Below the pieces are notes generated by a model. The model did not search any database, had not been told where the DNA came from, and saw nothing but the letters and a program-made list of their open reading frames with translations. The translations under genes were made by a program, and so were the position numbers. From Verrucomicrobia bacterium Ga0077533 (GTDB lineage Bacteria > Verrucomicrobiota > Verrucomicrobiia > Opitutales > Opitutaceae), in the NCBI GenBank assembly GCA_001464505.1, contig LNEH01000155.1, forward strand, positions 30,430 to 94,429: a DNA stretch of 64,000 nucleotides, written 5' to 3'. Each line of letters begins with the position of its first letter. Position 1 is the stretch's first letter. Below, in pieces: positions 1 through 64,000 of this stretch.

Positions 1-405
1 TTTTCCATCAAAAAGGGGAGCAATATCCACGGCGTGATGTTTGGCTCATCCAACTTGAAGGGGTTGGAGAAATTTCTGGAGGCGGCCTGGCATTTGGATG
101 ATCGGACCGGCGAAGCGAATTTCGACATAGACCGCGAAGGACGTTTCAATCTCCCCGGAGAGCTTCCAATGGACTGGGGCAAGACAAACAAGTTGCAGGT
201 CTTCGAAAGCGAACTCTCCACTGCCATCCTTGCCAAAGTCCTTGGGACCACGGCTGCCATCTATCGTTTTACGTTGGAGAAGGGATTTTTGCCTAAACAC
301 GCGAATACAGTGCTCAAATCGCTCCATGCCACGGGCAAAATGGAGAAAGTGTTCGGTCTGGGCTACTCGTCGCTTGAGAATCCACAGCCGGTGGTCCTAC
401 AGTAG
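1..405 (+). CDS. three-Cys-motif partner protein (TcmP)-like, C-terminal part, 5' truncated by window edge
   Basis: Frame is open from base 1 (FSIKKGSNIHGVMFGSSNLKGLEKFLEAAWHLD...), resembles the TcmP C-terminus; immediately followed by a DUF5131/Gp37-Gp68 gene, the usual partner. Confidence 0.7.
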   Translation, partial: FSIKKGSNIHGVMFGSSNLKGLEKFLEAAWHLDDRTGEANFDIDREGRFNLPGELPMDWGKTNKLQVFESELSTAILAKVLGTTAAIYRFTLEKGFLPKHANTVLKSLHATGKMEKVFGLGYSSLENPQPVVLQ

Positions 406-408
406 AAC

Positions 409-1158
409 ATGCGCGGCAAATCCCACATTGAATGGACCGAATCCACCTGGAACCCGGTGACGGGGTGCAGCAAGGTCAGCGCGGGCTGCAAGCACTGTTA
501 TGCCGAGCGCATGGCGCTGCGGCTCCAGGCGATGGGCAACGAACGGTATGCCAATGGTTTTGCCGTCACCTTGCACGAGGATCTGGTTGAGGCGCCCAAA
601 TTTTGGAAGACCCCGCGCGTGATCTTTGTGAATTCGATGAGCGATCTTTTTCACGAGAAAGTCCCGCTGGAATTCATCAAAAAAGTCTTCGCGACCATGC
701 GGGCCTGTCCTCAGCATACGTTTCAAATTCTTACCAAAAGAAGCGACCGATTGGTTGAAATAGCCGGGCAGCTCGACTGGGCTCCGAACGTCTGGATGGG
801 GGTGAGCGTGGAAGATTCCCGCGTTGTCCACCGCGTGAATGATCTCCAGCGCGTCCCTGCAGCGGTTCGATTTCTTTCCCTCGAACCACTTATCGGCGCG
901 ATCGACGATCTGCCGCTCGAAGGCATCGATTGGGCAATTGTCGGCGGGGAAAGTGGACCCGGAGCCCGGGAAATGAAGATCGAATGGGTCCGGTCGATTT
1001 TCCGGCAGTGCCGGAAGTCCGGGACGGCATTTTTCTTCAAGCAGTGGGGCGGTGTGCGAAAGGATCTGACTGGCCGCGAGCTCCGCGGTCGCACCTATGA
1101 CGAGATGCCTACTCCGCGCGATCCAGAGGCAAGGCGCCTGGCGCTTTTGTCGGCATAG
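409..1158 (+). CDS. DUF5131 / phage Gp37-Gp68 family protein (three-Cys motif)
   Basis: IEWTESTWNPVTGCSKVSAGCKHCYAERMALRLQ motif; starts 3 nt after the TcmP-like stop. Confidence 0.88.
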   Translation: MRGKSHIEWTESTWNPVTGCSKVSAGCKHCYAERMALRLQAMGNERYANGFAVTLHEDLVEAPKFWKTPRVIFVNSMSDLFHEKVPLEFIKKVFATMRACPQHTFQILTKRSDRLVEIAGQLDWAPNVWMGVSVEDSRVVHRVNDLQRVPAAVRFLSLEPLIGAIDDLPLEGIDWAIVGGESGPGAREMKIEWVRSIFRQCRKSGTAFFFKQWGGVRKDLTGRELRGRTYDEMPTPRDPEARRLALLSA

Positions 1159-1234
1159 AGATCAGACAGAATACCCGGCAAGGGGCTGGCTTTGTATTTT
1201 TCAAGCAACGCCCCTGCGCCTTCGACCCAGTGCC

Positions 1235-1780
1235 ATGAGCCTGCAGCAACTCCAGCAAAAGCTCCCGGACGTGAGGGCGTGGATCGACCGCACCCTCGCA
1301 GCCCACGCGGCGCAGGCGCGTCCGGTCGTTGATCTCGGGTTCCCGCGGCTGGGCTCCTACTATTCCCCAACACTGCTGGTGTCGACCAAGGTCATTGCCG
1401 TGGCCAAGGTGCCCGCACCTCCGCTTGCCAGCATGGGCCTGACCGGCTTCGACGAATTCGAGAACTTGGATGCCGCCGGCATCACCTATCTCTCCTCCTT
1501 TTTCGTGCGGCACGGCTATGAACGCGATGAGTCGCTGCATTTCCACGAGCTCGTGCATGTGGTCCAGTGGCAGCACCTCGGCCCCGAACGCTTCATCATG
1601 GCTTATGCGTTGGGCCACCTCCTGTCCGGCGGCTACCGCACCAATCCCCTCGAAGAGATGGCCTATCGTCTACAAGCCCGCTTCGATCAGCACGCTCCGC
1701 CCTTCGATGTGGCCGCCATCGTCCACCCTGAACTGGATCGCCTCGTCCCCGCTCTCCTCGGAAGCACTTTGAAGTCATAG
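1235..1780 (+). CDS. putative HExxH zinc-metallopeptidase-like protein
   Basis: HELVHVVQWQH motif followed by a downstream Glu (NPLEEMAY); start moved from the 1097 ORF start to ATG 1235. Confidence 0.55.
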   Translation: MSLQQLQQKLPDVRAWIDRTLAAHAAQARPVVDLGFPRLGSYYSPTLLVSTKVIAVAKVPAPPLASMGLTGFDEFENLDAAGITYLSSFFVRHGYERDESLHFHELVHVVQWQHLGPERFIMAYALGHLLSGGYRTNPLEEMAYRLQARFDQHAPPFDVAAIVHPELDRLVPALLGSTLKS

Positions 1781-1876
1781 TTTTACCTATTTTACGCTGA
1801 TCGGGCTCAAGTTTCGGATGCTTCGTCCGTTTCGATTATTGCGTTTACTAACAAAGCCCTCAATTTAGGAATCACT

Positions 1877-2359
1877 ATGGCCTCCCTCCCTGCTCAACGC
1901 CTGTCCGCACCCCCGGTCATGCCCACGCCTGACGACCAGGAAATGGCGCGCGAATCCAGCCGCACGCTGGCTGAATTGCTCGCCCAGCCCCGTCGCACCC
2001 TACCGCAATTGTCGTTTCCCGCCCATGGCCGCGGGCAGCCCGAGCTCGTGCCCCTGCCGGCCGCGACTGCGCCGCTCATCGCCCAGATCCTGGCCCAGTT
2101 GGCGCGCGGCAACGCGGTCACTGTCATTCCGGTGCATTCGGAGCTGACCACCCAACAGGCGGCCGATCTGCTGGGTGTATCCCGGCCTCATCTGGTCGAA
2201 ATGCTCCGGACGAAGAAAATTCCCTACCGCAAGGTCGGGGCGCATCGCCGCATCCGATTCAGTGACCTCATGGGCTTCAAGCTGACCGAGGACGTCGCCC
2301 GGCAGAAAGCGCTGGATACCTTGGCCGCCCAGGCTCAGGAACTCGACCAAGGCTACTGA
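1877..2359 (+). CDS. excisionase-type HTH protein, probable antitoxin of a PIN toxin pair
   Basis: LTTQQAADLLGVSRPHLVEMLRTKKIPYRKVGAHRRIRFSDL helix-turn-helix; 14 nt upstream of a PIN-domain gene. Confidence 0.78.
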   Translation: MASLPAQRLSAPPVMPTPDDQEMARESSRTLAELLAQPRRTLPQLSFPAHGRGQPELVPLPAATAPLIAQILAQLARGNAVTVIPVHSELTTQQAADLLGVSRPHLVEMLRTKKIPYRKVGAHRRIRFSDLMGFKLTEDVARQKALDTLAAQAQELDQGY

Positions 2360-2373
2360 GCCGGTGAACCGAC

Positions 2374-2946
2374 ATGGGCACGCATTTCACCGCTCTGTTT
2401 GATGCCTGCGTGCTCTATCCGGCGCCCCTGCGCGATCTCTTGCTGCAGCTCGCCACCACCGGACTGTTTCGCGCCAAGTGGAGCAATCAAATCCATGAGG
2501 AGTGGATCGAGGCGGTGCTGGAGCAGCGCAAAGATCTCAGGCGGGAACAATTGGAGCGGACCCGCCAATTGATGAACGCGCACGCCTACGACAGCCTGGT
2601 GACAGGCCATGAGGCCTTGATCGGCGGACTAACGATGCCGGATGCCGACGACCGCCATGTTCTGGCGGCGGCGATCCGGGGACGGGCCGATGTGATCGTG
2701 ACCTTCAACCTCAAGCACTTCCCGGCCGCCGTTCTCGAACCGTATGAAATCGAGGCGCAACATCCCGATGAATTCATCAGTAACCTGACCGACCTGATGC
2801 CGCAGGCGGTTTGCGCCGCAGCAAAGACCTGCAGAGCACGCCTCAAAAAACCAGCCAAGACGGTGGACGAATACCTCGCGAGGCTGGCCAGTCAACAATT
2901 GCCCGTGACCGTGTCATTTCTCACTGAGAACCGACGCCTCCTGTGA
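2374..2946 (+). CDS. PIN-domain protein, probable toxin
   Basis: FDACVLYPAPLRDLLL...MPDADDRHVLAAAIRGRADVIVTFNLKHFP: PIN acidic residues; paired with HTH gene. Confidence 0.82.
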   Translation: MGTHFTALFDACVLYPAPLRDLLLQLATTGLFRAKWSNQIHEEWIEAVLEQRKDLRREQLERTRQLMNAHAYDSLVTGHEALIGGLTMPDADDRHVLAAAIRGRADVIVTFNLKHFPAAVLEPYEIEAQHPDEFISNLTDLMPQAVCAAAKTCRARLKKPAKTVDEYLARLASQQLPVTVSFLTENRRLL

Positions 2947-2977
2947 AGTCACTCGCTCCGCGATGTGGAGCGAAGGA

Positions 2978-3062
2978 TGGTGCCCGAGGCGAGACTCGAA
3001 CTCGCATGCGATTAAGCACAGGCTTCTGAGACCTGCGTGTCTACCAATTCCACCACCCGGGC
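2978..3062 (-). tRNA. tRNA-Leu (CAG), CCA encoded
   Basis: Reverse strand GCCCGGGTGGTGGAATTGGTAGACACGCAGGTCTCAGAAGCCTG...GAGTTCGAGTCTCGCCTCGGGCACCA; anticodon stem CAGGT/GCCTG, 7-bp acceptor. Confidence 0.95.
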
Positions 3063-3121
3063 AAAAAACAGAAGGGGCATGGATACGCCCCGCCGGGGGT
3101 GGCGCAAGTGTTTTGTTGCAG

Positions 3122-3183
3122 AGGTGGAACGCGTTGACCTCAACGCGTTTCTCCCAAGCGCGCCGGGTCAGCGCGCTCCACCT
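3122..3183. repeat. REP-like element: outer stem AGGTGGA/TCCACCT with two inner hairpins
   Basis: AACGCGTTGA-CC-TCAACGCGTT perfect hairpin plus GCGCGC...GCGCGC hairpin; related copy at 5119-5198. Confidence 0.75.
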
Positions 3184-4274
3184 GGCGCAAACTTGCGCTC
3201 GTGTTCCAGCAACCGCTGCTTGCGCCAGACGCCGCCCGCGTAGCCGTTCAGCGAACCGTCGGCATTGATCACGCGATGGCAGGGAATGACGAGGGCCAGC
3301 ATGTTCGAGCCGTTGGCCCGGCCGATGGCGCGCGGGGCCTTGGGCAGGCCCAGCTGGCGGGCCATCTCCGCATAACTGCGGGTGCGACCGGCCGGGATGC
3401 GCTGCAACTCGGTCCACACGCGCCGCTGAAAATCTGACCCGACCGGCGCGAGCGGCAGATCAAAGGCCAGCGATTCGCCGGTGAAATAACGGGTCAACTG
3501 CCGCTGTGTTTCCTCCAGCACCGCGCTGCTGCCCGGCACGATCGCGCACTTCAAACGGCGGCGTAGACCGGCCAGTTCGCGTTCGAGCCCGCGGCGATCG
3601 ACAAACTCCAGCAAACGCAACCCGTGCTCGTCGGCCAGCGCGAGCACGGTGCCGAGCGGCGTCTCCAGCCGCTGAGCGAGCAGGCAGGCACCGGCCTTGG
3701 CGTCCCGGGGCGGCTGGCCGAAGATGCGCGTGAACGCCTCGCGAAATCCGCTGGTGGACTCGTAGCCGCGGGCCAGTTGCACCTCGATGACGGCCTTGCC
3801 GGCTTTCACATCCCGCAGGGCCAGGCCCATCCGGCGCGCGCGCTGATAGGCATGGAAGGTCATGCCGTGATAGGCTTGGAACTGCCGGCGCGCGGTCGAG
3901 GGCTCGATGCCCATCGTGGCCAGATTCTTGTCCGTCACGCGGCCATCCACGGATTCCTCGACGGCGCGCCGCAGGCGCTCAACGAGCGGCGGCACCGGCT
4001 TGGTGCGATCCATCGGCCGGCACAGCCGGCACGGGCGGTAGCCGCCGTGCAGCGCCTCGTTGATGGTGGGGAAAAACTCAACGTTCTGTGGTTTGGGTTT
4101 CTTGGCGCGGCAGGTCGGACGGCAGAAGATGCCGGTCGTCTTGACGCCGGTGAAAAAGACGCCCTCGTAGGCGGCGTCGCGCCGGGCGAGCGCCCGATAC
4201 ATCGTGCGCGGAGTGGGCAGAGACTGGACGGGAGCGGACAAGACGGGTTCAGGTTGAATCATGCGCCGGAGCAT
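3168..4274 (-). CDS. ada: bifunctional DNA-binding transcriptional regulator / O6-methylguanine-DNA methyltransferase Ada
   Basis: N-terminal metal-binding FFTGVKTTGIFCRPTCRAKKP...CRLCRP, AraC HTH, C-terminal PCHRVINADGSLNGYAGG. Confidence 0.93.
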   Translation of the reverse strand: MLRRMIQPEPVLSAPVQSLPTPRTMYRALARRDAAYEGVFFTGVKTTGIFCRPTCRAKKPKPQNVEFFPTINEALHGGYRPCRLCRPMDRTKPVPPLVERLRRAVEESVDGRVTDKNLATMGIEPSTARRQFQAYHGMTFHAYQRARRMGLALRDVKAGKAVIEVQLARGYESTSGFREAFTRIFGQPPRDAKAGACLLAQRLETPLGTVLALADEHGLRLLEFVDRRGLERELAGLRRRLKCAIVPGSSAVLEETQRQLTRYFTGESLAFDLPLAPVGSDFQRRVWTELQRIPAGRTRSYAEMARQLGLPKAPRAIGRANGSNMLALVIPCHRVINADGSLNGYAGGVWRKQRLLEHERKFAPGGAR

Positions 4275-4315
4275 AGCGCAACCGAGGGCGGCAATTCCGC
4301 CGATATTCGGGCGGG

Positions 4316-5065
4316 TTATTTTTTGGGCAGGTAATCGCGCAGAACGGGAACGGTTTTTTCGCGCCGGCCGTTGCCCAGCCGCACAAAATAGGGTTCGGGG
4401 GGGAGCAGGCCGGTGTCTTCTTCCTCCTCCTCATCGTCCGTCTCCAGGCCCTCGATCTCGCAGGTCTCGCCCTCGTCGAAGTATTGCGAGACCCGGCGGG
4501 CGGTGGGATCAAGCCACACCAGCGGCGTCGCCAGGTCGCCTTTCGACTTTACCTGGACGAAGTGACACGGAAACCGCTCGTGGGTGTAATGCTTGATGAA
4601 GTCGCTGAGCCACTTGTTGGCGAGGCCCTCGCGATGGGTGAGAAACACGACGTCGGCAAAATGGATGCAGGCGTCGAACCATTGCCGGAGCACCGGCTGT
4701 TTCTCCGCGAGCCGGCAATCCACGACACAAAAAATCCGCGCGAGGGTGGCGCCGTGCTCCTCCAGCCAGGGTTTCAGGGCTTCCAACTGGTCGATCGGGC
4801 TGGCCAGCGAGTCCGTCAAAAAGAAAACCGTCGTGCCCGGCGGCAGATCGACCGGCGGCAGGGCCGGCTCATGCCAGGTCCAGCGGCGAACCTCGGCATT
4901 GGGCAGGCCGGCCAGCCTGACGTCGAGCGGGTCGGCGGCCTCACCCTCCGCCAGCAACACCAGCGCCCGGTCCTCCGCCGCGAGTCCGTTCTCGATCAGG
5001 TCGCGCACGAGGGCGCGCCGGCCCGAACCGGGCGTGCCGAGGACAAAATAAACCGGGGAGCTCAT
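4316..5065 (-). CDS. P-loop (CobW-like) GTP-binding protein
   Basis: GTPGSGRRALVRDLI Walker A; acidic DDEEEEEDTG tract near C-terminus; start moved to MSSPVYF. Confidence 0.5.
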   Translation of the reverse strand: MSSPVYFVLGTPGSGRRALVRDLIENGLAAEDRALVLLAEGEAADPLDVRLAGLPNAEVRRWTWHEPALPPVDLPPGTTVFFLTDSLASPIDQLEALKPWLEEHGATLARIFCVVDCRLAEKQPVLRQWFDACIHFADVVFLTHREGLANKWLSDFIKHYTHERFPCHFVQVKSKGDLATPLVWLDPTARRVSQYFDEGETCEIEGLETDDEEEEEDTGLLPPEPYFVRLGNGRREKTVPVLRDYLPKK

Positions 5066-5118
5066 GTAGCCGCAAAGAGGCGCAAATCGCGCAAAAGACA
5101 ATCTGCGTTTTGTTTGGG

Positions 5119-5198
5119 AAGGGTGGAACGCGTTGACCTCAACGCGTTGATTTTGCCAGGGGGCGGTCTAGGCGCGTTGGGGTCAACGCGCCTCACCT
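5119..5198. repeat. REP-like double-hairpin element, second copy of the 3122-3183 family
   Basis: GGTGGAACGCGTTGACCTCAACGCGTT shared with 3124-3150; second hairpin AGGCGCGTTG/CAACGCGCCT; abuts the aroC stop. Confidence 0.75.
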
Positions 5199-6323
5199 TC
5201 AGAATTTAAACGTCTGGTTCTGCGCCGCCTGACGCATCCAGTGGTCCACCAGCACGAGCGCCGCCATGGCCTCGACCATCACCACGGCGCGCGGCAGCAC
5301 GCACGGATCGTGCCGGCCCCGCGCCTGCAGTTCGGTCTCCTGGCCGTGGATATCCACGGTCTTCTGCGGCTGGAGGATGGTCGCGGTGGGCTTGAAGGCG
5401 GTGCGGAAGACAATCTCCTCGCCGTTGCTGATGCCACCCTGCACCCCGCCCGAATAGTTGGTCGCCGTGCGAACCTGGCCGCCCTGGGAGACAAAGGCGT
5501 CGTTGTGGACGGAACCCTTGAGGAGCGTGCCGGCAAAGCCGCTGCCGATCTCAAACCCCTTGGTCGCGGGCAAGGAGAGCATGGCCTTGGCCAAATCAGC
5601 CTCGAGCCGGTCGAACACCGGCTCGCCGAGCCCGACGGGCATGTGGCGCACGCGGCACTCGATGATGCCGCCCACGGAGTTGCCCTCGCTGCGCGCCTGC
5701 TTGATGCGCTCGATCATCTTCGCGGCAGCGGCGGCATCGGGACAACGCACGGCGTTGGCCTCGACCTCGGCGAGCGTGGGAAACCCGGTGATTGTCGGCG
5801 CGGCGATGTCGTGGATGCGCGTCACGTAGGCACGGACCTCGAGCTTGTTCGCCAGATGGAGAATCTTCTTGGCGACGGCTCCGGCGGCCACCCGACCGAT
5901 GGTTTCGCGGGCCGAGGAGCGCCCGCCGCCGCGATGGTCACGGTGGCCGTATTTGGCCTGATAGGTGAAGTCGGCGTGTGACGGGCGGAATTTTTCCCGC
6001 ATTTCGGCGTAGGCCTCGGGCCGCTGGTCGCTGCTGTGCACCACCAGGGCGATGGGTGCGCCGGTGGTCCGGCCTTCGAAGACCCCGGACAATATCTCGA
6101 CCTTGTCGGCCTCTTTGCGCGGCGTCGTGATGTCACTCTGGCCCGGACGGCGGCGATCCAGATCGGGCTGGATGTCCTCCGCCGCCAGCGGCAGACGCGC
6201 CGGGCAGCCGTCGATGACCACGCCCACGGCCGGCCCATGACTTTCGCCCCAGGTGGTGATACGGAAAAATTGGCCGAAGGAATTGGACACGGGCCGGAAT
6301 GTTTGAGCGCGCTCTGCTTGCAA
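5199..6323 (-). CDS. aroC: chorismate synthase
   Basis: [59 protein letters not shown]. Confidence 0.96.
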
Positions 6324-6352
6324 GCAAGCCCTAGGTGGGGCATAGGGAGCGC

Positions 6353-6961
6353 ATGAAATTTTTCATCCTGAGCGGCAGCCACCGCGCGGAAGCCCAGTCG
6401 CTCAAGGTCGCGAAATATGTGCAGGCGGTGCTGGCGCGCGAACATTCCGGGGCCGAAACCCATCTCTGCAGTCTGAGCGGCAATCCCCTGCCCCTGTGGG
6501 ACGAGACCACCGGCGGCGCCCCCGATGCGCTGTGGGATCCGATCTCCGCCGAGTTGAAGGCGGCGGACGCGTTGGTCGTCGTGACACCGGAGTGGAGCGG
6601 CATGGCGACGCCCGGCGTGAAGAACTTCCTGCTCAACTGCACGGCCGGCGAAGTCGGCCACAAGCCCGGCCTCATCGTAACCGTGTCGGCGAGCCGCGGC
6701 GGCAGTTACCCGGTGGCGGAACTGCGCATGAGCGGCACCAAGAACAACCGGCTTTGCTGGATTCCCGAGCACGTCATCATCCAGCACGCCGAGCAGAACC
6801 TGAACGCCGCCGATGGCGCGGCTGACCTCGGCAAGGAAGACGCCATGCAGCGGAAGCGCCTGCGCTATGCCCTGCGGCTGCTGGAGGATTACGGCAAGGC
6901 ACTCAAGCTGGTGCGGGCCGGCGGCGCGGTGGATCACAAAGCCTTTCCCAGCGGGATGTAG
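6353..6961 (+). CDS. NADPH-dependent FMN reductase family protein
   Basis: [44 protein letters not shown] flavodoxin-like motifs. Confidence 0.8.
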
Positions 6962-6979
6962 TCTGCCTCCGCCCTGCGG

Positions 6980-7027
6980 GCTACGGCGAGACAGCCTTCG
7001 CGGCGCGGTGGCTTGCCGAGCCGTAGC
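6980..7027. repeat. REP-like inverted repeat GCTACGGC...GCCGTAGC
   Basis: 8-bp outer stem 6980-6987 / 7020-7027; lies in repeat-rich non-coding interval 6962-7180. Confidence 0.5.
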
Positions 7028-7180
7028 TCCATAGGAGCGAAGGCCATTTTATTTCCGCCCCGGAAAAAGAAAGCTGGCCTGCCAGCCGTAGCCACACTCG
7101 GGCTGCATAGCGGATCACACCCCCTCCTTCGCCAAAGGCTTCGGAGGGCAGCCTTCGTCCACGCATTGCTCGGCGAAGGC

Positions 7181-7256
7181 TGGTGCCCCCGCCCGGAATT
7201 GAACCGGGATCACACGTTTAGGAAACGCGTGCTCTATCCATTTGAGCTACGGGGAC
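7181..7256 (-). tRNA. tRNA-Arg (CCT), CCA encoded
   Basis: GTCCCCGTAGCTCAAATGGATAGAGCACGCGTTTCCTAAACGTG...GGTTCAATTCCGGGCGGGGGCACCA. Confidence 0.95.
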
Positions 7257-7358
7257 TAAAGGCCTGCCCAAGCATGGCCGCCGCAAGGGTTTGGCAAACC
7301 AAAAATGCCCGTTGACAGGGGTAGACTGAAAGCCAACCTTCCGAATCCTTTTCCCATC

Positions 7359-7553
7359 ATGAGCACGACCGAAACCAAGACCCAGACCCTCAAGCCCGAG
7401 GAAATTCCCTTTACCAGCCCCCAGCTGATGAGCCGCTTCATCACGGACACCGGCAAGATCCTGCCCCGCAAATACACCGGCTTTTCCGCCAAGCAGCAGC
7501 GCCGCGTCACGTCGAACATCAAGCGCGCGCGCAACATGCTGACGATGCAATAA
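7359..7553 (+). CDS. rpsR: 30S ribosomal protein S18
   Basis: [37 protein letters not shown]; start ATG 7359. Confidence 0.92.
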
Positions 7554-7576
7554 GCCGTTGCCGGCTTACCTTTTCC

Positions 7577-7602
7577 GCCGGAGCATGTGCTCCGGCTTTT
7601 TT
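7577..7602 (+). terminator. intrinsic terminator after rpsR
   Basis: GCCGGAGCA-TG-TGCTCCGGC followed by TTTTTT. Confidence 0.9.
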
Positions 7603-7614
7603 GTCGCCCGAAAT

Positions 7615-8598
7615 ATGCAGGTCCATGTTCATTCCCCCTCCCTCACCAGCCTGCGCCGTCTGGCCAAGGCGCTGCAACGCGGTGCGCTGGTGGCGATCCC
7701 GACCGAAACGGTCTATGGACTGGCCGCCCATGCGCTCGATGCCAAAGCCTGCCGCGCAATCTTCCGGGCCAAGCGAAGGCCGGCCAATGACCCGCTGATC
7801 GTGCATGTGCTCGATTTGGCCCAGGCCGAGCAACTGGCTGAATTTAATGACACGGCGCGCCGGCTGGCCCGGCGCTTCTGGCCCGGCCCGCTGACCCTCG
7901 TGCTGCCCAAAAAAAACCTGGTGCCCGGTGTCGTGACCTCCGGCGGCCCGACGGTCGCGATCCGCGCCCCGTCGCATCCGCTGGCCCGCAGGTTACTGCG
8001 GCTGGCCAAAATCCCGCTGGCGGCGCCCAGCGCCAATCTTTTCGGCTACATCAGCCCCACCACGGCGGAGCATGTGCGCGAAGGCCTGGGCCGGCGCATT
8101 CCGCACCTTCTTGACGGCGGGGCGTGCCCCGTGGGCGTGGAATCCACCGTCCTCGATGTGACCAATCCAGGAAAAGCCCGGATCTTGCGACCGGGCGCGG
8201 TGACGGCGGATCAGCTCGGGCGCTTCCTCGGCCGAAAGGTGCCCACGGCCAGATCCCGCCATCCGCAGGCGCAGCAACTCGCGCCCGGAATGCTGGAGCG
8301 GCATTACAGCCCGCGCACCCCGCTGGTCTTGCGCCGCCCCGCCGGCAAGCTGCCGACGGGCGTGGCGGCGGTGTTCCTGCGCCCGCCGGGCAAAAAAAAC
8401 CTGCCGCACGCGTTTTGGCTGAGCCGGCGGGGCGCCCTCAAGGAAGTGGCGCGCAATCTCTACGAAGTGCTGCGGCGGGCCGACGCCGGCGGCTACCGGC
8501 AGATCTGGGTGGAGCCTTTGCCGGCGGAGGGCGGCGGATTGGCGGCGGCCATCCATGACCGCCTGAAGCGCGCGGCCGCGAGAAAACGCGGCCGTTAG
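7615..8598 (+). CDS. L-threonylcarbamoyladenylate synthase (Sua5/YciO/YrdC family)
   Basis: RGALVAIPTETVYGLAAHALDAKACRAIFRAKRRPANDPLIVHV; C-terminal Sua5 domain. ORF-track start 7558 lies in the rpsR terminator, so ATG 7615 preferred. Confidence 0.93.
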   Translation: MQVHVHSPSLTSLRRLAKALQRGALVAIPTETVYGLAAHALDAKACRAIFRAKRRPANDPLIVHVLDLAQAEQLAEFNDTARRLARRFWPGPLTLVLPKKNLVPGVVTSGGPTVAIRAPSHPLARRLLRLAKIPLAAPSANLFGYISPTTAEHVREGLGRRIPHLLDGGACPVGVESTVLDVTNPGKARILRPGAVTADQLGRFLGRKVPTARSRHPQAQQLAPGMLERHYSPRTPLVLRRPAGKLPTGVAAVFLRPPGKKNLPHAFWLSRRGALKEVARNLYEVLRRADAGGYRQIWVEPLPAEGGGLAAAIHDRLKRAAARKRGR

Positions 8599-9693
8599 TC
8601 AAGTGGGCAGGATTTCCGCCAGCGCCGCCAACAGGCGCTCGTTTTGCGCCCGAGTGCCCACCGTGATGCGCAGCCACTCCGGCAGCCCATAGGGGTTCAC
8701 CGGCCGGGTGATGACGCCCCGCTGCTGCAACGCCCCGAAGACACGCGCGCCGTCACCCACCTTAACGAGCAGGAAATTCCCGCCGCCGGGCACGAAGGCG
8801 AGCCCGAGCCTGCGGAAGCCATCGGCCAGCAGCGTCCGGCCGGCCGCATTTTCCCGCCGGTATTTTTCCACAAACTCGTGATCATCGAGCGCTGCGATCG
8901 CGGCCGCGACGGCGATGCCGTTCACATTGAACGGCTGGCGGGCGCGCTGCACGATGGCGATCAGCTCCGGCGCCGCATAACCGTAGCCCACCCGGAGCGC
9001 GGCGAGACCGTAGATTTTTGAAAAAGTCCGCAGGCAGATCACCTTCCGGCCCTCAGCGATGAGCGGCCGCAAATCGGGCGCCGGATCAAGAAATTCCGCA
9101 TAGGCCTCGTCGAAGACCAGGATCACGTGCGGGGGCAACGACCGCACCAGTTCGGATATTTCCTCTGCGGAATTTGTCGCTCCGATTGGATTAGCTGGGC
9201 TCGCCAGAAAAACCAGCCGCGTGCGCGGGGTCACCGCCGCCACCAGCAGTTTGAGATCCTGCCGCATGTCCACCAAGGGCACCTCCACCGGGGTCGCCCC
9301 GAACATCAGCGTGACCAGCTTGTAGACCATGAACGAGGATCGGGGCATCACGCACTCCACGCCTGGCGCGAGGAATGCGTGGCCGAGCAATTCGATGAGC
9401 TCGTTCGAGCCGTCACCGATGATGAACTGGTCCATGCCCAGATTCCACTTGGCCGCGAGTTTCTGCCGCAGCGCATAATAGCCGCCGTCGGGATAAAGGT
9501 TCGCCTCGCGCAACGCCCGCTCCGCCGCCGCGACGGCTTTGGGTGACGGCCCGAACGGATTCTCGTTCGACGCGAGCTTGATGATGCCCGCCGGGTCCAG
9601 CCCCAGTTCCCGCGCCACCTGGTCAATCGGCTTGCCGGGCTCATAGAGCGGTTGGGTCAGGATCCCCTGGTTGGCGAGTTCGGCAAATGTCAT
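8599..9693 (-). CDS. hisC: histidinol-phosphate aminotransferase
   Basis: IKLASNENPFGPSPKAV, DEAYAEFLD, RTFSKIYGLAALRVGYG. Confidence 0.93.
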   Translation of the reverse strand: MTFAELANQGILTQPLYEPGKPIDQVARELGLDPAGIIKLASNENPFGPSPKAVAAAERALREANLYPDGGYYALRQKLAAKWNLGMDQFIIGDGSNELIELLGHAFLAPGVECVMPRSSFMVYKLVTLMFGATPVEVPLVDMRQDLKLLVAAVTPRTRLVFLASPANPIGATNSAEEISELVRSLPPHVILVFDEAYAEFLDPAPDLRPLIAEGRKVICLRTFSKIYGLAALRVGYGYAAPELIAIVQRARQPFNVNGIAVAAAIAALDDHEFVEKYRRENAAGRTLLADGFRRLGLAFVPGGGNFLLVKVGDGARVFGALQQRGVITRPVNPYGLPEWLRITVGTRAQNERLLAALAEILPT

Positions 9694-9744
9694 GCGTTCA
9701 GCCCACCGCGTGGCGGGTTTTGAGACAAACCAAAAGCGGCCGGT

Positions 9745-10338
9745 TCAGGTCCGGCTCGGCACCCGCACCCATTTCATCCCGGCCGCCTTGGCCGCCTGGA
9801 TGCCCGGCTCCGCATCCTCAAACACCAGACACTTCAGTGGCGGCACGCCCATCTTTTCAGCCGCGAGCAAAAACATGTCGGGGGCCGGCTTGCCGTGCGC
9901 CACATCCTCCGGCGTCACCACCACCGGGAAAAGCTCATGCAGATGCATGAGCTCCAGGGTGTGCCGCACGGTGTGGCGCGGTCCGCCGGACGCGACACTG
10001 ACCGGAACGCCCTGCGCCACTGCCCGCCGGGCGAACGCCACCACCGCCTCGATCAGTTTCATTTCCGCGCGCAATTCGAGAAACAACGCCTCTTTCTGGT
10101 GGAAGACCTTTTCGACATCGACGCTGAGCCCGTAGTGGTCGGCCAAGATTTTCGCCACGCGGCGCGACGGCATGCCCCCGAGCGAATAAAACATGTCCTC
10201 GTCCAATTCCTCCTTCAGTCCCGCCTGCTGCATCGCCCGGTTCCACGCGCGGTAATGCAGCGGCATCGTGTCCACCAGCGTGCCGTCGAGGTCGAAGATG
10301 TAGCCGGCGAAATCACCGGCGGGAATGTGGAGTTTCAT
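9745..10338 (-). CDS. HAD-superfamily hydrolase (beta-phosphoglucomutase-like)
   Basis: FDLDGTLVDTMPLHYRAW, VASGGPRHTV, VFEDAEPGIQAAKAAG. Confidence 0.85.
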   Translation of the reverse strand: MKLHIPAGDFAGYIFDLDGTLVDTMPLHYRAWNRAMQQAGLKEELDEDMFYSLGGMPSRRVAKILADHYGLSVDVEKVFHQKEALFLELRAEMKLIEAVVAFARRAVAQGVPVSVASGGPRHTVRHTLELMHLHELFPVVVTPEDVAHGKPAPDMFLLAAEKMGVPPLKCLVFEDAEPGIQAAKAAGMKWVRVPSRT

Positions 10339-10395
10339 GAAAGCCGGCCAGCGAAACGCCTGCCCCGCCCCGCGCAACTCCATTCCCGCGAGCGC

Positions 10396-10848
10396 TCAGC
10401 GCGGTGCGGACTTCAGGGCGTCCCGCCGCCCGGCGGCATAGGCCTCGAACCGGCGCCGGATCTCGTCGCGCACGCGGCGGAAGACGGCGAGTTGCTCCGC
10501 CTCCGTGCCCGTGGCGAGCGCCGGGTCGTCAAAAGGCCAGTGGTGACGGTTCACCTGCCCCGGAAAGATCGGACACGCCTGGTCGGCGTTGCCGCACACC
10601 GTGATCACCGTCTCGATTGGCGTGGACAGGAACTCGGCCATGGATTTCGAGCGGTGTGCCGCGATATCGATCCCGATCTCACGCATCACCTGGATCGCCA
10701 GGGGATGCACATGGCCGGCGGGCTTGGAACCCGCACTCTGCACGTCAAACAGATCTCCGGCGGCCGCGCGCAAAATGCCCTCCGCCAGATGACTGCGGCA
10801 GGAGTTGCCGGTGCAAAGGATCAGCACGGTGGGTTTGGCGGATGGCAT
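10396..10848 (-). CDS. arsC: arsenate reductase (LMW-PTP type, thioredoxin-dependent)
   Basis: [37 protein letters not shown]. Confidence 0.87.
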
Positions 10849-10932
10849 GGATTGAGGCGACCCGGTGAGTCCGCTCGTTTCAAGCCCTTCTCGTATCGTC
10901 ACCCCATCGTTGCCTGTCCCGGAAGACGGCCC

Positions 10933-12404
10933 TCAGCGCCGCCCGCCGCGCATCAGGCGGCTTTTCGGTTTCTCGGGCGCCACCTGCGGCATGCCGCCGC
11001 CATCGAAGATGCCCGAGTAGGTGTAGTCGAAGCCTTCGACCTTTTTCCACTCGATGCTCATGCCGATGAAGCGCTCGATGCTGCGCGCGTCGCGCCACGT
11101 CTCCTCCGTCACCAGCGTGAAGGCGTCGCCCGTCTTCTGGGCGCGGCCGGTGCGGCCGATGCGGTGGACATAGTCCTCGGGGTTCTCCGGGACGTCGAAA
11201 TTGATGACGTGCGACACATCGGCGATGTCGAGCCCGCGCGCGGCGACATCGGTGGCGACGAGCACCTCGAATTGGCCGGACTTGAAGCCCTTGAGCGCAT
11301 CCACCCGCTCCTGCTGGCTGCGGTCGGCGTGCATCACGGCGCAGGTGTGGCCGGCCTGCTTGAGCCGGCTGGCCACGTAGTCGGCGCCGCTCTTGGTGCG
11401 CGAGAAGATGAGGACGCTGTGGTATTGGGTCTGTTCCAGCAGGTGCGCCAGGAGCTCGAATTTCTGCGCCTGCACCACCGGGTAGAAGGCGTGCGTGATG
11501 GTCTCGGCGGTGGAACGCTCGCGGCTGACGGCGATCTTGAACGGATCGCGCAGCGCCCACGCCGCCAGTTGCTCGATTTCGGGTTCTTCGACACCTTGGC
11601 CACGATGCGCTTCACATCCGGGAGGAAACCCATGTCGAGCATGCGGTCCACCTCGTCGAGCACGAGGGTCTGGACCTGGTCGAGCCTGATCTCACCCTGC
11701 TCCATGAAGTCGAGCAGCCGGCCGGGCGTGGCGACGAGGATGTCCATGCCGCGCGCGAGATCCTCGCGCTGCTTGCCGTAGCCGACCCCGCCGTAGATCA
11801 CAGTGGTGCGCAGATCGGTGAACTTGGAATATACCTTAAAGGACTCCTCGACTTGGAGGGCGAGTTCCCGGGTGGGCTCGAGCACGAGGCAACGGATGGG
11901 GCCGTGCGTGCCGAGCCGTTGGAGGATGGGCAGGGAAAACGCCGCCGTCTTGCCCGTGCCCGTCTGCGCCGAGCCGATGACGTCCCGGCCGGCCAATACG
12001 ACCGGGATGGCCTGGGCCTGAATGGGAGTCGGAATCTCGTAGCCCTTTTGCTGCACTGCATAGGCGATGCGGTCGCTCAGACCGAGGGCGGTGAAAGCCG
12101 TGTCCATTTTCGGCACCTCGGGCAGCGGCTTGGCGATGTGCGCGGTGCGCGGCGGGTGCGCGGCGGGTCTGGCCGCAGCATGGGCCGGGGCGGGATGCCG
12201 GGGCGCATCGGAACGGGGAGCGTGGCCGCCCCGCTTTTCGTGGCGCGGGTGGCCGCTTTTGAGTGCGGGCCGGACGGATTTGTGGACTGGCTTGGTCTCC
12301 GGGCGCTTCGCGTCCCTATTGAAGGTCTGCCGGATTTTGGAAATGAGCTTACGTAACATGGAATAGTAAGCCCTTGGTATCAGACGCGCCTGCCTGCATT
12401 GCAA
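10933..12404 (-). pseudogene. rhlE: RhlE-type DEAD-box RNA helicase, frame-disrupted
   Basis: N-part frame ([26 protein letters not shown] ... [27 protein letters not shown]) ends at about 11582; a second frame resumes as [20 protein letters not shown]...HRIGRTGRAQKTG. Motif III (SAT) segment missing. Confidence 0.82.
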
Positions 12405-12432
12405 CCCGCATCTCCACCCACCGGCGGCGCCC

Positions 12433-12843
12433 TCAGAGCCGGGACTTGATTTTGTCCAATATCTTCATCGAAAGCTCCTGATCACCGATCAGGCCGACGC
12501 GAATCTTGATGTTGGTCAGGGTCTTGCCGGTGTTGCTGACGATGATCTCCACCTTCTTGTCCATGGCGGTGCGGGAGACCAGCACGGCCTTTAACGCGTC
12601 CTTGTTCTCACTGACTTTGGCGAACTCCAGGTCTTCGACCGCCTTCCGGGCCGCCTTGAGCACCTGGGCGTAGTCATGCTCCAGATTGGCCTCCAAGTCG
12701 CCGCGCACATACGCCACGGCTCCCGCCCCGGCCCCGGCCGCCACCGCAATGCAGCCGGACAAGGCGGCAAGGGAAGCACCGAGCAGGATCACCACCAAAC
12801 CGCGCCGCAGAACCCAGACCGAACAGGGGATATGATGTTTCAT
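12433..12843 (-). CDS. DUF3568-like lipoprotein
   Basis: Signal peptide with lipobox [35 protein letters not shown] tail. Confidence 0.65.
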
Positions 12844-12986
12844 GTTGATTGGCTGGGACACCAACCGCGGCCGGTTGCTCCCGCAATGGGATAATCCGGC
12901 GGTGCCGGATTTTTACGCCCGATTGCGCCCTTGACGGCCGGATGATGCTCTCGCCACTGCGGCACCCGGCACCTTATGATCCGCCC

Positions 12987-13460
12987 ATGCCCTGCTCAAT
13001 CCGTTCCGCCACTGCCGCCGATGTGCCGCTGATCTTGAATTTCATCCGTGACCTCGCGGTCTACGAGAAACTGGCGCACGAGGTCGTCGCCACCGAGACG
13101 GCGCTGCACCACACGCTCTTCGGGTCGCCGCCTGCGGCGCAGGTTGTGATCGCGGAGGTCAACGGCCACCCGGCCGGCTTCGCTTTGTATTTCTTCAATT
13201 ACTCCACCTTCCTCGCCAAGCCCGGCCTCTACCTCGAGGATCTGTTCGTGAAACCGGAGTTCCGCGGCGCCGGCGCCGGCAAGGCCCTGCTCCTCCACCT
13301 CGCCAAGATCGCTAACGCCCGTGGCTGCGGCCGGATGGAGTGGTCCGTGCTGGACTGGAACGAGCCGGCGATCAAGTTTTACGAATCCCTCGGCGCCAAG
13401 CGCATGAAGGAATGGCAGATCTGCCGTCTGACGGGGACCGCACTCGCGCAATACGCCTGA
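12987..13460 (+). CDS. GNAT family N-acetyltransferase
   Basis: IRSATAADVPLILNFIRDLAVYEK...LYLEDLFVKPEFRGAGAGKALLLHLAK. Confidence 0.88.
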   Translation: MPCSIRSATAADVPLILNFIRDLAVYEKLAHEVVATETALHHTLFGSPPAAQVVIAEVNGHPAGFALYFFNYSTFLAKPGLYLEDLFVKPEFRGAGAGKALLLHLAKIANARGCGRMEWSVLDWNEPAIKFYESLGAKRMKEWQICRLTGTALAQYA

Positions 13461-13554
13461 CCCGGCCGGCGCCAGACAGCTTTTGCTGGCACTCCTTGGT
13501 GCTTTCCCGCCCGGTTTTTCCCGTTCTCCGGATAATTGTGTTGGTCACAGCACC

Positions 13555-13562
13555 ATGCCGAT
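13555..13562. repeat. target-site duplication, left copy (ATGCCGAT)
   Basis: Identical 8-mer at 17076-17083, each directly abutting an inverted terminal repeat. Confidence 0.88.
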
Positions 13563-13591
13563 GGTGCTGTCGCAATTACAGTTTACAAATG
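13563..13591 (+). repeat. left terminal inverted repeat
   Basis: GGTGCTGTCGCAATTACAGTTTACAAATG. Confidence 0.88.
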
Positions 13592-13624
13592 GTCGCGCCG
13601 CAACCTTCGGGCACTCCTGTCCAA

Positions 13625-13653
13625 TTGAAACGCGGCAGCTTCTAGTGTATCGT
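13625..13653 (+). promoter_or_regulatory. candidate sigma70-like promoter of the zeta gene
   Basis: TTGAAA-17 nt-TATCGT upstream of ATG 13690, inside the element. Confidence 0.3.
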
Positions 13654-13689
13654 GCAACTGGTGCATTGACCGCAGTTGATGGCATTGGT

Positions 13690-14670
13690 ATGAAGCAGCC
13701 ATTGAATCCCATTTTTGATGCCTTAAAGAAGGGGCAGAGATTTCATTTTTCGCTTTTGGCGGGCGAGGTAGAGGATTTAAAGCTGTATTGGAATTGGTGG
13801 TGGGGAAAACATGGTTACGACAAAATCGCCCAGCCTTTTACGATTTCGGACGATGATCCCATCCTTACTCAGACGATAAATAAGAATTTCGTAGATACCC
13901 AAAGCGCCGCAGACTTCTTCGATGATTTTCTTAATAAATGTTTAGCAAAGAAAATGCTCCCAAGTGGTCCCGCTATTTCTAGAAATGAATATCGGGCGCA
14001 TTTAATTAAGATTTTAAGCACCCTTGCTCCCAAACTAGAAACCCCGACGGCGATTCTTTCTGGGGGCGGTTACGGAAGCGGAAAGACCAATGTCTTGGAT
14101 TTTATGCGGGTAAATGGATGTTTTCCATTTTCTGCGGCTTCGGTTTTGGGCGTGGATACCTTTAAGTTATACTTCCCCGAATTTGATCAAATCCGTATGG
14201 TTGCCGATGGTAGAGCAAGTGACGTTGTCCAAGCTGAATCTAAAATGCTCGCAAAGGTGCTTTTTAATCAGTTGGTGGCAGACAAGCGAACCTTTGCGTG
14301 GGATGCCTCTATGGCCAGTGGAGACGAGCCCAGGGCCCGTTTAAAGGCATTGCGCAATGCCGGCTACTTAATTAAATTTGTGGCTGTTTTTACACCTTTA
14401 AAAAGCGCCATTAGGCAGGTGATGTTCCACGCCAAACAAACCAGGCGATTTGTGTCCGCTGGATATGTTGAAGCCTCACATAAGGCGTTTCTGGAACATT
14501 TTTTATCCTATTTGGACTATTTTGACGAAATACAGGTGTATTATAATAATCCAGATAAGTTAGGGGTAAATACCCCGCCCGATTTAATTGCCGAGAAGAT
14601 TGCGCCGAATAAGAATCTTGTCATCTTTAAGAGTGACCTATTTCACTCTTTCGTTCCCAAATCCAAATAA
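13690..14670 (+). CDS. zeta-toxin-like P-loop kinase (element passenger)
   Basis: TAILSGGGYGSGKTNVLDFM Walker A, VLGVDTFKLYFPEF, DGRASDVVQAESKMLAKVLFNQLVADKRTFAWDASMASGD. Reading appears more AT-rich than the host. Confidence 0.75.
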   Translation: MKQPLNPIFDALKKGQRFHFSLLAGEVEDLKLYWNWWWGKHGYDKIAQPFTISDDDPILTQTINKNFVDTQSAADFFDDFLNKCLAKKMLPSGPAISRNEYRAHLIKILSTLAPKLETPTAILSGGGYGSGKTNVLDFMRVNGCFPFSAASVLGVDTFKLYFPEFDQIRMVADGRASDVVQAESKMLAKVLFNQLVADKRTFAWDASMASGDEPRARLKALRNAGYLIKFVAVFTPLKSAIRQVMFHAKQTRRFVSAGYVEASHKAFLEHFLSYLDYFDEIQVYYNNPDKLGVNTPPDLIAEKIAPNKNLVIFKSDLFHSFVPKSK

Positions 14671-14672
14671 CC

Positions 14673-14852
14673 ATGAACCTCGAATATAAAGAGCAGGACA
14701 AGGCCAAGACCCTTAATGAGGTCTGTGGCGTAGATGCGAAGGCATTTGAGCGTTATATGGAGGCCAAAAATGCCTTCCTAGAAAAACGCGATGAAAAATC
14801 CATTAAGCGCATCATGGAGTCTGTTTCATGGCAGATGGGTCGTGTGGCGTGA
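14673..14852 (+). CDS. 59-aa small protein, possible toxin partner (not in ORF track)
   Basis: MNLEYKEQDKAKTLNEVCGVDAKAFERYMEAKNAFLEKRDEKSIKRIMESVSWQMGRVA; starts 2 nt after the zeta stop and ends before a terminator. Confidence 0.6.
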   Translation: MNLEYKEQDKAKTLNEVCGVDAKAFERYMEAKNAFLEKRDEKSIKRIMESVSWQMGRVA

Positions 14853-14876
14853 TCTTATCGTCATTTAGAAACACCC

Positions 14877-14902
14877 AAGCGCCATATTCACGGCGCTTTT
14901 TT
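14877..14902 (+). terminator. intrinsic terminator after the zeta/59-aa unit
   Basis: AAGCGCC-ATATTCAC-GGCGCTT followed by TTTT. Confidence 0.82.
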
Positions 14903-14912
14903 ATCTCCGGAA

Positions 14913-15755
14913 TTAAGCCGCTAGACGCTCTGCCACGTCCAACAGGTCTGCAATATCGGCCAGTTCCCAAACCTTGTCGGTGACGCCGGCAGCCATAGCG
15001 GGCGTGCAGCGCAGCGTGGAATGGATGCGGCAGAAGTTGTAGTGCATGAAATGCAGAGCGCAGGCGTGCTCGTGATTCTCGATCTTCTTGGAGTGGCCGT
15101 TGGTCAGGCGGGTGAAGCGGCGCATACCCATCCGCATGGAGAGATTAGCCCGTTCAACGTAGCTCGTGCTGACGTGGTTATAGTCAGGCGAGCCGGTCAT
15201 AAGGGTTTTCTTCGTGCCCATGCATTGCGCAGGACTATAACGGGCCATGTCCGGCGGAACGTCGCCGTAGATTTTCACGAGCTGGGCAAAGTCGATGTCA
15301 TTGCCAAACGCCCCATAGACCGCGCCAATGTAAGCCTTGAGCCCGTCTGTTGTCAGTTGCACGCGGTTGGACAAGCGAGCGGCCAGATCGTTCATAAAAT
15401 GGGCGGCGGCTACCGCGCTGCGTTCACCAACCAACCAGCAGGGGATGAGCTTGGTTTCGGTATCAATGGCCGTCCACGTCCACACGTCGCCCCAACGCTT
15501 CTCTTTCATCGCGGGACTGACGTTGCGGGCCTTGGCCCCGACAAAACTCCAAATCTCGTCGCATTGCAGGCGCTTGCAGGGGAGATTCACGAAGTGCTTG
15601 TCCTGATAGACCGAGCAGACCCGGCCCACATCCACCACGAACTTCATAACGGTGTTCACGGCCACGCCGGTCATGCGGGCAGTAGCGCGGAGGCTGTTAC
15701 CTTCGACAAGGCAGGATATGAGTTGGGTGCGTTTGGCGATGGAGAGCTTCTTCAT
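14913..15755 (-). CDS. IS1-family-like transposase (single-frame)
   Basis: N-terminal HTH (LRATARMTGVAVNTVMKFVVDVG), LQCDEIWSFVGAK, TTDGLKAY, YVERANLSMRMGMRRFTRLTNGHSKKIENHEHACALHFMHYNFCRIH. Confidence 0.85.
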   Translation of the reverse strand: MKKLSIAKRTQLISCLVEGNSLRATARMTGVAVNTVMKFVVDVGRVCSVYQDKHFVNLPCKRLQCDEIWSFVGAKARNVSPAMKEKRWGDVWTWTAIDTETKLIPCWLVGERSAVAAAHFMNDLAARLSNRVQLTTDGLKAYIGAVYGAFGNDIDFAQLVKIYGDVPPDMARYSPAQCMGTKKTLMTGSPDYNHVSTSYVERANLSMRMGMRRFTRLTNGHSKKIENHEHACALHFMHYNFCRIHSTLRCTPAMAAGVTDKVWELADIADLLDVAERLAA

Positions 15756-15828
15756 GCCCAGAAGCCTGATGCCTGCTAGCAAGCATAGCAAGCACTAAAC
15801 CAAGAAAGCAGTTGACATTCCTGCTACA

Positions 15829-16881
15829 ATGGCCAGCCTCCTTTCCACCATGAATGAACCTGACTCAAAGGAACCACTCTATCAGTCGCTTGGCGGCTTA
15901 GCTCGGGCAGAAAAGCTTTCCCCTGAAGATCGCTCTGCCATTGCTAGGGCAGCAGCAGAGGCGCGGTGGGAGAAGGAGGCGGAACATGACCCTAACCGCC
16001 CCGTATATCCCAAGGCGTCCCACGTTGGCGTTTTGAAGATAGGCAAGAACGTGGAAATAGAGTGCGCGGTTCTTGAGGACGGCACCCGGATTCTAAGCCG
16101 CGCCGGATTTGTCCGCGCTATTGGACGCACCGGCAAGGTCAAAGGAGGTGCGGATTATGAGCCGGAATCCAAACTGCCCGTTTTCTTGGGTGCCGAGAAC
16201 CTACAGCCTTACATCAGCAACGATTTAAGCAGTAATTCAAACCCGGTCTATTTTAAGCAAATCAAGGGCGGTGTTTCAATGGGCTATCGCGCCGAGCTTT
16301 TGCCGGCGGTCTGCAATGTGTTTCTCGACGCCAAAGATGCGGGCGCACTCCGCGACAATCAAAAGCACATTGCCAAACAGTGTGAGATTTTGGTGCGCGG
16401 CTTGGCTGTGGTCGGCATCACGGCAATGGTTGATGAGGCTACGGGGTATCAAGAGGTGCGCGACCGGCTCGCTCTACAGCAGATATTGGAAAAGTATATC
16501 TCGGGGGCGTTACTCGAATGGACGAAAACGTTTCCGCTGGAGTTCTACAAAGAAATCTTCCGCCTCAAGGCATGGGAGTGGAAGGCTGGCAAAATGTCTC
16601 CGCTAGTCGGCCGCTATACCAACGATCTAGTTTATCAGCGACTTGTCCCAGGAGTCCTAGAGCAATTGCAGGCAAAGAATCCGGTCACAGAGAAGGGCTA
16701 TCGGTTGCACAAGCATCACCAGTGGCTTACCCGAGATATTGGGCATCCCGCCTTGACTCATCATATTTACCGGCTGCTTGGCATGATGGAGGGCTCTAAC
16801 TCGTGGGAGGAGTTCAAGCGCAAGGTGGACGTGAAGATTCCCAAGGTAAACGCCACCCTAGCGTTCGACTTGGACGCCTAA
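15829..16881 (+). CDS. P63C-domain-like protein (element passenger)
   Basis: LPAVCNVFLDAKDAGALRDNQKHIAKQCEILVRGLAVVGITAMVDEATGYQ...FPLEFYKEIFRLKAWEW; divergent from transposase. Confidence 0.72.
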   Translation: MASLLSTMNEPDSKEPLYQSLGGLARAEKLSPEDRSAIARAAAEARWEKEAEHDPNRPVYPKASHVGVLKIGKNVEIECAVLEDGTRILSRAGFVRAIGRTGKVKGGADYEPESKLPVFLGAENLQPYISNDLSSNSNPVYFKQIKGGVSMGYRAELLPAVCNVFLDAKDAGALRDNQKHIAKQCEILVRGLAVVGITAMVDEATGYQEVRDRLALQQILEKYISGALLEWTKTFPLEFYKEIFRLKAWEWKAGKMSPLVGRYTNDLVYQRLVPGVLEQLQAKNPVTEKGYRLHKHHQWLTRDIGHPALTHHIYRLLGMMEGSNSWEEFKRKVDVKIPKVNATLAFDLDA

Positions 16882-17000
16882 AGCTTAGACTCGCCGTCCG
16901 TAATACTCCGCAAGATTGAAGCGGCCCGCTGGTTAATATCCATGCGGGCCTTTTTCTTGGCCGGTTTCTTCACCTTCTTCGCGGGCTTCTTCTTTGCCAT
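16878..17000 (-). CDS. 40-aa Lys/Ala-rich small protein (not in ORF track)
   Basis: MAKKKPAKKVKKPAKKKARMDINQRAASILRSITDGESKL; stop overlaps the P63C stop on the opposite strand. Confidence 0.55.
   Translation of the reverse strand: MAKKKPAKKVKKPAKKKARMDINQRAASILRSITDGESKL
16923..16955 (+). terminator. intrinsic terminator for the P63C gene
   Basis: GGCCCGC...GCGGGCC followed by TTTTT. Confidence 0.7.
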
Positions 17001-17046
17001 GCCGCACCGTCGCACGGTCTGGACTTGCCCGCAAGTGAGGATTCGT

Positions 17047-17075
17047 CAGTTGTAAAGTGTAACTGAGACAGCACC
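17047..17075 (-). repeat. right terminal inverted repeat
   Basis: CAGTTGTAAAGTGTAACTGAGACAGCACC; reverse complement matches the left TIR 25/29. Confidence 0.88.
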
Positions 17076-17083
17076 ATGCCGAT
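17076..17083. repeat. target-site duplication, right copy (ATGCCGAT)
   Basis: Identical to 13555-13562. Confidence 0.88.
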
Positions 17084-17172
17084 GTAACTGTGCTGGTTCC
17101 AATATCGCCCTGCTGCTGCTGCCCGTCCCGGGCCGTTTCCCCTATCTTCCGTCGCCCCATTCCCACCCCGTC

Positions 17173-18639
17173 ATGATCCAGACCCTGCCCCCATCCCCCG
17201 CGAAGCCGGCTTCCCCGGGGTCGTCGCTGTCGCTCTATGCCGAGCTGGCCGGCTCCCTTCAATCCCTCATCGATCAAGGCACCCTGCGTCCGGGTCATCG
17301 CGTGCCATCGGTCCGCATGATGTCGCGGCAACGCGGCGTCAGCATCGCCACCGTGCTGCAGGCTTACACCGTGCTTGAAAACCGCGGTTATCTCGAGGCC
17401 CGGCCGCAATCGGGCTATTACGTCCGGCCGCGCCCGCCGAGCTTCGCGCCCGAGCCGCGCATGGCCCGGCCCATGGCCAAACCCGCCTATGTCGGGGTCA
17501 AGGATCTCACCACCGCCATCATGGAGCGCGCGGCGGATGGCGACTTCATTCCCTTCGGCGCGGCGTGTCCCCACCACAGCCTTTTCCCGAACAAGAAACT
17601 CGCGCGCCTCCTCGGCTCCGTCGCCCGCCGCGACCCCACGCTGATCAGCCGCCACGGCATGAACTGGGGTTACGAGCCGCTCACCCGCGAAATCTCCCGT
17701 CGTTACCTGCAAGGCGGCGTGCCGCTGGCGCACGATGAGCTGGTCGTCACCATCGGCTGCTCCGAGGCGCTCAACCTCTGCCTGCGCGCCGTCACCAAGC
17801 CCGGCGACACCGTCGCCATCGAGACGCCGGCCTACTTCGGTTTCCTCGAGATGATCGAGAGCCTCAACCTGCGCGCGCTCGAGATCCCCACCTGCTCCCG
17901 CGCCGGGATCTGCCTCGACGAGCTGCGCGAAGCCATCGAGCAGAACGACGTCAAGGCCGTGCTCGTGATGCCCAATTTCCACAATCCGCTCGGCAGCCTC
18001 ATGCCCGACGAAAAAAAGCAGCGCCTCTTCGACCTGCTCTGTGAATACGACCTGCCCGCCATCGAGGACGACATCTACGCCGACACGCATTGCGGCGACT
18101 GCCGCCCGAAGCCGCTCAAGGCCTGGGATCGCGACGGCCGCGTGATGCTCTGCTCCTCCTTCGGCAAGACCCTCGCGCCGAGTTTCCGCATCGGCTGGAC
18201 CGCGCCCGGCCGCTACCTCGAGCGCGTGCGCCGGCTCAAGTTCACCAACACCATGGGCACGCCGGTGGTGCTGCAAAAGACCATCGCCGAGTTTCTCCGC
18301 GACGGGGGCTACGACCACCACCTCCGCACGCTCCGCCGCGCCTACCAACAGCAGCTCCACCAGTTCGCGCAGGCCATGCAGCGTTATTTTCCCGAAGGCA
18401 CGCGTTACAGCCGGCCGCAGGGCGGCAACGTCATCTGGGTCGAGTTCCCGGCCAAGGTCGACACGCTCAAGCTCCACCACGAGGCGCTCAAGCACCGCAT
18501 CAACACCGCGCCGGGCGCGTTGTTCTCGGTGAAGGACCGCTACCGCAACTGCCTGCGCATGAGCTGCGGCCTGCCTTGGTCCGACGAGATTGACGCCGCG
18601 CTCAAGACGCTCGGCGAGCTGGTCAAGAAGCAGCTCTGA
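17173..18639 (+). CDS. GntR/MocR-family regulator with aminotransferase class I domain
   Basis: Winged HTH GHRVPSVRMMSRQRGVSIATVLQAYTVLENRGYLEARPQSGYYV; C-terminal PLP aminotransferase with SSFGKTLAPSFRIGW. Confidence 0.9.
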   Translation: MIQTLPPSPAKPASPGSSLSLYAELAGSLQSLIDQGTLRPGHRVPSVRMMSRQRGVSIATVLQAYTVLENRGYLEARPQSGYYVRPRPPSFAPEPRMARPMAKPAYVGVKDLTTAIMERAADGDFIPFGAACPHHSLFPNKKLARLLGSVARRDPTLISRHGMNWGYEPLTREISRRYLQGGVPLAHDELVVTIGCSEALNLCLRAVTKPGDTVAIETPAYFGFLEMIESLNLRALEIPTCSRAGICLDELREAIEQNDVKAVLVMPNFHNPLGSLMPDEKKQRLFDLLCEYDLPAIEDDIYADTHCGDCRPKPLKAWDRDGRVMLCSSFGKTLAPSFRIGWTAPGRYLERVRRLKFTNTMGTPVVLQKTIAEFLRDGGYDHHLRTLRRAYQQQLHQFAQAMQRYFPEGTRYSRPQGGNVIWVEFPAKVDTLKLHHEALKHRINTAPGALFSVKDRYRNCLRMSCGLPWSDEIDAALKTLGELVKKQL

Positions 18640-18651
18640 AGGCCGGTGAGA

Positions 18652-18702
18652 CTGTAGCGGCGGTCTATGACCGCCGACGGCGCTCACAGAGCGCCGCTAC
18701 AG
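18652..18702. repeat. REP-like element with outer stem and two inner hairpins
   Basis: CTGTAGCG...CGCTACAG enclosing GCGGTC-TAT-GACCGC and GGCGCTC-ACA-GAGCGCC. Confidence 0.8.
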
Positions 18703-18778
18703 AATCTCTTGCCCGGATTCCGTTCTCCCCACCGCTGTCTCTCCCTTTCACCTTCACTTTCACTTTGACTTTCCCTCC

Positions 18779-19735
18779 GTGACCGCCGTCGAGAAAAACC
18801 CCACGCAAGCCGCCCTCATCGCCGGCTTCGCCGCCATCTACCTTATCTGGGGCTCCACCTACCTCGCCATCCGCATCGCGGTGGAGACGATGCCGCCCTT
18901 CCTGATGGCGAGCATGCGTTTCATCGTCGCCGGCGGCCTGCTCACCCTCTGGATCGCCTGCACCGGTGGTTTTCGGGCGACCGCCCGCCAATGGTTCGAC
19001 AACACCCTCATCGGTGGCCTGCTGCTCCTCGGCGGCAACGGCCTGGTCTGCTGGGCGGAGCAGAAAGTTCCCTCGGGCATCGCCACGCTCATCATCTCCA
19101 TCAGCCCGCTCTTCATCGTGCTGCTCGACTGGCTGATGCTCGTCGTGGGCAAAGATGTGACGCGCGGCACGCGGCCGACGATCGCCACCTTTGTCGGCCT
19201 CGCCCTCGGCTTTCTCGGCCTCGCTTTGCTCGTCGGTCCTGATCTCGGCAGCCACGCCGGCAACCTGGACCCCTGGCGTGTGTTCGGGCTGGTCATCGCC
19301 TGCTTCTCGTGGGGCGTCGGCTCCATCTACACCCGCTATGCCCGCAGCCCCGCCCCCCCGTTTACCGGCGCCGCCATCCAACAACTCACCGGCAGTGTCT
19401 GGCTGCTCCTCGTCAGTGCCGGCCTGGGCGAGCCGTGGCATTTCGATCTCGCCGCCGTGTCCGGCCGCTCGTGGCTTGCCTGGGCCTACCTTGTGACGGC
19501 CGGCTCGCTGGTGGGGTTCACGACGTTTGTGTGGTTGATGAAGCACAGCACGCCGGCCCGCGTGTCCACCTACGCCTACGTCAACCCCGTCGTCGCCGTC
19601 TTCCTCGGCTGGCTTCTGCTCCACGAATCGGTGTCGCCGCGCATCTTCGTCGCCGCCGGCATTATCATCGCCGGCGTCGCCATCATCACCGTGGCCAAAA
19701 ACAAGAAGTCCGTGGCGGCACCGACAAAAGACTGA
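18779..19735 (+). CDS. EamA/RhaT-type drug/metabolite transporter
   Basis: GFAAIYLIWGSTYLAIRIAVETMPPFLMASMRFIVAGG; 10-TM pattern; GTG start. Confidence 0.87.
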   Translation: MTAVEKNPTQAALIAGFAAIYLIWGSTYLAIRIAVETMPPFLMASMRFIVAGGLLTLWIACTGGFRATARQWFDNTLIGGLLLLGGNGLVCWAEQKVPSGIATLIISISPLFIVLLDWLMLVVGKDVTRGTRPTIATFVGLALGFLGLALLVGPDLGSHAGNLDPWRVFGLVIACFSWGVGSIYTRYARSPAPPFTGAAIQQLTGSVWLLLVSAGLGEPWHFDLAAVSGRSWLAWAYLVTAGSLVGFTTFVWLMKHSTPARVSTYAYVNPVVAVFLGWLLLHESVSPRIFVAAGIIIAGVAIITVAKNKKSVAAPTKD

Positions 19736-19763
19736 GCGTGGGGGCGCCGCCTTGCTGCGCCCT

Positions 19764-20828
19764 TTAGGAAAGCAATGCTCGCAGTTTGGGCCCGATCCGC
19801 CGGGCCAGTGACCGATTAGCGTAGCCCACCCACGCCACGGGCGAGGTGGTGTCGAGCGGCGCCCGCAGCGGTTGACCGTCGGGCGCGGTGATCACGCAGC
19901 CCAGCTCCTGTGCGATCAAAGCCGTGCAGATGTCGTAGGGATGACACGCCAGCCCCGAACGGATTCGCAGCTTGGCGAACGCCAGCGGCCGCAGATCCGC
20001 GATGAACCGGTCGTGCCCCATCAGCAGTTCGTAGATCTGCCCGCCGCTGCTCAGGTATTGGTCGTCAAAGATCTCCACCCCGTCGCCGGCCGCACGCCAC
20101 AGCTTTTCCTCGCGCTCCGCCAGCCAGGACTTGCCCGGCGGGAAAAACTTGGTGAACGACGCAAACCCATGCGCCAGGGTCGTCGCCCGCGAGGGTCGCG
20201 GCTTGAATTTCACCCGCCGTCCCGTGCGCAGATCGATCCGCTCGGCCTGCACGCCTTTGCCTGTCCTGAACGAAGTCGAAGGACCCCGCCCGGCGCTCAA
20301 CTGGTCGGCAAAACCGGCCTTGCTGGTCGGCAGCTCCGTCATGACCGCGACGATGATGTCACTCAGGTTCGTCCTCGCCCCGCGCTGCGGCGCGAGCGCG
20401 GCGAGACTCCACGCGCTGCGCTTTTCATACATCAGCCCGCGCGTGCCATCGATCGGGTCGAGAATACACTTGAACAAGGTCTTCGCCACCGGCGTCCCGC
20501 GCGGAAAAGTAACCGTCTCACCTTCGAGCCCTTCCATTACCAGCTCGACCGGCCAGCGTCTCGGCCAGTTTTTGGCAAACCATGCCAGCACCGCGCGTTC
20601 GCTGACCCTGTCGATCGTGTAGATCGTGTCCGCCGACGTCACCCCCGCCACCCCGGTCATCCGCTTGGTGCCCATGCGCTGGGCAGTCCGCACCGAAGCG
20701 CGGATGGCATCCTGCAACCGGCAAAGCAACCGGCGGGCCTGGTCGAGTGGGGCGGAAGTCACGCGACCGATTCTTCCCCTGCGCCCCGGTGAGGCCAGCC
20801 TGAAAAGCCAGGCAACCATTGGTCTCAT
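19764..20828 (-). CDS. inositol-monophosphatase family protein
   Basis: FKCILDPIDGTRGLMYEKRSAW; contains in-frame repeat-derived segment GPSTSFRTGKG. Confidence 0.8.
   Translation of the reverse strand: MRPMVAWLFRLASPGRRGRIGRVTSAPLDQARRLLCRLQDAIRASVRTAQRMGTKRMTGVAGVTSADTIYTIDRVSERAVLAWFAKNWPRRWPVELVMEGLEGETVTFPRGTPVAKTLFKCILDPIDGTRGLMYEKRSAWSLAALAPQRGARTNLSDIIVAVMTELPTSKAGFADQLSAGRGPSTSFRTGKGVQAERIDLRTGRRVKFKPRPSRATTLAHGFASFTKFFPPGKSWLAEREEKLWRAAGDGVEIFDDQYLSSGGQIYELLMGHDRFIADLRPLAFAKLRIRSGLACHPYDICTALIAQELGCVITAPDGQPLRAPLDTTSPVAWVGYANRSLARRIGPKLRALLS
20260..20285. repeat. dispersed repeat embedded in frame in the inositol-monophosphatase-like gene
   Basis: CCTGTCCTGAACGAAGTCGAAGGACC, a recognised dispersed repeat type giving PSTSFRTG in translation. 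Confidence 0.6.
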
Positions 20829-20847
20829 GAGCCGTGCCCCCTTCTCC

Positions 20848-22335
20848 TCACGCCACCAGGAGCATGATCGTGGCGACCAACAGCGTAACGCCGACGATAT
20901 CGAGCCAGAAGCCGTGGCGCACCATTTCGATGAGCCGCACGTGTCCGGTGCCGTAGGCGACCGCGTTCGTGCCCGTGGAGACCGGCAGCATGTTGCCGAA
21001 ACTGCACGCCAGGCAGGTCGCGATGCCCACGGGCACCGGGTTGACTCCGGCAGCCTGGGCCACGGCCAGCATCATCGGCACCATGACGTTGGCGGAGGCG
21101 GTGTTGGACGTGAGCGTGCTCAGCAGCACGCTGAGCCCCACACTCGCCAACACCACGGCGAAGAGACCGGGCTGCCCCAGTGTGGCGATCACGACGCGCC
21201 CGCCCGCGTCGGCGAGCCCGGTGTCAAATATTTGCCGCCCCAGCGACATGCCCCCGCCAAAGAGCACGATTGTGGACCAGTCGAGTTTAACCGCGTCGCT
21301 CCAGGCCACGGCAAATTCGCGTCTGCCCTTGCCGCCGGGTAGGAAAAAAAGGGCCACCCCCGCGAGCAAACCCACCATCTCCTCCGGGAAATGCGTCTCC
21401 AGCCACGCGGCCCCCCACCGTTTGTCCTCGAAGACAAACTCGACCAGGCCCGGATACATCCAGAGCAGGATCGCGCCCAGAAACGACCATTGGGTGCTGA
21501 GCTCCCCGAGCGAGCGCTCCCCGAGCGCGGCCTTTTGCCGGAGAAACTCGGTGCGGAGATCGCGGGCGCCCGCTTGGGCTCCGACCGGGCGCAACCGCCA
21601 GACGAGAAACGCCACCAGCGCCACCGTCAGCGGCAACGTGTAGCGCATCCACTCGAAAAAATTCACCTTGTCGCCCGTCATCTGCTCCAGGAGGCCGATG
21701 CCGATCAGGTTGGGCGGAGTGCCGACCGGGGTGGCCAGTCCGCCCATCGAAGCGGAAAAGGCGATGAGCAGCACGAGCGACCCGCGGTGGCGCGGCTCCT
21801 CGCCCCATCCGGGATTGGCGCGCATCGCCCCAAGCCCGATGGGGATCATCACCGCCGCCGCCGCGATATTGCTCATCCACATCGACAGCAGCGCGGTCAG
21901 GGTCGCGAGGGCGCCAAAGGTGATCACGGGAGACCGGCTCACCCCCGGCCAACTGAGCACCGTAAGGGCGATACGCCGGTCGAGCCCGTGTTTCTGCATC
22001 GCGATCCCGAGGGTGAACATGCCGATGAACAGGAAGGTGGTGGGACTGCCAAACGGTGCGAAAATCGCGCCGGCCTTACCCACCCCCAGCACCACACAGA
22101 GGGCCGGAGCCAGCAGGGCCGTGGCCGCCAGCGGCACGGCCTCACTCACCCAAAGCACGGTCGTGAACGCGACCACTGCGAGCAGTTTGTGGGCCGCCGG
22201 AGTGAGCCCCGGAATCGGCACCAGCAGGATCACCACCAGCAGCAGCGGAGCCAGCACGAGTCCGAGCGATTTGCCGGTGGTATCGAGCCAGCGCTCCAAG
22301 CCGAGCACGGGGCGCACTTCGGGTTCGCCGCTCAT
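20848..22335 (-). CDS. SLC13/DASS family anion symporter
   Basis: LLAVVAFTTVLWVSEAVPLAATALLAP, STLTSNTASANVMVPMMLAVA, LPVSTGTNAVAYGTGHV. Confidence 0.88.
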   Translation of the reverse strand: MSGEPEVRPVLGLERWLDTTGKSLGLVLAPLLLVVILLVPIPGLTPAAHKLLAVVAFTTVLWVSEAVPLAATALLAPALCVVLGVGKAGAIFAPFGSPTTFLFIGMFTLGIAMQKHGLDRRIALTVLSWPGVSRSPVITFGALATLTALLSMWMSNIAAAAVMIPIGLGAMRANPGWGEEPRHRGSLVLLIAFSASMGGLATPVGTPPNLIGIGLLEQMTGDKVNFFEWMRYTLPLTVALVAFLVWRLRPVGAQAGARDLRTEFLRQKAALGERSLGELSTQWSFLGAILLWMYPGLVEFVFEDKRWGAAWLETHFPEEMVGLLAGVALFFLPGGKGRREFAVAWSDAVKLDWSTIVLFGGGMSLGRQIFDTGLADAGGRVVIATLGQPGLFAVVLASVGLSVLLSTLTSNTASANVMVPMMLAVAQAAGVNPVPVGIATCLACSFGNMLPVSTGTNAVAYGTGHVRLIEMVRHGFWLDIVGVTLLVATIMLLVA

Positions 22336-23669
22336 GGCCGCGCCACCTTGAACTCGTGCCGGACGAGCACCTCGTCCGCGGCATTGCGGCCCGTCCATTC
22401 GACGCGGATTTCGTCACCGCCGTCGTCGGACACGCGCATCAGGCCGAATTGCCCGGACCCGGGGAAAGCGCCGTGACTGTAGGGTCCGCCTTTGCGGGAA
22501 CCCGACCGGTCAAGCGCCGCCGCCTGGAACACGGGAAAGAGCGGCCGCCCTTCCCCCCCGTAGCGGTTGTGCCTGCCATCATCAATGGCGAGCATATGGG
22601 CGTCGCCGCTGAGCATGCAGAGCTGGCGGATGTCGTGCTGCTCGATGAACACCGCGAGTTCGCGCCGTTCCTCGGCAAATCCCCCCCAGTGGTCGGCGCC
22701 TTCTTGGGCGGCGGCGATCCATGGCACGGGGTTTACCCAGACAATGAGCGCGGCCTCGCTGCGCGCGGCCAGCAATTCGCCTTTCAGCCATTCTTTTTGC
22801 GCCGCGCCCAGCAGCGAGCGCCTGCCGGCGCGCGGCGGCTCGCGCCCGGAGCGGGCGTCGGTGACGATGAACCGGACCCGCCCGATGGTGAAGGCATGGC
22901 CGATGGTCTCCGGGGCCAGGGGATAGTGCGGCACGGCCTCCTGGTAGGCGCGGCGGGCCGCTGCGTGGCCGGGAGACAACGCATCGGCCGGCTTGGCCCC
23001 GTAGTCGTGGTCGTCCCACACATAATCAATGGCGGTCGAGCCATACAGCGAGGATTGCGCAGCGCTGGCCAGCACCCGGTCGAAGGCGGCGTGAAACGCC
23101 CCGGGGTTGTTCGCGGCGATGTCCTCGTAGTGCAGATCGCCCAGGTGGAGAAAGAGCAGCGGCTCCTGTTTCGCAACGGACGCAAACACCGGATGCTCGG
23201 AGCCCGTCTCCGCGCAGGAGCCGAAAGCCACGGTGAAGGACTGCGGACCGGCGGGAAAGGCGCGGAAGCGACCGGCCTGGCCGGAGACCTCGTAGTGATA
23301 CAGGGTGTCAGGCGCCAGGCCGGTGAGCGCATAGGTGACGATCATGCCGCCCGCCACTTTCACCGCCGAGGCGGGCGCCACCAGGCGGGCGGAACCCGCC
23401 GGCTTCGCCGCGACGAGCCGCAGGGGCTGAGCCTCTCCGCCGGGGAGCTTCGCCTTGATGATCGCGGTGGTGGGGGTGACGGCGCCGCACCAGACCCAGC
23501 CCGCCGGGGCGGCGTGGGCCGCAACCAGCGCCCCGGCCAACAGGAAACTCGCGACAGCCAGCAGAGGCCGGCCACTCTTCAAGCCGAAGCCGCGGCCCCG
23601 CGAGAATCCGGGACCAGCCCCGGCTTCCGCGCGCAGGCGCCGAGGCAGGGGCGGCGGGGAGACAGGCAT
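22332..23669 (-). CDS. alkaline phosphatase D (PhoD)-like metallophosphatase
   Basis: FGSCAE, FLHLGDLHYEDI, YVWDDHDYGAKPADA, MLSGDAHMLAIDDG. Confidence 0.88.
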   Translation of the reverse strand: MPVSPPPLPRRLRAEAGAGPGFSRGRGFGLKSGRPLLAVASFLLAGALVAAHAAPAGWVWCGAVTPTTAIIKAKLPGGEAQPLRLVAAKPAGSARLVAPASAVKVAGGMIVTYALTGLAPDTLYHYEVSGQAGRFRAFPAGPQSFTVAFGSCAETGSEHPVFASVAKQEPLLFLHLGDLHYEDIAANNPGAFHAAFDRVLASAAQSSLYGSTAIDYVWDDHDYGAKPADALSPGHAAARRAYQEAVPHYPLAPETIGHAFTIGRVRFIVTDARSGREPPRAGRRSLLGAAQKEWLKGELLAARSEAALIVWVNPVPWIAAAQEGADHWGGFAEERRELAVFIEQHDIRQLCMLSGDAHMLAIDDGRHNRYGGEGRPLFPVFQAAALDRSGSRKGGPYSHGAFPGSGQFGLMRVSDDGGDEIRVEWTGRNAADEVLVRHEFKVARP

Positions 23670-23673
23670 CGGT

Positions 23674-26505
23674 TCAGAAGCTCAGTTTGACGCCGACGTT
23701 GGCCGACCAGGAATAGAATTCGGCCTGGCGCAGGCGCTGCGACACATCGAACGAGGTGTAGAGCGGCTCGTCGGTGAGGTTCTGCGCCTCGGCGAAGAGC
23801 GTGACGCGTTCCGAGATGGTGTAGCTGGCGGAGGCATCCAGTTGGAAGTGCTCGCGCACATAGATGTCGCTCGCGCGGGCTCCGCCGAGGAGCAGGAGGT
23901 AGTCGCTGCGGTAGTTGGCGGCCAACCGGAGAAAGATGCCGTCTCTCTCATAGGTCAGCGCGACGTTGTAGATCCGATCCGACTGGCCGAGGAAGGGCAC
24001 GGTCTCGCCGGGGCGCGCGGCGCCCGGCTGCGCCTTGCTCTCGGTGAGCGTGTAATTGGCGCTGAAGCCGAACCCGTCAAACGGCGCGGGCATTCCCGTA
24101 AGCTGGTATTGCCAGTCGGCCTCGATGCCGTTGATCACCGCGGACTCGCCGTTGAGCGGGAGCGAGAGATCGTTGAGCCCGTTCGGCGCGCCGCCGGTGA
24201 GCGTTTGCGTGAACACAAAGTCGTCAATCTCCTTGCGGAACACGCCGACCGTGAAAACGCCCACCGCCTTGGGATAGAACTCAATCGAGGCGTCCCAGTT
24301 GCGCGCGCGGTAGGGTTTGAGGGCCGGGTTGCCCTGTGTGATGTTGCCATCGGTGTCGATGACCCGGCTCAGGTTGGAGTCGGAAAATTTCGGGCGGGCC
24401 ATCGTGCTCGTCCAGGAGGCCCGCGCGACCAGATTGGGCCGGAGGTTGTAGCGCAGCACGAGGCCGGGCAGGATTTCGGTGTAATCGTTGCTGGCCGACG
24501 TGCGGGCGAGCGTGGCGACGTTGGCGCCTTGGATTTCCCAGCCCTTGGTGGAGAAGCGTGTGTTTTCCATGCGGATGCCGCCGATCGCGGTGAGGGGGCC
24601 GCGGGTCACGCTCGCCATGCCGTAGGCCGCGAGCACTTCCTCGCGCGAGATGTAGTCGTTGATCGTGGAGTTGAGCGTGGTGGTCGCGCTGTTCAGCGCG
24701 AAGTGCCCGGGGTTGGCCGCGAACCAAGCGCGCTCGGCGCCCGGATTGATGCTCGGGAAAGCGGGCGTCACGCCGCGGGCGCTGGTGCGCACGACATTGG
24801 CGAGCGTGAAGGCGCCGCCGCTGGCGTTGGCGTAGGTGGCGAGGTTGAAGTCGATGTTCTTTTCCTTGGTCCGGTATTTCGCCCCGAACTTCACGAAGCC
24901 CGGTTGGCCGGCAATATCCATCTCGTGCCGGAAGTTGGCCATCGCCGAGGATTCCTCGTCCTGGTTGCGGTTGTTGTCGAAGATGATGTTGTTGAAGGCG
25001 AACGCCGAGGCCGGGAGGCTGAGCGCGGCGCCGGTGATGACGGGGCGCAGCTCGTCCGCGAAATCGTAGGTCCACGACGTGTTCGGGCTGCGGAAGGTGG
25101 AGTCCGAGCGGTTGCGGGTCGATGTCTCCGAGTAGGAGTGGGCGACCTTGTAATCGAAGGAATTGGCCCCGCGCCGGTGCTCGCCGCCGGCGGAGAGCGA
25201 CCACAGGTAGGACTCGTCGAACCGGTCCTTGAGATTCACCTCGACGGGGCGGTTCGCCACGGTGCCGACCAGGTCGCTGGCGGGGGTGGTGGTCGCGGGA
25301 GTGCCGCGGAAGCGGGTGCGGTAGCGGTTCTCGAAGTCGGAGAAATAATTGTGCATGCCCCGGACAAAGAACTCGTCGTCCCCCGTCGGCCGGTAGTCGA
25401 GGGAGAAGCTCGCGCCGCGGCGTTCGCGGCCGATCTCGTATTCGCGATACTGCACGTCGCTGCCGGGCACCAAAAACCCGTTCTTGGGCGCCCACGCGGT
25501 GTCGGTCAGCTCGCGGTTGTCGGAGCCGAAATCGCGCTGGGCGTCGCTGTAGGAGAGCAGCAGGCCGAGCTTCCCGTCCATGAAACGGTCGGCGTAGCTG
25601 GCGCTGAACTTGCGCCCCCAGTCGCCGGTGAGCTCGCCGTATTGCCCCTCGGCGGAGACGCGCAGCAGCCGGCCTTCCTGGCTGAAGGCGGTCTGGCTGA
25701 TCAGGTTCACGCTGCCGCCGATCGCATCGCCATCCATGTCGGGCGTGACGGCCTTGGTGACCTCGATGGACTCGATGAGCTCCGAGGCGATCAGGTCGAG
25801 GTTCACCTTGCGGGCGCCCTCCTCGATACCGCCGGCGGCGGGCAACGAGATGCCGTTGAGCTGGGTGTTGTTGAGGTCGGGATCGAGACCGCGGACGGTG
25901 ATGAAACGGCCCTCGCCCTGATCCCGCTCCAAGGCCACGCCGGGGATGCGCTGCAACGACTCCGCCGCGTTCTGGTCGGGAAACCGGCCCAGCGTGTCGG
26001 AGGTGACGATGTTCTTCAGGTTGCCGGCGTCGCGTTGCCGGTTGAGGGCCTTGGCTTGGCCCGCGCGCTGGCCCTCAACTTTGTAGGTTTCCAGCTTGAC
26101 CACATCGTCAGCGCCTTGGGTGGTCCGGGTCGGGCGGTCGCTCGCTTTCTGCGCCACCCTTGGGTCGTTTGGGAGCGGACCCTTTTTCACAGCGAGCGCA
26201 CCGGTCTTCTCGTCCTGCACCGCCACCAGGCCGGTGCCATCGAGCATTTTATCCAGCGCGGCTCGCGGCGTGAGTTCACCTTTCACGGCGGCGGTCTTCA
26301 CGTCTTTCACCGTGTCGGCGGGGAACATGATTTCCACCCCGCCCTGCTGCGCGGCTTGCTTCAGCGTCGCGATGGCGTCACCCGCCGGCACGTCGAAGGA
26401 TTTTACGGCTTCTGCGGCCAAGATGGATTGAACAGCCAGGAAAAATAGCGCACAAAAAAGCAGCGGGACGCTGCGGCGAATCTCGGAACCGAAGGTGGGT
26501 GTCAT
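23674..26505 (-). CDS. TonB-dependent receptor with N-terminal STN (secretin/TonB short) domain
   Basis: Signal peptide, FDVPAGDAIATLKQAAQQGGVEIMF STN, plug NAAESLQRIPGVALERDQGEGRFITVRGLDPDLN, C-terminal beta-barrel ending in F. Confidence 0.92.
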   Translation of the reverse strand: MTPTFGSEIRRSVPLLFCALFFLAVQSILAAEAVKSFDVPAGDAIATLKQAAQQGGVEIMFPADTVKDVKTAAVKGELTPRAALDKMLDGTGLVAVQDEKTGALAVKKGPLPNDPRVAQKASDRPTRTTQGADDVVKLETYKVEGQRAGQAKALNRQRDAGNLKNIVTSDTLGRFPDQNAAESLQRIPGVALERDQGEGRFITVRGLDPDLNNTQLNGISLPAAGGIEEGARKVNLDLIASELIESIEVTKAVTPDMDGDAIGGSVNLISQTAFSQEGRLLRVSAEGQYGELTGDWGRKFSASYADRFMDGKLGLLLSYSDAQRDFGSDNRELTDTAWAPKNGFLVPGSDVQYREYEIGRERRGASFSLDYRPTGDDEFFVRGMHNYFSDFENRYRTRFRGTPATTTPASDLVGTVANRPVEVNLKDRFDESYLWSLSAGGEHRRGANSFDYKVAHSYSETSTRNRSDSTFRSPNTSWTYDFADELRPVITGAALSLPASAFAFNNIIFDNNRNQDEESSAMANFRHEMDIAGQPGFVKFGAKYRTKEKNIDFNLATYANASGGAFTLANVVRTSARGVTPAFPSINPGAERAWFAANPGHFALNSATTTLNSTINDYISREEVLAAYGMASVTRGPLTAIGGIRMENTRFSTKGWEIQGANVATLARTSASNDYTEILPGLVLRYNLRPNLVARASWTSTMARPKFSDSNLSRVIDTDGNITQGNPALKPYRARNWDASIEFYPKAVGVFTVGVFRKEIDDFVFTQTLTGGAPNGLNDLSLPLNGESAVINGIEADWQYQLTGMPAPFDGFGFSANYTLTESKAQPGAARPGETVPFLGQSDRIYNVALTYERDGIFLRLAANYRSDYLLLLGGARASDIYVREHFQLDASASYTISERVTLFAEAQNLTDEPLYTSFDVSQRLRQAEFYSWSANVGVKLSF

Positions 26506-26710
26506 GGGTTGAGTGGTGGGTTCACCTACAAGACGGGCTCACCGCGTGGTTACACTAAGGGGATCGAAAGAAAGTTGAGAGCTGAGTGCTGAGCGTTGAG
26601 AGAGCGCCGCGCGGCCAGTCCAAGAGTCAGGATAAAATGCCGTGGTTTCGTCCGGCATCCTGTCTGACTCTCAACTCTCATCCATCAACTCTCAACTGGG
26701 CGCGCCCGCG

Positions 26711-27745
26711 TCAGCGCGTCGCCCTCAGCGTGATCGTGTCGCCGCTGCGCTCGATGCGCACGCCGGAGGTCACTTCCAGCAGGCGGACGAAGCCCTCGAC
26801 ATTGTCCGAGCGGAACGACGCCACGATGGGCAGGTCGGCCAGAGCGGGATCGGCGAGCACGAGCTGCGTGTGGTTGCGGCGGTTGAACTGCGCCACCACC
26901 TCGCCCAGCGGCTGGGAATTAAAATCGAACAGCACCGGTTTCCAAGCGAGCAACCGCTCCACCTCGCCGGGCGTAACCGCCGCCGCGGCCACCGGCGCGA
27001 TGGGAGCCGCCTCGACTGTCACCCGCTGCCCGGCCGAGAGCACGGGTGTTTCGCCGGGCACGCTTGCGGCCAGCAGGGAATCGCCGCGCACCGCGTCGTT
27101 CACGCGCACCTTGCCCTCGGTGACGAGAACCTCGACGGACTTGGCGTCGAGCCGGACGTTGAAGGCCGTGCCGACGGCGCGCACCTCCACGCCCCCGGCG
27201 CGCACGATGAATGGGCGGTCGTAGTTCTTGGCGACGGTGAAGCTGGCCTCGCCTTGCACGAGGCGCACGCGGCGCTCGTCCGGCAGGTAGTGCACCGCAA
27301 TTTTTGCACCGCGATTGAGCTCAATCACCGAGTCATCCTCCAGCACGCGGCGTTCGTAGCTTTGGGCGACCGTCTCCACCGGGGTTGTCGCCAGGGGCTG
27401 TCGCGACCAAGGTCGCTCCCACAGCAAAGCCAGAGCCAGGCATGCGGCGGCGGCCAATGGAGCACCCCAGACCAGCCAGCGCGGGACGCGGCGGAGGGCC
27501 GGCTTGGCGAGCAGATCGGGATTGGGCTCGGCGCTGTGCTCGGGGCGCCACTGGGCGAGTTGGTTGAATTCTTTCCAGGTTTGCTGCTGGCGGGCAAATC
27601 TCTCGCCGTGACGCGGGTTGGCCCCCAGCCACTGGAAAAATTCGTCCTGCTCCGCAGCAGTCAGACCGCGATCGCGCTTGATGAGCCACTCGGCCGCCAG
27701 CAGGGCAACCGGGTCGGTCTCGGGGGAGTTGGTCGGGAAGTTCAT
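26711..27745 (-). CDS. FecR-type anti-sigma factor
   Basis: AAEWLIKRDRGLTAAEQDEFFQWL, TM segment, RRVLEDDSVIELNRGAKIAVHYLPDERRVRLVQGEASFTV; adjacent to ECF sigma gene. Confidence 0.9.
   Translation of the reverse strand: MNFPTNSPETDPVALLAAEWLIKRDRGLTAAEQDEFFQWLGANPRHGERFARQQQTWKEFNQLAQWRPEHSAEPNPDLLAKPALRRVPRWLVWGAPLAAAACLALALLWERPWSRQPLATTPVETVAQSYERRVLEDDSVIELNRGAKIAVHYLPDERRVRLVQGEASFTVAKNYDRPFIVRAGGVEVRAVGTAFNVRLDAKSVEVLVTEGKVRVNDAVRGDSLLAASVPGETPVLSAGQRVTVEAAPIAPVAAAAVTPGEVERLLAWKPVLFDFNSQPLGEVVAQFNRRNHTQLVLADPALADLPIVASFRSDNVEGFVRLLEVTSGVRIERSGDTITLRATR
27398..27423 (-). repeat. REP half-element inside fecR
   Basis: Reverse complement TGTGGGAGCGACCTTGGTCGCGACAG is identical over 26 nt to 51331-51356; translated as LWERPWSRQ. 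Confidence 0.85.
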
Positions 27746-27755
27746 TGCGATGCGG

Positions 27756-28283
27756 TTAATTTTCGCGGCGGTAGCGGGCCATGAATCCGGTGCATTTGTG
27801 GACGCCGATGGTGAGCTGGGCGGAGACCGTGTGCGCGGAGATGCCGAGTTTTTTGGCGATGTCGGGCTGGGACATGCCATAGACCTTCCGCAAGGTGAAC
27901 ACCTGGCGGCAGCGGTCGGGCAGTGATTGGATGGCTTCAGTCAAAAGTTCGAGTTCCTGGTTGCGGGCGACAGTCTCAGCGACGTCGACGTCGTCAAACA
28001 GGACGTCCCACTGCTCATCTTGCACTAAAGGCTCGGTGCGGGCGACCTGGCGGTGGCGCAGGCGGTCGAGGGTGAGGTTGCGGGCGATGGCAAAGAGAAA
28101 GGCCTTGGGCGACTGCAACTGACCGTCGGCGTGCGCCCGCAACACCCGCAGGTAGGATTCTTGGAGGATGTCGTCGAAATCGGTCTCCGACTGGAAACGG
28201 CTTTGCAGCCACGCCCGCAGCATCGGCTCGTGCGGGAGCACGTGCGCGGCGAACCAGCGGGACTGTTCCGAATCGGGGGGCAA
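27756..28283 (-). CDS. ECF RNA polymerase sigma factor (FecI-like)
   Basis: FDDILQESYLRVL, SPKAFLFAIARNLTLDRLRH, LPDRCRQVFTLRKVYGMSQPDIAKKLGISAHTVSAQL. Confidence 0.92.
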   Translation of the reverse strand: MPPDSEQSRWFAAHVLPHEPMLRAWLQSRFQSETDFDDILQESYLRVLRAHADGQLQSPKAFLFAIARNLTLDRLRHRQVARTEPLVQDEQWDVLFDDVDVAETVARNQELELLTEAIQSLPDRCRQVFTLRKVYGMSQPDIAKKLGISAHTVSAQLTIGVHKCTGFMARYRREN

Positions 28284-28443
28284 AGGGGATATGGCGGCGC
28301 AAGGGCTGTTGGTCTGGCGCGGCTATCACCCTAGACGGCCCAGCCCGCCAAGGACACTAAAAGATTTTTGAGAATCCGTCCGCCCCGTGTCAGGTCGTCA
28401 CAGGACAATAGGTTGGGCGCATCGAATGGCCGCCACGCCACTA

Positions 28444-28480
28444 ATAAATCCGCCCAAGGCAGGCTTGCCTTGGGATTTAT
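28444..28480 (+). promoter_or_regulatory. strong hairpin in the 5' leader of the PLP-enzyme gene
   Basis: ATAAATC(CGC)CCAAGGCA-GGCT-TGCCTTGGGATTTAT: 15-bp stem with a 3-nt bulge, 20 nt before ATG 28500. Confidence 0.5.
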
Positions 28481-28499
28481 GACACAGCACGTTTTCGTC

Positions 28500-30317
28500 A
28501 TGCCTAAGTCCCCGACCTCACCCAAGAAGGCCGCCAAGCCCGAGGCGCCCGCCGCCCGCATCCTTTCCCCTCGCCGCAAGACCACCGAGGCCACCTCGCT
28601 GCACGGGCTGGCCATCGAGCAACTGGAGCATTTCCACATCGATCCGCGGAGCGAGGCGGGCAAGCCGCTGCTCGCCCTCGCCGAGAAACTCTACGGCGCG
28701 CACGGCGACGTGATGGACCTGTGGGAGGCCACGACGCGCGAGCTGGGCCGCCTGCCGCGACAGGACCGCCTCGCGCTGTTCAACGCCAAGAAGTTCCTCT
28801 CGTTCCAGTTGGCGAAGCTGCTCGACACCCTGCAAAATCCGTCGCGCAAGACCCACCAGTCGCTCCGCTACTCCAACGCGACGATGCTGGCGAAGGGCCC
28901 CTACCCGGTCTTCGACAACGTCACGGCCATCTTCTCGGCCACGCCCGTCATCACCCGCACCGCGACCTACCTCTACGCCTGCTCCGAGTGGATCGACGAC
29001 GCTTTCCAGGGCCGCGAGTTCCTGCACGAGATCTACTCGCGCCTGATGAACCCGACCTCGATCTCGCTCGCCAACCACATCGTGGACATCGAGGCGGGCC
29101 CGATGGCCGGTGAATACATGGCCTGGAACTTCAACTCCGGCATGGGGGCCATCGACGCCGCGCTCTCGCACCTTGTCGGCTACGAGGACGTCGTCCTCTC
29201 CTCGCGCAACATCTACGGCGGCGCCCACCAGTTGCTGCACGACTGGTTCGGCAAGCGCTCCAACCTGAACGTCGGCGTGGTGTTCTTCGACGGCTTCACC
29301 GCCGGTGATTTCACCAAGGCCCTCGCCGGGGTGAAGAAGCAATACGCCGACCGCCTCAAGGCCGGCCGCCGTGTCTATGTCTACCTGGAAAGCCCCTGCA
29401 ACCCGCACGGCGTGTTTCTCGACGTGCCCGGCATCTGCGCCGCCGCGCATGCCGCCGGCCTGACCGTCATCTGCGACAGCACCGTCGGCACTCCCTTCCT
29501 CGTCCGTCCGTTGCAACAGAAGAATCCCGCCGAACGTCCCGATTACGTCATCCACAGCTACACCAAGGACCTCACCGGCCACGGCACCACGACCGCCGGC
29601 GTCGTCATCGGCCGCAATGAGGACATGTTCCTGCCCAAGGGCGACACCTCGCCCTCCGGCAAGAGCTGGCACGACACGCTATTCTGGAACGTCTACTACA
29701 TCAAGGGCGCGTTCCTCGACTCCGACAAGGCCTTCGAGGTGCTCACCGGCATGAAAACCCTCGAGCTGCGCATGCTCAAGAAATGCATCAACACGCTCGT
29801 GTTCGCGCGCTGGCTGGCGAGCAACCCGCTGGTCACCGTCAGCGGCCCGGCCAACGAGGCCGATCCAAACCACGCCATCGCCGCCCGCCTCTCCTACCTC
29901 GGCCTGCCTGCCCCGCTCTTCACCATCAACTTCGAGGCGGCGAAGATCACGCGGGTCACCCTGGAGCGTTTCTTCGATTCGCTCGCGCCGATGTTCGGCC
30001 ACATGGTGTCGCTCGGCCAGAGCAACACCCTCGTGCTCTGCCCCGCGCTCACTTCGCACTCCGAACTCAGCCCCGCGGCCCTCAAGGAGGCCGGCATCAC
30101 GCCGACCACGATCCGCATCTCGGTCGGCGACGAATCACCGCGCGAACTTATCGGCGATTTCCTGGCCGCCGCCCGGGCCATCAACGACGCAATCCCCGGC
30201 TTCACGAAGAAGTTCATGCCGACCGGCGCCATCGACGCGATGGTCGACGAGATCTACGCCGACGTCCACAAGCGCCACGCCGCGGCCCAGCCCCGCCTCG
30301 CCGAATGTGTAAGGTAA
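28500..30317 (+). CDS. Cys/Met-metabolism PLP-dependent enzyme (cystathionine gamma-synthase-like) with N-terminal extension
   Basis: NHIVDIEAGPMAGEYMAWNFNSGMGAIDAALSHL, VICDSTVGTPFLVRP, VIHSYTKDLTGHGTTTAGVVIG. Confidence 0.8.
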   Translation: MPKSPTSPKKAAKPEAPAARILSPRRKTTEATSLHGLAIEQLEHFHIDPRSEAGKPLLALAEKLYGAHGDVMDLWEATTRELGRLPRQDRLALFNAKKFLSFQLAKLLDTLQNPSRKTHQSLRYSNATMLAKGPYPVFDNVTAIFSATPVITRTATYLYACSEWIDDAFQGREFLHEIYSRLMNPTSISLANHIVDIEAGPMAGEYMAWNFNSGMGAIDAALSHLVGYEDVVLSSRNIYGGAHQLLHDWFGKRSNLNVGVVFFDGFTAGDFTKALAGVKKQYADRLKAGRRVYVYLESPCNPHGVFLDVPGICAAAHAAGLTVICDSTVGTPFLVRPLQQKNPAERPDYVIHSYTKDLTGHGTTTAGVVIGRNEDMFLPKGDTSPSGKSWHDTLFWNVYYIKGAFLDSDKAFEVLTGMKTLELRMLKKCINTLVFARWLASNPLVTVSGPANEADPNHAIAARLSYLGLPAPLFTINFEAAKITRVTLERFFDSLAPMFGHMVSLGQSNTLVLCPALTSHSELSPAALKEAGITPTTIRISVGDESPRELIGDFLAAARAINDAIPGFTKKFMPTGAIDAMVDEIYADVHKRHAAAQPRLAECVR

Positions 30318-31273
30318 AGACCTTCGTTGCCGCCTGCGTCTTAGGCGCCACGGTCGCCAGTTTCGGCTCTGTGCCTGCCGCCACCACGGCCGGCACCGTG
30401 AGCGAAAATTCGTTTCCTTCTGCCAGCCTGCAGCACGACCTCGCATACATGCTTTACCTTCCGCCCGGCTATGATGTGACGGCGGCAGTGCGATACCCCG
30501 TGCTCTACCTGCTGCACGGACGCGGCGACAAGATGGCCGCGTGGACGCACATCAAGGCCGACCTTGATGTGCTGATTGTTTCGGGTCGGATCCCGCCGGT
30601 CATTGCCATCATGCCCGACGCACCCGCCAGCCGGCGGGCGGGCTACTACATTGACTCGCAGTTCACCGGCTCGGCCGACCTCACGCTGCCGCCGGGCGAA
30701 CCAGTGGAGACCGCCTTCACGCAGGATTTGATCGCGCATGTCGACGCCAACTACCCGACCCGGACTGACCGGGCCGGCCGCATCGTTGCCGGCTATTCGA
30801 TGGGTGGCTACGGCGCGCTGCGCTACTCCCTCGCGCATCCTGAATTGTTCGGCGCCGCCATCGTGCTGAGTCCGGCGGTTTATTTCCCCCTGCCACCGAC
30901 CGACTCCAGCACCCGCGAATTCGGCGCCTTCGGCAAGGGCGCGAAGCAATTCGATGACGAGGTTTACACGGCCAAAAACTATCCCGCGCTCATCCCGGGA
31001 TTCGTCGCTGCGGGTCGGCCGTTGGTCATGTTCATCGCCGTGGGCGATGATGAAAAGGCCCTGACCGATCCGGCGGAGGCGGCCCACGACCTCGATTACG
31101 AGGCCCACACCCTCTACAACAAAATCCGCCGGATCCCGCTTGTCACCGCCCAGCTGCGGGTGATCGACGGCGGACATGGTTGGGACACGTGGCGCCCGGC
31201 CTTTGTCGAAGGCATCGAACACGTTTTCGGCCGGCTCAAGGCTGCTCCGGCGCCAGCCGCCCCGCGGCGTTGA
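30305..31273 (+). CDS. secreted alpha/beta-hydrolase, esterase-D/feruloyl-esterase-like
   Basis: Signal peptide; YPVLYLLHGRGDKMAAWTH, RIVAGYSMGGYGALRYSLAHPELF; start at ATG 30305 overlaps upstream gene. Confidence 0.8.
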   Translation: MCKVKTFVAACVLGATVASFGSVPAATTAGTVSENSFPSASLQHDLAYMLYLPPGYDVTAAVRYPVLYLLHGRGDKMAAWTHIKADLDVLIVSGRIPPVIAIMPDAPASRRAGYYIDSQFTGSADLTLPPGEPVETAFTQDLIAHVDANYPTRTDRAGRIVAGYSMGGYGALRYSLAHPELFGAAIVLSPAVYFPLPPTDSSTREFGAFGKGAKQFDDEVYTAKNYPALIPGFVAAGRPLVMFIAVGDDEKALTDPAEAAHDLDYEAHTLYNKIRRIPLVTAQLRVIDGGHGWDTWRPAFVEGIEHVFGRLKAAPAPAAPRR

Positions 31274-31294
31274 TTCAGGGCGCCAAGGCCGGCA

Positions 31295-33700
31295 TCACGC
31301 GGCGGTCTTGCTCTTCGGACTGAAGATCGTGAGGCCTTCCAACGACTGGGCGGGCGGCGGGAACAGGAGGCTGCCGAGATAGCCGGTCACAATGCAGATA
31401 AAAATCGAGATCGGCATGTAGAAATAGGGATGAACCAGGTTTTGCGACCAGGCGACGACGGTCAGCATGATGCTGATCGTGATGCCGATGACCACCCCTT
31501 GCCAGTTGGCGCGCCGGGTGAACATTCCCAGGGTGTAGGCACCGGCAAACCCGCCGCTAAGCAGGCCGGAAAGCTCGATCGAGACGTCGAACAGGGAGTC
31601 GATATCATAGCGTGAAAGCAGAAGCGCCAACCCCATGCCGATGATGCCGGCGCCAACCGTCATCCACTCGGCCAGGCGCACGCTCACGGCGGGGTCCGGC
31701 TTTTTCACCAGCTTCTCGTAGAAATCAACCGAGGCGAGCGTGGCCACGCTGTTCAAGATGCTGGAGAGCGTCGACATCGAGGCGGCGAGAATGCCGGCAA
31801 TGATCAGGCCAGTGACACCCACGGGGAGTTCCGCGGCGATGAAAAGCGGGAACGTGGCGTCGGTCGTGAGCAGCGGATTCATCCGCTCCGGGTGGGCCTT
31901 GTAGAAGACGTAGAGCGCGGTGCCAATCAGGTAGAACATGAAGCCGCCGGGCACCATGATGGCCGCGAAAGTCCAGATTGACCGGCTCGCCTCCGGCGCA
32001 GATTTGGTGGACAGCACCCGTTGCATCAGCACCTGATCCTTCGGAAAGGTGAGCACGACATCGAACAACACGAGAAAGATGAAACCCCAGACCGTCGCCT
32101 TCGTCAGGTCAAAGCTCCAGTCGAAGAGCTGCGTCTTATTCTCGGCCGCCGCCGTCGCGAAGAATTCGCCGAATCCGCCATCGAGCTTGAAGACGATGAA
32201 GCCGATCGCGAAGAGCGCGCCGCCAAACATGACAAAGAGTTGCAGGCAGTCCGTCCAGATTACGGCCTTCATCCCGCCCATCGCCGTGTAGCCGATCGTG
32301 ACCGTCCCCATGATCAAAATGCTCCAGACGACATCGAGTCCGGTGATGGTGGAGATCGCGAGCGACGGCAGGAACAGCACCACGCTCATGCGTCCGCCCA
32401 ATTGCATGGCGATGCAGAGCGCGCTCGAGATCGTGCGGATCGCGGGGTGGAAGCGGGTTTCAAGGTAGTGGAACACCGACATCAGGTCGAGGCGCCGGAG
32501 CAGCGGCACGATCCAGACGGCGACGAACATGAGAGCCAGCACCGCGACCAGGTTGTTCATCAGATACTGCCAGTTGGTCGCGAAGGCCTTGGCCGGAATC
32601 GCGATGTAACTGATCGAACTGGTGTTGGTGGCATAGAGGCTGATGCCTGCGGCCCAGTAGGGGATGCTGCGCCCGCCAACGAAAAACTCCGCCGTCGAGT
32701 GCTTCTTCTCGCGCAAGTAAAAATAGAGCCCGATGCCAATCGTGCCCCCGAGGTAGATGGCAACGACCAGCCAATCGAGCGACCCGACCAGCCGCTGGGT
32801 TGGCTCAAGCTCCGCGAACGAAACAGCCGTTGCCCCGGCCTTCGCCTCCGCCCACAAGACACCGTTCTTCCAGCCTGCGCCGGAACTGACCACCGGGTCA
32901 CCCAACTCCTGCAATACGGCCGAAGAACCCGTGATCGTGTGAAATGACACCAGGCGCACCCCCGCCACCGGCGGCCCGTGCAGCAAGTAGAGAATGTGGC
33001 CTTGTCCAATGGGGCGCGCCGTGCCGCTGACCACCCGGCCCGGCAGCGAAGGCTTTGCCAGCCAGCCGGTCTCCAACGTCCAGCGCAGAAGGGAATCTAC
33101 GCTCCCTTCGGGGCCGCGCACGGTAAGGAACAGCGCCTGGTCCTGCGCAACCAATGACGTCGCCTCGCCGGTGTCACCGGGCCAGTCGGCGTGCGGCGTC
33201 CAGCCCGTTGCGGGTGCCGCCAAGTTGAGCGAAAACATCTTCCCGACACCGCCGGAGTCGAGGCCAACAACAAACAACTGATCCGCGCGCACCGCACCCT
33301 GCACGGATTGAAGCGCCGTCGGAAGCGGAGCCAGTGCGCGGGTGACGAGTCGGTTCCCCTCGAGGGTCAGGCGTTCAACTCGCGAAGTCGCATCGTCGTT
33401 TGTCCGGCCGGCGAGCAGGAAGGCTCCGATGCCGTCGGGCACGACGGCATTCACTGGTGCCGACGGCTGCGCCCACTCCAACGGCATCCACTCCCGGCGG
33501 TTTTCGTCATACGCCGAGACTGACGCCGAGGCGAACGCGACTGGGCGACCGGCCAGCACAGTCAAATGCCCCTCGGTGGTCGGACCGGCCAACTCCCCCA
33601 GCGACCCGGTGCGCACCGGAACCAGATTCTCCGCACGCAAGGGCAGAAATGCGCCGAGCAGCAGCAAACAGATGGGCAGGCCCGGCAATGGGGATTTCAT
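31295..33700 (-). CDS. sodium:solute symporter with N-terminal extracytoplasmic Kelch-like domain
   Basis: Signal peptide MKSPLPGLPICLLLLGAFLPLRA, ~330-aa beta-propeller-like region, then SSS core GGRSIPYWAAGISLYATNTSSISYIAIPAKAFATNW. Confidence 0.82.
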   Translation of the reverse strand: MKSPLPGLPICLLLLGAFLPLRAENLVPVRTGSLGELAGPTTEGHLTVLAGRPVAFASASVSAYDENRREWMPLEWAQPSAPVNAVVPDGIGAFLLAGRTNDDATSRVERLTLEGNRLVTRALAPLPTALQSVQGAVRADQLFVVGLDSGGVGKMFSLNLAAPATGWTPHADWPGDTGEATSLVAQDQALFLTVRGPEGSVDSLLRWTLETGWLAKPSLPGRVVSGTARPIGQGHILYLLHGPPVAGVRLVSFHTITGSSAVLQELGDPVVSSGAGWKNGVLWAEAKAGATAVSFAELEPTQRLVGSLDWLVVAIYLGGTIGIGLYFYLREKKHSTAEFFVGGRSIPYWAAGISLYATNTSSISYIAIPAKAFATNWQYLMNNLVAVLALMFVAVWIVPLLRRLDLMSVFHYLETRFHPAIRTISSALCIAMQLGGRMSVVLFLPSLAISTITGLDVVWSILIMGTVTIGYTAMGGMKAVIWTDCLQLFVMFGGALFAIGFIVFKLDGGFGEFFATAAAENKTQLFDWSFDLTKATVWGFIFLVLFDVVLTFPKDQVLMQRVLSTKSAPEASRSIWTFAAIMVPGGFMFYLIGTALYVFYKAHPERMNPLLTTDATFPLFIAAELPVGVTGLIIAGILAASMSTLSSILNSVATLASVDFYEKLVKKPDPAVSVRLAEWMTVGAGIIGMGLALLLSRYDIDSLFDVSIELSGLLSGGFAGAYTLGMFTRRANWQGVVIGITISIMLTVVAWSQNLVHPYFYMPISIFICIVTGYLGSLLFPPPAQSLEGLTIFSPKSKTAA

Positions 33701-33852
33701 GAACAGTGACTCGGGGTGGCAGCGGTAGTGTGCGCGGAAGCGCCGGCACGTCGAGCACCGGGTGGCCGCAAAGAGAACGGGTTCAGGAAAATACTGACAA
33801 GAAACTCCAGCTGTCCCGTAGAGGAACAACTGGAGCGTGTTCTAAACAAGCC

Positions 33853-36030
33853 TTAGAATTTGATCGTATGACTGAGGGAAATGACCCTTCCCCTTCCCGC
33901 AAAATAGTTCAGGAACTGGTCAATTTGTGACCATGGCAGGATATAGAACTTGTTGGTCAAGTTCTCCACGCCCAAGGCGAAGTCGCCCCATTGGGTGGCA
34001 TAGTTTACGGTCAAATGGTGCAGCGTGAGGCCCGAGGTGCGTTCTTCGCCCGACGCACCGACATTGATGTCACGCTTGAAGAGGTTGTCCTGATACAGAG
34101 TCATGCTGCCTTTGTCCGAGAACTTCCAGGTGGCGGACAGATTGAGTTTGTCTGGGCTGATGCTGGCCATGCCCATTTGGCGCGTTAACGGCCCTGTTTC
34201 GGTGGTCCTTGTCATCCCCTTGGTGTGCGAATAGGTGGCATTGAATTTGAACATCTTGTTCGGCCTGAATTCTCCGGTGACTTCCCAACCTTTCAGATCG
34301 ACCGGCCGGCGCTGCATGACGAAGTCCCGCGTGACCGGATCGACCGTCAATGTCACTCCAAAGTCTGAATAGGATTTGTAGTAAGAGGCATTGAAGCTCG
34401 CCTTCTTGCCGTTCCAAGTCACACCCACCTCCTTGTTGTCCGCGATGACCGCCTGCAGGTCGAGAATGCCCGCCACTGACTGGCCCACGGTATTCACATT
34501 GCGCAGGGGGATGCCAACGTTCGGCAAAGTGTAACCCTTGCTGTAGGAACCAAAGACCGACCAGTTGCGGGGCAGCCGCACGATCAGGCCGGCATTCGGG
34601 AGTGTTTCCTGATAACCCAGCGTGCCACCCGTAACCGCCACCCGGTTCCGGAAGTAAGTGGTGGTATAGTTATCGACCTGCAATTCGCCATCTTCGCGGC
34701 GCACGCCGCCACTCACCGTCACGGGGCCGCGGGCGTAGGAGGCCTGCACGAAAGGCGCATTGCTGGTGAAATTCATCGGCGGCACCCACACGCGGGCGGT
34801 CAGGGCGAGTATCTGCTGGGCGGTCTCGTCCAGAATGTCGAAGCCCGTATTAACTTCCAAGCCGGCCACACCGAACAGCTCTTTGTGGGACCAGGAGCTG
34901 CGCAGGCCTCGCTTCTGTGAATTAATTTCCGACTGATCGACCAGCGTGCCCAACGGAGCGATAAGGGGATCCTGGCGGTCGGCGCCATCTTCGGTAAGGA
35001 AGCGCATGGCCTGGCTGGCCTTGTAGATCTGGACATTCAACGAGCCGCCCAGAAGATTCGCGTGGTTGTAGGCCAAGGCGTATTGGTTGAAATCATTGAA
35101 CTCCGTCTTAGAATTAAGGGGCCGGCCGCGGCGGGCCGAGTCAGGAATGCCGAGGCTGCGATCGCCAAACTCGAAGATATAGTTGCCTCTGCCCTCGATG
35201 TGAAACCGGCTGACGGTCAGGGTGGCGCGTTGGTTATTATTTTCCCCGAAGGTGTGGCCTGCCTTGATGAACAGATTCTGGGATTCCGAATCGTTGATCG
35301 AGCCGCTCTGGCTCATCCCCTGCCTCCGGCCATTGGCATCATAGGACATGCCACGTTTGCTGAAGGAGGTGCCAACAACCAAGTCTTTGTTGCCTGACTT
35401 GTGGTAGTAGTTGAGACCCACCCTCCAACTCGTGCTGTCTTCGTCATCGTAACCCGCGATAGAGAACTTCGAGCGCAGCACCGCCTCGCTGCCCTCTTTT
35501 TCCGGGCTCTTCGAGATATAGTTGATGATGCCACCCACTGCTCCGATGCCCTCCGATGCCGATGGTCCGTTGATGACTTCAATCCGGCCGACGACATCCA
35601 TGTCCGTAAAGGTTCCATTACGACTGCCCTCACGCAGCGGCGTAGTTTGGGAAATGCCATCAAACAGGCGCAGGGCGACGCGCCCACGCAGCGTCTCGCC
35701 GGTGTTGTTCATGGCCTGCGTCGCAGGAGCGTAACCCGGGACAATCCTGGACAACACCGCCGTGGCGTCATCTGTCAGTATTTGCGTCCCCGCTATTTCC
35801 GAAGTTGTGATCAACTTGATTGCCCCGGGAATCTGGTCGATCGCCTTGGGCGACCGGTAGCCGGTGGTGACGGTTAATTTCTCCAGCTTGACCACTTCCT
35901 CTTCGGTCTTGTCAGCGTCCGCGACGGGCGTGGTTGTCGTCTGGGCGAGGCCTGTGGCGGCAAAGGCGATGAACAGTAACGCCGCAACCAGGGTCGCGAC
36001 GGATTTGGTTCGGGTAGGGTATGTTTTCAT
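33853..36030 (-). CDS. TonB-dependent receptor
   Basis: Plug domain and C-terminal SLSHTIKF; signal peptide MKTYPTRTKSVATLVAALLFIAFAATGLAQ. Confidence 0.9.
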   Translation of the reverse strand: MKTYPTRTKSVATLVAALLFIAFAATGLAQTTTTPVADADKTEEEVVKLEKLTVTTGYRSPKAIDQIPGAIKLITTSEIAGTQILTDDATAVLSRIVPGYAPATQAMNNTGETLRGRVALRLFDGISQTTPLREGSRNGTFTDMDVVGRIEVINGPSASEGIGAVGGIINYISKSPEKEGSEAVLRSKFSIAGYDDEDSTSWRVGLNYYHKSGNKDLVVGTSFSKRGMSYDANGRRQGMSQSGSINDSESQNLFIKAGHTFGENNNQRATLTVSRFHIEGRGNYIFEFGDRSLGIPDSARRGRPLNSKTEFNDFNQYALAYNHANLLGGSLNVQIYKASQAMRFLTEDGADRQDPLIAPLGTLVDQSEINSQKRGLRSSWSHKELFGVAGLEVNTGFDILDETAQQILALTARVWVPPMNFTSNAPFVQASYARGPVTVSGGVRREDGELQVDNYTTTYFRNRVAVTGGTLGYQETLPNAGLIVRLPRNWSVFGSYSKGYTLPNVGIPLRNVNTVGQSVAGILDLQAVIADNKEVGVTWNGKKASFNASYYKSYSDFGVTLTVDPVTRDFVMQRRPVDLKGWEVTGEFRPNKMFKFNATYSHTKGMTRTTETGPLTRQMGMASISPDKLNLSATWKFSDKGSMTLYQDNLFKRDINVGASGEERTSGLTLHHLTVNYATQWGDFALGVENLTNKFYILPWSQIDQFLNYFAGRGRVISLSHTIKF

Positions 36031-36043
36031 GGGGCAGGGGTAG

Positions 36044-36055
36044 GCAGACGTTTGC
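36044..36055. promoter_or_regulatory. candidate LacI-type operator, one mismatch (GCAGACGTTTGC)
   Basis: Immediately upstream of TonB receptor start at 36030. Confidence 0.45.
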
Positions 36056-36238
36056 GTTGGGTGTGGGGAGTCTGAAATATCTAGGGGTGGCGTCGGAGGC
36101 GGGGAGCAGAATGCTTCAGTTGCGGGGCCGGGTCTGGATCAGACTGGACGGGCGTTGGGAAGTGACTGTGTTCCAAGGGAGAGGAACGTAGAAAACATTT
36201 GGGGCTTGTGGGGTGGGAAAGCTAACGTCCAAGTTTAA

Positions 36239-36250
36239 GCAAACGTTTGC
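36239..36250. promoter_or_regulatory. candidate LacI-type operator GCAAACGTTTGC (perfect palindrome)
   Basis: Between divergent TonB receptor and ADP-ribosylglycohydrolase genes; identical to 38480-38491. Confidence 0.75.
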
Positions 36251-36460
36251 ATTGGCGACGATTTTTAGTTTTCGTCATCGTGTCAACTTTTTTGTTATCT
36301 CATTCAGAAGAGACCCACATAAACGGTCCGAAGATTTTACCAGCCAAGGTTCCGCTCAGTGGACCATAAAACCGTGATCATGACGGCAATGACTGACCGG
36401 AGATTTACCACTCAAGCTTCCCCCACCCAAAAGATTCAGCCACCAAACCATAAGAACATC

Positions 36461-37459
36461 ATGCTAACCAAGAATGACCTGTTGAAAAACAAGGCCCTGC
36501 TGCAAGACCGGGCCCGGGCCAGCCTCGTGGGTCACGCGATCGGTGATTCATTCGGTGATATTGCCCGTTCCCCGGAATATCATCTGCAATATGGCATCAC
36601 CATGGATTTTTCGGACAAGCCGGCACCGGGAACGGATGACACCGAATTTGCCCTGTTGACGGCGCAGACGCTGATCAAGGCCAGCGGAAATTTGACCGAT
36701 GCAGATGTCCTCGAAAGTTGGCGGACCCATGTGCTGCCCCTGTCGGAGTTGAAGCGCGGCGGGGCGAGCGAGCGGGAAGCGGCGGCCAATATCCGGCGCG
36801 GAATATTGCCCCCGCATTCCGGCATCTATAACTCCTATTGCACGAGTGATGGCGCGGCCATGCGGGTGACGCCGATTGGCATCGCCTGTGCCGGTGACCC
36901 GGGGCGAGCCGCGACTTTGGCGGAGATTGATGCCCGTATCAGTCATTCCAGAGATGGACTGTGGGGCGCCCAAGCGGTGGCGGCCGCAGTGGCCGTGGCG
37001 ATGGCCGGTGCCTCGGCCGATGAAGCATTTCAGGCGGCGATCAATGTTACCCCTCCGGATTCATGGATAAGATACGCCTTCACGAAAGCGTTGAGCATCA
37101 TCGAAGAGCAGCAAACGCTGGAAGCCGCTTGGAAGCCGCTGCATGATGCCTTGTGGACCGAATACAAAGCAATTGCCCCCGAAGCGGTCGCTTCTGCACT
37201 GGCCATCGTGAAACTGACCAACGGAGATTTTAAGCGGGGCATTATTTACAGCGGGAATTTCGGCCGCGATGCCGACACCATTTCCGCGATAGTCGGGGCG
37301 ATCAGCGGAGCAATGAATGGGATGGGCCGCATCCCGCCACACTGGATCGAAAAGGTGCGTCTCACCACGGGCGTTTGTCTGCCTTTCACCAAGGGGATGG
37401 ATCTTTTTGACGTTTCTGCCCAATTAGCAGACTTGGTCACCCTTTCCCCTGAACTGTGA
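36461..37459 (+). CDS. ADP-ribosylglycohydrolase family protein
   Basis: ARASLVGHAIGDSFGDIARSP, GTDDTEFALLTAQTLI, GNFGRDADTISAIVGAISGAMNG. Confidence 0.88.
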   Translation: MLTKNDLLKNKALLQDRARASLVGHAIGDSFGDIARSPEYHLQYGITMDFSDKPAPGTDDTEFALLTAQTLIKASGNLTDADVLESWRTHVLPLSELKRGGASEREAAANIRRGILPPHSGIYNSYCTSDGAAMRVTPIGIACAGDPGRAATLAEIDARISHSRDGLWGAQAVAAAVAVAMAGASADEAFQAAINVTPPDSWIRYAFTKALSIIEEQQTLEAAWKPLHDALWTEYKAIAPEAVASALAIVKLTNGDFKRGIIYSGNFGRDADTISAIVGAISGAMNGMGRIPPHWIEKVRLTTGVCLPFTKGMDLFDVSAQLADLVTLSPEL

Positions 37460-38419
37460 TGTTGCTGTTTTGCGCAGAAACCGCTTCAGCTCTTTCCGCG
37501 TGGGCATCGCGAACGCCGCGCCGGGTTTGGTGATCGACAGCGCGGCCACCGCCGTGCCATGGCGAGCCGCCTCGGCGATCCGGCCCTTGTAGCGAACCAG
37601 TCCCGCCGCGAAACCTCCGCAGAACGCGTCGCCGGCGCCGGTCGTATCCACCACCTTCAGGCCACGATGGGCCGGGATGAACATGTGCCTGGCTTTCTCC
37701 GAAATAAAACAGCCCCGGCTGCCCATGGTCACGATCAGGGTTGGCACCTTGAACAGGCGGCATAAGGCATGCAGTGCCTCCCGCGGCATCGCATGCAATG
37801 CCCGCTCGTCGAAATTCCGCCGGTGAATCTCCGGCAGTTTGCGCACGAGAGCGATGAACTCACCCTCGTTTGGAATCAGGATGTCAACGTGCCGCAATAA
37901 CCGCGGGTTAAAATCATGCCGCATCGGCGCGGGATTCAGCACCGTCGTCACCCCGGCCCGATGGGCGAGACGGAGCGTGTGCGCCGTGGTCGACAGGTTT
38001 GATTCCAATTGAGTGACCACCACTTTCGCGCCCGTCAGCAGCGCCCGGGGCACATCACCCGGGGCCAGCCGGGCGTTGGCCCCCGGCTCAATCACGATCA
38101 TGTTCTGTCCCTCGCCGTTGAGCAGGATCACGGCGGTGCCCGTGGGCCGATCCGTCTTGAGCGCAAGCCGGCAGCCGATTTTCTCGCGGCGGTAGAAAGC
38201 GGCCACCTCGCCGGCGTAGGCGCCGCGCCCCATCGCGCCGACAAACATCGTGCGCACACCGGCGCGCCCGCAGGCGATGGCCTGGTTGGACCCTTTGCCG
38301 CCCTGGCCGACTGCCAGCCGGGCTATGACCGTCTGCCCACCCTGTGGAAAATCCGCGCAGGCAAACGTCATGTCCTGCATGATGCTGCCAACGACGAGGA
38401 CTTGCGGGGAGGTGGGCAT
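37424..38419 (-). CDS. PfkB-family carbohydrate kinase (ribokinase-like)
   Basis: GQGGKGSNQAIACGRAG, VVDTTGAGDAFCGGFAAGL. Confidence 0.92.
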   Translation of the reverse strand: MPTSPQVLVVGSIMQDMTFACADFPQGGQTVIARLAVGQGGKGSNQAIACGRAGVRTMFVGAMGRGAYAGEVAAFYRREKIGCRLALKTDRPTGTAVILLNGEGQNMIVIEPGANARLAPGDVPRALLTGAKVVVTQLESNLSTTAHTLRLAHRAGVTTVLNPAPMRHDFNPRLLRHVDILIPNEGEFIALVRKLPEIHRRNFDERALHAMPREALHALCRLFKVPTLIVTMGSRGCFISEKARHMFIPAHRGLKVVDTTGAGDAFCGGFAAGLVRYKGRIAEAARHGTAVAALSITKPGAAFAMPTRKELKRFLRKTATSQFRGKGDQVC

Positions 38420-38479
38420 GATAAAACGGATGGATGCTGGCGGAGCGTTTGCTCGGGGCAGCCTGAAAGGCAAATTTAT

Positions 38480-38491
38480 GCAAACGTTTGC
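38480..38491. promoter_or_regulatory. candidate LacI-type operator GCAAACGTTTGC
   Basis: Between lacI-type gene 3' end and kinase start. Confidence 0.75.
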
Positions 38492-38537
38492 CGCCACCTT
38501 GCGTCAAGAGAAACAATTGCTCCCGGAGCCGGGAAGC

Positions 38538-39503
38538 TCAGCAGGATTTCCGGATGATCAGCTCAGGCATGAGCTTGAGACTTGTGGCGGGTCGTTTGCC
38601 GTCCTCAATGCGCTTTAATAGCAACTCCGCGGCATACTTTCCCACCTCGTAAGCAGGCTGACGGACGACAGTTAATGGCGGGTTAAACACGTCTGGCAGC
38701 ATCTTCAGCCCGCGAGCCGCGATAGCTTCGAGTGCGCCCGCCGTCATCAGCCCGTTGCAGGCAAACAGCGCTGTGGGCGGCTCGGCCAGGGAAAGCAGCT
38801 CGTGCGCAATGGTCTCTCCACTGGCCTGCTTGTAATCGCCGAAGCGTATCAGTTCCGGCTTGAGCGCGAGCCCTGCCTGCGCATGCGCGTCCTTGTAACC
38901 GCGCAGGCGCTCCCGTCCGGTCGAAGAGTCCGCCGGACCGCCGATGAGGCCGATCCGTCGGTGGCCGCGCGCGATGATGTGCTCGACGGCCTTCAGCGCC
39001 CCGGTGTGGTTGTCGACCTCCACTTTATCCAGATTACCGCTCGACAGGCTGCGGTCCACGCACACTACCGGAGTGCCATTGCGCACCACCTGCAGCACCG
39101 CCGGGTCGGTCTCGTGGATCGGGGGCAGGATGATGCCGTCCACGGACTCCGACTGCAAGACGTCGAGGTAGAACCGCTCCTTGGCCTCGTCCTCGTCGTA
39201 ATTGCACAACAGCACGGCATAGTTGCTCTTATAGGCCACATCCTCGACCCCCCGCGCTAGGTCGGCAAAAAAGATGTTCTGGATGTTCGGGATGATCAGA
39301 CCCAGCAGATGGCTGCTGCTGTCGCGCGTGCGCAGCCGGCGGGCTACGCGGTTGGGTTTGTAGCCCAGTTCGCGCATGGCTTTCCGCACCCGGGCCTGGG
39401 TTTCCGAACCGATCTTGCCCGTCTGGTTGATTGTGCGCGAGACCGTCGAAATGTTCACCTTCGCCCGGCGGGCCACGTCGATCAGACTGGAGGGCTTATT
39501 CAT
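38538..39503 (-). CDS. LacI-family transcriptional regulator (apparent internal deletion)
   Basis: SSLIDVARRAKVNISTVSRTINQTGKIGSETQARVRKAMRELGYKPNRVARRL; C-terminal region reads LPDV|FNPPLTVVRQP, lacking the usual xxGFDDxxWA segment. Confidence 0.88.
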   Translation of the reverse strand: MNKPSSLIDVARRAKVNISTVSRTINQTGKIGSETQARVRKAMRELGYKPNRVARRLRTRDSSSHLLGLIIPNIQNIFFADLARGVEDVAYKSNYAVLLCNYDEDEAKERFYLDVLQSESVDGIILPPIHETDPAVLQVVRNGTPVVCVDRSLSSGNLDKVEVDNHTGALKAVEHIIARGHRRIGLIGGPADSSTGRERLRGYKDAHAQAGLALKPELIRFGDYKQASGETIAHELLSLAEPPTALFACNGLMTAGALEAIAARGLKMLPDVFNPPLTVVRQPAYEVGKYAAELLLKRIEDGKRPATSLKLMPELIIRKSC

Positions 39504-39618
39504 GGAGTGGGCGGGCAAGGCGGGACGCGGGCGGGAGATTTTAAATAGCGCAGGCAATTTGCGGAAATCCCCCGCCGCACGCAAGGCACGATTTGGGTAG
39601 ACATGCGGAAAAGGTTGA

Positions 39619-39630
39619 GCAAACGATTGC
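39619..39630. promoter_or_regulatory. candidate LacI-type operator, one mismatch (GCAAACGATTGC)
   Basis: Upstream of both lacI (start 39503) and the glycosidase-like/FGE gene (start 39771). Confidence 0.5.
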
Positions 39631-39770
39631 GCATCTTTCCGTCATCCCTCCGGACCAGCCCCCGGATTCACGTGCTTACGGGCCGGCTGGCTCCCGGGGC
39701 GCTGCCCCACTTTCGTCATGTCATCCTCCGCAAACTCTGCCAACGTTCCCGGTGCCACCCCCACCCCCGC

Positions 39771-41924
39771 ATGAGCAAACCCCAGCGCGCCCCGGTCGCC
39801 CAGATCGCCGAATACCAGCTCTCCCACTTCAGCACGGGCGCCCACCTCCCGACCCCCGGCAAGATGCCGGGTTGGCCCATGAACAATATCGGCCAGTGGC
39901 GGATCGACGTGAACGATAACGCCGAGGTCTGGTTGCGCGATTTGCGCGAATGGCGCCACGAGCACCTCATCCGGATGGGTTACAACGACGCGCAATACCG
40001 CCGCCCGGAACTCGCGTGGTCGCAGCGCAACTTCGTCCACACGCAAATGATGGTCGAGGACCGGTATTTTTATGATCCGGTCGCGGAAAAATACACGGTG
40101 GACAAATACCTCGACGATCTCGATCGCCGCTACGGCGGCATTGACAGCGTGCTCCTCTGGTATGTCTATCCGAACATCGGCATTGACGACCGCAACCAGA
40201 CCGATCTCGCCAGCGACCTGCCGGGCGGGCTCGCCGGTCTCAAGCAGGCCGTCGCGGATTTCCAGCGCCGCGGCGTGAAGGTGTTCATCCCGACGATGGC
40301 GTGGGACAACGGCACCAAGCCCACCGGCACGACCGATTGGGACGCGATTGTCCGCCTCGCCGCTGCGCTCGGCGTCGATGGCGTCAACGGCGACACCTAC
40401 AACGGCGTGCCCCGCGCCTTCCTCGATGCTTCGCAGGCAATCGGGCATCCTCTCGTATTCCAGCCCGAGTCCGCGCCCACCGCCGACGAAGGTCTGATGT
40501 GGAACCACCAGAGCTGGGGCAAGGCCTCCACCGAGATCATCCCCGCCGTCAGCAAGCTCAAGTGGCTCGAGCCGCGCCATCTCATCAACGTCGAGAACCG
40601 CTGGGCCCGTGACCGCACCGACGATTTCCATTACATCTTTTTCAACGGCCTCGGCTACGTCAGCTGGGAGAATGTCTGGGGCGTCTGGAACCAGTTCACG
40701 CCTCGCGATGCCGAGACCCTGCGCCGCATCGCCACCTTGCAGCGCAAATTCGCCGGTCTCCTCGTCAGCCCCGATTGGGAACCCTACGCCCGCGCGCTCC
40801 AGCAGGGAGTATTCGCCACTAAGTTCCCCAGTCGCGACGCCACACTCTGGACCATCGTCAACCGCAACGAATACGACATGGCCGGCGACCAGCTGCGTGT
40901 GGCGCATCGGGACGGTCGCCGTTACTACGACTTGTGGAACGGCACGGAAATTTCCCCGCGCCTCGCAGACGGCCAGGCTGTCATCGCCCTCCCGCTCGAG
41001 ACGCGCGGCTACGGCGCTGTGCTCGCTGTCGAAAGTGGAGCGCAATTGGAAGGCCTGCCCGCGTTCCTTACCCGCATGAAGGAGCTGGCCAAGGTTCCGC
41101 TCCAATCCCTCTCCAACGTCTGGCAGGCAATCCCGCAGCAAATCGTGCCCATCGCCCCGACGAAGCCCGTCGCCACCGCGCCGGCCGGCATGGTGACGAT
41201 CCCGGCCGGCGAGTTCGACTTCAAGGTCGCGGGCATCGAGATCGAGGGCTACACGTGGAAGGGCCTCGACTTCCAATACCCATGGGAAAATTCCGCACGC
41301 CGCGCCCACCTGCACCGCATGGCGCTGACGTCCTTCCACATCGATCGCTATCCGGTGACCAACGCGGATTTCAAGAAGTTCATCGGCGCGACCGGCTACC
41401 GCCCGAAGGACGACCACCATTTTCTCCGCGACTGGAAAGACGGCGCGCCGCAAACCGGCTGGGAGAAGAAACCCGTCACCTGGGTCTCGCTCGAGGACGC
41501 CCGCGCTTACGCCGCGTGGGCCGGCAAGCGCCTGCCGCATGAATGGGAATGGCACTACGCCGCCCAAGGCACCGACGGCCGACTTTACCCCTGGGGCAAC
41601 GACTGGAACACGGCCAACATGCCCAAGCCAAACCGCGGCCGCACGCTGCTGCCGCCAGACGACGTCGACACCCACCCGGGCGGTGCCAGCCCGTTCGGCG
41701 TCATGGATCTGGTCGGCAATGTCTGGCAGTGGACCAACGAATATTTTGACGAGCACACCCGCGCTGCGGCGCTCCGCGGCGGCAGCTCTTACCAACCTCA
41801 GACCTCGCACTGGTATTTCCCGCAGGCCTACCAGCTCGACCAGCATGGCAAATACCTCCTGATGTCCCCCGGCAAGGACCGCAGCGGCATGCTCGGCTTC
41901 CGCTGCGTGGTCGACGCCAGCTGA
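39771..41924 (+). CDS. glycosidase-like protein fused to C-terminal formylglycine-generating-enzyme (SUMF1-type) domain
   Basis: N-term TIM-barrel-like region (SVLLWYVYPNIGIDDRNQTDLASD...VFIPTMAWDNGTKP); C-term MVTIPAGEF, RYPVTNADFKKFI, KRLPHEWEWHYAAQGTDGRLYPWGND, LVGNVWQWTNEYFDEH, GMLGFRCV. Confidence 0.75.
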   Translation: MSKPQRAPVAQIAEYQLSHFSTGAHLPTPGKMPGWPMNNIGQWRIDVNDNAEVWLRDLREWRHEHLIRMGYNDAQYRRPELAWSQRNFVHTQMMVEDRYFYDPVAEKYTVDKYLDDLDRRYGGIDSVLLWYVYPNIGIDDRNQTDLASDLPGGLAGLKQAVADFQRRGVKVFIPTMAWDNGTKPTGTTDWDAIVRLAAALGVDGVNGDTYNGVPRAFLDASQAIGHPLVFQPESAPTADEGLMWNHQSWGKASTEIIPAVSKLKWLEPRHLINVENRWARDRTDDFHYIFFNGLGYVSWENVWGVWNQFTPRDAETLRRIATLQRKFAGLLVSPDWEPYARALQQGVFATKFPSRDATLWTIVNRNEYDMAGDQLRVAHRDGRRYYDLWNGTEISPRLADGQAVIALPLETRGYGAVLAVESGAQLEGLPAFLTRMKELAKVPLQSLSNVWQAIPQQIVPIAPTKPVATAPAGMVTIPAGEFDFKVAGIEIEGYTWKGLDFQYPWENSARRAHLHRMALTSFHIDRYPVTNADFKKFIGATGYRPKDDHHFLRDWKDGAPQTGWEKKPVTWVSLEDARAYAAWAGKRLPHEWEWHYAAQGTDGRLYPWGNDWNTANMPKPNRGRTLLPPDDVDTHPGGASPFGVMDLVGNVWQWTNEYFDEHTRAAALRGGSSYQPQTSHWYFPQAYQLDQHGKYLLMSPGKDRSGMLGFRCVVDAS

Positions 41925-41945
41925 AATATCCGCATACTCGCCGTC

Positions 41946-42806
41946 ATGCGCAGCAAGCTGTTCGTCCCGGGTTCCCGCCCCGAATTTTTCCCCAAGGCCC
42001 TGGCCAGCCAGGCCGACAGCCTGTCTTTTGACTTGGAGGACGCCGTGCCTGAAGCCGGCAAGGCCGAGGCCCGGCGCCTCATCGGACAGGCGTTGCAATC
42101 TCCTGACTTCGCTGCGTCGAAAAAGACTATTATCGTGCGCGTTAACGGGCTGGCGACCCCACATTTCACAGCCGATCTCGCCGCCGTCGTCGGGCCACGT
42201 CTCGACTTGCTCAATTTGCCCAAAGTGGAGTCGGCCGAAGACATTCGCACAGTAGCCAAGGCTCTCACCCATCTTGAGGCTGAACGCGGCCTTATCCGCC
42301 CCATCGGCATCCTCGCCAATATCGAATCGCCCCGCGGGCTCAGGTTCGCCGCTGAGATTGCTTGCGCCGATCCACGCGTGGCGGGCCTGCAAATCGGTTT
42401 CGCCGACCTCCTGGAGCCGCTCGGCATCGACCGCACCGATGCCGCGGCCATCCATCAGCTCCAGCTCGCGGTGCGCCTGGCTGCCGGCGAGGCCGGCATC
42501 TGGGCCTGCGATGCCGCCTATGGGAACCTCAAGGATCTGGACGGTTACCGGACTGAGGCCGTCGCCGCCAAGCGTCTTGGTTACATCGGGAAATCCTGCA
42601 TTCACCCGAGCCAGATCGCGCTGGCCAACGAGATTTTCCGCCCCACCGCCGAAGAAATCGCCTTCGCCGCGCGTGTCGTGGAGGCTGCGGGCCGGACGAG
42701 CGTCGGCGCTTTCACCATCGACGGCCGAATGATTGACGCACCTTTCATCAAGCGCGCTCACGCCGTCCTTGCCATCGCCCGGCAACTTCCGCCACCGGCG
42801 CCGTGA
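41946..42806 (+). CDS. HpcH/HpaI aldolase/CitE family CoA-ester lyase
   Basis: MRSKLFVPGSRPEFFPKALASQADSLSFDLEDAVP, GYIGKSCIHPSQI. Confidence 0.9.
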   Translation: MRSKLFVPGSRPEFFPKALASQADSLSFDLEDAVPEAGKAEARRLIGQALQSPDFAASKKTIIVRVNGLATPHFTADLAAVVGPRLDLLNLPKVESAEDIRTVAKALTHLEAERGLIRPIGILANIESPRGLRFAAEIACADPRVAGLQIGFADLLEPLGIDRTDAAAIHQLQLAVRLAAGEAGIWACDAAYGNLKDLDGYRTEAVAAKRLGYIGKSCIHPSQIALANEIFRPTAEEIAFAARVVEAAGRTSVGAFTIDGRMIDAPFIKRAHAVLAIARQLPPPAP

Positions 42807-42816
42807 TTCCGCAGCC

Positions 42817-44061
42817 ATGCCCCTGAAAAAGCGCGACTACGACCCCGCCGCACGCGGCCCGCTGCAAGGTATCCGCGTGCTCGACCTGTCGCGGCTGTTT
42901 GCGGGCAACGTGCTGACCCAGATTCTCGGCGACTTCGGTGCCGAGGTCATCAAGGTCGAGCCGCCCGAGGGTGACACCCTGCGTGCGTGGCAGACCAACG
43001 GCGTGTCCACGCACTGGAAGATCTATGCGCGCAACAAGAAGAGCCTCGCGCTCGATCTGCGCAAACCCGAGGCCATTGAACTGCTCCGCCGGCTGGTTCC
43101 CTCCGCCACGCTGTTGATCGAGAGCTTTCGTCCGGGCGTTTTGGAAAAAATGGGGCTCGCCCCCGAACTTCTCTTGGTCCTAAACCCAAAGCTCATCATC
43201 GTGCGCATCTCGGGTTGGGGCCAGGACGGCCCCTACAGCCGGCGCCCGGGTTTCGGCACCATCATCGAGGGCATGTCGGGGTTCGCTTCTTTCAACGGTT
43301 TCGCGGACCGTGAGCCCGTCCTGCCCCCCATGTATCTCGCCGACGGTGTCGCCGGGCTCTACGGTGCTTCGGCGGTGATGATCGCCCTGCGCGAGGTTGA
43401 GAAAAATGGCGGCTCCGGACAGGTCATCGACCTGCCCTTGCTTGATCCCCTGTTCGCCATCCTGAGTCCGCAGGCCGCCAACTATCGCCTCACCGGCAAG
43501 GTCAAGCCGCGCACCGGCAGCCGTTCGACCAATTCCGCGCCGCGCAATGTCTACCTTTGCAGTGACCGCAGGTATGTCGCGCTTTCCGCCTCGACCCAAG
43601 GCATGACCGAGCGCCTGTTCCGCGCCATGGGTCGCGCCGACCTGATCGATGACCCTCGTTTCCGCGCCAATGCCGCACGTGTGCAACACGCCGCGGAGCT
43701 CGACGCCATCATCGGCGCTTTCATGGGCCGGCACACGCAGGCGGAAAACGTCACGTTCTTCGAGAAGGCCGAGGTCACCGTCGGGCCGATCTACGACGTG
43801 TCGCAGATCCTCGAGGATCCGCATTTCATCCAGCGCGAGATCGTCGCCGATTATCCCGATCCCGACACCACGACCATTCCAATGCATCATGTCGTGCCGC
43901 GAATGCTCGGCACGCCCGGCGCGATCCGCTCCCGCGCCCCGAAATTGGGTGAACACAACCGGGAAATACTGGCGAGATGCGGGGTGAATGATTCGGAATA
44001 TGCCCGGCTGGCCGCCGCCGGCGTAGTGATTGCGGAGCAAGCCCCCGCCGCCAAACAGTGA
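42817..44061 (+). CDS. CaiB/BaiF family CoA transferase
   Basis: LQGIRVLDLSRLFAGNVLTQILGDFGAEVIKVEPPEGD, RNKKSLALDLRKPEAIELLRRLV. Confidence 0.92.
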   Translation: MPLKKRDYDPAARGPLQGIRVLDLSRLFAGNVLTQILGDFGAEVIKVEPPEGDTLRAWQTNGVSTHWKIYARNKKSLALDLRKPEAIELLRRLVPSATLLIESFRPGVLEKMGLAPELLLVLNPKLIIVRISGWGQDGPYSRRPGFGTIIEGMSGFASFNGFADREPVLPPMYLADGVAGLYGASAVMIALREVEKNGGSGQVIDLPLLDPLFAILSPQAANYRLTGKVKPRTGSRSTNSAPRNVYLCSDRRYVALSASTQGMTERLFRAMGRADLIDDPRFRANAARVQHAAELDAIIGAFMGRHTQAENVTFFEKAEVTVGPIYDVSQILEDPHFIQREIVADYPDPDTTTIPMHHVVPRMLGTPGAIRSRAPKLGEHNREILARCGVNDSEYARLAAAGVVIAEQAPAAKQ

Positions 44062-44081
44062 TCATAAGGCCGAACACCACG

Positions 44082-45122
44082 CTACTTTTTCGGGAACGGC
44101 GAAGTGGTCTCGCGCTTGAGTTCGCGGGTCATGAGGGCGTGGAGCGCGTCCGCCGGTTTCTTGTCCTGATAGAGGATGGCGTAAATCTCGGCGAGGATCG
44201 GGGCCGTGATCCCGCGTTCCCGGCAAAGGCCGTGGAGCGCCTCGGTGGTGCGGTGGCCCTCGACGACGGTCTTGCGGCCGGCGAGTAGCTCCGCGACGGA
44301 TTTACCCGCGCCGATCTTCTCCCCGAACTCGCGATTGCGGCTCCACAGGCCATGGCTGGTGGCCACGAGGTCACCGAAGCCGCTCAACCCGTAAAACGTG
44401 TCGGGCTTCGCCCCGAGCGAGGTGCCGACGCGAACCATCTCGGTCACGGCGCGGGTGAGCAGGGCTGCCTTGGCGTTGTCGCCGAGCTTGAGGCCGTCGC
44501 ACAGGCCGGCGGCGATGGCGTAGATGTTCTTGAGGCTGGCGCCATATTCAGCCCCGGCGAGGTCGTCGCTGGTATAGATGCGCAGCGTGGGGCCGCTCAT
44601 GGCCGCCTGCACCTTGGGCACGAATTCGTCGGCGCGCTGGGCGGCCATCACCATGGCGGCGGGCAGGCCGCGCGCGACCTCGGCGGCGTTGGTCGGGCCC
44701 GTGAGCGTGCCGCAATTCAGACCGGGAAGGATCTGCGCCATCATCTCGCTTGGACGGAGGTGGGTGCCGGTCTCCAATCCCTTGACCAGGCTGAGGAAAA
44801 GCTGCAGCCGCGAAGTGTCGTGCAGCACGGCGCGCATCTGGTCGCACCAGGCCCGGAGGGATTGCGACGGGCAGGCGATGAGCGCCACATCGGTCTCGAG
44901 CAGCACGGTGCGCAGATCATGGGTCAGCCTGAGCGCAGCGGGGAATTTGATGCCGGGCAAATAATCGCGGTTCTCCCGGGCCGCGACGAGCTGGGCGGCG
45001 TGCTCCGGCCGACGCGGCACCAGCGTGGTGTGCTGGCCCCGGCGGGCGAGATGCACGGCCATGGCGGTGCCCCAGGCGCCCGCACCGATGACGGCGAAAT
45101 TAAGTGGGCGCGGCTCGGGCAT
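44082..45122 (-). CDS. gpsA: glycerol-3-phosphate dehydrogenase [NAD(P)+]
   Basis: FAVIGAGAWGTAMAVHLARRG, GAEYGASLKNIYAIAAGLCDGLKLGDNAKAALLTRAVTEM. Confidence 0.94.
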   Translation of the reverse strand: MPEPRPLNFAVIGAGAWGTAMAVHLARRGQHTTLVPRRPEHAAQLVAARENRDYLPGIKFPAALRLTHDLRTVLLETDVALIACPSQSLRAWCDQMRAVLHDTSRLQLFLSLVKGLETGTHLRPSEMMAQILPGLNCGTLTGPTNAAEVARGLPAAMVMAAQRADEFVPKVQAAMSGPTLRIYTSDDLAGAEYGASLKNIYAIAAGLCDGLKLGDNAKAALLTRAVTEMVRVGTSLGAKPDTFYGLSGFGDLVATSHGLWSRNREFGEKIGAGKSVAELLAGRKTVVEGHRTTEALHGLCRERGITAPILAEIYAILYQDKKPADALHALMTRELKRETTSPFPKK

Positions 45123-45133
45123 GGGGCTGACCG

Positions 45134-46441
45134 TCAGGTTTTGAGGAAACCGGGGATTTTTTCACCGGCGATCATAGCATCGAAATTTTCCCGGGCGTTG
45201 ACCAGCTCGAACCGGCTGCCGGACACGAGCACCTCGGCGGCCATCGGCCGGGTGTTGTAGCGGCTGGCCATGGTGTAGCCGTAGGCGCCGGCGCTCATGA
45301 AGGCGACAAACTCGCCCTCACCCACCGTCTGCAACGTGCGGTCCTTGGCGAAGCAGTCGCCGGATTCGCAGACGGGGCCGACGAGGTCGGCCTTGAGCGC
45401 CGGCCGGGTGGTATCGCGCAGGAGCGGGACCAATTCGTGATACGCCTCATACATCGCGGGCCGCACCAAGTCGTTCATCGCGGCGTCAAGCACGAGGAAG
45501 TTTTTGCCCGAGCCGCGTTTCAAATATTCGACACGCGAGAGCAGCACGCCGGCATTGCCGACCAGGAAACGGCCTGGCTCGAGCAGGATTTTCAATCCGA
45601 GTGGCGCCAGCAGCGGCTTGAGAGTGGCGCCGTAGGCCTCGGGCGTGAGGGGCCGCTCGCCCTCGGGCTTGGCATTCCACCAGGCCGCGTCGCCGCTGGC
45701 GAGCGCGTCCTGATAGATGATACCGACGCCACCCCCGACGCTGAAATACGTGATGCCGTAGTCCTGCTTCAACTGCTCGACGAAAGGCACGACCTTCTTC
45801 ACCGCCTCGACGAAGGGCGCCGCCGTGGTCAGCTGGGAACCGATGTGCATCTGCACGCCCTTGATCTCGAGGTGGGGATATTTCGCGGCGGCGGCGTAGG
45901 CGGCGGCGGCGGCCTTGAGCGGGATGCCAAACTTATTCTCGCTCTTGCCGGTTGTGATCTTGGCGTGCGTCTTGGCGTCGACGTCGGGATTGATGCGGAT
46001 GGCGATGGGGGCCTTGCGGCCCAATTGGCCGGCGACGTGGTTGATCCGCGCCAGCTCGGGCTCGCTCTCGACGTGAAAGCCGAACACGCCCGACTCCAGC
46101 GCGAACCGGATTTCGGCCTCCGTCTTGCCGACACCGGCGAAAACACTGCGGGTGGTGCTGCCGCCCGCAGCCACCACGCGCTTGAGCTCGCCGCCGCTGA
46201 CGAGGTCGAACGCCGCGCTGAGGTTCGAGAAGAGGCGCAGCACGGCGAGGTTGGAGTTGGCCTTCATCGCGTAGCAGATTTGCAGGTCGAGCCCGGCGAG
46301 GCTGCTGGCCAACCGGCGGTAATTGTCCTCCATCGTCTTTGCGCTGTAGACGTAGGTCGGGGTGCCGTGAAGTTGCGCAATGGCCGCGAGATCAACCGAT
46401 TCGCAATGGAGCTTCTGGGCGGCGTAGCGGAAGTGGTGCAT
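45134..46441 (-). CDS. lysA: diaminopimelate decarboxylase
   Basis: GTPTYVYSAKTMEDNYR, ICYAMKANSNLAVLRLF, GVQMHIGSQL, CESGDCFAKDR. Confidence 0.94.
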   Translation of the reverse strand: MHHFRYAAQKLHCESVDLAAIAQLHGTPTYVYSAKTMEDNYRRLASSLAGLDLQICYAMKANSNLAVLRLFSNLSAAFDLVSGGELKRVVAAGGSTTRSVFAGVGKTEAEIRFALESGVFGFHVESEPELARINHVAGQLGRKAPIAIRINPDVDAKTHAKITTGKSENKFGIPLKAAAAAYAAAAKYPHLEIKGVQMHIGSQLTTAAPFVEAVKKVVPFVEQLKQDYGITYFSVGGGVGIIYQDALASGDAAWWNAKPEGERPLTPEAYGATLKPLLAPLGLKILLEPGRFLVGNAGVLLSRVEYLKRGSGKNFLVLDAAMNDLVRPAMYEAYHELVPLLRDTTRPALKADLVGPVCESGDCFAKDRTLQTVGEGEFVAFMSAGAYGYTMASRYNTRPMAAEVLVSGSRFELVNARENFDAMIAGEKIPGFLKT

Positions 46442-46520
46442 CGGGTAAAGTGAGCGTGAAAGGAACCGAGATAGCCAGAATCCACTTGAACGGAAGAGCT
46501 ATTTTCACGGAGGCTGGGGC

Positions 46521-46784
46521 ATGTCCTACCGCTGGCGCCACCTGCTCAACCAACTGCCGATCGCCTTGGGCATGAGGAGCGACAAGCGTCTGCGGACCGC
46601 CCGGGTGAAGCACGCCCAGTTCGCGTGCTATCTGGAAGACACCGGCTACCGCACGCACAATGTCGACCGCTATGAGCGCAGCCTGCGCCGGCGCCGGATC
46701 GCCAAGGGGTTCTTTCTGTGGGCGAGCGCCTTTGCCGCCGCCTGGATCGTGCTCGAAAGCGCGCGGGCCGTGATGGTTTTCTAG
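46521..46784 (+). CDS. hypothetical small membrane-anchored protein
   Basis: 87-aa ORF with basic N-term and C-terminal hydrophobic segment FFLWASAFAAAWIVL. Confidence 0.4.
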   Translation: MSYRWRHLLNQLPIALGMRSDKRLRTARVKHAQFACYLEDTGYRTHNVDRYERSLRRRRIAKGFFLWASAFAAAWIVLESARAVMVF

Positions 46785-47026
46785 AACTACACCGTCAAGT
46801 TTCATCTTTTCACCCGGGAAACCAGGCAGCCGCCCTCCCCGGGGACGGGAGGAGGCCGAACCCGCGTCCGGCTTGCCGCCAAAGCCTATTGAGTTTCGCG
46901 AGACAGACTGACGCCTCGCCCGGCTCGGCACCCAACGGAGTGGTGCCAGGAGCGGAAATTGGGGGCGGCCGGTCGAATCAGTTGGCCGAAGATTGACGTT
47001 GGGACACGCCCCACTTGCATCGGCGC

Positions 47027-48571
47027 ATGAGTCTTGCCCCTACCCCCACCGGGAGCCGCACCCTGTTTCAACGGTTCCTTTCCGTCATCGAACGCGTTGG
47101 CAACACCCTGCCCAATCCCTCGACGCTCTTCGCCCTGCTCGCCGGAGTTGTTGTAATCTGTTCATGGATCTTCAGCCGGATGGGGGTGTCGGTCCTCCAC
47201 CCCGCCACCGGACAGACCGTGCCGGTGGTGAACCTGCTCAGCGTCGAGGGCCTGCACCGGATGTTGCTGAACGTGGTGCCGAACTTCGTGGGCTTTCCCC
47301 CGCTCGGCACCGTGCTGGCCTGCCTCGTCGGCATCGCGGTGGCGGAACGCACCGGGCTCGTCACCGCCGGCCTGCGGCTCATCGTGCTGGCCACGCCGCG
47401 CCGCTGGCTGGCCTCCGTCGTGGTGTTTGGCGGCATCCTGTCGCACTCGGGCGCGGATGTGGGCTACGTGCTCTTCATTCCGCTCGGCGCGGCGATGTTC
47501 CACGCCGTGGGCCGGCACCCGCTGGCGGGCCTCGCCGCGGCGTTTGCCGGCGTGTCGGGCGGGTTCAGCGCCAACATCGTGCTCGGCACGATCGACGCCC
47601 TGCTCGCCGGCATCACGCAGGCCGCCGCGGCCGTGGTGCGACCCGGCATCACGGTCAACCCGGCGGCCAACTGGTATTTCCTCATCGCCGCCAGCGTGCT
47701 CATCACCGTCGTCGGCACCTGGGTGACCGAGCGGATCGTTGAGCCGCGCCTCGGCTCCTACACGGGTGACGCCAAACCCGAGGTGATCAAACCCCTTGGC
47801 GCGGATGAAAAGCGCGGGCTCTGGTATGCCGTGTTCGCCACGCTGGGCGTGACCGCGCTCGTGCTTTGGGGCACGCTGACCGAGGGCGGCTTCCTGCTCG
47901 ACCCCAAGAACCCGGTGTTTCTCGCCTCCTACTTCATCCGCGGACTCATCTTCTTCATCTTCTTCTACGGTCTCGTGGCCGGCCTGGCCTACGGCATCGG
48001 CGCCCGCACCATCCGCAACGACAACGATGTCATCCGCGGCATGGACGCCTCGGTTTCCACCATGGGCTCCTATATCGTCATGGCCTTCTTCGCCGCCCAG
48101 TTTCTCGCTTACTTCAACTGGACCAATCTCGGCACCGTCATGGCGGTGAAGGGCGCAGGCGCAATCCAGGCCCTGAATCTGCAGGGCAGCCCCATCCTGC
48201 TCATGGTGTCGCTGGTGCTCTTCACCGCCGTCGTCAACCTCGTCATCGGCAGCGCCTCGGCCAAGTGGACGCTGCTGGCGCCGATCTTTGTGCCGATGTT
48301 CATGCTGCTCGGCTATTCGCCCGAGCTGGTGCAGGGCGCCTACCGCGTGGGCGACAGTTGCACCAACATCATCACGCCGCTGAACCAGTATTTTCCCCTG
48401 ATCCTCGGCTTCGCGGCCCGCTACGTGCCCAACACCGGCATCGGCACCATGCTCGCCACGATGATGCCCTATTCCATCGCCTTCCTGGTCTCGTGGACCC
48501 TGATGCTCATGGCCTGGATCGCGCTGGGCCTGCCGGTCGGGCCCGGCGCCGGGCTGTTCCTGCCGCAATAA
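47027..48571 (+). CDS. AbgT-family transporter, copy 1
   Basis: FLSVIERVGNTLPNPSTLFALLAG, FSANIVLGTIDALLAGITQ, YRVGDSCTNIITPLNQYFPLIL. Confidence 0.9.
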   Translation: MSLAPTPTGSRTLFQRFLSVIERVGNTLPNPSTLFALLAGVVVICSWIFSRMGVSVLHPATGQTVPVVNLLSVEGLHRMLLNVVPNFVGFPPLGTVLACLVGIAVAERTGLVTAGLRLIVLATPRRWLASVVVFGGILSHSGADVGYVLFIPLGAAMFHAVGRHPLAGLAAAFAGVSGGFSANIVLGTIDALLAGITQAAAAVVRPGITVNPAANWYFLIAASVLITVVGTWVTERIVEPRLGSYTGDAKPEVIKPLGADEKRGLWYAVFATLGVTALVLWGTLTEGGFLLDPKNPVFLASYFIRGLIFFIFFYGLVAGLAYGIGARTIRNDNDVIRGMDASVSTMGSYIVMAFFAAQFLAYFNWTNLGTVMAVKGAGAIQALNLQGSPILLMVSLVLFTAVVNLVIGSASAKWTLLAPIFVPMFMLLGYSPELVQGAYRVGDSCTNIITPLNQYFPLILGFAARYVPNTGIGTMLATMMPYSIAFLVSWTLMLMAWIALGLPVGPGAGLFLPQ

Positions 48572-48592
48572 CCGCCGCCAGCCCCCACCCCC

Positions 48593-50137
48593 ATGAGTTC
48601 CGCCCCCGCCCGATCCGCGCCCGCCTCGCCGCTCCAGCGCTTTCTCAACATCGTCGAACGCGCCGGCAACGCCCTGCCCCACCCGGCGACGCTGTTCGCC
48701 GCTCTGGCCATCCTCGTCGTGCTGTTGTCCTGGGCCCTTGCTCGGCTGGGAGTGCAGGTGATCAACCCCGGCAGCGGCAAGGTGGTGGCCGTCGTCAACC
48801 TGCTGTCCGCCGAAGGCATCCAGCGCATGATCCTCGAGCTGCCGCGCAACTTCCTGGCTTATCCGCCGCTCGGCATCTCGCTCACCTGCATGCTCGGCAT
48901 CGGCATCGCCGAATATACCGGACTGATGGGCGCGATGCTCCGGCTCTTCGTGCTCAACTCGCCGGCGCGGCTGATCACGCCCATGGTCGTGTTCGCCGGG
49001 GTGATGTCCAACGCCGGCAGCGAGGTCGGCTATGTGCTGCTTATTCCCCTCGCGGCGGCGCTCTACCACACCCTGGGCCGTCATCCGTTGCTCGGACTGG
49101 CCGCGGCCTTCGCCGGCGTGTCGGGCGGCTACAGCGCCAACCTCGTGGTGGGCTCGGTGGACGTGCTGCTCGCCGGCCTGTCGGAGGCCGCCGCCCACAT
49201 CATGGACCCGGCCTACACCGTGGATGCCTTCGCCAATTGGTATTTCATGGGGGCCTCGACCTTTCTCATCACGGCCGTCGGCACCTGGGTGACGGAGAAA
49301 ATCGTGGCTCCGCGACTTGGCGACTATCGTGGCGAGACCAAGCGCGAGGAACTCACTCCCCTCTCGTCCGCGGAGAAGCGCGGGCTCTGGGCGGCCGGGA
49401 GCGTGACCCTCGGGCTCACCCTGCTCGTGCTGTGGGGCACGCTGGCCCCGGGCGGTTTCCTGACGGACCCCGAGAACCCCTCGTTTCTCGAATCCTATTT
49501 CATCCGCGGGCTGATCTTCTTCATCTTCGTCTTCGGCCTGCTGCCCGGCATCGCCTACGGGGCGGCGGCGGGCACCATCAAAAACGACCACGACGTGATG
49601 GGCGGCATGACCGCCACCATGAAGTCCATGGCCTCGTTCATCGTCCTGGCGTTCTTTGCCGCGCAGTTCATCTTTTATTTCAACTGGACCAACCTCGGCA
49701 TCATCACGGCGGTGAGCGGCGCGGAGTTCATCCAGCATCTCGGCCTGGAGCACATGCCGCTGCCGCTGATGCTCGCCCTCGTCCTGTTCGCCGCCGCGGT
49801 GAACCTGCTGATTTCCAGCGCCTCGGCCAAGTGGGCGCTGCTGGCGCCGGTGTTTGTGCCGATGTTCATGCTCCTCGGCTACTCGCCGGAACTGGTGCAG
49901 GGCGCCTTCCGTGTCGGGGACAGCGTCACCAACATCATCACGCCGCTGATGAGCTACTTTCCGCTGATTCTCACTTTCGCGCACAAGTATGACCCCCGCA
50001 CCGGCATCGGCACCCTGATCGCGACCATGCTGCCGTATTCGATTTTCTTCCTGATCAGCTGGACGGTGCTGCTCATGGCGTGGATCGCCCTGGGCATCCC
50101 GATGGGACCGGGCGCCCCGCTCTTCCTCGCAAAGTAA
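48593..50137 (+). CDS. AbgT-family transporter, copy 2
   Basis: FLNIVERAGNALPHPATLFAALA, YSANLVVGSVDVLLAGLSEAA, FRVGDSVTNIITPLMSYFPLIL. Confidence 0.9.
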   Translation: MSSAPARSAPASPLQRFLNIVERAGNALPHPATLFAALAILVVLLSWALARLGVQVINPGSGKVVAVVNLLSAEGIQRMILELPRNFLAYPPLGISLTCMLGIGIAEYTGLMGAMLRLFVLNSPARLITPMVVFAGVMSNAGSEVGYVLLIPLAAALYHTLGRHPLLGLAAAFAGVSGGYSANLVVGSVDVLLAGLSEAAAHIMDPAYTVDAFANWYFMGASTFLITAVGTWVTEKIVAPRLGDYRGETKREELTPLSSAEKRGLWAAGSVTLGLTLLVLWGTLAPGGFLTDPENPSFLESYFIRGLIFFIFVFGLLPGIAYGAAAGTIKNDHDVMGGMTATMKSMASFIVLAFFAAQFIFYFNWTNLGIITAVSGAEFIQHLGLEHMPLPLMLALVLFAAAVNLLISSASAKWALLAPVFVPMFMLLGYSPELVQGAFRVGDSVTNIITPLMSYFPLILTFAHKYDPRTGIGTLIATMLPYSIFFLISWTVLLMAWIALGIPMGPGAPLFLAK

Positions 50138-50161
50138 GTTGCGCCTGCGGCGGCGGCTCGC

Positions 50162-50791
50162 TTGCCTCCCGCCGTGCAATTCGAGCCCGGGCTGTATCCC
50201 TGGATTTCCGTCGCCGCTCTCGCCTGGGGGCTGCTCGACTGTTTTTTCGGCTACAAGATTTTCAAGTTCACCATCGCCCTGCTCGGCGCGGTCACCGGCG
50301 GGCTGCTGTGTCAGGCCGGGGCGGCGGCCGCCGGGCTCGGCGGCAACGGCGGACTCGCGGCCGTTCTGGGCGGCGCGCTGCTGGGCGCCGGTCTCGCGTT
50401 CCTGTTCTATCTGGCGGCGGTGTTCTTCGCGGGCTTCGGCTTTGGCGCGACGCTGGCGGTTTTGCTCCTCTCCCACTTCAACCACCTGGTGGCGCTGTTT
50501 GCCGCCATCGTTGCGGGGCTGGTCGGCGGTTTCGCGGCTCTCAAACTGCAGAAACTCCTCCTCGCCCTCGCCACGGCGCTGCTGGGCTCGTTCCGCGCCG
50601 TGCTCGCGGTGGCCTATTTCACCAGCCAGCTCGACTGGCTCTACTACTTCCGCCAGCCGGACCAGATTCCCGCGTTGATTGACAACCATCCGTGGATGTT
50701 ACCCGCGATTCTCCTGCTCGCGACGGTCGGGGCGATTGCCCAGTTGGAGCCCGGCGGCGGCAAAAAGAAAACCAAGGAGAAAGACGAGTAA
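50162..50791 (+). CDS. multi-TM protein, DUF4203-like
   Basis: Repeated Gly-rich TM helices (LLGAVTGGLLCQAGAAAAGLGG...), Lys-rich C-terminus. Confidence 0.5.
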   Translation: MPPAVQFEPGLYPWISVAALAWGLLDCFFGYKIFKFTIALLGAVTGGLLCQAGAAAAGLGGNGGLAAVLGGALLGAGLAFLFYLAAVFFAGFGFGATLAVLLLSHFNHLVALFAAIVAGLVGGFAALKLQKLLLALATALLGSFRAVLAVAYFTSQLDWLYYFRQPDQIPALIDNHPWMLPAILLLATVGAIAQLEPGGGKKKTKEKDE

Positions 50792-50819
50792 ACTTGCCGC
50801 GCCGGAGAGCCGCCACAAT

Positions 50820-51275
50820 ATGCGCCCGATGAAGAAATATTTCGCCCCCGTCCTGCTGCTCCTGCTCCTGGCCGGTTGCAGCAGCAACAACACCATCACC
50901 GTCGGGTTGAAGATCGAGCTCACCGGCATTGCCCGCAGCCATGACGGCACGACGCAGGTGTCATGGCGTATCGTCAACCCCAACATCGTCTCCTACCTGG
51001 TGGATGAGACGACCCACCGGATCTATCTCAATGGAACGCTGGTCGGCACCACTCAGGAGAATGAGGCGATGGCGATCCCGGCCCAGACCAATGCCAACCG
51101 CACAACCAAGCTGGTCACGGCCGGCGCCGCTGCCGAACGCACCCTGAGTGAGGCGATAGCGGCCGGCACCGCGACCTATCGCACGGAATCAATCATCATC
51201 ATCCGGCTTTACGGCGATAAGACGGACAAGAGCAGTCTGACGTCTGCCGGCAAGGTGCCGGTTACCGCCAAGTAA
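50820..51275 (+). CDS. putative lipoprotein
   Basis: MRPMKKYFAPVLLLLLLAGCSSNNT lipobox. Confidence 0.6.
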   Translation: MRPMKKYFAPVLLLLLLAGCSSNNTITVGLKIELTGIARSHDGTTQVSWRIVNPNIVSYLVDETTHRIYLNGTLVGTTQENEAMAIPAQTNANRTTKLVTAGAAAERTLSEAIAAGTATYRTESIIIIRLYGDKTDKSSLTSAGKVPVTAK

Positions 51276-51278
51276 AGA

Positions 51279-51300
51279 TCCTCGGGGCAAGCCCCGAGGC
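51279..51300. terminator. hairpin CCTCGGGG-CAAG-CCCCGAGG after the lipoprotein gene
   Basis: 8-bp perfect stem directly after the stop; no strong T-tract. Confidence 0.4.
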
Positions 51301-51330
51301 ATTTGATCAAGACAACTCTTGTCCGGCTTT

Positions 51331-51379
51331 TGTGGGAGCGACCTTGGTCGCGACAGTCGCGTGCAAGCACGCTCCCACA
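51331..51379. repeat. REP-like element with outer stem and two inner hairpins
   Basis: TGTGGGAG...CTCCCACA enclosing CGACC-TT-GGTCG and GCGTGC-AA-GCACGC; first half identical to the fecR-embedded copy. Confidence 0.82.
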
Positions 51380-51434
51380 GGTTCCCAGCGGCTCCCGGGT
51401 TGCCCCGGGGCCGCTGTTGAGTGAACCGGACCGC

Positions 51435-51677
51435 TTAAGCGGCCTGCCGGTTCGCCGACTCTTTGGCTGAACGGACGTTCACGCGGGCCGGAAGTCGGAT
51501 GGGCCGAGCCATGGTCATCGCGCGGGGAACGCGGCTGTATTGCCCGATGGTCCAGGCCACGAGGCCGGTGGTGAACATGATGGCGGTAAAGTCGGCGGCG
51601 TCGAAGTGACGACCGCCCGCGAAAGCCGCGAAGCCCAGAAGCGTCGCGGTGAGAACGGAGATAAGAGCGGTTTTCAT
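51435..51677 (-). CDS. hypothetical small protein with N-terminal hydrophobic segments
   Basis: MKTALISVLTATLLGFAAFAGGRHFDAADFTAIMFTTGLVAWTIGQYSRVPR. Confidence 0.4.
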   Translation of the reverse strand: MKTALISVLTATLLGFAAFAGGRHFDAADFTAIMFTTGLVAWTIGQYSRVPRAMTMARPIRLPARVNVRSAKESANRQAA

Positions 51678-51806
51678 GGGAGGAATTGGTTGATGCCATG
51701 AAAACACGGGAATGCCGCAGAAGTTGCAGTCTTTAGCCGTTCGCCTAGGAAAACAACAAGGCGCGGTTTAAAACGCACCGTGGATTCCTGAACACCAAGC
51801 GTTTGC

Positions 51807-52619
51807 TCAACCCGCGCCGCCGCCGGTCGAGCTGGAGGTGGGGCGGAATCGCGCCTTGAACAGCGCCACCACGTAATCGCGGTTCATCCGCGCGATGAAA
51901 TCGTGGCTGATGAGCTTGGGGCACACGGCGCTGCATTCATATTGGTTGGTGCAGTTGCCGAAACCGGCCTCGTCCATCGTCTGCACCATGGCGAGCACCC
52001 GCTTGTCGCGTTCGGGCTGGCCCTGCGGCATCAGGCCGAGATGCGAGACCTTGGCCGCCACGAAAAGCATCGCGCTGGCGTTTTTGCACGCCGCGACGCA
52101 CGCGCCGCAGCCGATGCAGGTGGCTGCGTCCATCGCAAGATCGGCGTCCTCCTTCGGCACGGGAATGGAGTTGGCGTCGGGTGCCGCCCCGGTGCGGACG
52201 GAGATAAAACCACCGGCTTGCTGAATTTTATCAAAGGCGGCCCGATCGGTGATGAGGTCCTTCTGAATCGGGAAGGCTTTGGCCCGGAAAGGCTCGACGA
52301 CGATGGTGTCGCCCTCCTGGAAGCTGCGCATGTAGAGCTGGCAGGTGGCGATGCCCTTGCCCGGGCCGTGCGGCTTGCCGTTGATGGTGCAGGAGCAGGT
52401 GCCGCAGATGCCCTCGCGGCAGTCGTGCGCAAACGCAATCGGCTCCTCGTCTTTCAGCGTCAGCTCGTCATTCACGACGTCGAGCAGCTCGAGGAACGAC
52501 ATGTCGGGATTCACGTCCTTGGCCGGGTAATCGACGAACTTGCCGGGCGCGGCCGGGCCGGCCTGGCGCCAGACGCGCAGGGTGACGGAGAAAAGTTTCT
52601 TACTAGTGGGAGCGACCAT
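51807..52619 (-). CDS. sdhB: succinate dehydrogenase/fumarate reductase iron-sulfur subunit
   Basis: [56 protein letters not shown]. Confidence 0.94.
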
Positions 52620-52623
52620 GGGA

Positions 52624-53184
52624 TCAGCCTTTGGTTTTCGCAGAGCGGTTTTTCCTGAGAATGGTGTGGAAGCCGACTTCACGAATATTCGCGGGCATCG
52701 GAGTCATGAGTTCCCGGATGGCATCGAAGACGGCTTTGAACTGCGCGTCGTATTTCTTCTCGATGGCGGCGAGCTGGCGCGCGAGATCAGCGTGGCCCGC
52801 GATCATCTGACGCAGGCGGACGAACGCGCGCATGATCTCGATGTTGACCTGAATGGCGCGCGGCGAGTTGAGCAGACCGGAGAGCATGGCGACGCCCTGC
52901 TCGGTGTAAGCATTGGCGCTCTTCGAGAATTTGAGGCCCGAGGATGTCCCAATCTGGGATATCCTCGTGATCTCCTCGCGGGTGAGACGGAACATGAAAT
53001 CTTCAGGAAATCTCTCCTGGTTGCGTCGGGCAGCGCGATTGAGGATGCGTGTCTCAACACCATAAAGTTCAGCCAAATCGCGATCGAGCAGCACTTTCTG
53101 GCCACGGATAAGCAGAATCCGCGAATCCACGCGCACTGCGGGCATGATGGCGGCGGATGAATCAACGGTCTTCGGGGCGGACAT
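52624..53184 (-). CDS. ORF6N-domain protein inserted between sdhA and sdhB
   Basis: [81 protein letters not shown]. Confidence 0.88.
52940..52966. repeat. palindromic motif inside ORF6N coding sequence
   Basis: GAGGATGTCCCA-ATC-TGGGATATCCTC. Confidence 0.75.
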
Positions 53185-53188
53185 GGCT

Positions 53189-53215
53189 GAGGATGTCACA
53201 AATTGGGATATCCTT
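53189..53215. promoter_or_regulatory. second copy of the ORF6N palindromic motif, just upstream of the ORF6N start codon
   Basis: GAGGATGTCACAAATTGGGATATCCTT; 23/26 identical to the internal copy, 4 nt from ATG 53184. Confidence 0.7.
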
Positions 53216-53240
53216 GGGGCGGGCGGACGTCGCGGCCGGC

Positions 53241-55139
<1,899 letters not shown>

Positions 55140-55151
55140 GGCGGGAGAATA

Positions 55152-55850
55152 TCAGACGCGGTTTTGAACAAAACCGCCGAGGACGGCGAGCGGGATGGCC
55201 GCGTTGAGGAGGAAATAGAGCCAGCAGTAGGCGACCGAGAAGCGTTCGACCTGCGCGGTCCATTTCTCGTTCTTGAGGCCGATGGTCTGGATCGAACTGA
55301 CGATGCCGTGACTGAGGTGATAGGCCAGGATGCCGACGGCGATGAGGTAAAAGACCGAGACGGGCAGGTTGCTGAAGCCCTGCACCATCATGGCATGCAC
55401 GTCCCGCACCATCGTGCCGTCCGCGAGCCTGAAGGTGTGCTCGCTCCAGTCGGGGTGGCCGATGCGCAGGGTGTAGTGCCCGAGGTGGAACGGAATGAAC
55501 GCCAGCACCACAATCCCGGTGCGAGCCATGAGGCGCGAAGCCAGCGTGGCCCGATTGAGGTGTTCAACGCCGTAGTCCTGGGGCCGGGCGGCGCGGTTCT
55601 CCAGCGTGAGTTGGATCGCCAGCCACACATGAATGACGAGGCAAAGCAGCAGAAAAGCCCGGATGAGCCACAATCCCGCACCGAGCGACTCGAGCATGTG
55701 CCCGTAGGCGTTGATCTTGGCCGGAGGCAGGAAGAGTTGCAGGTTGCCGGCAAGGTGGCCCGTGACAAACCCGAACAGCACCAGTCCGGTGAAGGCCATC
55801 AGGAATTTCCGGCCGATGGACGACTGGAAGAGGGAGCCGAAAAGATTCAT
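55152..55850 (-). CDS. sdhC: succinate dehydrogenase cytochrome b subunit
   Basis: FQSSIGRKFLMAFTGLVLFGFVTGHLAGNLQLFL, HLSHGIVSSIQTIG; directly upstream of sdhA. Confidence 0.92.
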   Translation of the reverse strand: MNLFGSLFQSSIGRKFLMAFTGLVLFGFVTGHLAGNLQLFLPPAKINAYGHMLESLGAGLWLIRAFLLLCLVIHVWLAIQLTLENRAARPQDYGVEHLNRATLASRLMARTGIVVLAFIPFHLGHYTLRIGHPDWSEHTFRLADGTMVRDVHAMMVQGFSNLPVSVFYLIAVGILAYHLSHGIVSSIQTIGLKNEKWTAQVERFSVAYCWLYFLLNAAIPLAVLGGFVQNRV

Positions 55851-56248
55851 CTGGGGTGGGCGGAAATACGTGGCGGGTGGGCGAACGACCGAACGTGATA
55901 GATAAACCAATGCCAGCAAATAATGTAAAGGCCGCGCCTGTCCGGCAGTTCGATTCATTAGTGAGCCTAAATCTACCAAGAAGAGACGCGGGCAAAACCA
56001 TTGTATCCTCTCCGATTATACCCGCAGCAAGCTGAAGACTGAATTCCCGTAAGCTGGAAACGTGGCCTCATTCAGATTCCCTGCCGCAGTCCTGTTATCG
56101 CTATGTTCACGGGTGTGCTGCCGTCTTGCTCGGTAAATGATGGCCAGCTGGAGCGCGTCATACTCCGGGGAGTTGTGTCTGACAAACTAGCCAAAGACTG
56201 CTTCTGTCCGCAGCTCTCAATAAACCAGACCGAACAGCGATCTGCCTA

Positions 56249-56354
56249 ATACCAACGTCCCTTGATAATTAGACTTAACGCGGCAGCGCCGGTATGGCGG
56301 CGAGTCCCTTCGCCGCCGCCAAGCGATAGTCCAAATCATTAGGGACGCTGGTAT
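56249..56354. repeat. MITE-like 106-bp inverted-repeat element
   Basis: ATACCAACGTCCCTTGATAATTAGACT vs inverted ATACCAGCGTCCCTAATGATTTGGACT at the two ends; inner hairpin GGCGGCGA...TCGCCGCC. Confidence 0.72.
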
Positions 56355-56670
56355 AAGGTTCTTTCATGCTTCCCGAATATCACAGTTCGAGGCACAGCTA
56401 TGGATACTTGGTCTATGCCTCTCTCCCGCCCCCTATGATCGCCGATGGGCTTCGTTTCTTCACTGCTCCTGTTTAACTTGTAAAATTGAGCAATGGATTA
56501 ATGCCATCAGTTACGCGTCTCTAGTATATAATAAACAATGAGTTGAGTCAGTCAACGCGATACCAGTGTGGGCCAATGCAAAGGCTTTGTGCTTGGTTCA
56601 GATGTAAAAGCGATAATTCTGCAGATTTAGCTGGCAAATATACTCAGATGACATAGGTATTTGTTCCTAG

Positions 56671-57795
56671 ATGAAGCGGGTTAATAAACACTATCCCACA
56701 CAGCAACTCCTCACCGGAGTAGGTCGACGCATAATGTTGTCGGGCGCCTTGGCCTTGGCTCTCTCCGCCCAAGCACAAATCGCAGTGACCAACGTCACCT
56801 ACGGGACACTCGTCAACAATGCCGACATCGTCCAGGGCGGCCTGACTTTTCGCGAGCAATATGCTCCGGTGAACACTGTAACCACTTCGCTGGGCGACTA
56901 TCGGTTCGATGGCCCCGTCGCCTCAAACATCTTTGTGCGCCGCAACGCCGGTGGGACCGGTCCCAATAACACGACGGTTTTTTACCAGACCTCGGGCAGC
57001 ACAAGCACCGCGCCGCTGGGCCAGTATGCGAGTTCGGTCCAAAACATGTTTCTGAGCAACAATCTCTATGAGGGGTTGCGCAATCCCTTCGCCAACGGTG
57101 CCGGTGCCCAGAATTCCAATATCGAGCGCCTCGATTTCTATTATGCCGGCGGCTATACCGTGCAAGCGAACGACTCGCTGGTTTTCTTCGACCTGGAAAA
57201 CACCGGCAATTTCGGCGACGGATTCCGCATCGCCGCCTTCACCGCCGTCGATGGCGCCGGCGACCTTGATGTTGGCACCGCCGGCACGCCCACCACCTAC
57301 GCCAACTCCGGGCTGTTGGTCGCGGCTGATTCCTTTGGCGGGCCGATCAACTCCCCTACTGGCGGCACAACCGGCAATTTTGAGCGCGCCACTTACACCA
57401 ACGGCGACAACCTCGGCGGCACCGCCAGCAGTGTCACCAATATTGGCTCCGGGCTGAACCTCGTCGGCATCCTCATCCGCTTTGCTGATCTTGGGATCGC
57501 CGCCGGCACCACCATCCAGGGTTTTTCGCTGATGGCGGGCGACACCGCCCCGACCAGTGCGGCCGACCTCGTCAATTGGAACAACGTTGCTTACTATCCG
57601 ACCAACACCAGCGCAACCGCCACGGGCAACATGGATTTCATGGGTTTCGGCGCCACCATCTCGCGACCCGTGCCCGAGCCATCGACTTACGGCGCGATCT
57701 TCATCGGCCTGAGCACCCTGTTTTTCGGCTGGCGGCGCTACCGCGTCAGCCCGTGGCTGCGGCGGCAGGCGCAGTCGGCAGGGCGGCGTCGCTGA
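56671..57795 (+). CDS. PEP-CTERM sorting-domain exported protein
   Basis: Signal peptide; C-terminal VPEPSTYGAIFIGLSTLFFGWRRYR. Confidence 0.85.
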   Translation: MKRVNKHYPTQQLLTGVGRRIMLSGALALALSAQAQIAVTNVTYGTLVNNADIVQGGLTFREQYAPVNTVTTSLGDYRFDGPVASNIFVRRNAGGTGPNNTTVFYQTSGSTSTAPLGQYASSVQNMFLSNNLYEGLRNPFANGAGAQNSNIERLDFYYAGGYTVQANDSLVFFDLENTGNFGDGFRIAAFTAVDGAGDLDVGTAGTPTTYANSGLLVAADSFGGPINSPTGGTTGNFERATYTNGDNLGGTASSVTNIGSGLNLVGILIRFADLGIAAGTTIQGFSLMAGDTAPTSAADLVNWNNVAYYPTNTSATATGNMDFMGFGATISRPVPEPSTYGAIFIGLSTLFFGWRRYRVSPWLRRQAQSAGRRR

Positions 57796-58980
57796 ACGAC
57801 GCGCAGGCGCGCCCGGAGGCCACGCGCCAAGCCGGCCGGCGCGATCTCGTCGGCCACATATTGGAAATCCCAACGTTTGTCCGCCGATTGCACGAGGCTC
57901 CAGTGCCAGCAGGCGAAACCTTCCGGCATCGCTGCATCGATTTCGAAGACCGAAACCACGCGCCCATCACCGCTGAAATAGAGATCCCGCTCGCGGCCCA
58001 GGATGCGGTAGCCGGTCGGTGTCCGCCGCACGATGTCCCCCGTGAAGTAGCGCAGCAACGGCATCGCCTCGCGGTCGCGCGTCGTCACGTTGATCTGATA
58101 AACATCCTTTAGGTTCCCGCGCCAGGGCACGAGCTCGACGAACGCGTTGCCGTCGATCGCGCGCAGATTGTCCGCAAACGCATCACCCACAAAAATGTAG
58201 CCGGCTTCGGTCGAACCGTAGAGATCGACCTGGGCCGAATCGGGGAAGACCTCCGCGATGCGCCGGCTGTGCTGCCGGCTGGCTTTGCCGTAGGTGAGGA
58301 TTACCGTGCGCACACTCGGCACGTTGATCCGGCGTTTTTTCACCGCGCGGGCCAGCAGCGAGAGGTAAACCGGCTCACCCTCGATGACCTCGGGCTTGAG
58401 TGCCTGCAATTCCAGCACGATCCGGTCCCACTCGGCTTCCGCGAAGACAAACGGATCGCTCGAGAGGTTCAGGTAGACTGTGCCGTCAAAATAGCGGTGC
58501 GGGAAAGGGTGATCCTCGTAGGGGCAGAGGTTGCTGGAGCAGCCGATCGGCGCGAGCACGGCCTTGCGGTAGGACCGGTCCGCATACCGGGCCAGCTCCG
58601 GGTGTGCGAGGTAGGCGCGCCGCAACTGGGCGTTCCACCAGCCGTCCTCCATCACCACGGTCATCGGCCCGCTGGTGGTGCCGGAGGTGTGCTCGTATTC
58701 GTATTTCTTTTCCTGCAGACCGCGCTCGATCTCCGGGTAGTCCGCAAAGAACGCCGTGTGCCCACGGTCGAGAATTTCCTGCTTGGTCAGCACGGGAATC
58801 TCCCGGTAGCACGACCATTGCAGCGGCTCGTGGTGCAACGGGAAACGCCGGCCGTAAAACGGACTGCGCCGGTAGATGGCCCGGATCTCCTGCTCCAGCG
58901 GCCCGGGCAGAGTGGCCTGGCCGGCACCCAAGGCCTCGGGGGCGTTGGCGAAGACGGAGGCGGACGCGGGTGATTCCATT
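57738..58980 (-). CDS. PaaK-like adenylate-forming enzyme (phenylacetate-CoA-ligase-like)
   Basis: YEYEHTSGTTSGPMTVVMEDGWWN, VDLYGSTEAGYIF, LRYFTGDIVRRTPTG; overlaps PEP-CTERM gene end. Confidence 0.72.
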
Positions 58981-59117
58981 GGGTTCGGGGAGTTAACTTC
59001 GGCCCGGGGCAAAGTCAAACGGGGGCGTTTGCCCGGGAATCCGCCGGAGGACGGAGTTCCAGGGACAAATCCCGGGCCGCGAGCACGCGGCAACGGGACA
59101 GCGGCTAAAGGTGGTCT

Positions 59118-59693
59118 TCATTCCTTCTTATTCATTTCCGCCCACACCGGGGAGAACAGCAGCAGCGCGTCCAACACCAGGGCGTGAGTGATGCCGCCAC
59201 CGTAGGCCAGCTGGTAGACCTCGTCCACCGGCCGCGTCAGGATTTCAAATTCCTCATCGGAGTCCCATTCGAGCCTGGCTTCCCGGCGGGCGTTCTCCAC
59301 CAGCACCAGATGGCAGCGGTTGTTTTGCATCGCCGGATTCGGATGCACGACGCCCAGCAGTCGTGCCGTCGTGCCGACATAACCCGTCTCCTCCCGCAGT
59401 TCGCGCACGCCGGCGGCAACGGCATCCTCGCCCCGGTCCATCACCCCACCGGGAATCTCCACCGAGAAATCATTCAAACCGAAGCGAAACTGCCGCACGA
59501 GCACGAGCTGTCGGTCCGGGGTCAGCGCGACGACGTTCACCCAATCGGGAGCGCGGATGACGAAAAAATCCTGCGGCTTTTGCCTTGCGGGATGCTGGTA
59601 GTCCACGCTCTCCACGTCGAAGATGCGCGTATGCGCAATCGTGCGGGCACCCTGTTTTTTCCAGCGTTGGGGCGGAGGCGGTTGTTCAGCCAT
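59118..59693 (-). CDS. NUDIX hydrolase (ADP-ribose pyrophosphatase-like)
   Basis: GGVMDRGEDAVAAGVRELREETGYVG Nudix box. Confidence 0.9.
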   Translation of the reverse strand: MAEQPPPPQRWKKQGARTIAHTRIFDVESVDYQHPARQKPQDFFVIRAPDWVNVVALTPDRQLVLVRQFRFGLNDFSVEIPGGVMDRGEDAVAAGVRELREETGYVGTTARLLGVVHPNPAMQNNRCHLVLVENARREARLEWDSDEEFEILTRPVDEVYQLAYGGGITHALVLDALLLFSPVWAEMNKKE

Positions 59694-59753
59694 GGCAAAA
59701 AAAATGCCTCCGCGACACAAGGTCTGGGAGGCACGGGAAAAATTTCGCGAAGT

Positions 59754-60278
59754 TTATTTCTTCGGAATGCGAATCTTCTGGCCGACCTTCAGTTTGGCCG
59801 GGTCGAGGCCGGGGTTCTCGGCCTCGATGGAGTCGACCCGCGTGGCGAATTTCTTGGCGATCTTCGACAGGGTGTCACCGGGGGCGACCGAGTAGGTGCC
59901 GTCGGCGTTCAACACGCCGGTCGGGGCGGCGGCCGCGCCTTTCGGGCCAGCGGCCCGGGCCTTCTGGGCTTCCTCGATCTTGGTGATCTTGGCGTTGATG
60001 GTGCCGATCTCGTTGCCGACCTGGTCCAGCGCGCTCTGGATGCCGGAGCGCAGGCCCTTGATGTCGGTGTCGACTTTGGTGGCGGCGGCGTTGATCGAGG
60101 CCTCGAGGGCGGGGATCTTGCTGCTGATCGCCTCCTCGTGTGTGGCCACGGTCTTCTGGAGCGTGGAAAGTTTGACGAGGGCCACGATTGAGAGAACCAG
60201 GGCGAGGCCGCCGGCAATCACGCCAACGAGAGGCAAGACGCTGCCGGAGTTATTACTGTCGCGGGAAAGAGTATCCAT
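59754..60278 (-). CDS. LysM-domain protein with N-terminal TM and coiled-coil region
   Basis: YSVAPGDTLSKIAKKFATRVDSIEAENPGLDPAKLKVGQKIRIPKK. Confidence 0.87.
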   Translation of the reverse strand: MDTLSRDSNNSGSVLPLVGVIAGGLALVLSIVALVKLSTLQKTVATHEEAISSKIPALEASINAAATKVDTDIKGLRSGIQSALDQVGNEIGTINAKITKIEEAQKARAAGPKGAAAAPTGVLNADGTYSVAPGDTLSKIAKKFATRVDSIEAENPGLDPAKLKVGQKIRIPKK

Positions 60279-60497
60279 TTGTTTAAGAGATTGAGGGTGC
60301 GTATATACGGGCGGTTCCCGTGTTGAGGCAAGAAGCATTTTTACCACTTTCCAGGTCAATTGCGGTTATTCCCCCAGCGGTCACCATAACCATCAGCCCT
60401 AGCATGCCCCCTCCCCAAACTTTGGTGTAGACCCTGGAACCCGCCCCGTCGGGGGTTGCCCTGCCATCCGTAGCTTTCAGAATCCGAAAGCGAAGGA

Positions 60498-60574
60498 TGG
60501 TCGGGGCGATAGGATTCGAACCTACGACCTCCTGGTCCCAAACCAGGCGCTCTACCAGGCTAAGCTACACCCCG
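60498..60574 (-). tRNA. tRNA-Pro (TGG), CCA encoded
   Basis: CGGGGTGTAGCTTAGCCTGGTAGAGCGCCTGGTTTGGGACCAGG...GGTTCGAATCCTATCGCCCCGACCA. Confidence 0.95.
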
Positions 60575-60726
60575 CGACAGAAGGTAATGGGAGGCCGACA
60601 TTCTGATCTGTCAACGTTGTCGTGCAATGGGGCGCTATCAGCCGCAGCCTGTGATCGTCACAACAGAGGGAGGAGCGCCCCGGAAAAGCCGTTTAACCCG
60701 GGTCCCGGGACTGCTGTTCACCAAGG

Positions 60727-60753
60727 GAAAAGCCCGCCGGATTGGCGGGCTTT
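60727..60753 (-). terminator. intrinsic terminator for the TPR-like gene
   Basis: On minus strand AAAGCCCGCC-AATCC-GGCGGGCTTTT. Confidence 0.75.
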
Positions 60754-60772
60754 CGTTTTTGGCCGGCAAAGG

Positions 60773-61498
60773 TCACTTGCCGGGAGGTTTGTCGGTCGTG
60801 ACCGGTTTGAAAGTGAGACCGGTATCTGTCGTCGCGGCCGACCTGGCTGCCGTCGGCTGGCTGGTGAGCAACAGCGTGGCGCGCTGGGCCCAGGAGCTTG
60901 TGGCGTCAATCTTGGAGGCTTCGTCGGCCAGTTTTTTGACTTCGTCCGTTTTGCCGGCGTCGGCCGCAAGGGAGGCAAGATGATAGGCCGCCTCAACGCG
61001 CGCACCCTTGGCGATGGTCGCGTCGGCACTGATGGCTTTTAACGCCGCTTCGCCGGCGGGCTGGTCGCCCCCATTGAGCTGGCTGATCGCCGCGCCGAGC
61101 TTGGCGCGGCCAAGCAGAGCCTCGTTTTTCAGGGTGCCAATGGCCTTCTGGTAGTGGGCCGTCGCGGTTTTGAAATCACCGGCGGAAAATTTCTCATCGG
61201 CCAGCCGGAGCCAGGCGACGCCCGCGAGCGCGTGGCCGGGGTGTGCCTCGGCAAAGGCCGGCAGTTTGGCGGTCTGGTCGGCGATCTTCGCGTATTCGGC
61301 CTGCACTTCCCGTTCGCGGCTGGCCGCGTAGGACTGCCACCCTTCCCGGCCGATTATGGCCAGCAGCGCCACGACGCAAACGATCAGGATGCCCTGGCGA
61401 TTTTTGGCCCAAAAGGCGTGGACGGCGGTGGCAAAAGCGGGCTCGTAAACGGCAGTGCTGCCCTCGGGTGACTGGTTGGCGGGAGGAAGTTGACTCAT
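60773..61498 (-). CDS. membrane-anchored TPR-like protein (YfgM-like organisation)
   Basis: Single TM (GILIVCVVALLAIIG) then TPR-like helical repeats. Confidence 0.65.
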   Translation of the reverse strand: MSQLPPANQSPEGSTAVYEPAFATAVHAFWAKNRQGILIVCVVALLAIIGREGWQSYAASREREVQAEYAKIADQTAKLPAFAEAHPGHALAGVAWLRLADEKFSAGDFKTATAHYQKAIGTLKNEALLGRAKLGAAISQLNGGDQPAGEAALKAISADATIAKGARVEAAYHLASLAADAGKTDEVKKLADEASKIDATSSWAQRATLLLTSQPTAARSAATTDTGLTFKPVTTDKPPGK

Positions 61499-61606
61499 GG
61501 AACCGCGCAGGTTGAGCGGCGCCCCTTGCCGTCTCAACGCCAAAATTAGCCTATTGTAAGCCTGCGATACAACGCTGCCGACACCAGGTTGTCACCATCG
61601 ACCCGA

Positions 61607-64000
<2,394 letters not shown>

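Follow-up and report, generated by a model that had tools for sequence, protein, structure and literature searches.

GH127 is the beta-L-arabinofuranosidase family, whose members act on O-linked furanosides or related sugars and not on nucleosides. For many bacterial genes of the ADP-ribosylglycohydrolase family, E. coli yegU included, we know of no substrate. The E. coli yegTUV genes have YegW/GgaR as their repressor (PMC10819704). Glu/Cys and Cys-Cys zinc motif chemistry has been described for GH127 (PMC10850190), and in the Zobellia carrageenan locus, which includes GH127 3,6-anhydro-D-galactosidases, the same activity is found in two non-homologous families (PMC5698469).

The island described here lies in a 64,000-nucleotide stretch of contig LNEH01000155.1 from Verrucomicrobia bacterium Ga0077533 (Opitutaceae), the whole of which we call the window. 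In this island, an ADP-ribosylglycohydrolase gene occupies the position that a GH127 gene holds in most related islands. We found no earlier report of such an exchange in the open literature searched.

A LacI-family island and its operators

The island comprises nine genes and four operator sites (Table 1). The gene assignments of the original prediction were borne out by Pfam and NCBIfam, two of them in part. For the proposed Kelch-SSS symporter, the SSS portion was confirmed, while the Kelch portion was weakly backed (NANM, E=3e-4; mutarotase model, E=2e-6). For the proposed glycosidase-like-FGE gene, Pfam recovered the FGE domain, but the glycosidase-like N-terminus is at most putative, as the AlphaFold model built from a two-sequence alignment reached a pLDDT of 30 and was discarded. 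None of the island proteins reached an NCBIfam equivalog cut-off and the symporter passed the broad sss superfamily model alone, so that substrates cannot be read from the gene names. The CitE-like lyase, for example, scored 210 against 443 for CitE and 173 against 375 for RipC, and its assignment can be considered safe at the level of the HpcH/HpaI family alone.

Table 1. Genes and operator sites of the island, in window coordinates, with likely true starts where assigned
Feature	Position	Strand	Likely true start	Remarks
Putative secreted esterase (PF00756)	30305..31273	+	30305	Convergent with symporter gene; conserved island end
Sodium:solute symporter (SSF), N-terminal beta-propeller/mutarotase-like part, likely signal peptide	31295..33700	-		Pfam/NCBIfam
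TonB-dependent outer-membrane receptor	33853..36030	-		Pfam
Operator O1, GCAGACGTTTGC	36044..36055			1 mismatch; 14 bp upstream of TonB-receptor start codon
Operator O2, GCAAACGTTTGC	36239..36250			Perfect palindrome; divergent TonB-receptor/ADP-ribosylglycohydrolase spacer
ADP-ribosylglycohydrolase-family hydrolase (PF03747)	36461..37459	+	36461	E 2e-49; sits in GH127 slot
PfkB/ribokinase-like sugar kinase	37424..38419	-	38419	TIGR02152 247 bits, below 300 cut-off
Operator O3, GCAAACGTTTGC	38480..38491			Perfect palindrome; lacI-to-kinase gap
LacI-family repressor	38538..39503	-	39503	PF00356, PF13377; 13 residues missing, including VGFDE loop
Operator O4, GCAAACGATTGC	39619..39630			1 mismatch; divergent lacI/FGE-gene spacer
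FGE-gene protein: C-terminal FGE/sulfatase-modifying-factor-like domain, N-terminal region possibly TIM barrel (by eye)	39771..41924	+	39771	
CitE-like hydroxyacyl-CoA lyase (HpcH/HpaI family)	41946..42806	+		Pfam/NCBIfam
CaiB/BaiF family III CoA-transferase	42817..44061	+	42817	Pfam/NCBIfam

The original prediction had placed two perfect and two one-mismatch copies of a palindromic 12-mer in the promoter regions of the cluster. All four were located exactly as described, with a correction to their placement: the site attributed to lacI belongs to the spacer between lacI and the divergent FGE gene, and the site at 38480 to the gap between lacI and the kinase gene. With up to two mismatches allowed, the 12-mer was unremarkable inside the window taken by itself (7 sites against 4.0 expected). 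A genome-wide scan, which had been proposed as a check, revealed that the motif is not frequent outside the island. The 2,925,075 bases of this genome contain two exact copies, namely O2 and O3. When one mismatch is allowed, the total rises to seven sites, of which this 3.6-kb stretch contains four. Promoter and terminator scans gave matches no better than those in shuffled sequence.

The motif is also conserved among relatives. A family-wide protein search identified close LacI orthologs (at least 80%) in many Opitutaceae, and the same gene block was present in 17 other Opitutaceae genomes examined, with operators at matching places. In the usual layout, lacI is flanked by one operator on its FGE-gene side and one on its kinase-gene side, and a further pair normally lies in the divergent spacer in front of the TonB receptor gene; in many related islands, the spacing ahead of the receptor gene is similar to that of O1. 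Across 19 islands (319 kb) we counted 69 sites, 60 of them exact, compared to approximately zero exact sites in simulated sequence. Of the 40 exact copies in ten further genomes, 38 were within the orthologous island, and a single-contig genome of 4.15 Mb carried all four of its exact copies there. Pairwise alignments of intergenic regions revealed the 12-mers as conserved blocks amid diverged spacer DNA.

A palindromic operator that is shared by the target-gene spaces, conserved and specific is the pattern of a local LacI regulon. We take this as strong evidence that the island is such a regulon, in which the repressor would bind the 12-mers. The proposal that a single LacI regulon unites uptake, hydrolase, kinase, and FGE genes was therefore upheld, with the motif nearly confined to the island and its operators conserved in relatives. 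The CitE and CaiB genes, noted earlier as following the FGE gene, do so on the same strand in related islands too, and are thus probably members of the regulon. The esterase gene beside the symporter gene is likewise part of the conserved block.

Control in this particular genome may differ from that in its relatives. A LacI-domain search of the assembly (83% complete) returned one gene only, the lacI of the island. Its product has an intact N-terminal HTH, and both the HTH and the sugar-binding domain were recognized. The missing residues correspond to an in-frame loss found in the window copy only; the other seven of eight aligned orthologs keep VGFDE. The loop bearing this segment contacts effectors in LacI-family proteins, and the effector-binding core of the window protein is incomplete. 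In addition, one-mismatch operators make up two of four sites in the window versus 7 of 65 elsewhere. One explanation is an altered or absent response of the repressor in this genome, the other an assembly fault at lacI. Given the incomplete effector domain and the mismatched operators, control in this genome may be decaying. The proposed regulon rests mainly on the relatives, whose LacI is complete.

One slot, two hydrolase families

The slot between the kinase and TonB receptor genes contains a GH127 hydrolase, by homology, in 15 islands. In three islands that were scanned, the slot protein matched PF07944 (E 4e-37 to 2e-41) together with the GH127 middle domain, and two slot proteins kept the zinc ligands ETC and CC. 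In three genomes, comprising that of the window, L006 (evidently the same contig as L079), and L023 (the same as L077), the slot contains an ADP-ribosylglycohydrolase gene, which in the window is inverted relative to the other two. None of these 18 islands carries both hydrolases. For the slot gene of the window, PF03747 alone was found, and neither PF07944 nor GH127 was detected anywhere in its own assembly. As this MAG is 83% complete, absences from it are provisional.

The window protein matched PF03747 with 169.5 bits against a gathering score of 26.2, and no signal peptide was seen. Its AlphaFold model (pLDDT 89) has an all-helical fold that matches MJ1187, ARH3, and DraG (TM ~0.7). Of the metal ligands, T58, D59, D60, and T61 (TDDT) are invariant, and D270-A-D272-T273 (DADT) nearly so. 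Because the modelled fold matches and the metal motifs are kept, the hydrolase is by fold a normal member of its superfamily, with its role alone unusual. Scores for DraG/Tri1-type equivalogs in NCBIfam fell short of their cut-offs (55 bits versus 337 and 50 versus 490).

The window hydrolase was not found in 141 relatives (mostly from the genus and family) or in 387 genomes across the phylum. Its closest homologs, approximately 80-86% identical, come from MAGs of Ignavibacteriota and Bacteroidota, and the window protein nests among them in the tree, which points to transfer between phyla. In this tree L006 and L023 pair, and the window protein was not recovered as sister to that pair. Together with the inverted gene, this makes either one or two acquisitions possible.

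The setting of these homologs offers a hint of the chemistry. In loci of Ignavibacteriota, Bacteroidota, and KSB1, the close homolog commonly closes a row of as many as four ADP-ribosylglycohydrolase genes, with CitE-like genes after it in 11 loci. Those viewed in detail also include an ABC sugar-type transporter, genes of the esterase/beta-lactamase fold, and a CitD-CitE fusion with CitF (citrate-lyase-type). The recurrence of CitE-like lyases with the hydrolase, accompanied by CaiB in Opitutaceae and by CitF elsewhere, suggests that an acid moiety may be made or freed in the pathway and then cleaved as a thioester. The open-licence literature that we searched holds no report of an ADP-ribosylglycohydrolase with citrate lyase or arabinofuranosidase activity.

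Gene trees revealed a mosaic history. In the window, the TonB receptor (99/99) and symporter (99/97) cluster with those of L079, an island of the ADP-ribosylglycohydrolase type; their identities to the L006 counterparts are 91% and 85%, respectively, compared to approximately 68% between the receptor and those of the GH127-type islands L030 and L031. In contrast, CaiB (96/94), the esterase (94/89), LacI (87/89), and the kinase (82/98) fall with the genes of L083, from a congener whose island is of the GH127 type. The CitE tree agrees weakly, and the FGE tree does not resolve the placement of the window. Uptake genes are not split cleanly by hydrolase type: L078, a GH127-type island, also has a member in the symporter clade of the window, and the sister group of the window's TonB clade comes from L070-L072, likewise GH127-type. 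As the esterase gene lies beyond the symporter gene, the replaced stretch is flanked on both sides by genes of another history. We read this as an exchange of uptake and hydrolase genes in which the downstream part was probably kept. Since that part includes the kinase, the released product should suit the same kinase.

Candidate pathway and alternatives

We favor, with moderate confidence, a local LacI regulon in which an imported glycoside is hydrolyzed inside the cell by either a GH127 or an unrelated ADP-ribosylglycohydrolase enzyme, with the sugar passing to the same kinase. The genomes compared establish the motif set, its conservation in Opitutaceae, and the presence of one hydrolase or the other but never both. 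In the proposed scheme, the local LacI would bind GCAAACGTTTGC-type sites (four, in three intergenic spaces) and repress a nine-gene scavenging island. A small, possibly acylated glycoside would enter by way of the outer-membrane TonB receptor, be trimmed by the secreted esterase, and be carried into the cell by the symporter with its mutarotase-like domain. The metal-dependent ADP-ribosylglycohydrolase would free a furanose-type sugar, taking over the job done elsewhere by the zinc-cysteine GH127, and the ribokinase-like enzyme would phosphorylate it. Another part of the substrate may be handled by the FGE-domain protein, while the CaiB CoA-transferase would activate the acid portion for cleavage by the CitE-like lyase. 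The likely effector of LacI would be the released sugar or its phosphate.

The original prediction had instead suggested release of a pentose from an N-glycoside. This is not supported by a slot that holds, in 15 related islands, a member of a family for O-linked furanosides or related sugars. A furanoside or furanose-type glycoside would fit the exchange with GH127 better than a nucleoside. A common slot is not enough to name the substrate, because GH127 spans several activities. Aceric acid is a known GH127-family substrate, and its release by the hydrolase followed by cleavage of the branched acid by CitE is a chemically attractive but speculative candidate that we considered.

Salvage of nucleosides or other ribosyl compounds is nevertheless the alternative that fares best, although we regard it as unlikely. 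Here, the ADP-ribosylglycohydrolase would cleave a ribosyl N-glycoside and the ribokinase would phosphorylate the ribose, with GH127 islands serving another substrate. The kinase is indeed nearest to ribokinase and LacI to the CytR, RbsR, and PurR models, but every NCBIfam score lies under its equivalog cut-off (the ribokinase score in Table 1; CytR, 198 versus 436; RbsR, 190 versus 382), giving no support for orthology to RbsK, RbsR, or CytR. Moreover, kinase and regulator group with those of the GH127-using congener, and the island has no nucleoside hydrolase or base-handling gene. In E. coli, yegTUV encodes a nucleoside-symporter-like protein along with an ADP-ribosylglycohydrolase and a sugar kinase (PMC10819704), yet its function is itself unsettled. 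A literature search found no text supporting a link to the ribose-scavenging (rus) loci of Bacteroides.

In L033, L106, and L110, another ADP-ribosylglycohydrolase has a kinase and a transporter of the ureide-permease type as neighbors, which would also agree with nucleoside salvage. In L033, from another Verrucomicrobiota family, a single protein of 1200 aa fuses ADP-ribosylglycohydrolase and GH127 domains, and its neighbors further include an FGE-gene homolog and a class II aldolase. We count this fusion in favor of the exchange between the two families, though its domains could equally perform successive steps. L033 is a single case, with no further fusion of this kind in the 388 genomes sampled.

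Somewhat less probable still is that the ADP-ribosylglycohydrolase came along as a passenger, with a part in protein de-ADP-ribosylation or in regulation, and that the hydrolytic step was lost with GH127. Its fold and metal motifs match DraG, ARH3, and MJ1187, its homologs come from other phyla, and the possible regulatory decay of LacI would be consistent with such a loss. However, the gene takes the same slot in three genomes and in two orientations, with operators kept and other island genes intact, and its relatives in other phyla sit in clusters of transporter and lyase genes. Finally, it is highly improbable that the operators are targets of a global regulator (catabolite control) and not of the local LacI, for despite their resemblance to generic LacI/PurR-type operators, a single LacI-family gene was found in the genome and the sites are nearly confined to the island.

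Returning to hydrolysis by exchangeable enzymes, we propose more tentatively, though as a serious candidate, that this ADP-ribosylglycohydrolase clade consists of sugar-catabolic glycoside hydrolases that are exchangeable with GH127, spread across phyla, and coupled to CoA/ACP-dependent hydroxy-acid lyases in an undescribed route. The exchange within a co-regulated island gives one clade a testable job, the release of a furanose-type sugar from an imported glycoside. If true, this would set part of the ADP-ribosylglycohydrolase family apart from protein de-ADP-ribosylation. With one repressor, four sites, and almost no exact sites outside the island, the locus offers a clean system for finding both inducer and substrate.

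Relation to known systems

As in local LacI regulons of the RbsR/CytR/PurR type, the island has a palindromic operator with a central CG, a repressor within the regulon, and kinase and transporter targets. It differs in that its LacI is below every NCBIfam equivalog cut-off and near single-locus in specificity, and in that the window copy is without the VGFDE loop. Like yegTUV, it places a transporter, an ADP-ribosylglycohydrolase, and a PfkB kinase under a single-target repressor, and the window hydrolase and kinase are 27% identical to YegU and YegV. However, yegTUV has a GntR regulator and an MFS transporter, and no TonB receptor, CitE, or CaiB. The hydrolase shares its fold (TM ~0.7) and metal-binding motifs with DraG, ARH3, and MJ1187, but at approximately 22% identity and in a setting of sugar uptake as opposed to nitrogenase or protein modification. 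In most related islands the slot protein is a GH127, the family of HypBA1, with its zinc Cys/Glu motif. In contrast to the Zobellia carrageenan locus, the window gene is not GH127, and the islands are much smaller and have no carrageenan pathway. The regulon is thus a further example of a familiar kind, and the exchange between GH127 and ADP-ribosylglycohydrolase is its unusual part.

LacI and a minus-strand reading frame in the window

LacI from the window lacks 13 residues (39 bp), leaving the reading frame intact. The conserved VGFDE effector loop lies within this gap, and was kept in all seven of the seven orthologs aligned. The gap reflects either a real mutation or an assembly error. Elsewhere in the window, a minus-strand ORF overlaps long plus-strand ORFs. 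It returned no Pfam match, and this antisense reading frame may be spurious.

Coordinates of individual features
Feature	Locus	Position	Strand	Length
LacI	window	38538-39503		
Minus-strand ORF	window	47162-50689	-	1175 aa
ADP-ribosylglycohydrolase-GH127 fusion	L033	2905-6504		1200 aa
Distant ADP-ribosylglycohydrolase homolog	L024	8299-9684		

Additional enzymes and a domain fusion

Related sugar-scavenging islands from other genomes carried additional genes, encoding a sulfatase (L065, L074, and L075; Pfam-confirmed in L074) or an alpha-amylase-family protein (L066-L069; Pfam-confirmed in L066 and L069). These additions hint that the substrate in some species is more complex and perhaps carries sulfate groups. 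In L033, ADP-ribosylglycohydrolase and GH127 domains were joined in one protein, the only such fusion among 388 genomes. Its gene neighbors a kinase, a ureide-permease-type transporter, a class II aldolase, and a homolog of the window gene with a C-terminal FGE-like domain.

Other ADP-ribosylglycohydrolase loci and known systems

The distant homolog (50%) from a Clostridia MAG (L024) adjoins an AtuA-family protein, with a second ADP-ribosylglycohydrolase-domain protein (694 aa) nearby. Other loci (L008, L012, L016, L019, and similar) contained runs of up to four consecutive ADP-ribosylglycohydrolase-family genes accompanied by an ABC sugar-type transporter, followed in most cases by CitD-CitE fusion and CitF genes. 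To the best of our knowledge, no described system matches this combination. In other Verrucomicrobiota (L106 and L110), members of a separate ADP-ribosylglycohydrolase clade have a ureide-permease-type transporter and a kinase of the PfkB type in their vicinity, a gene set similar to yegTUV of E. coli.
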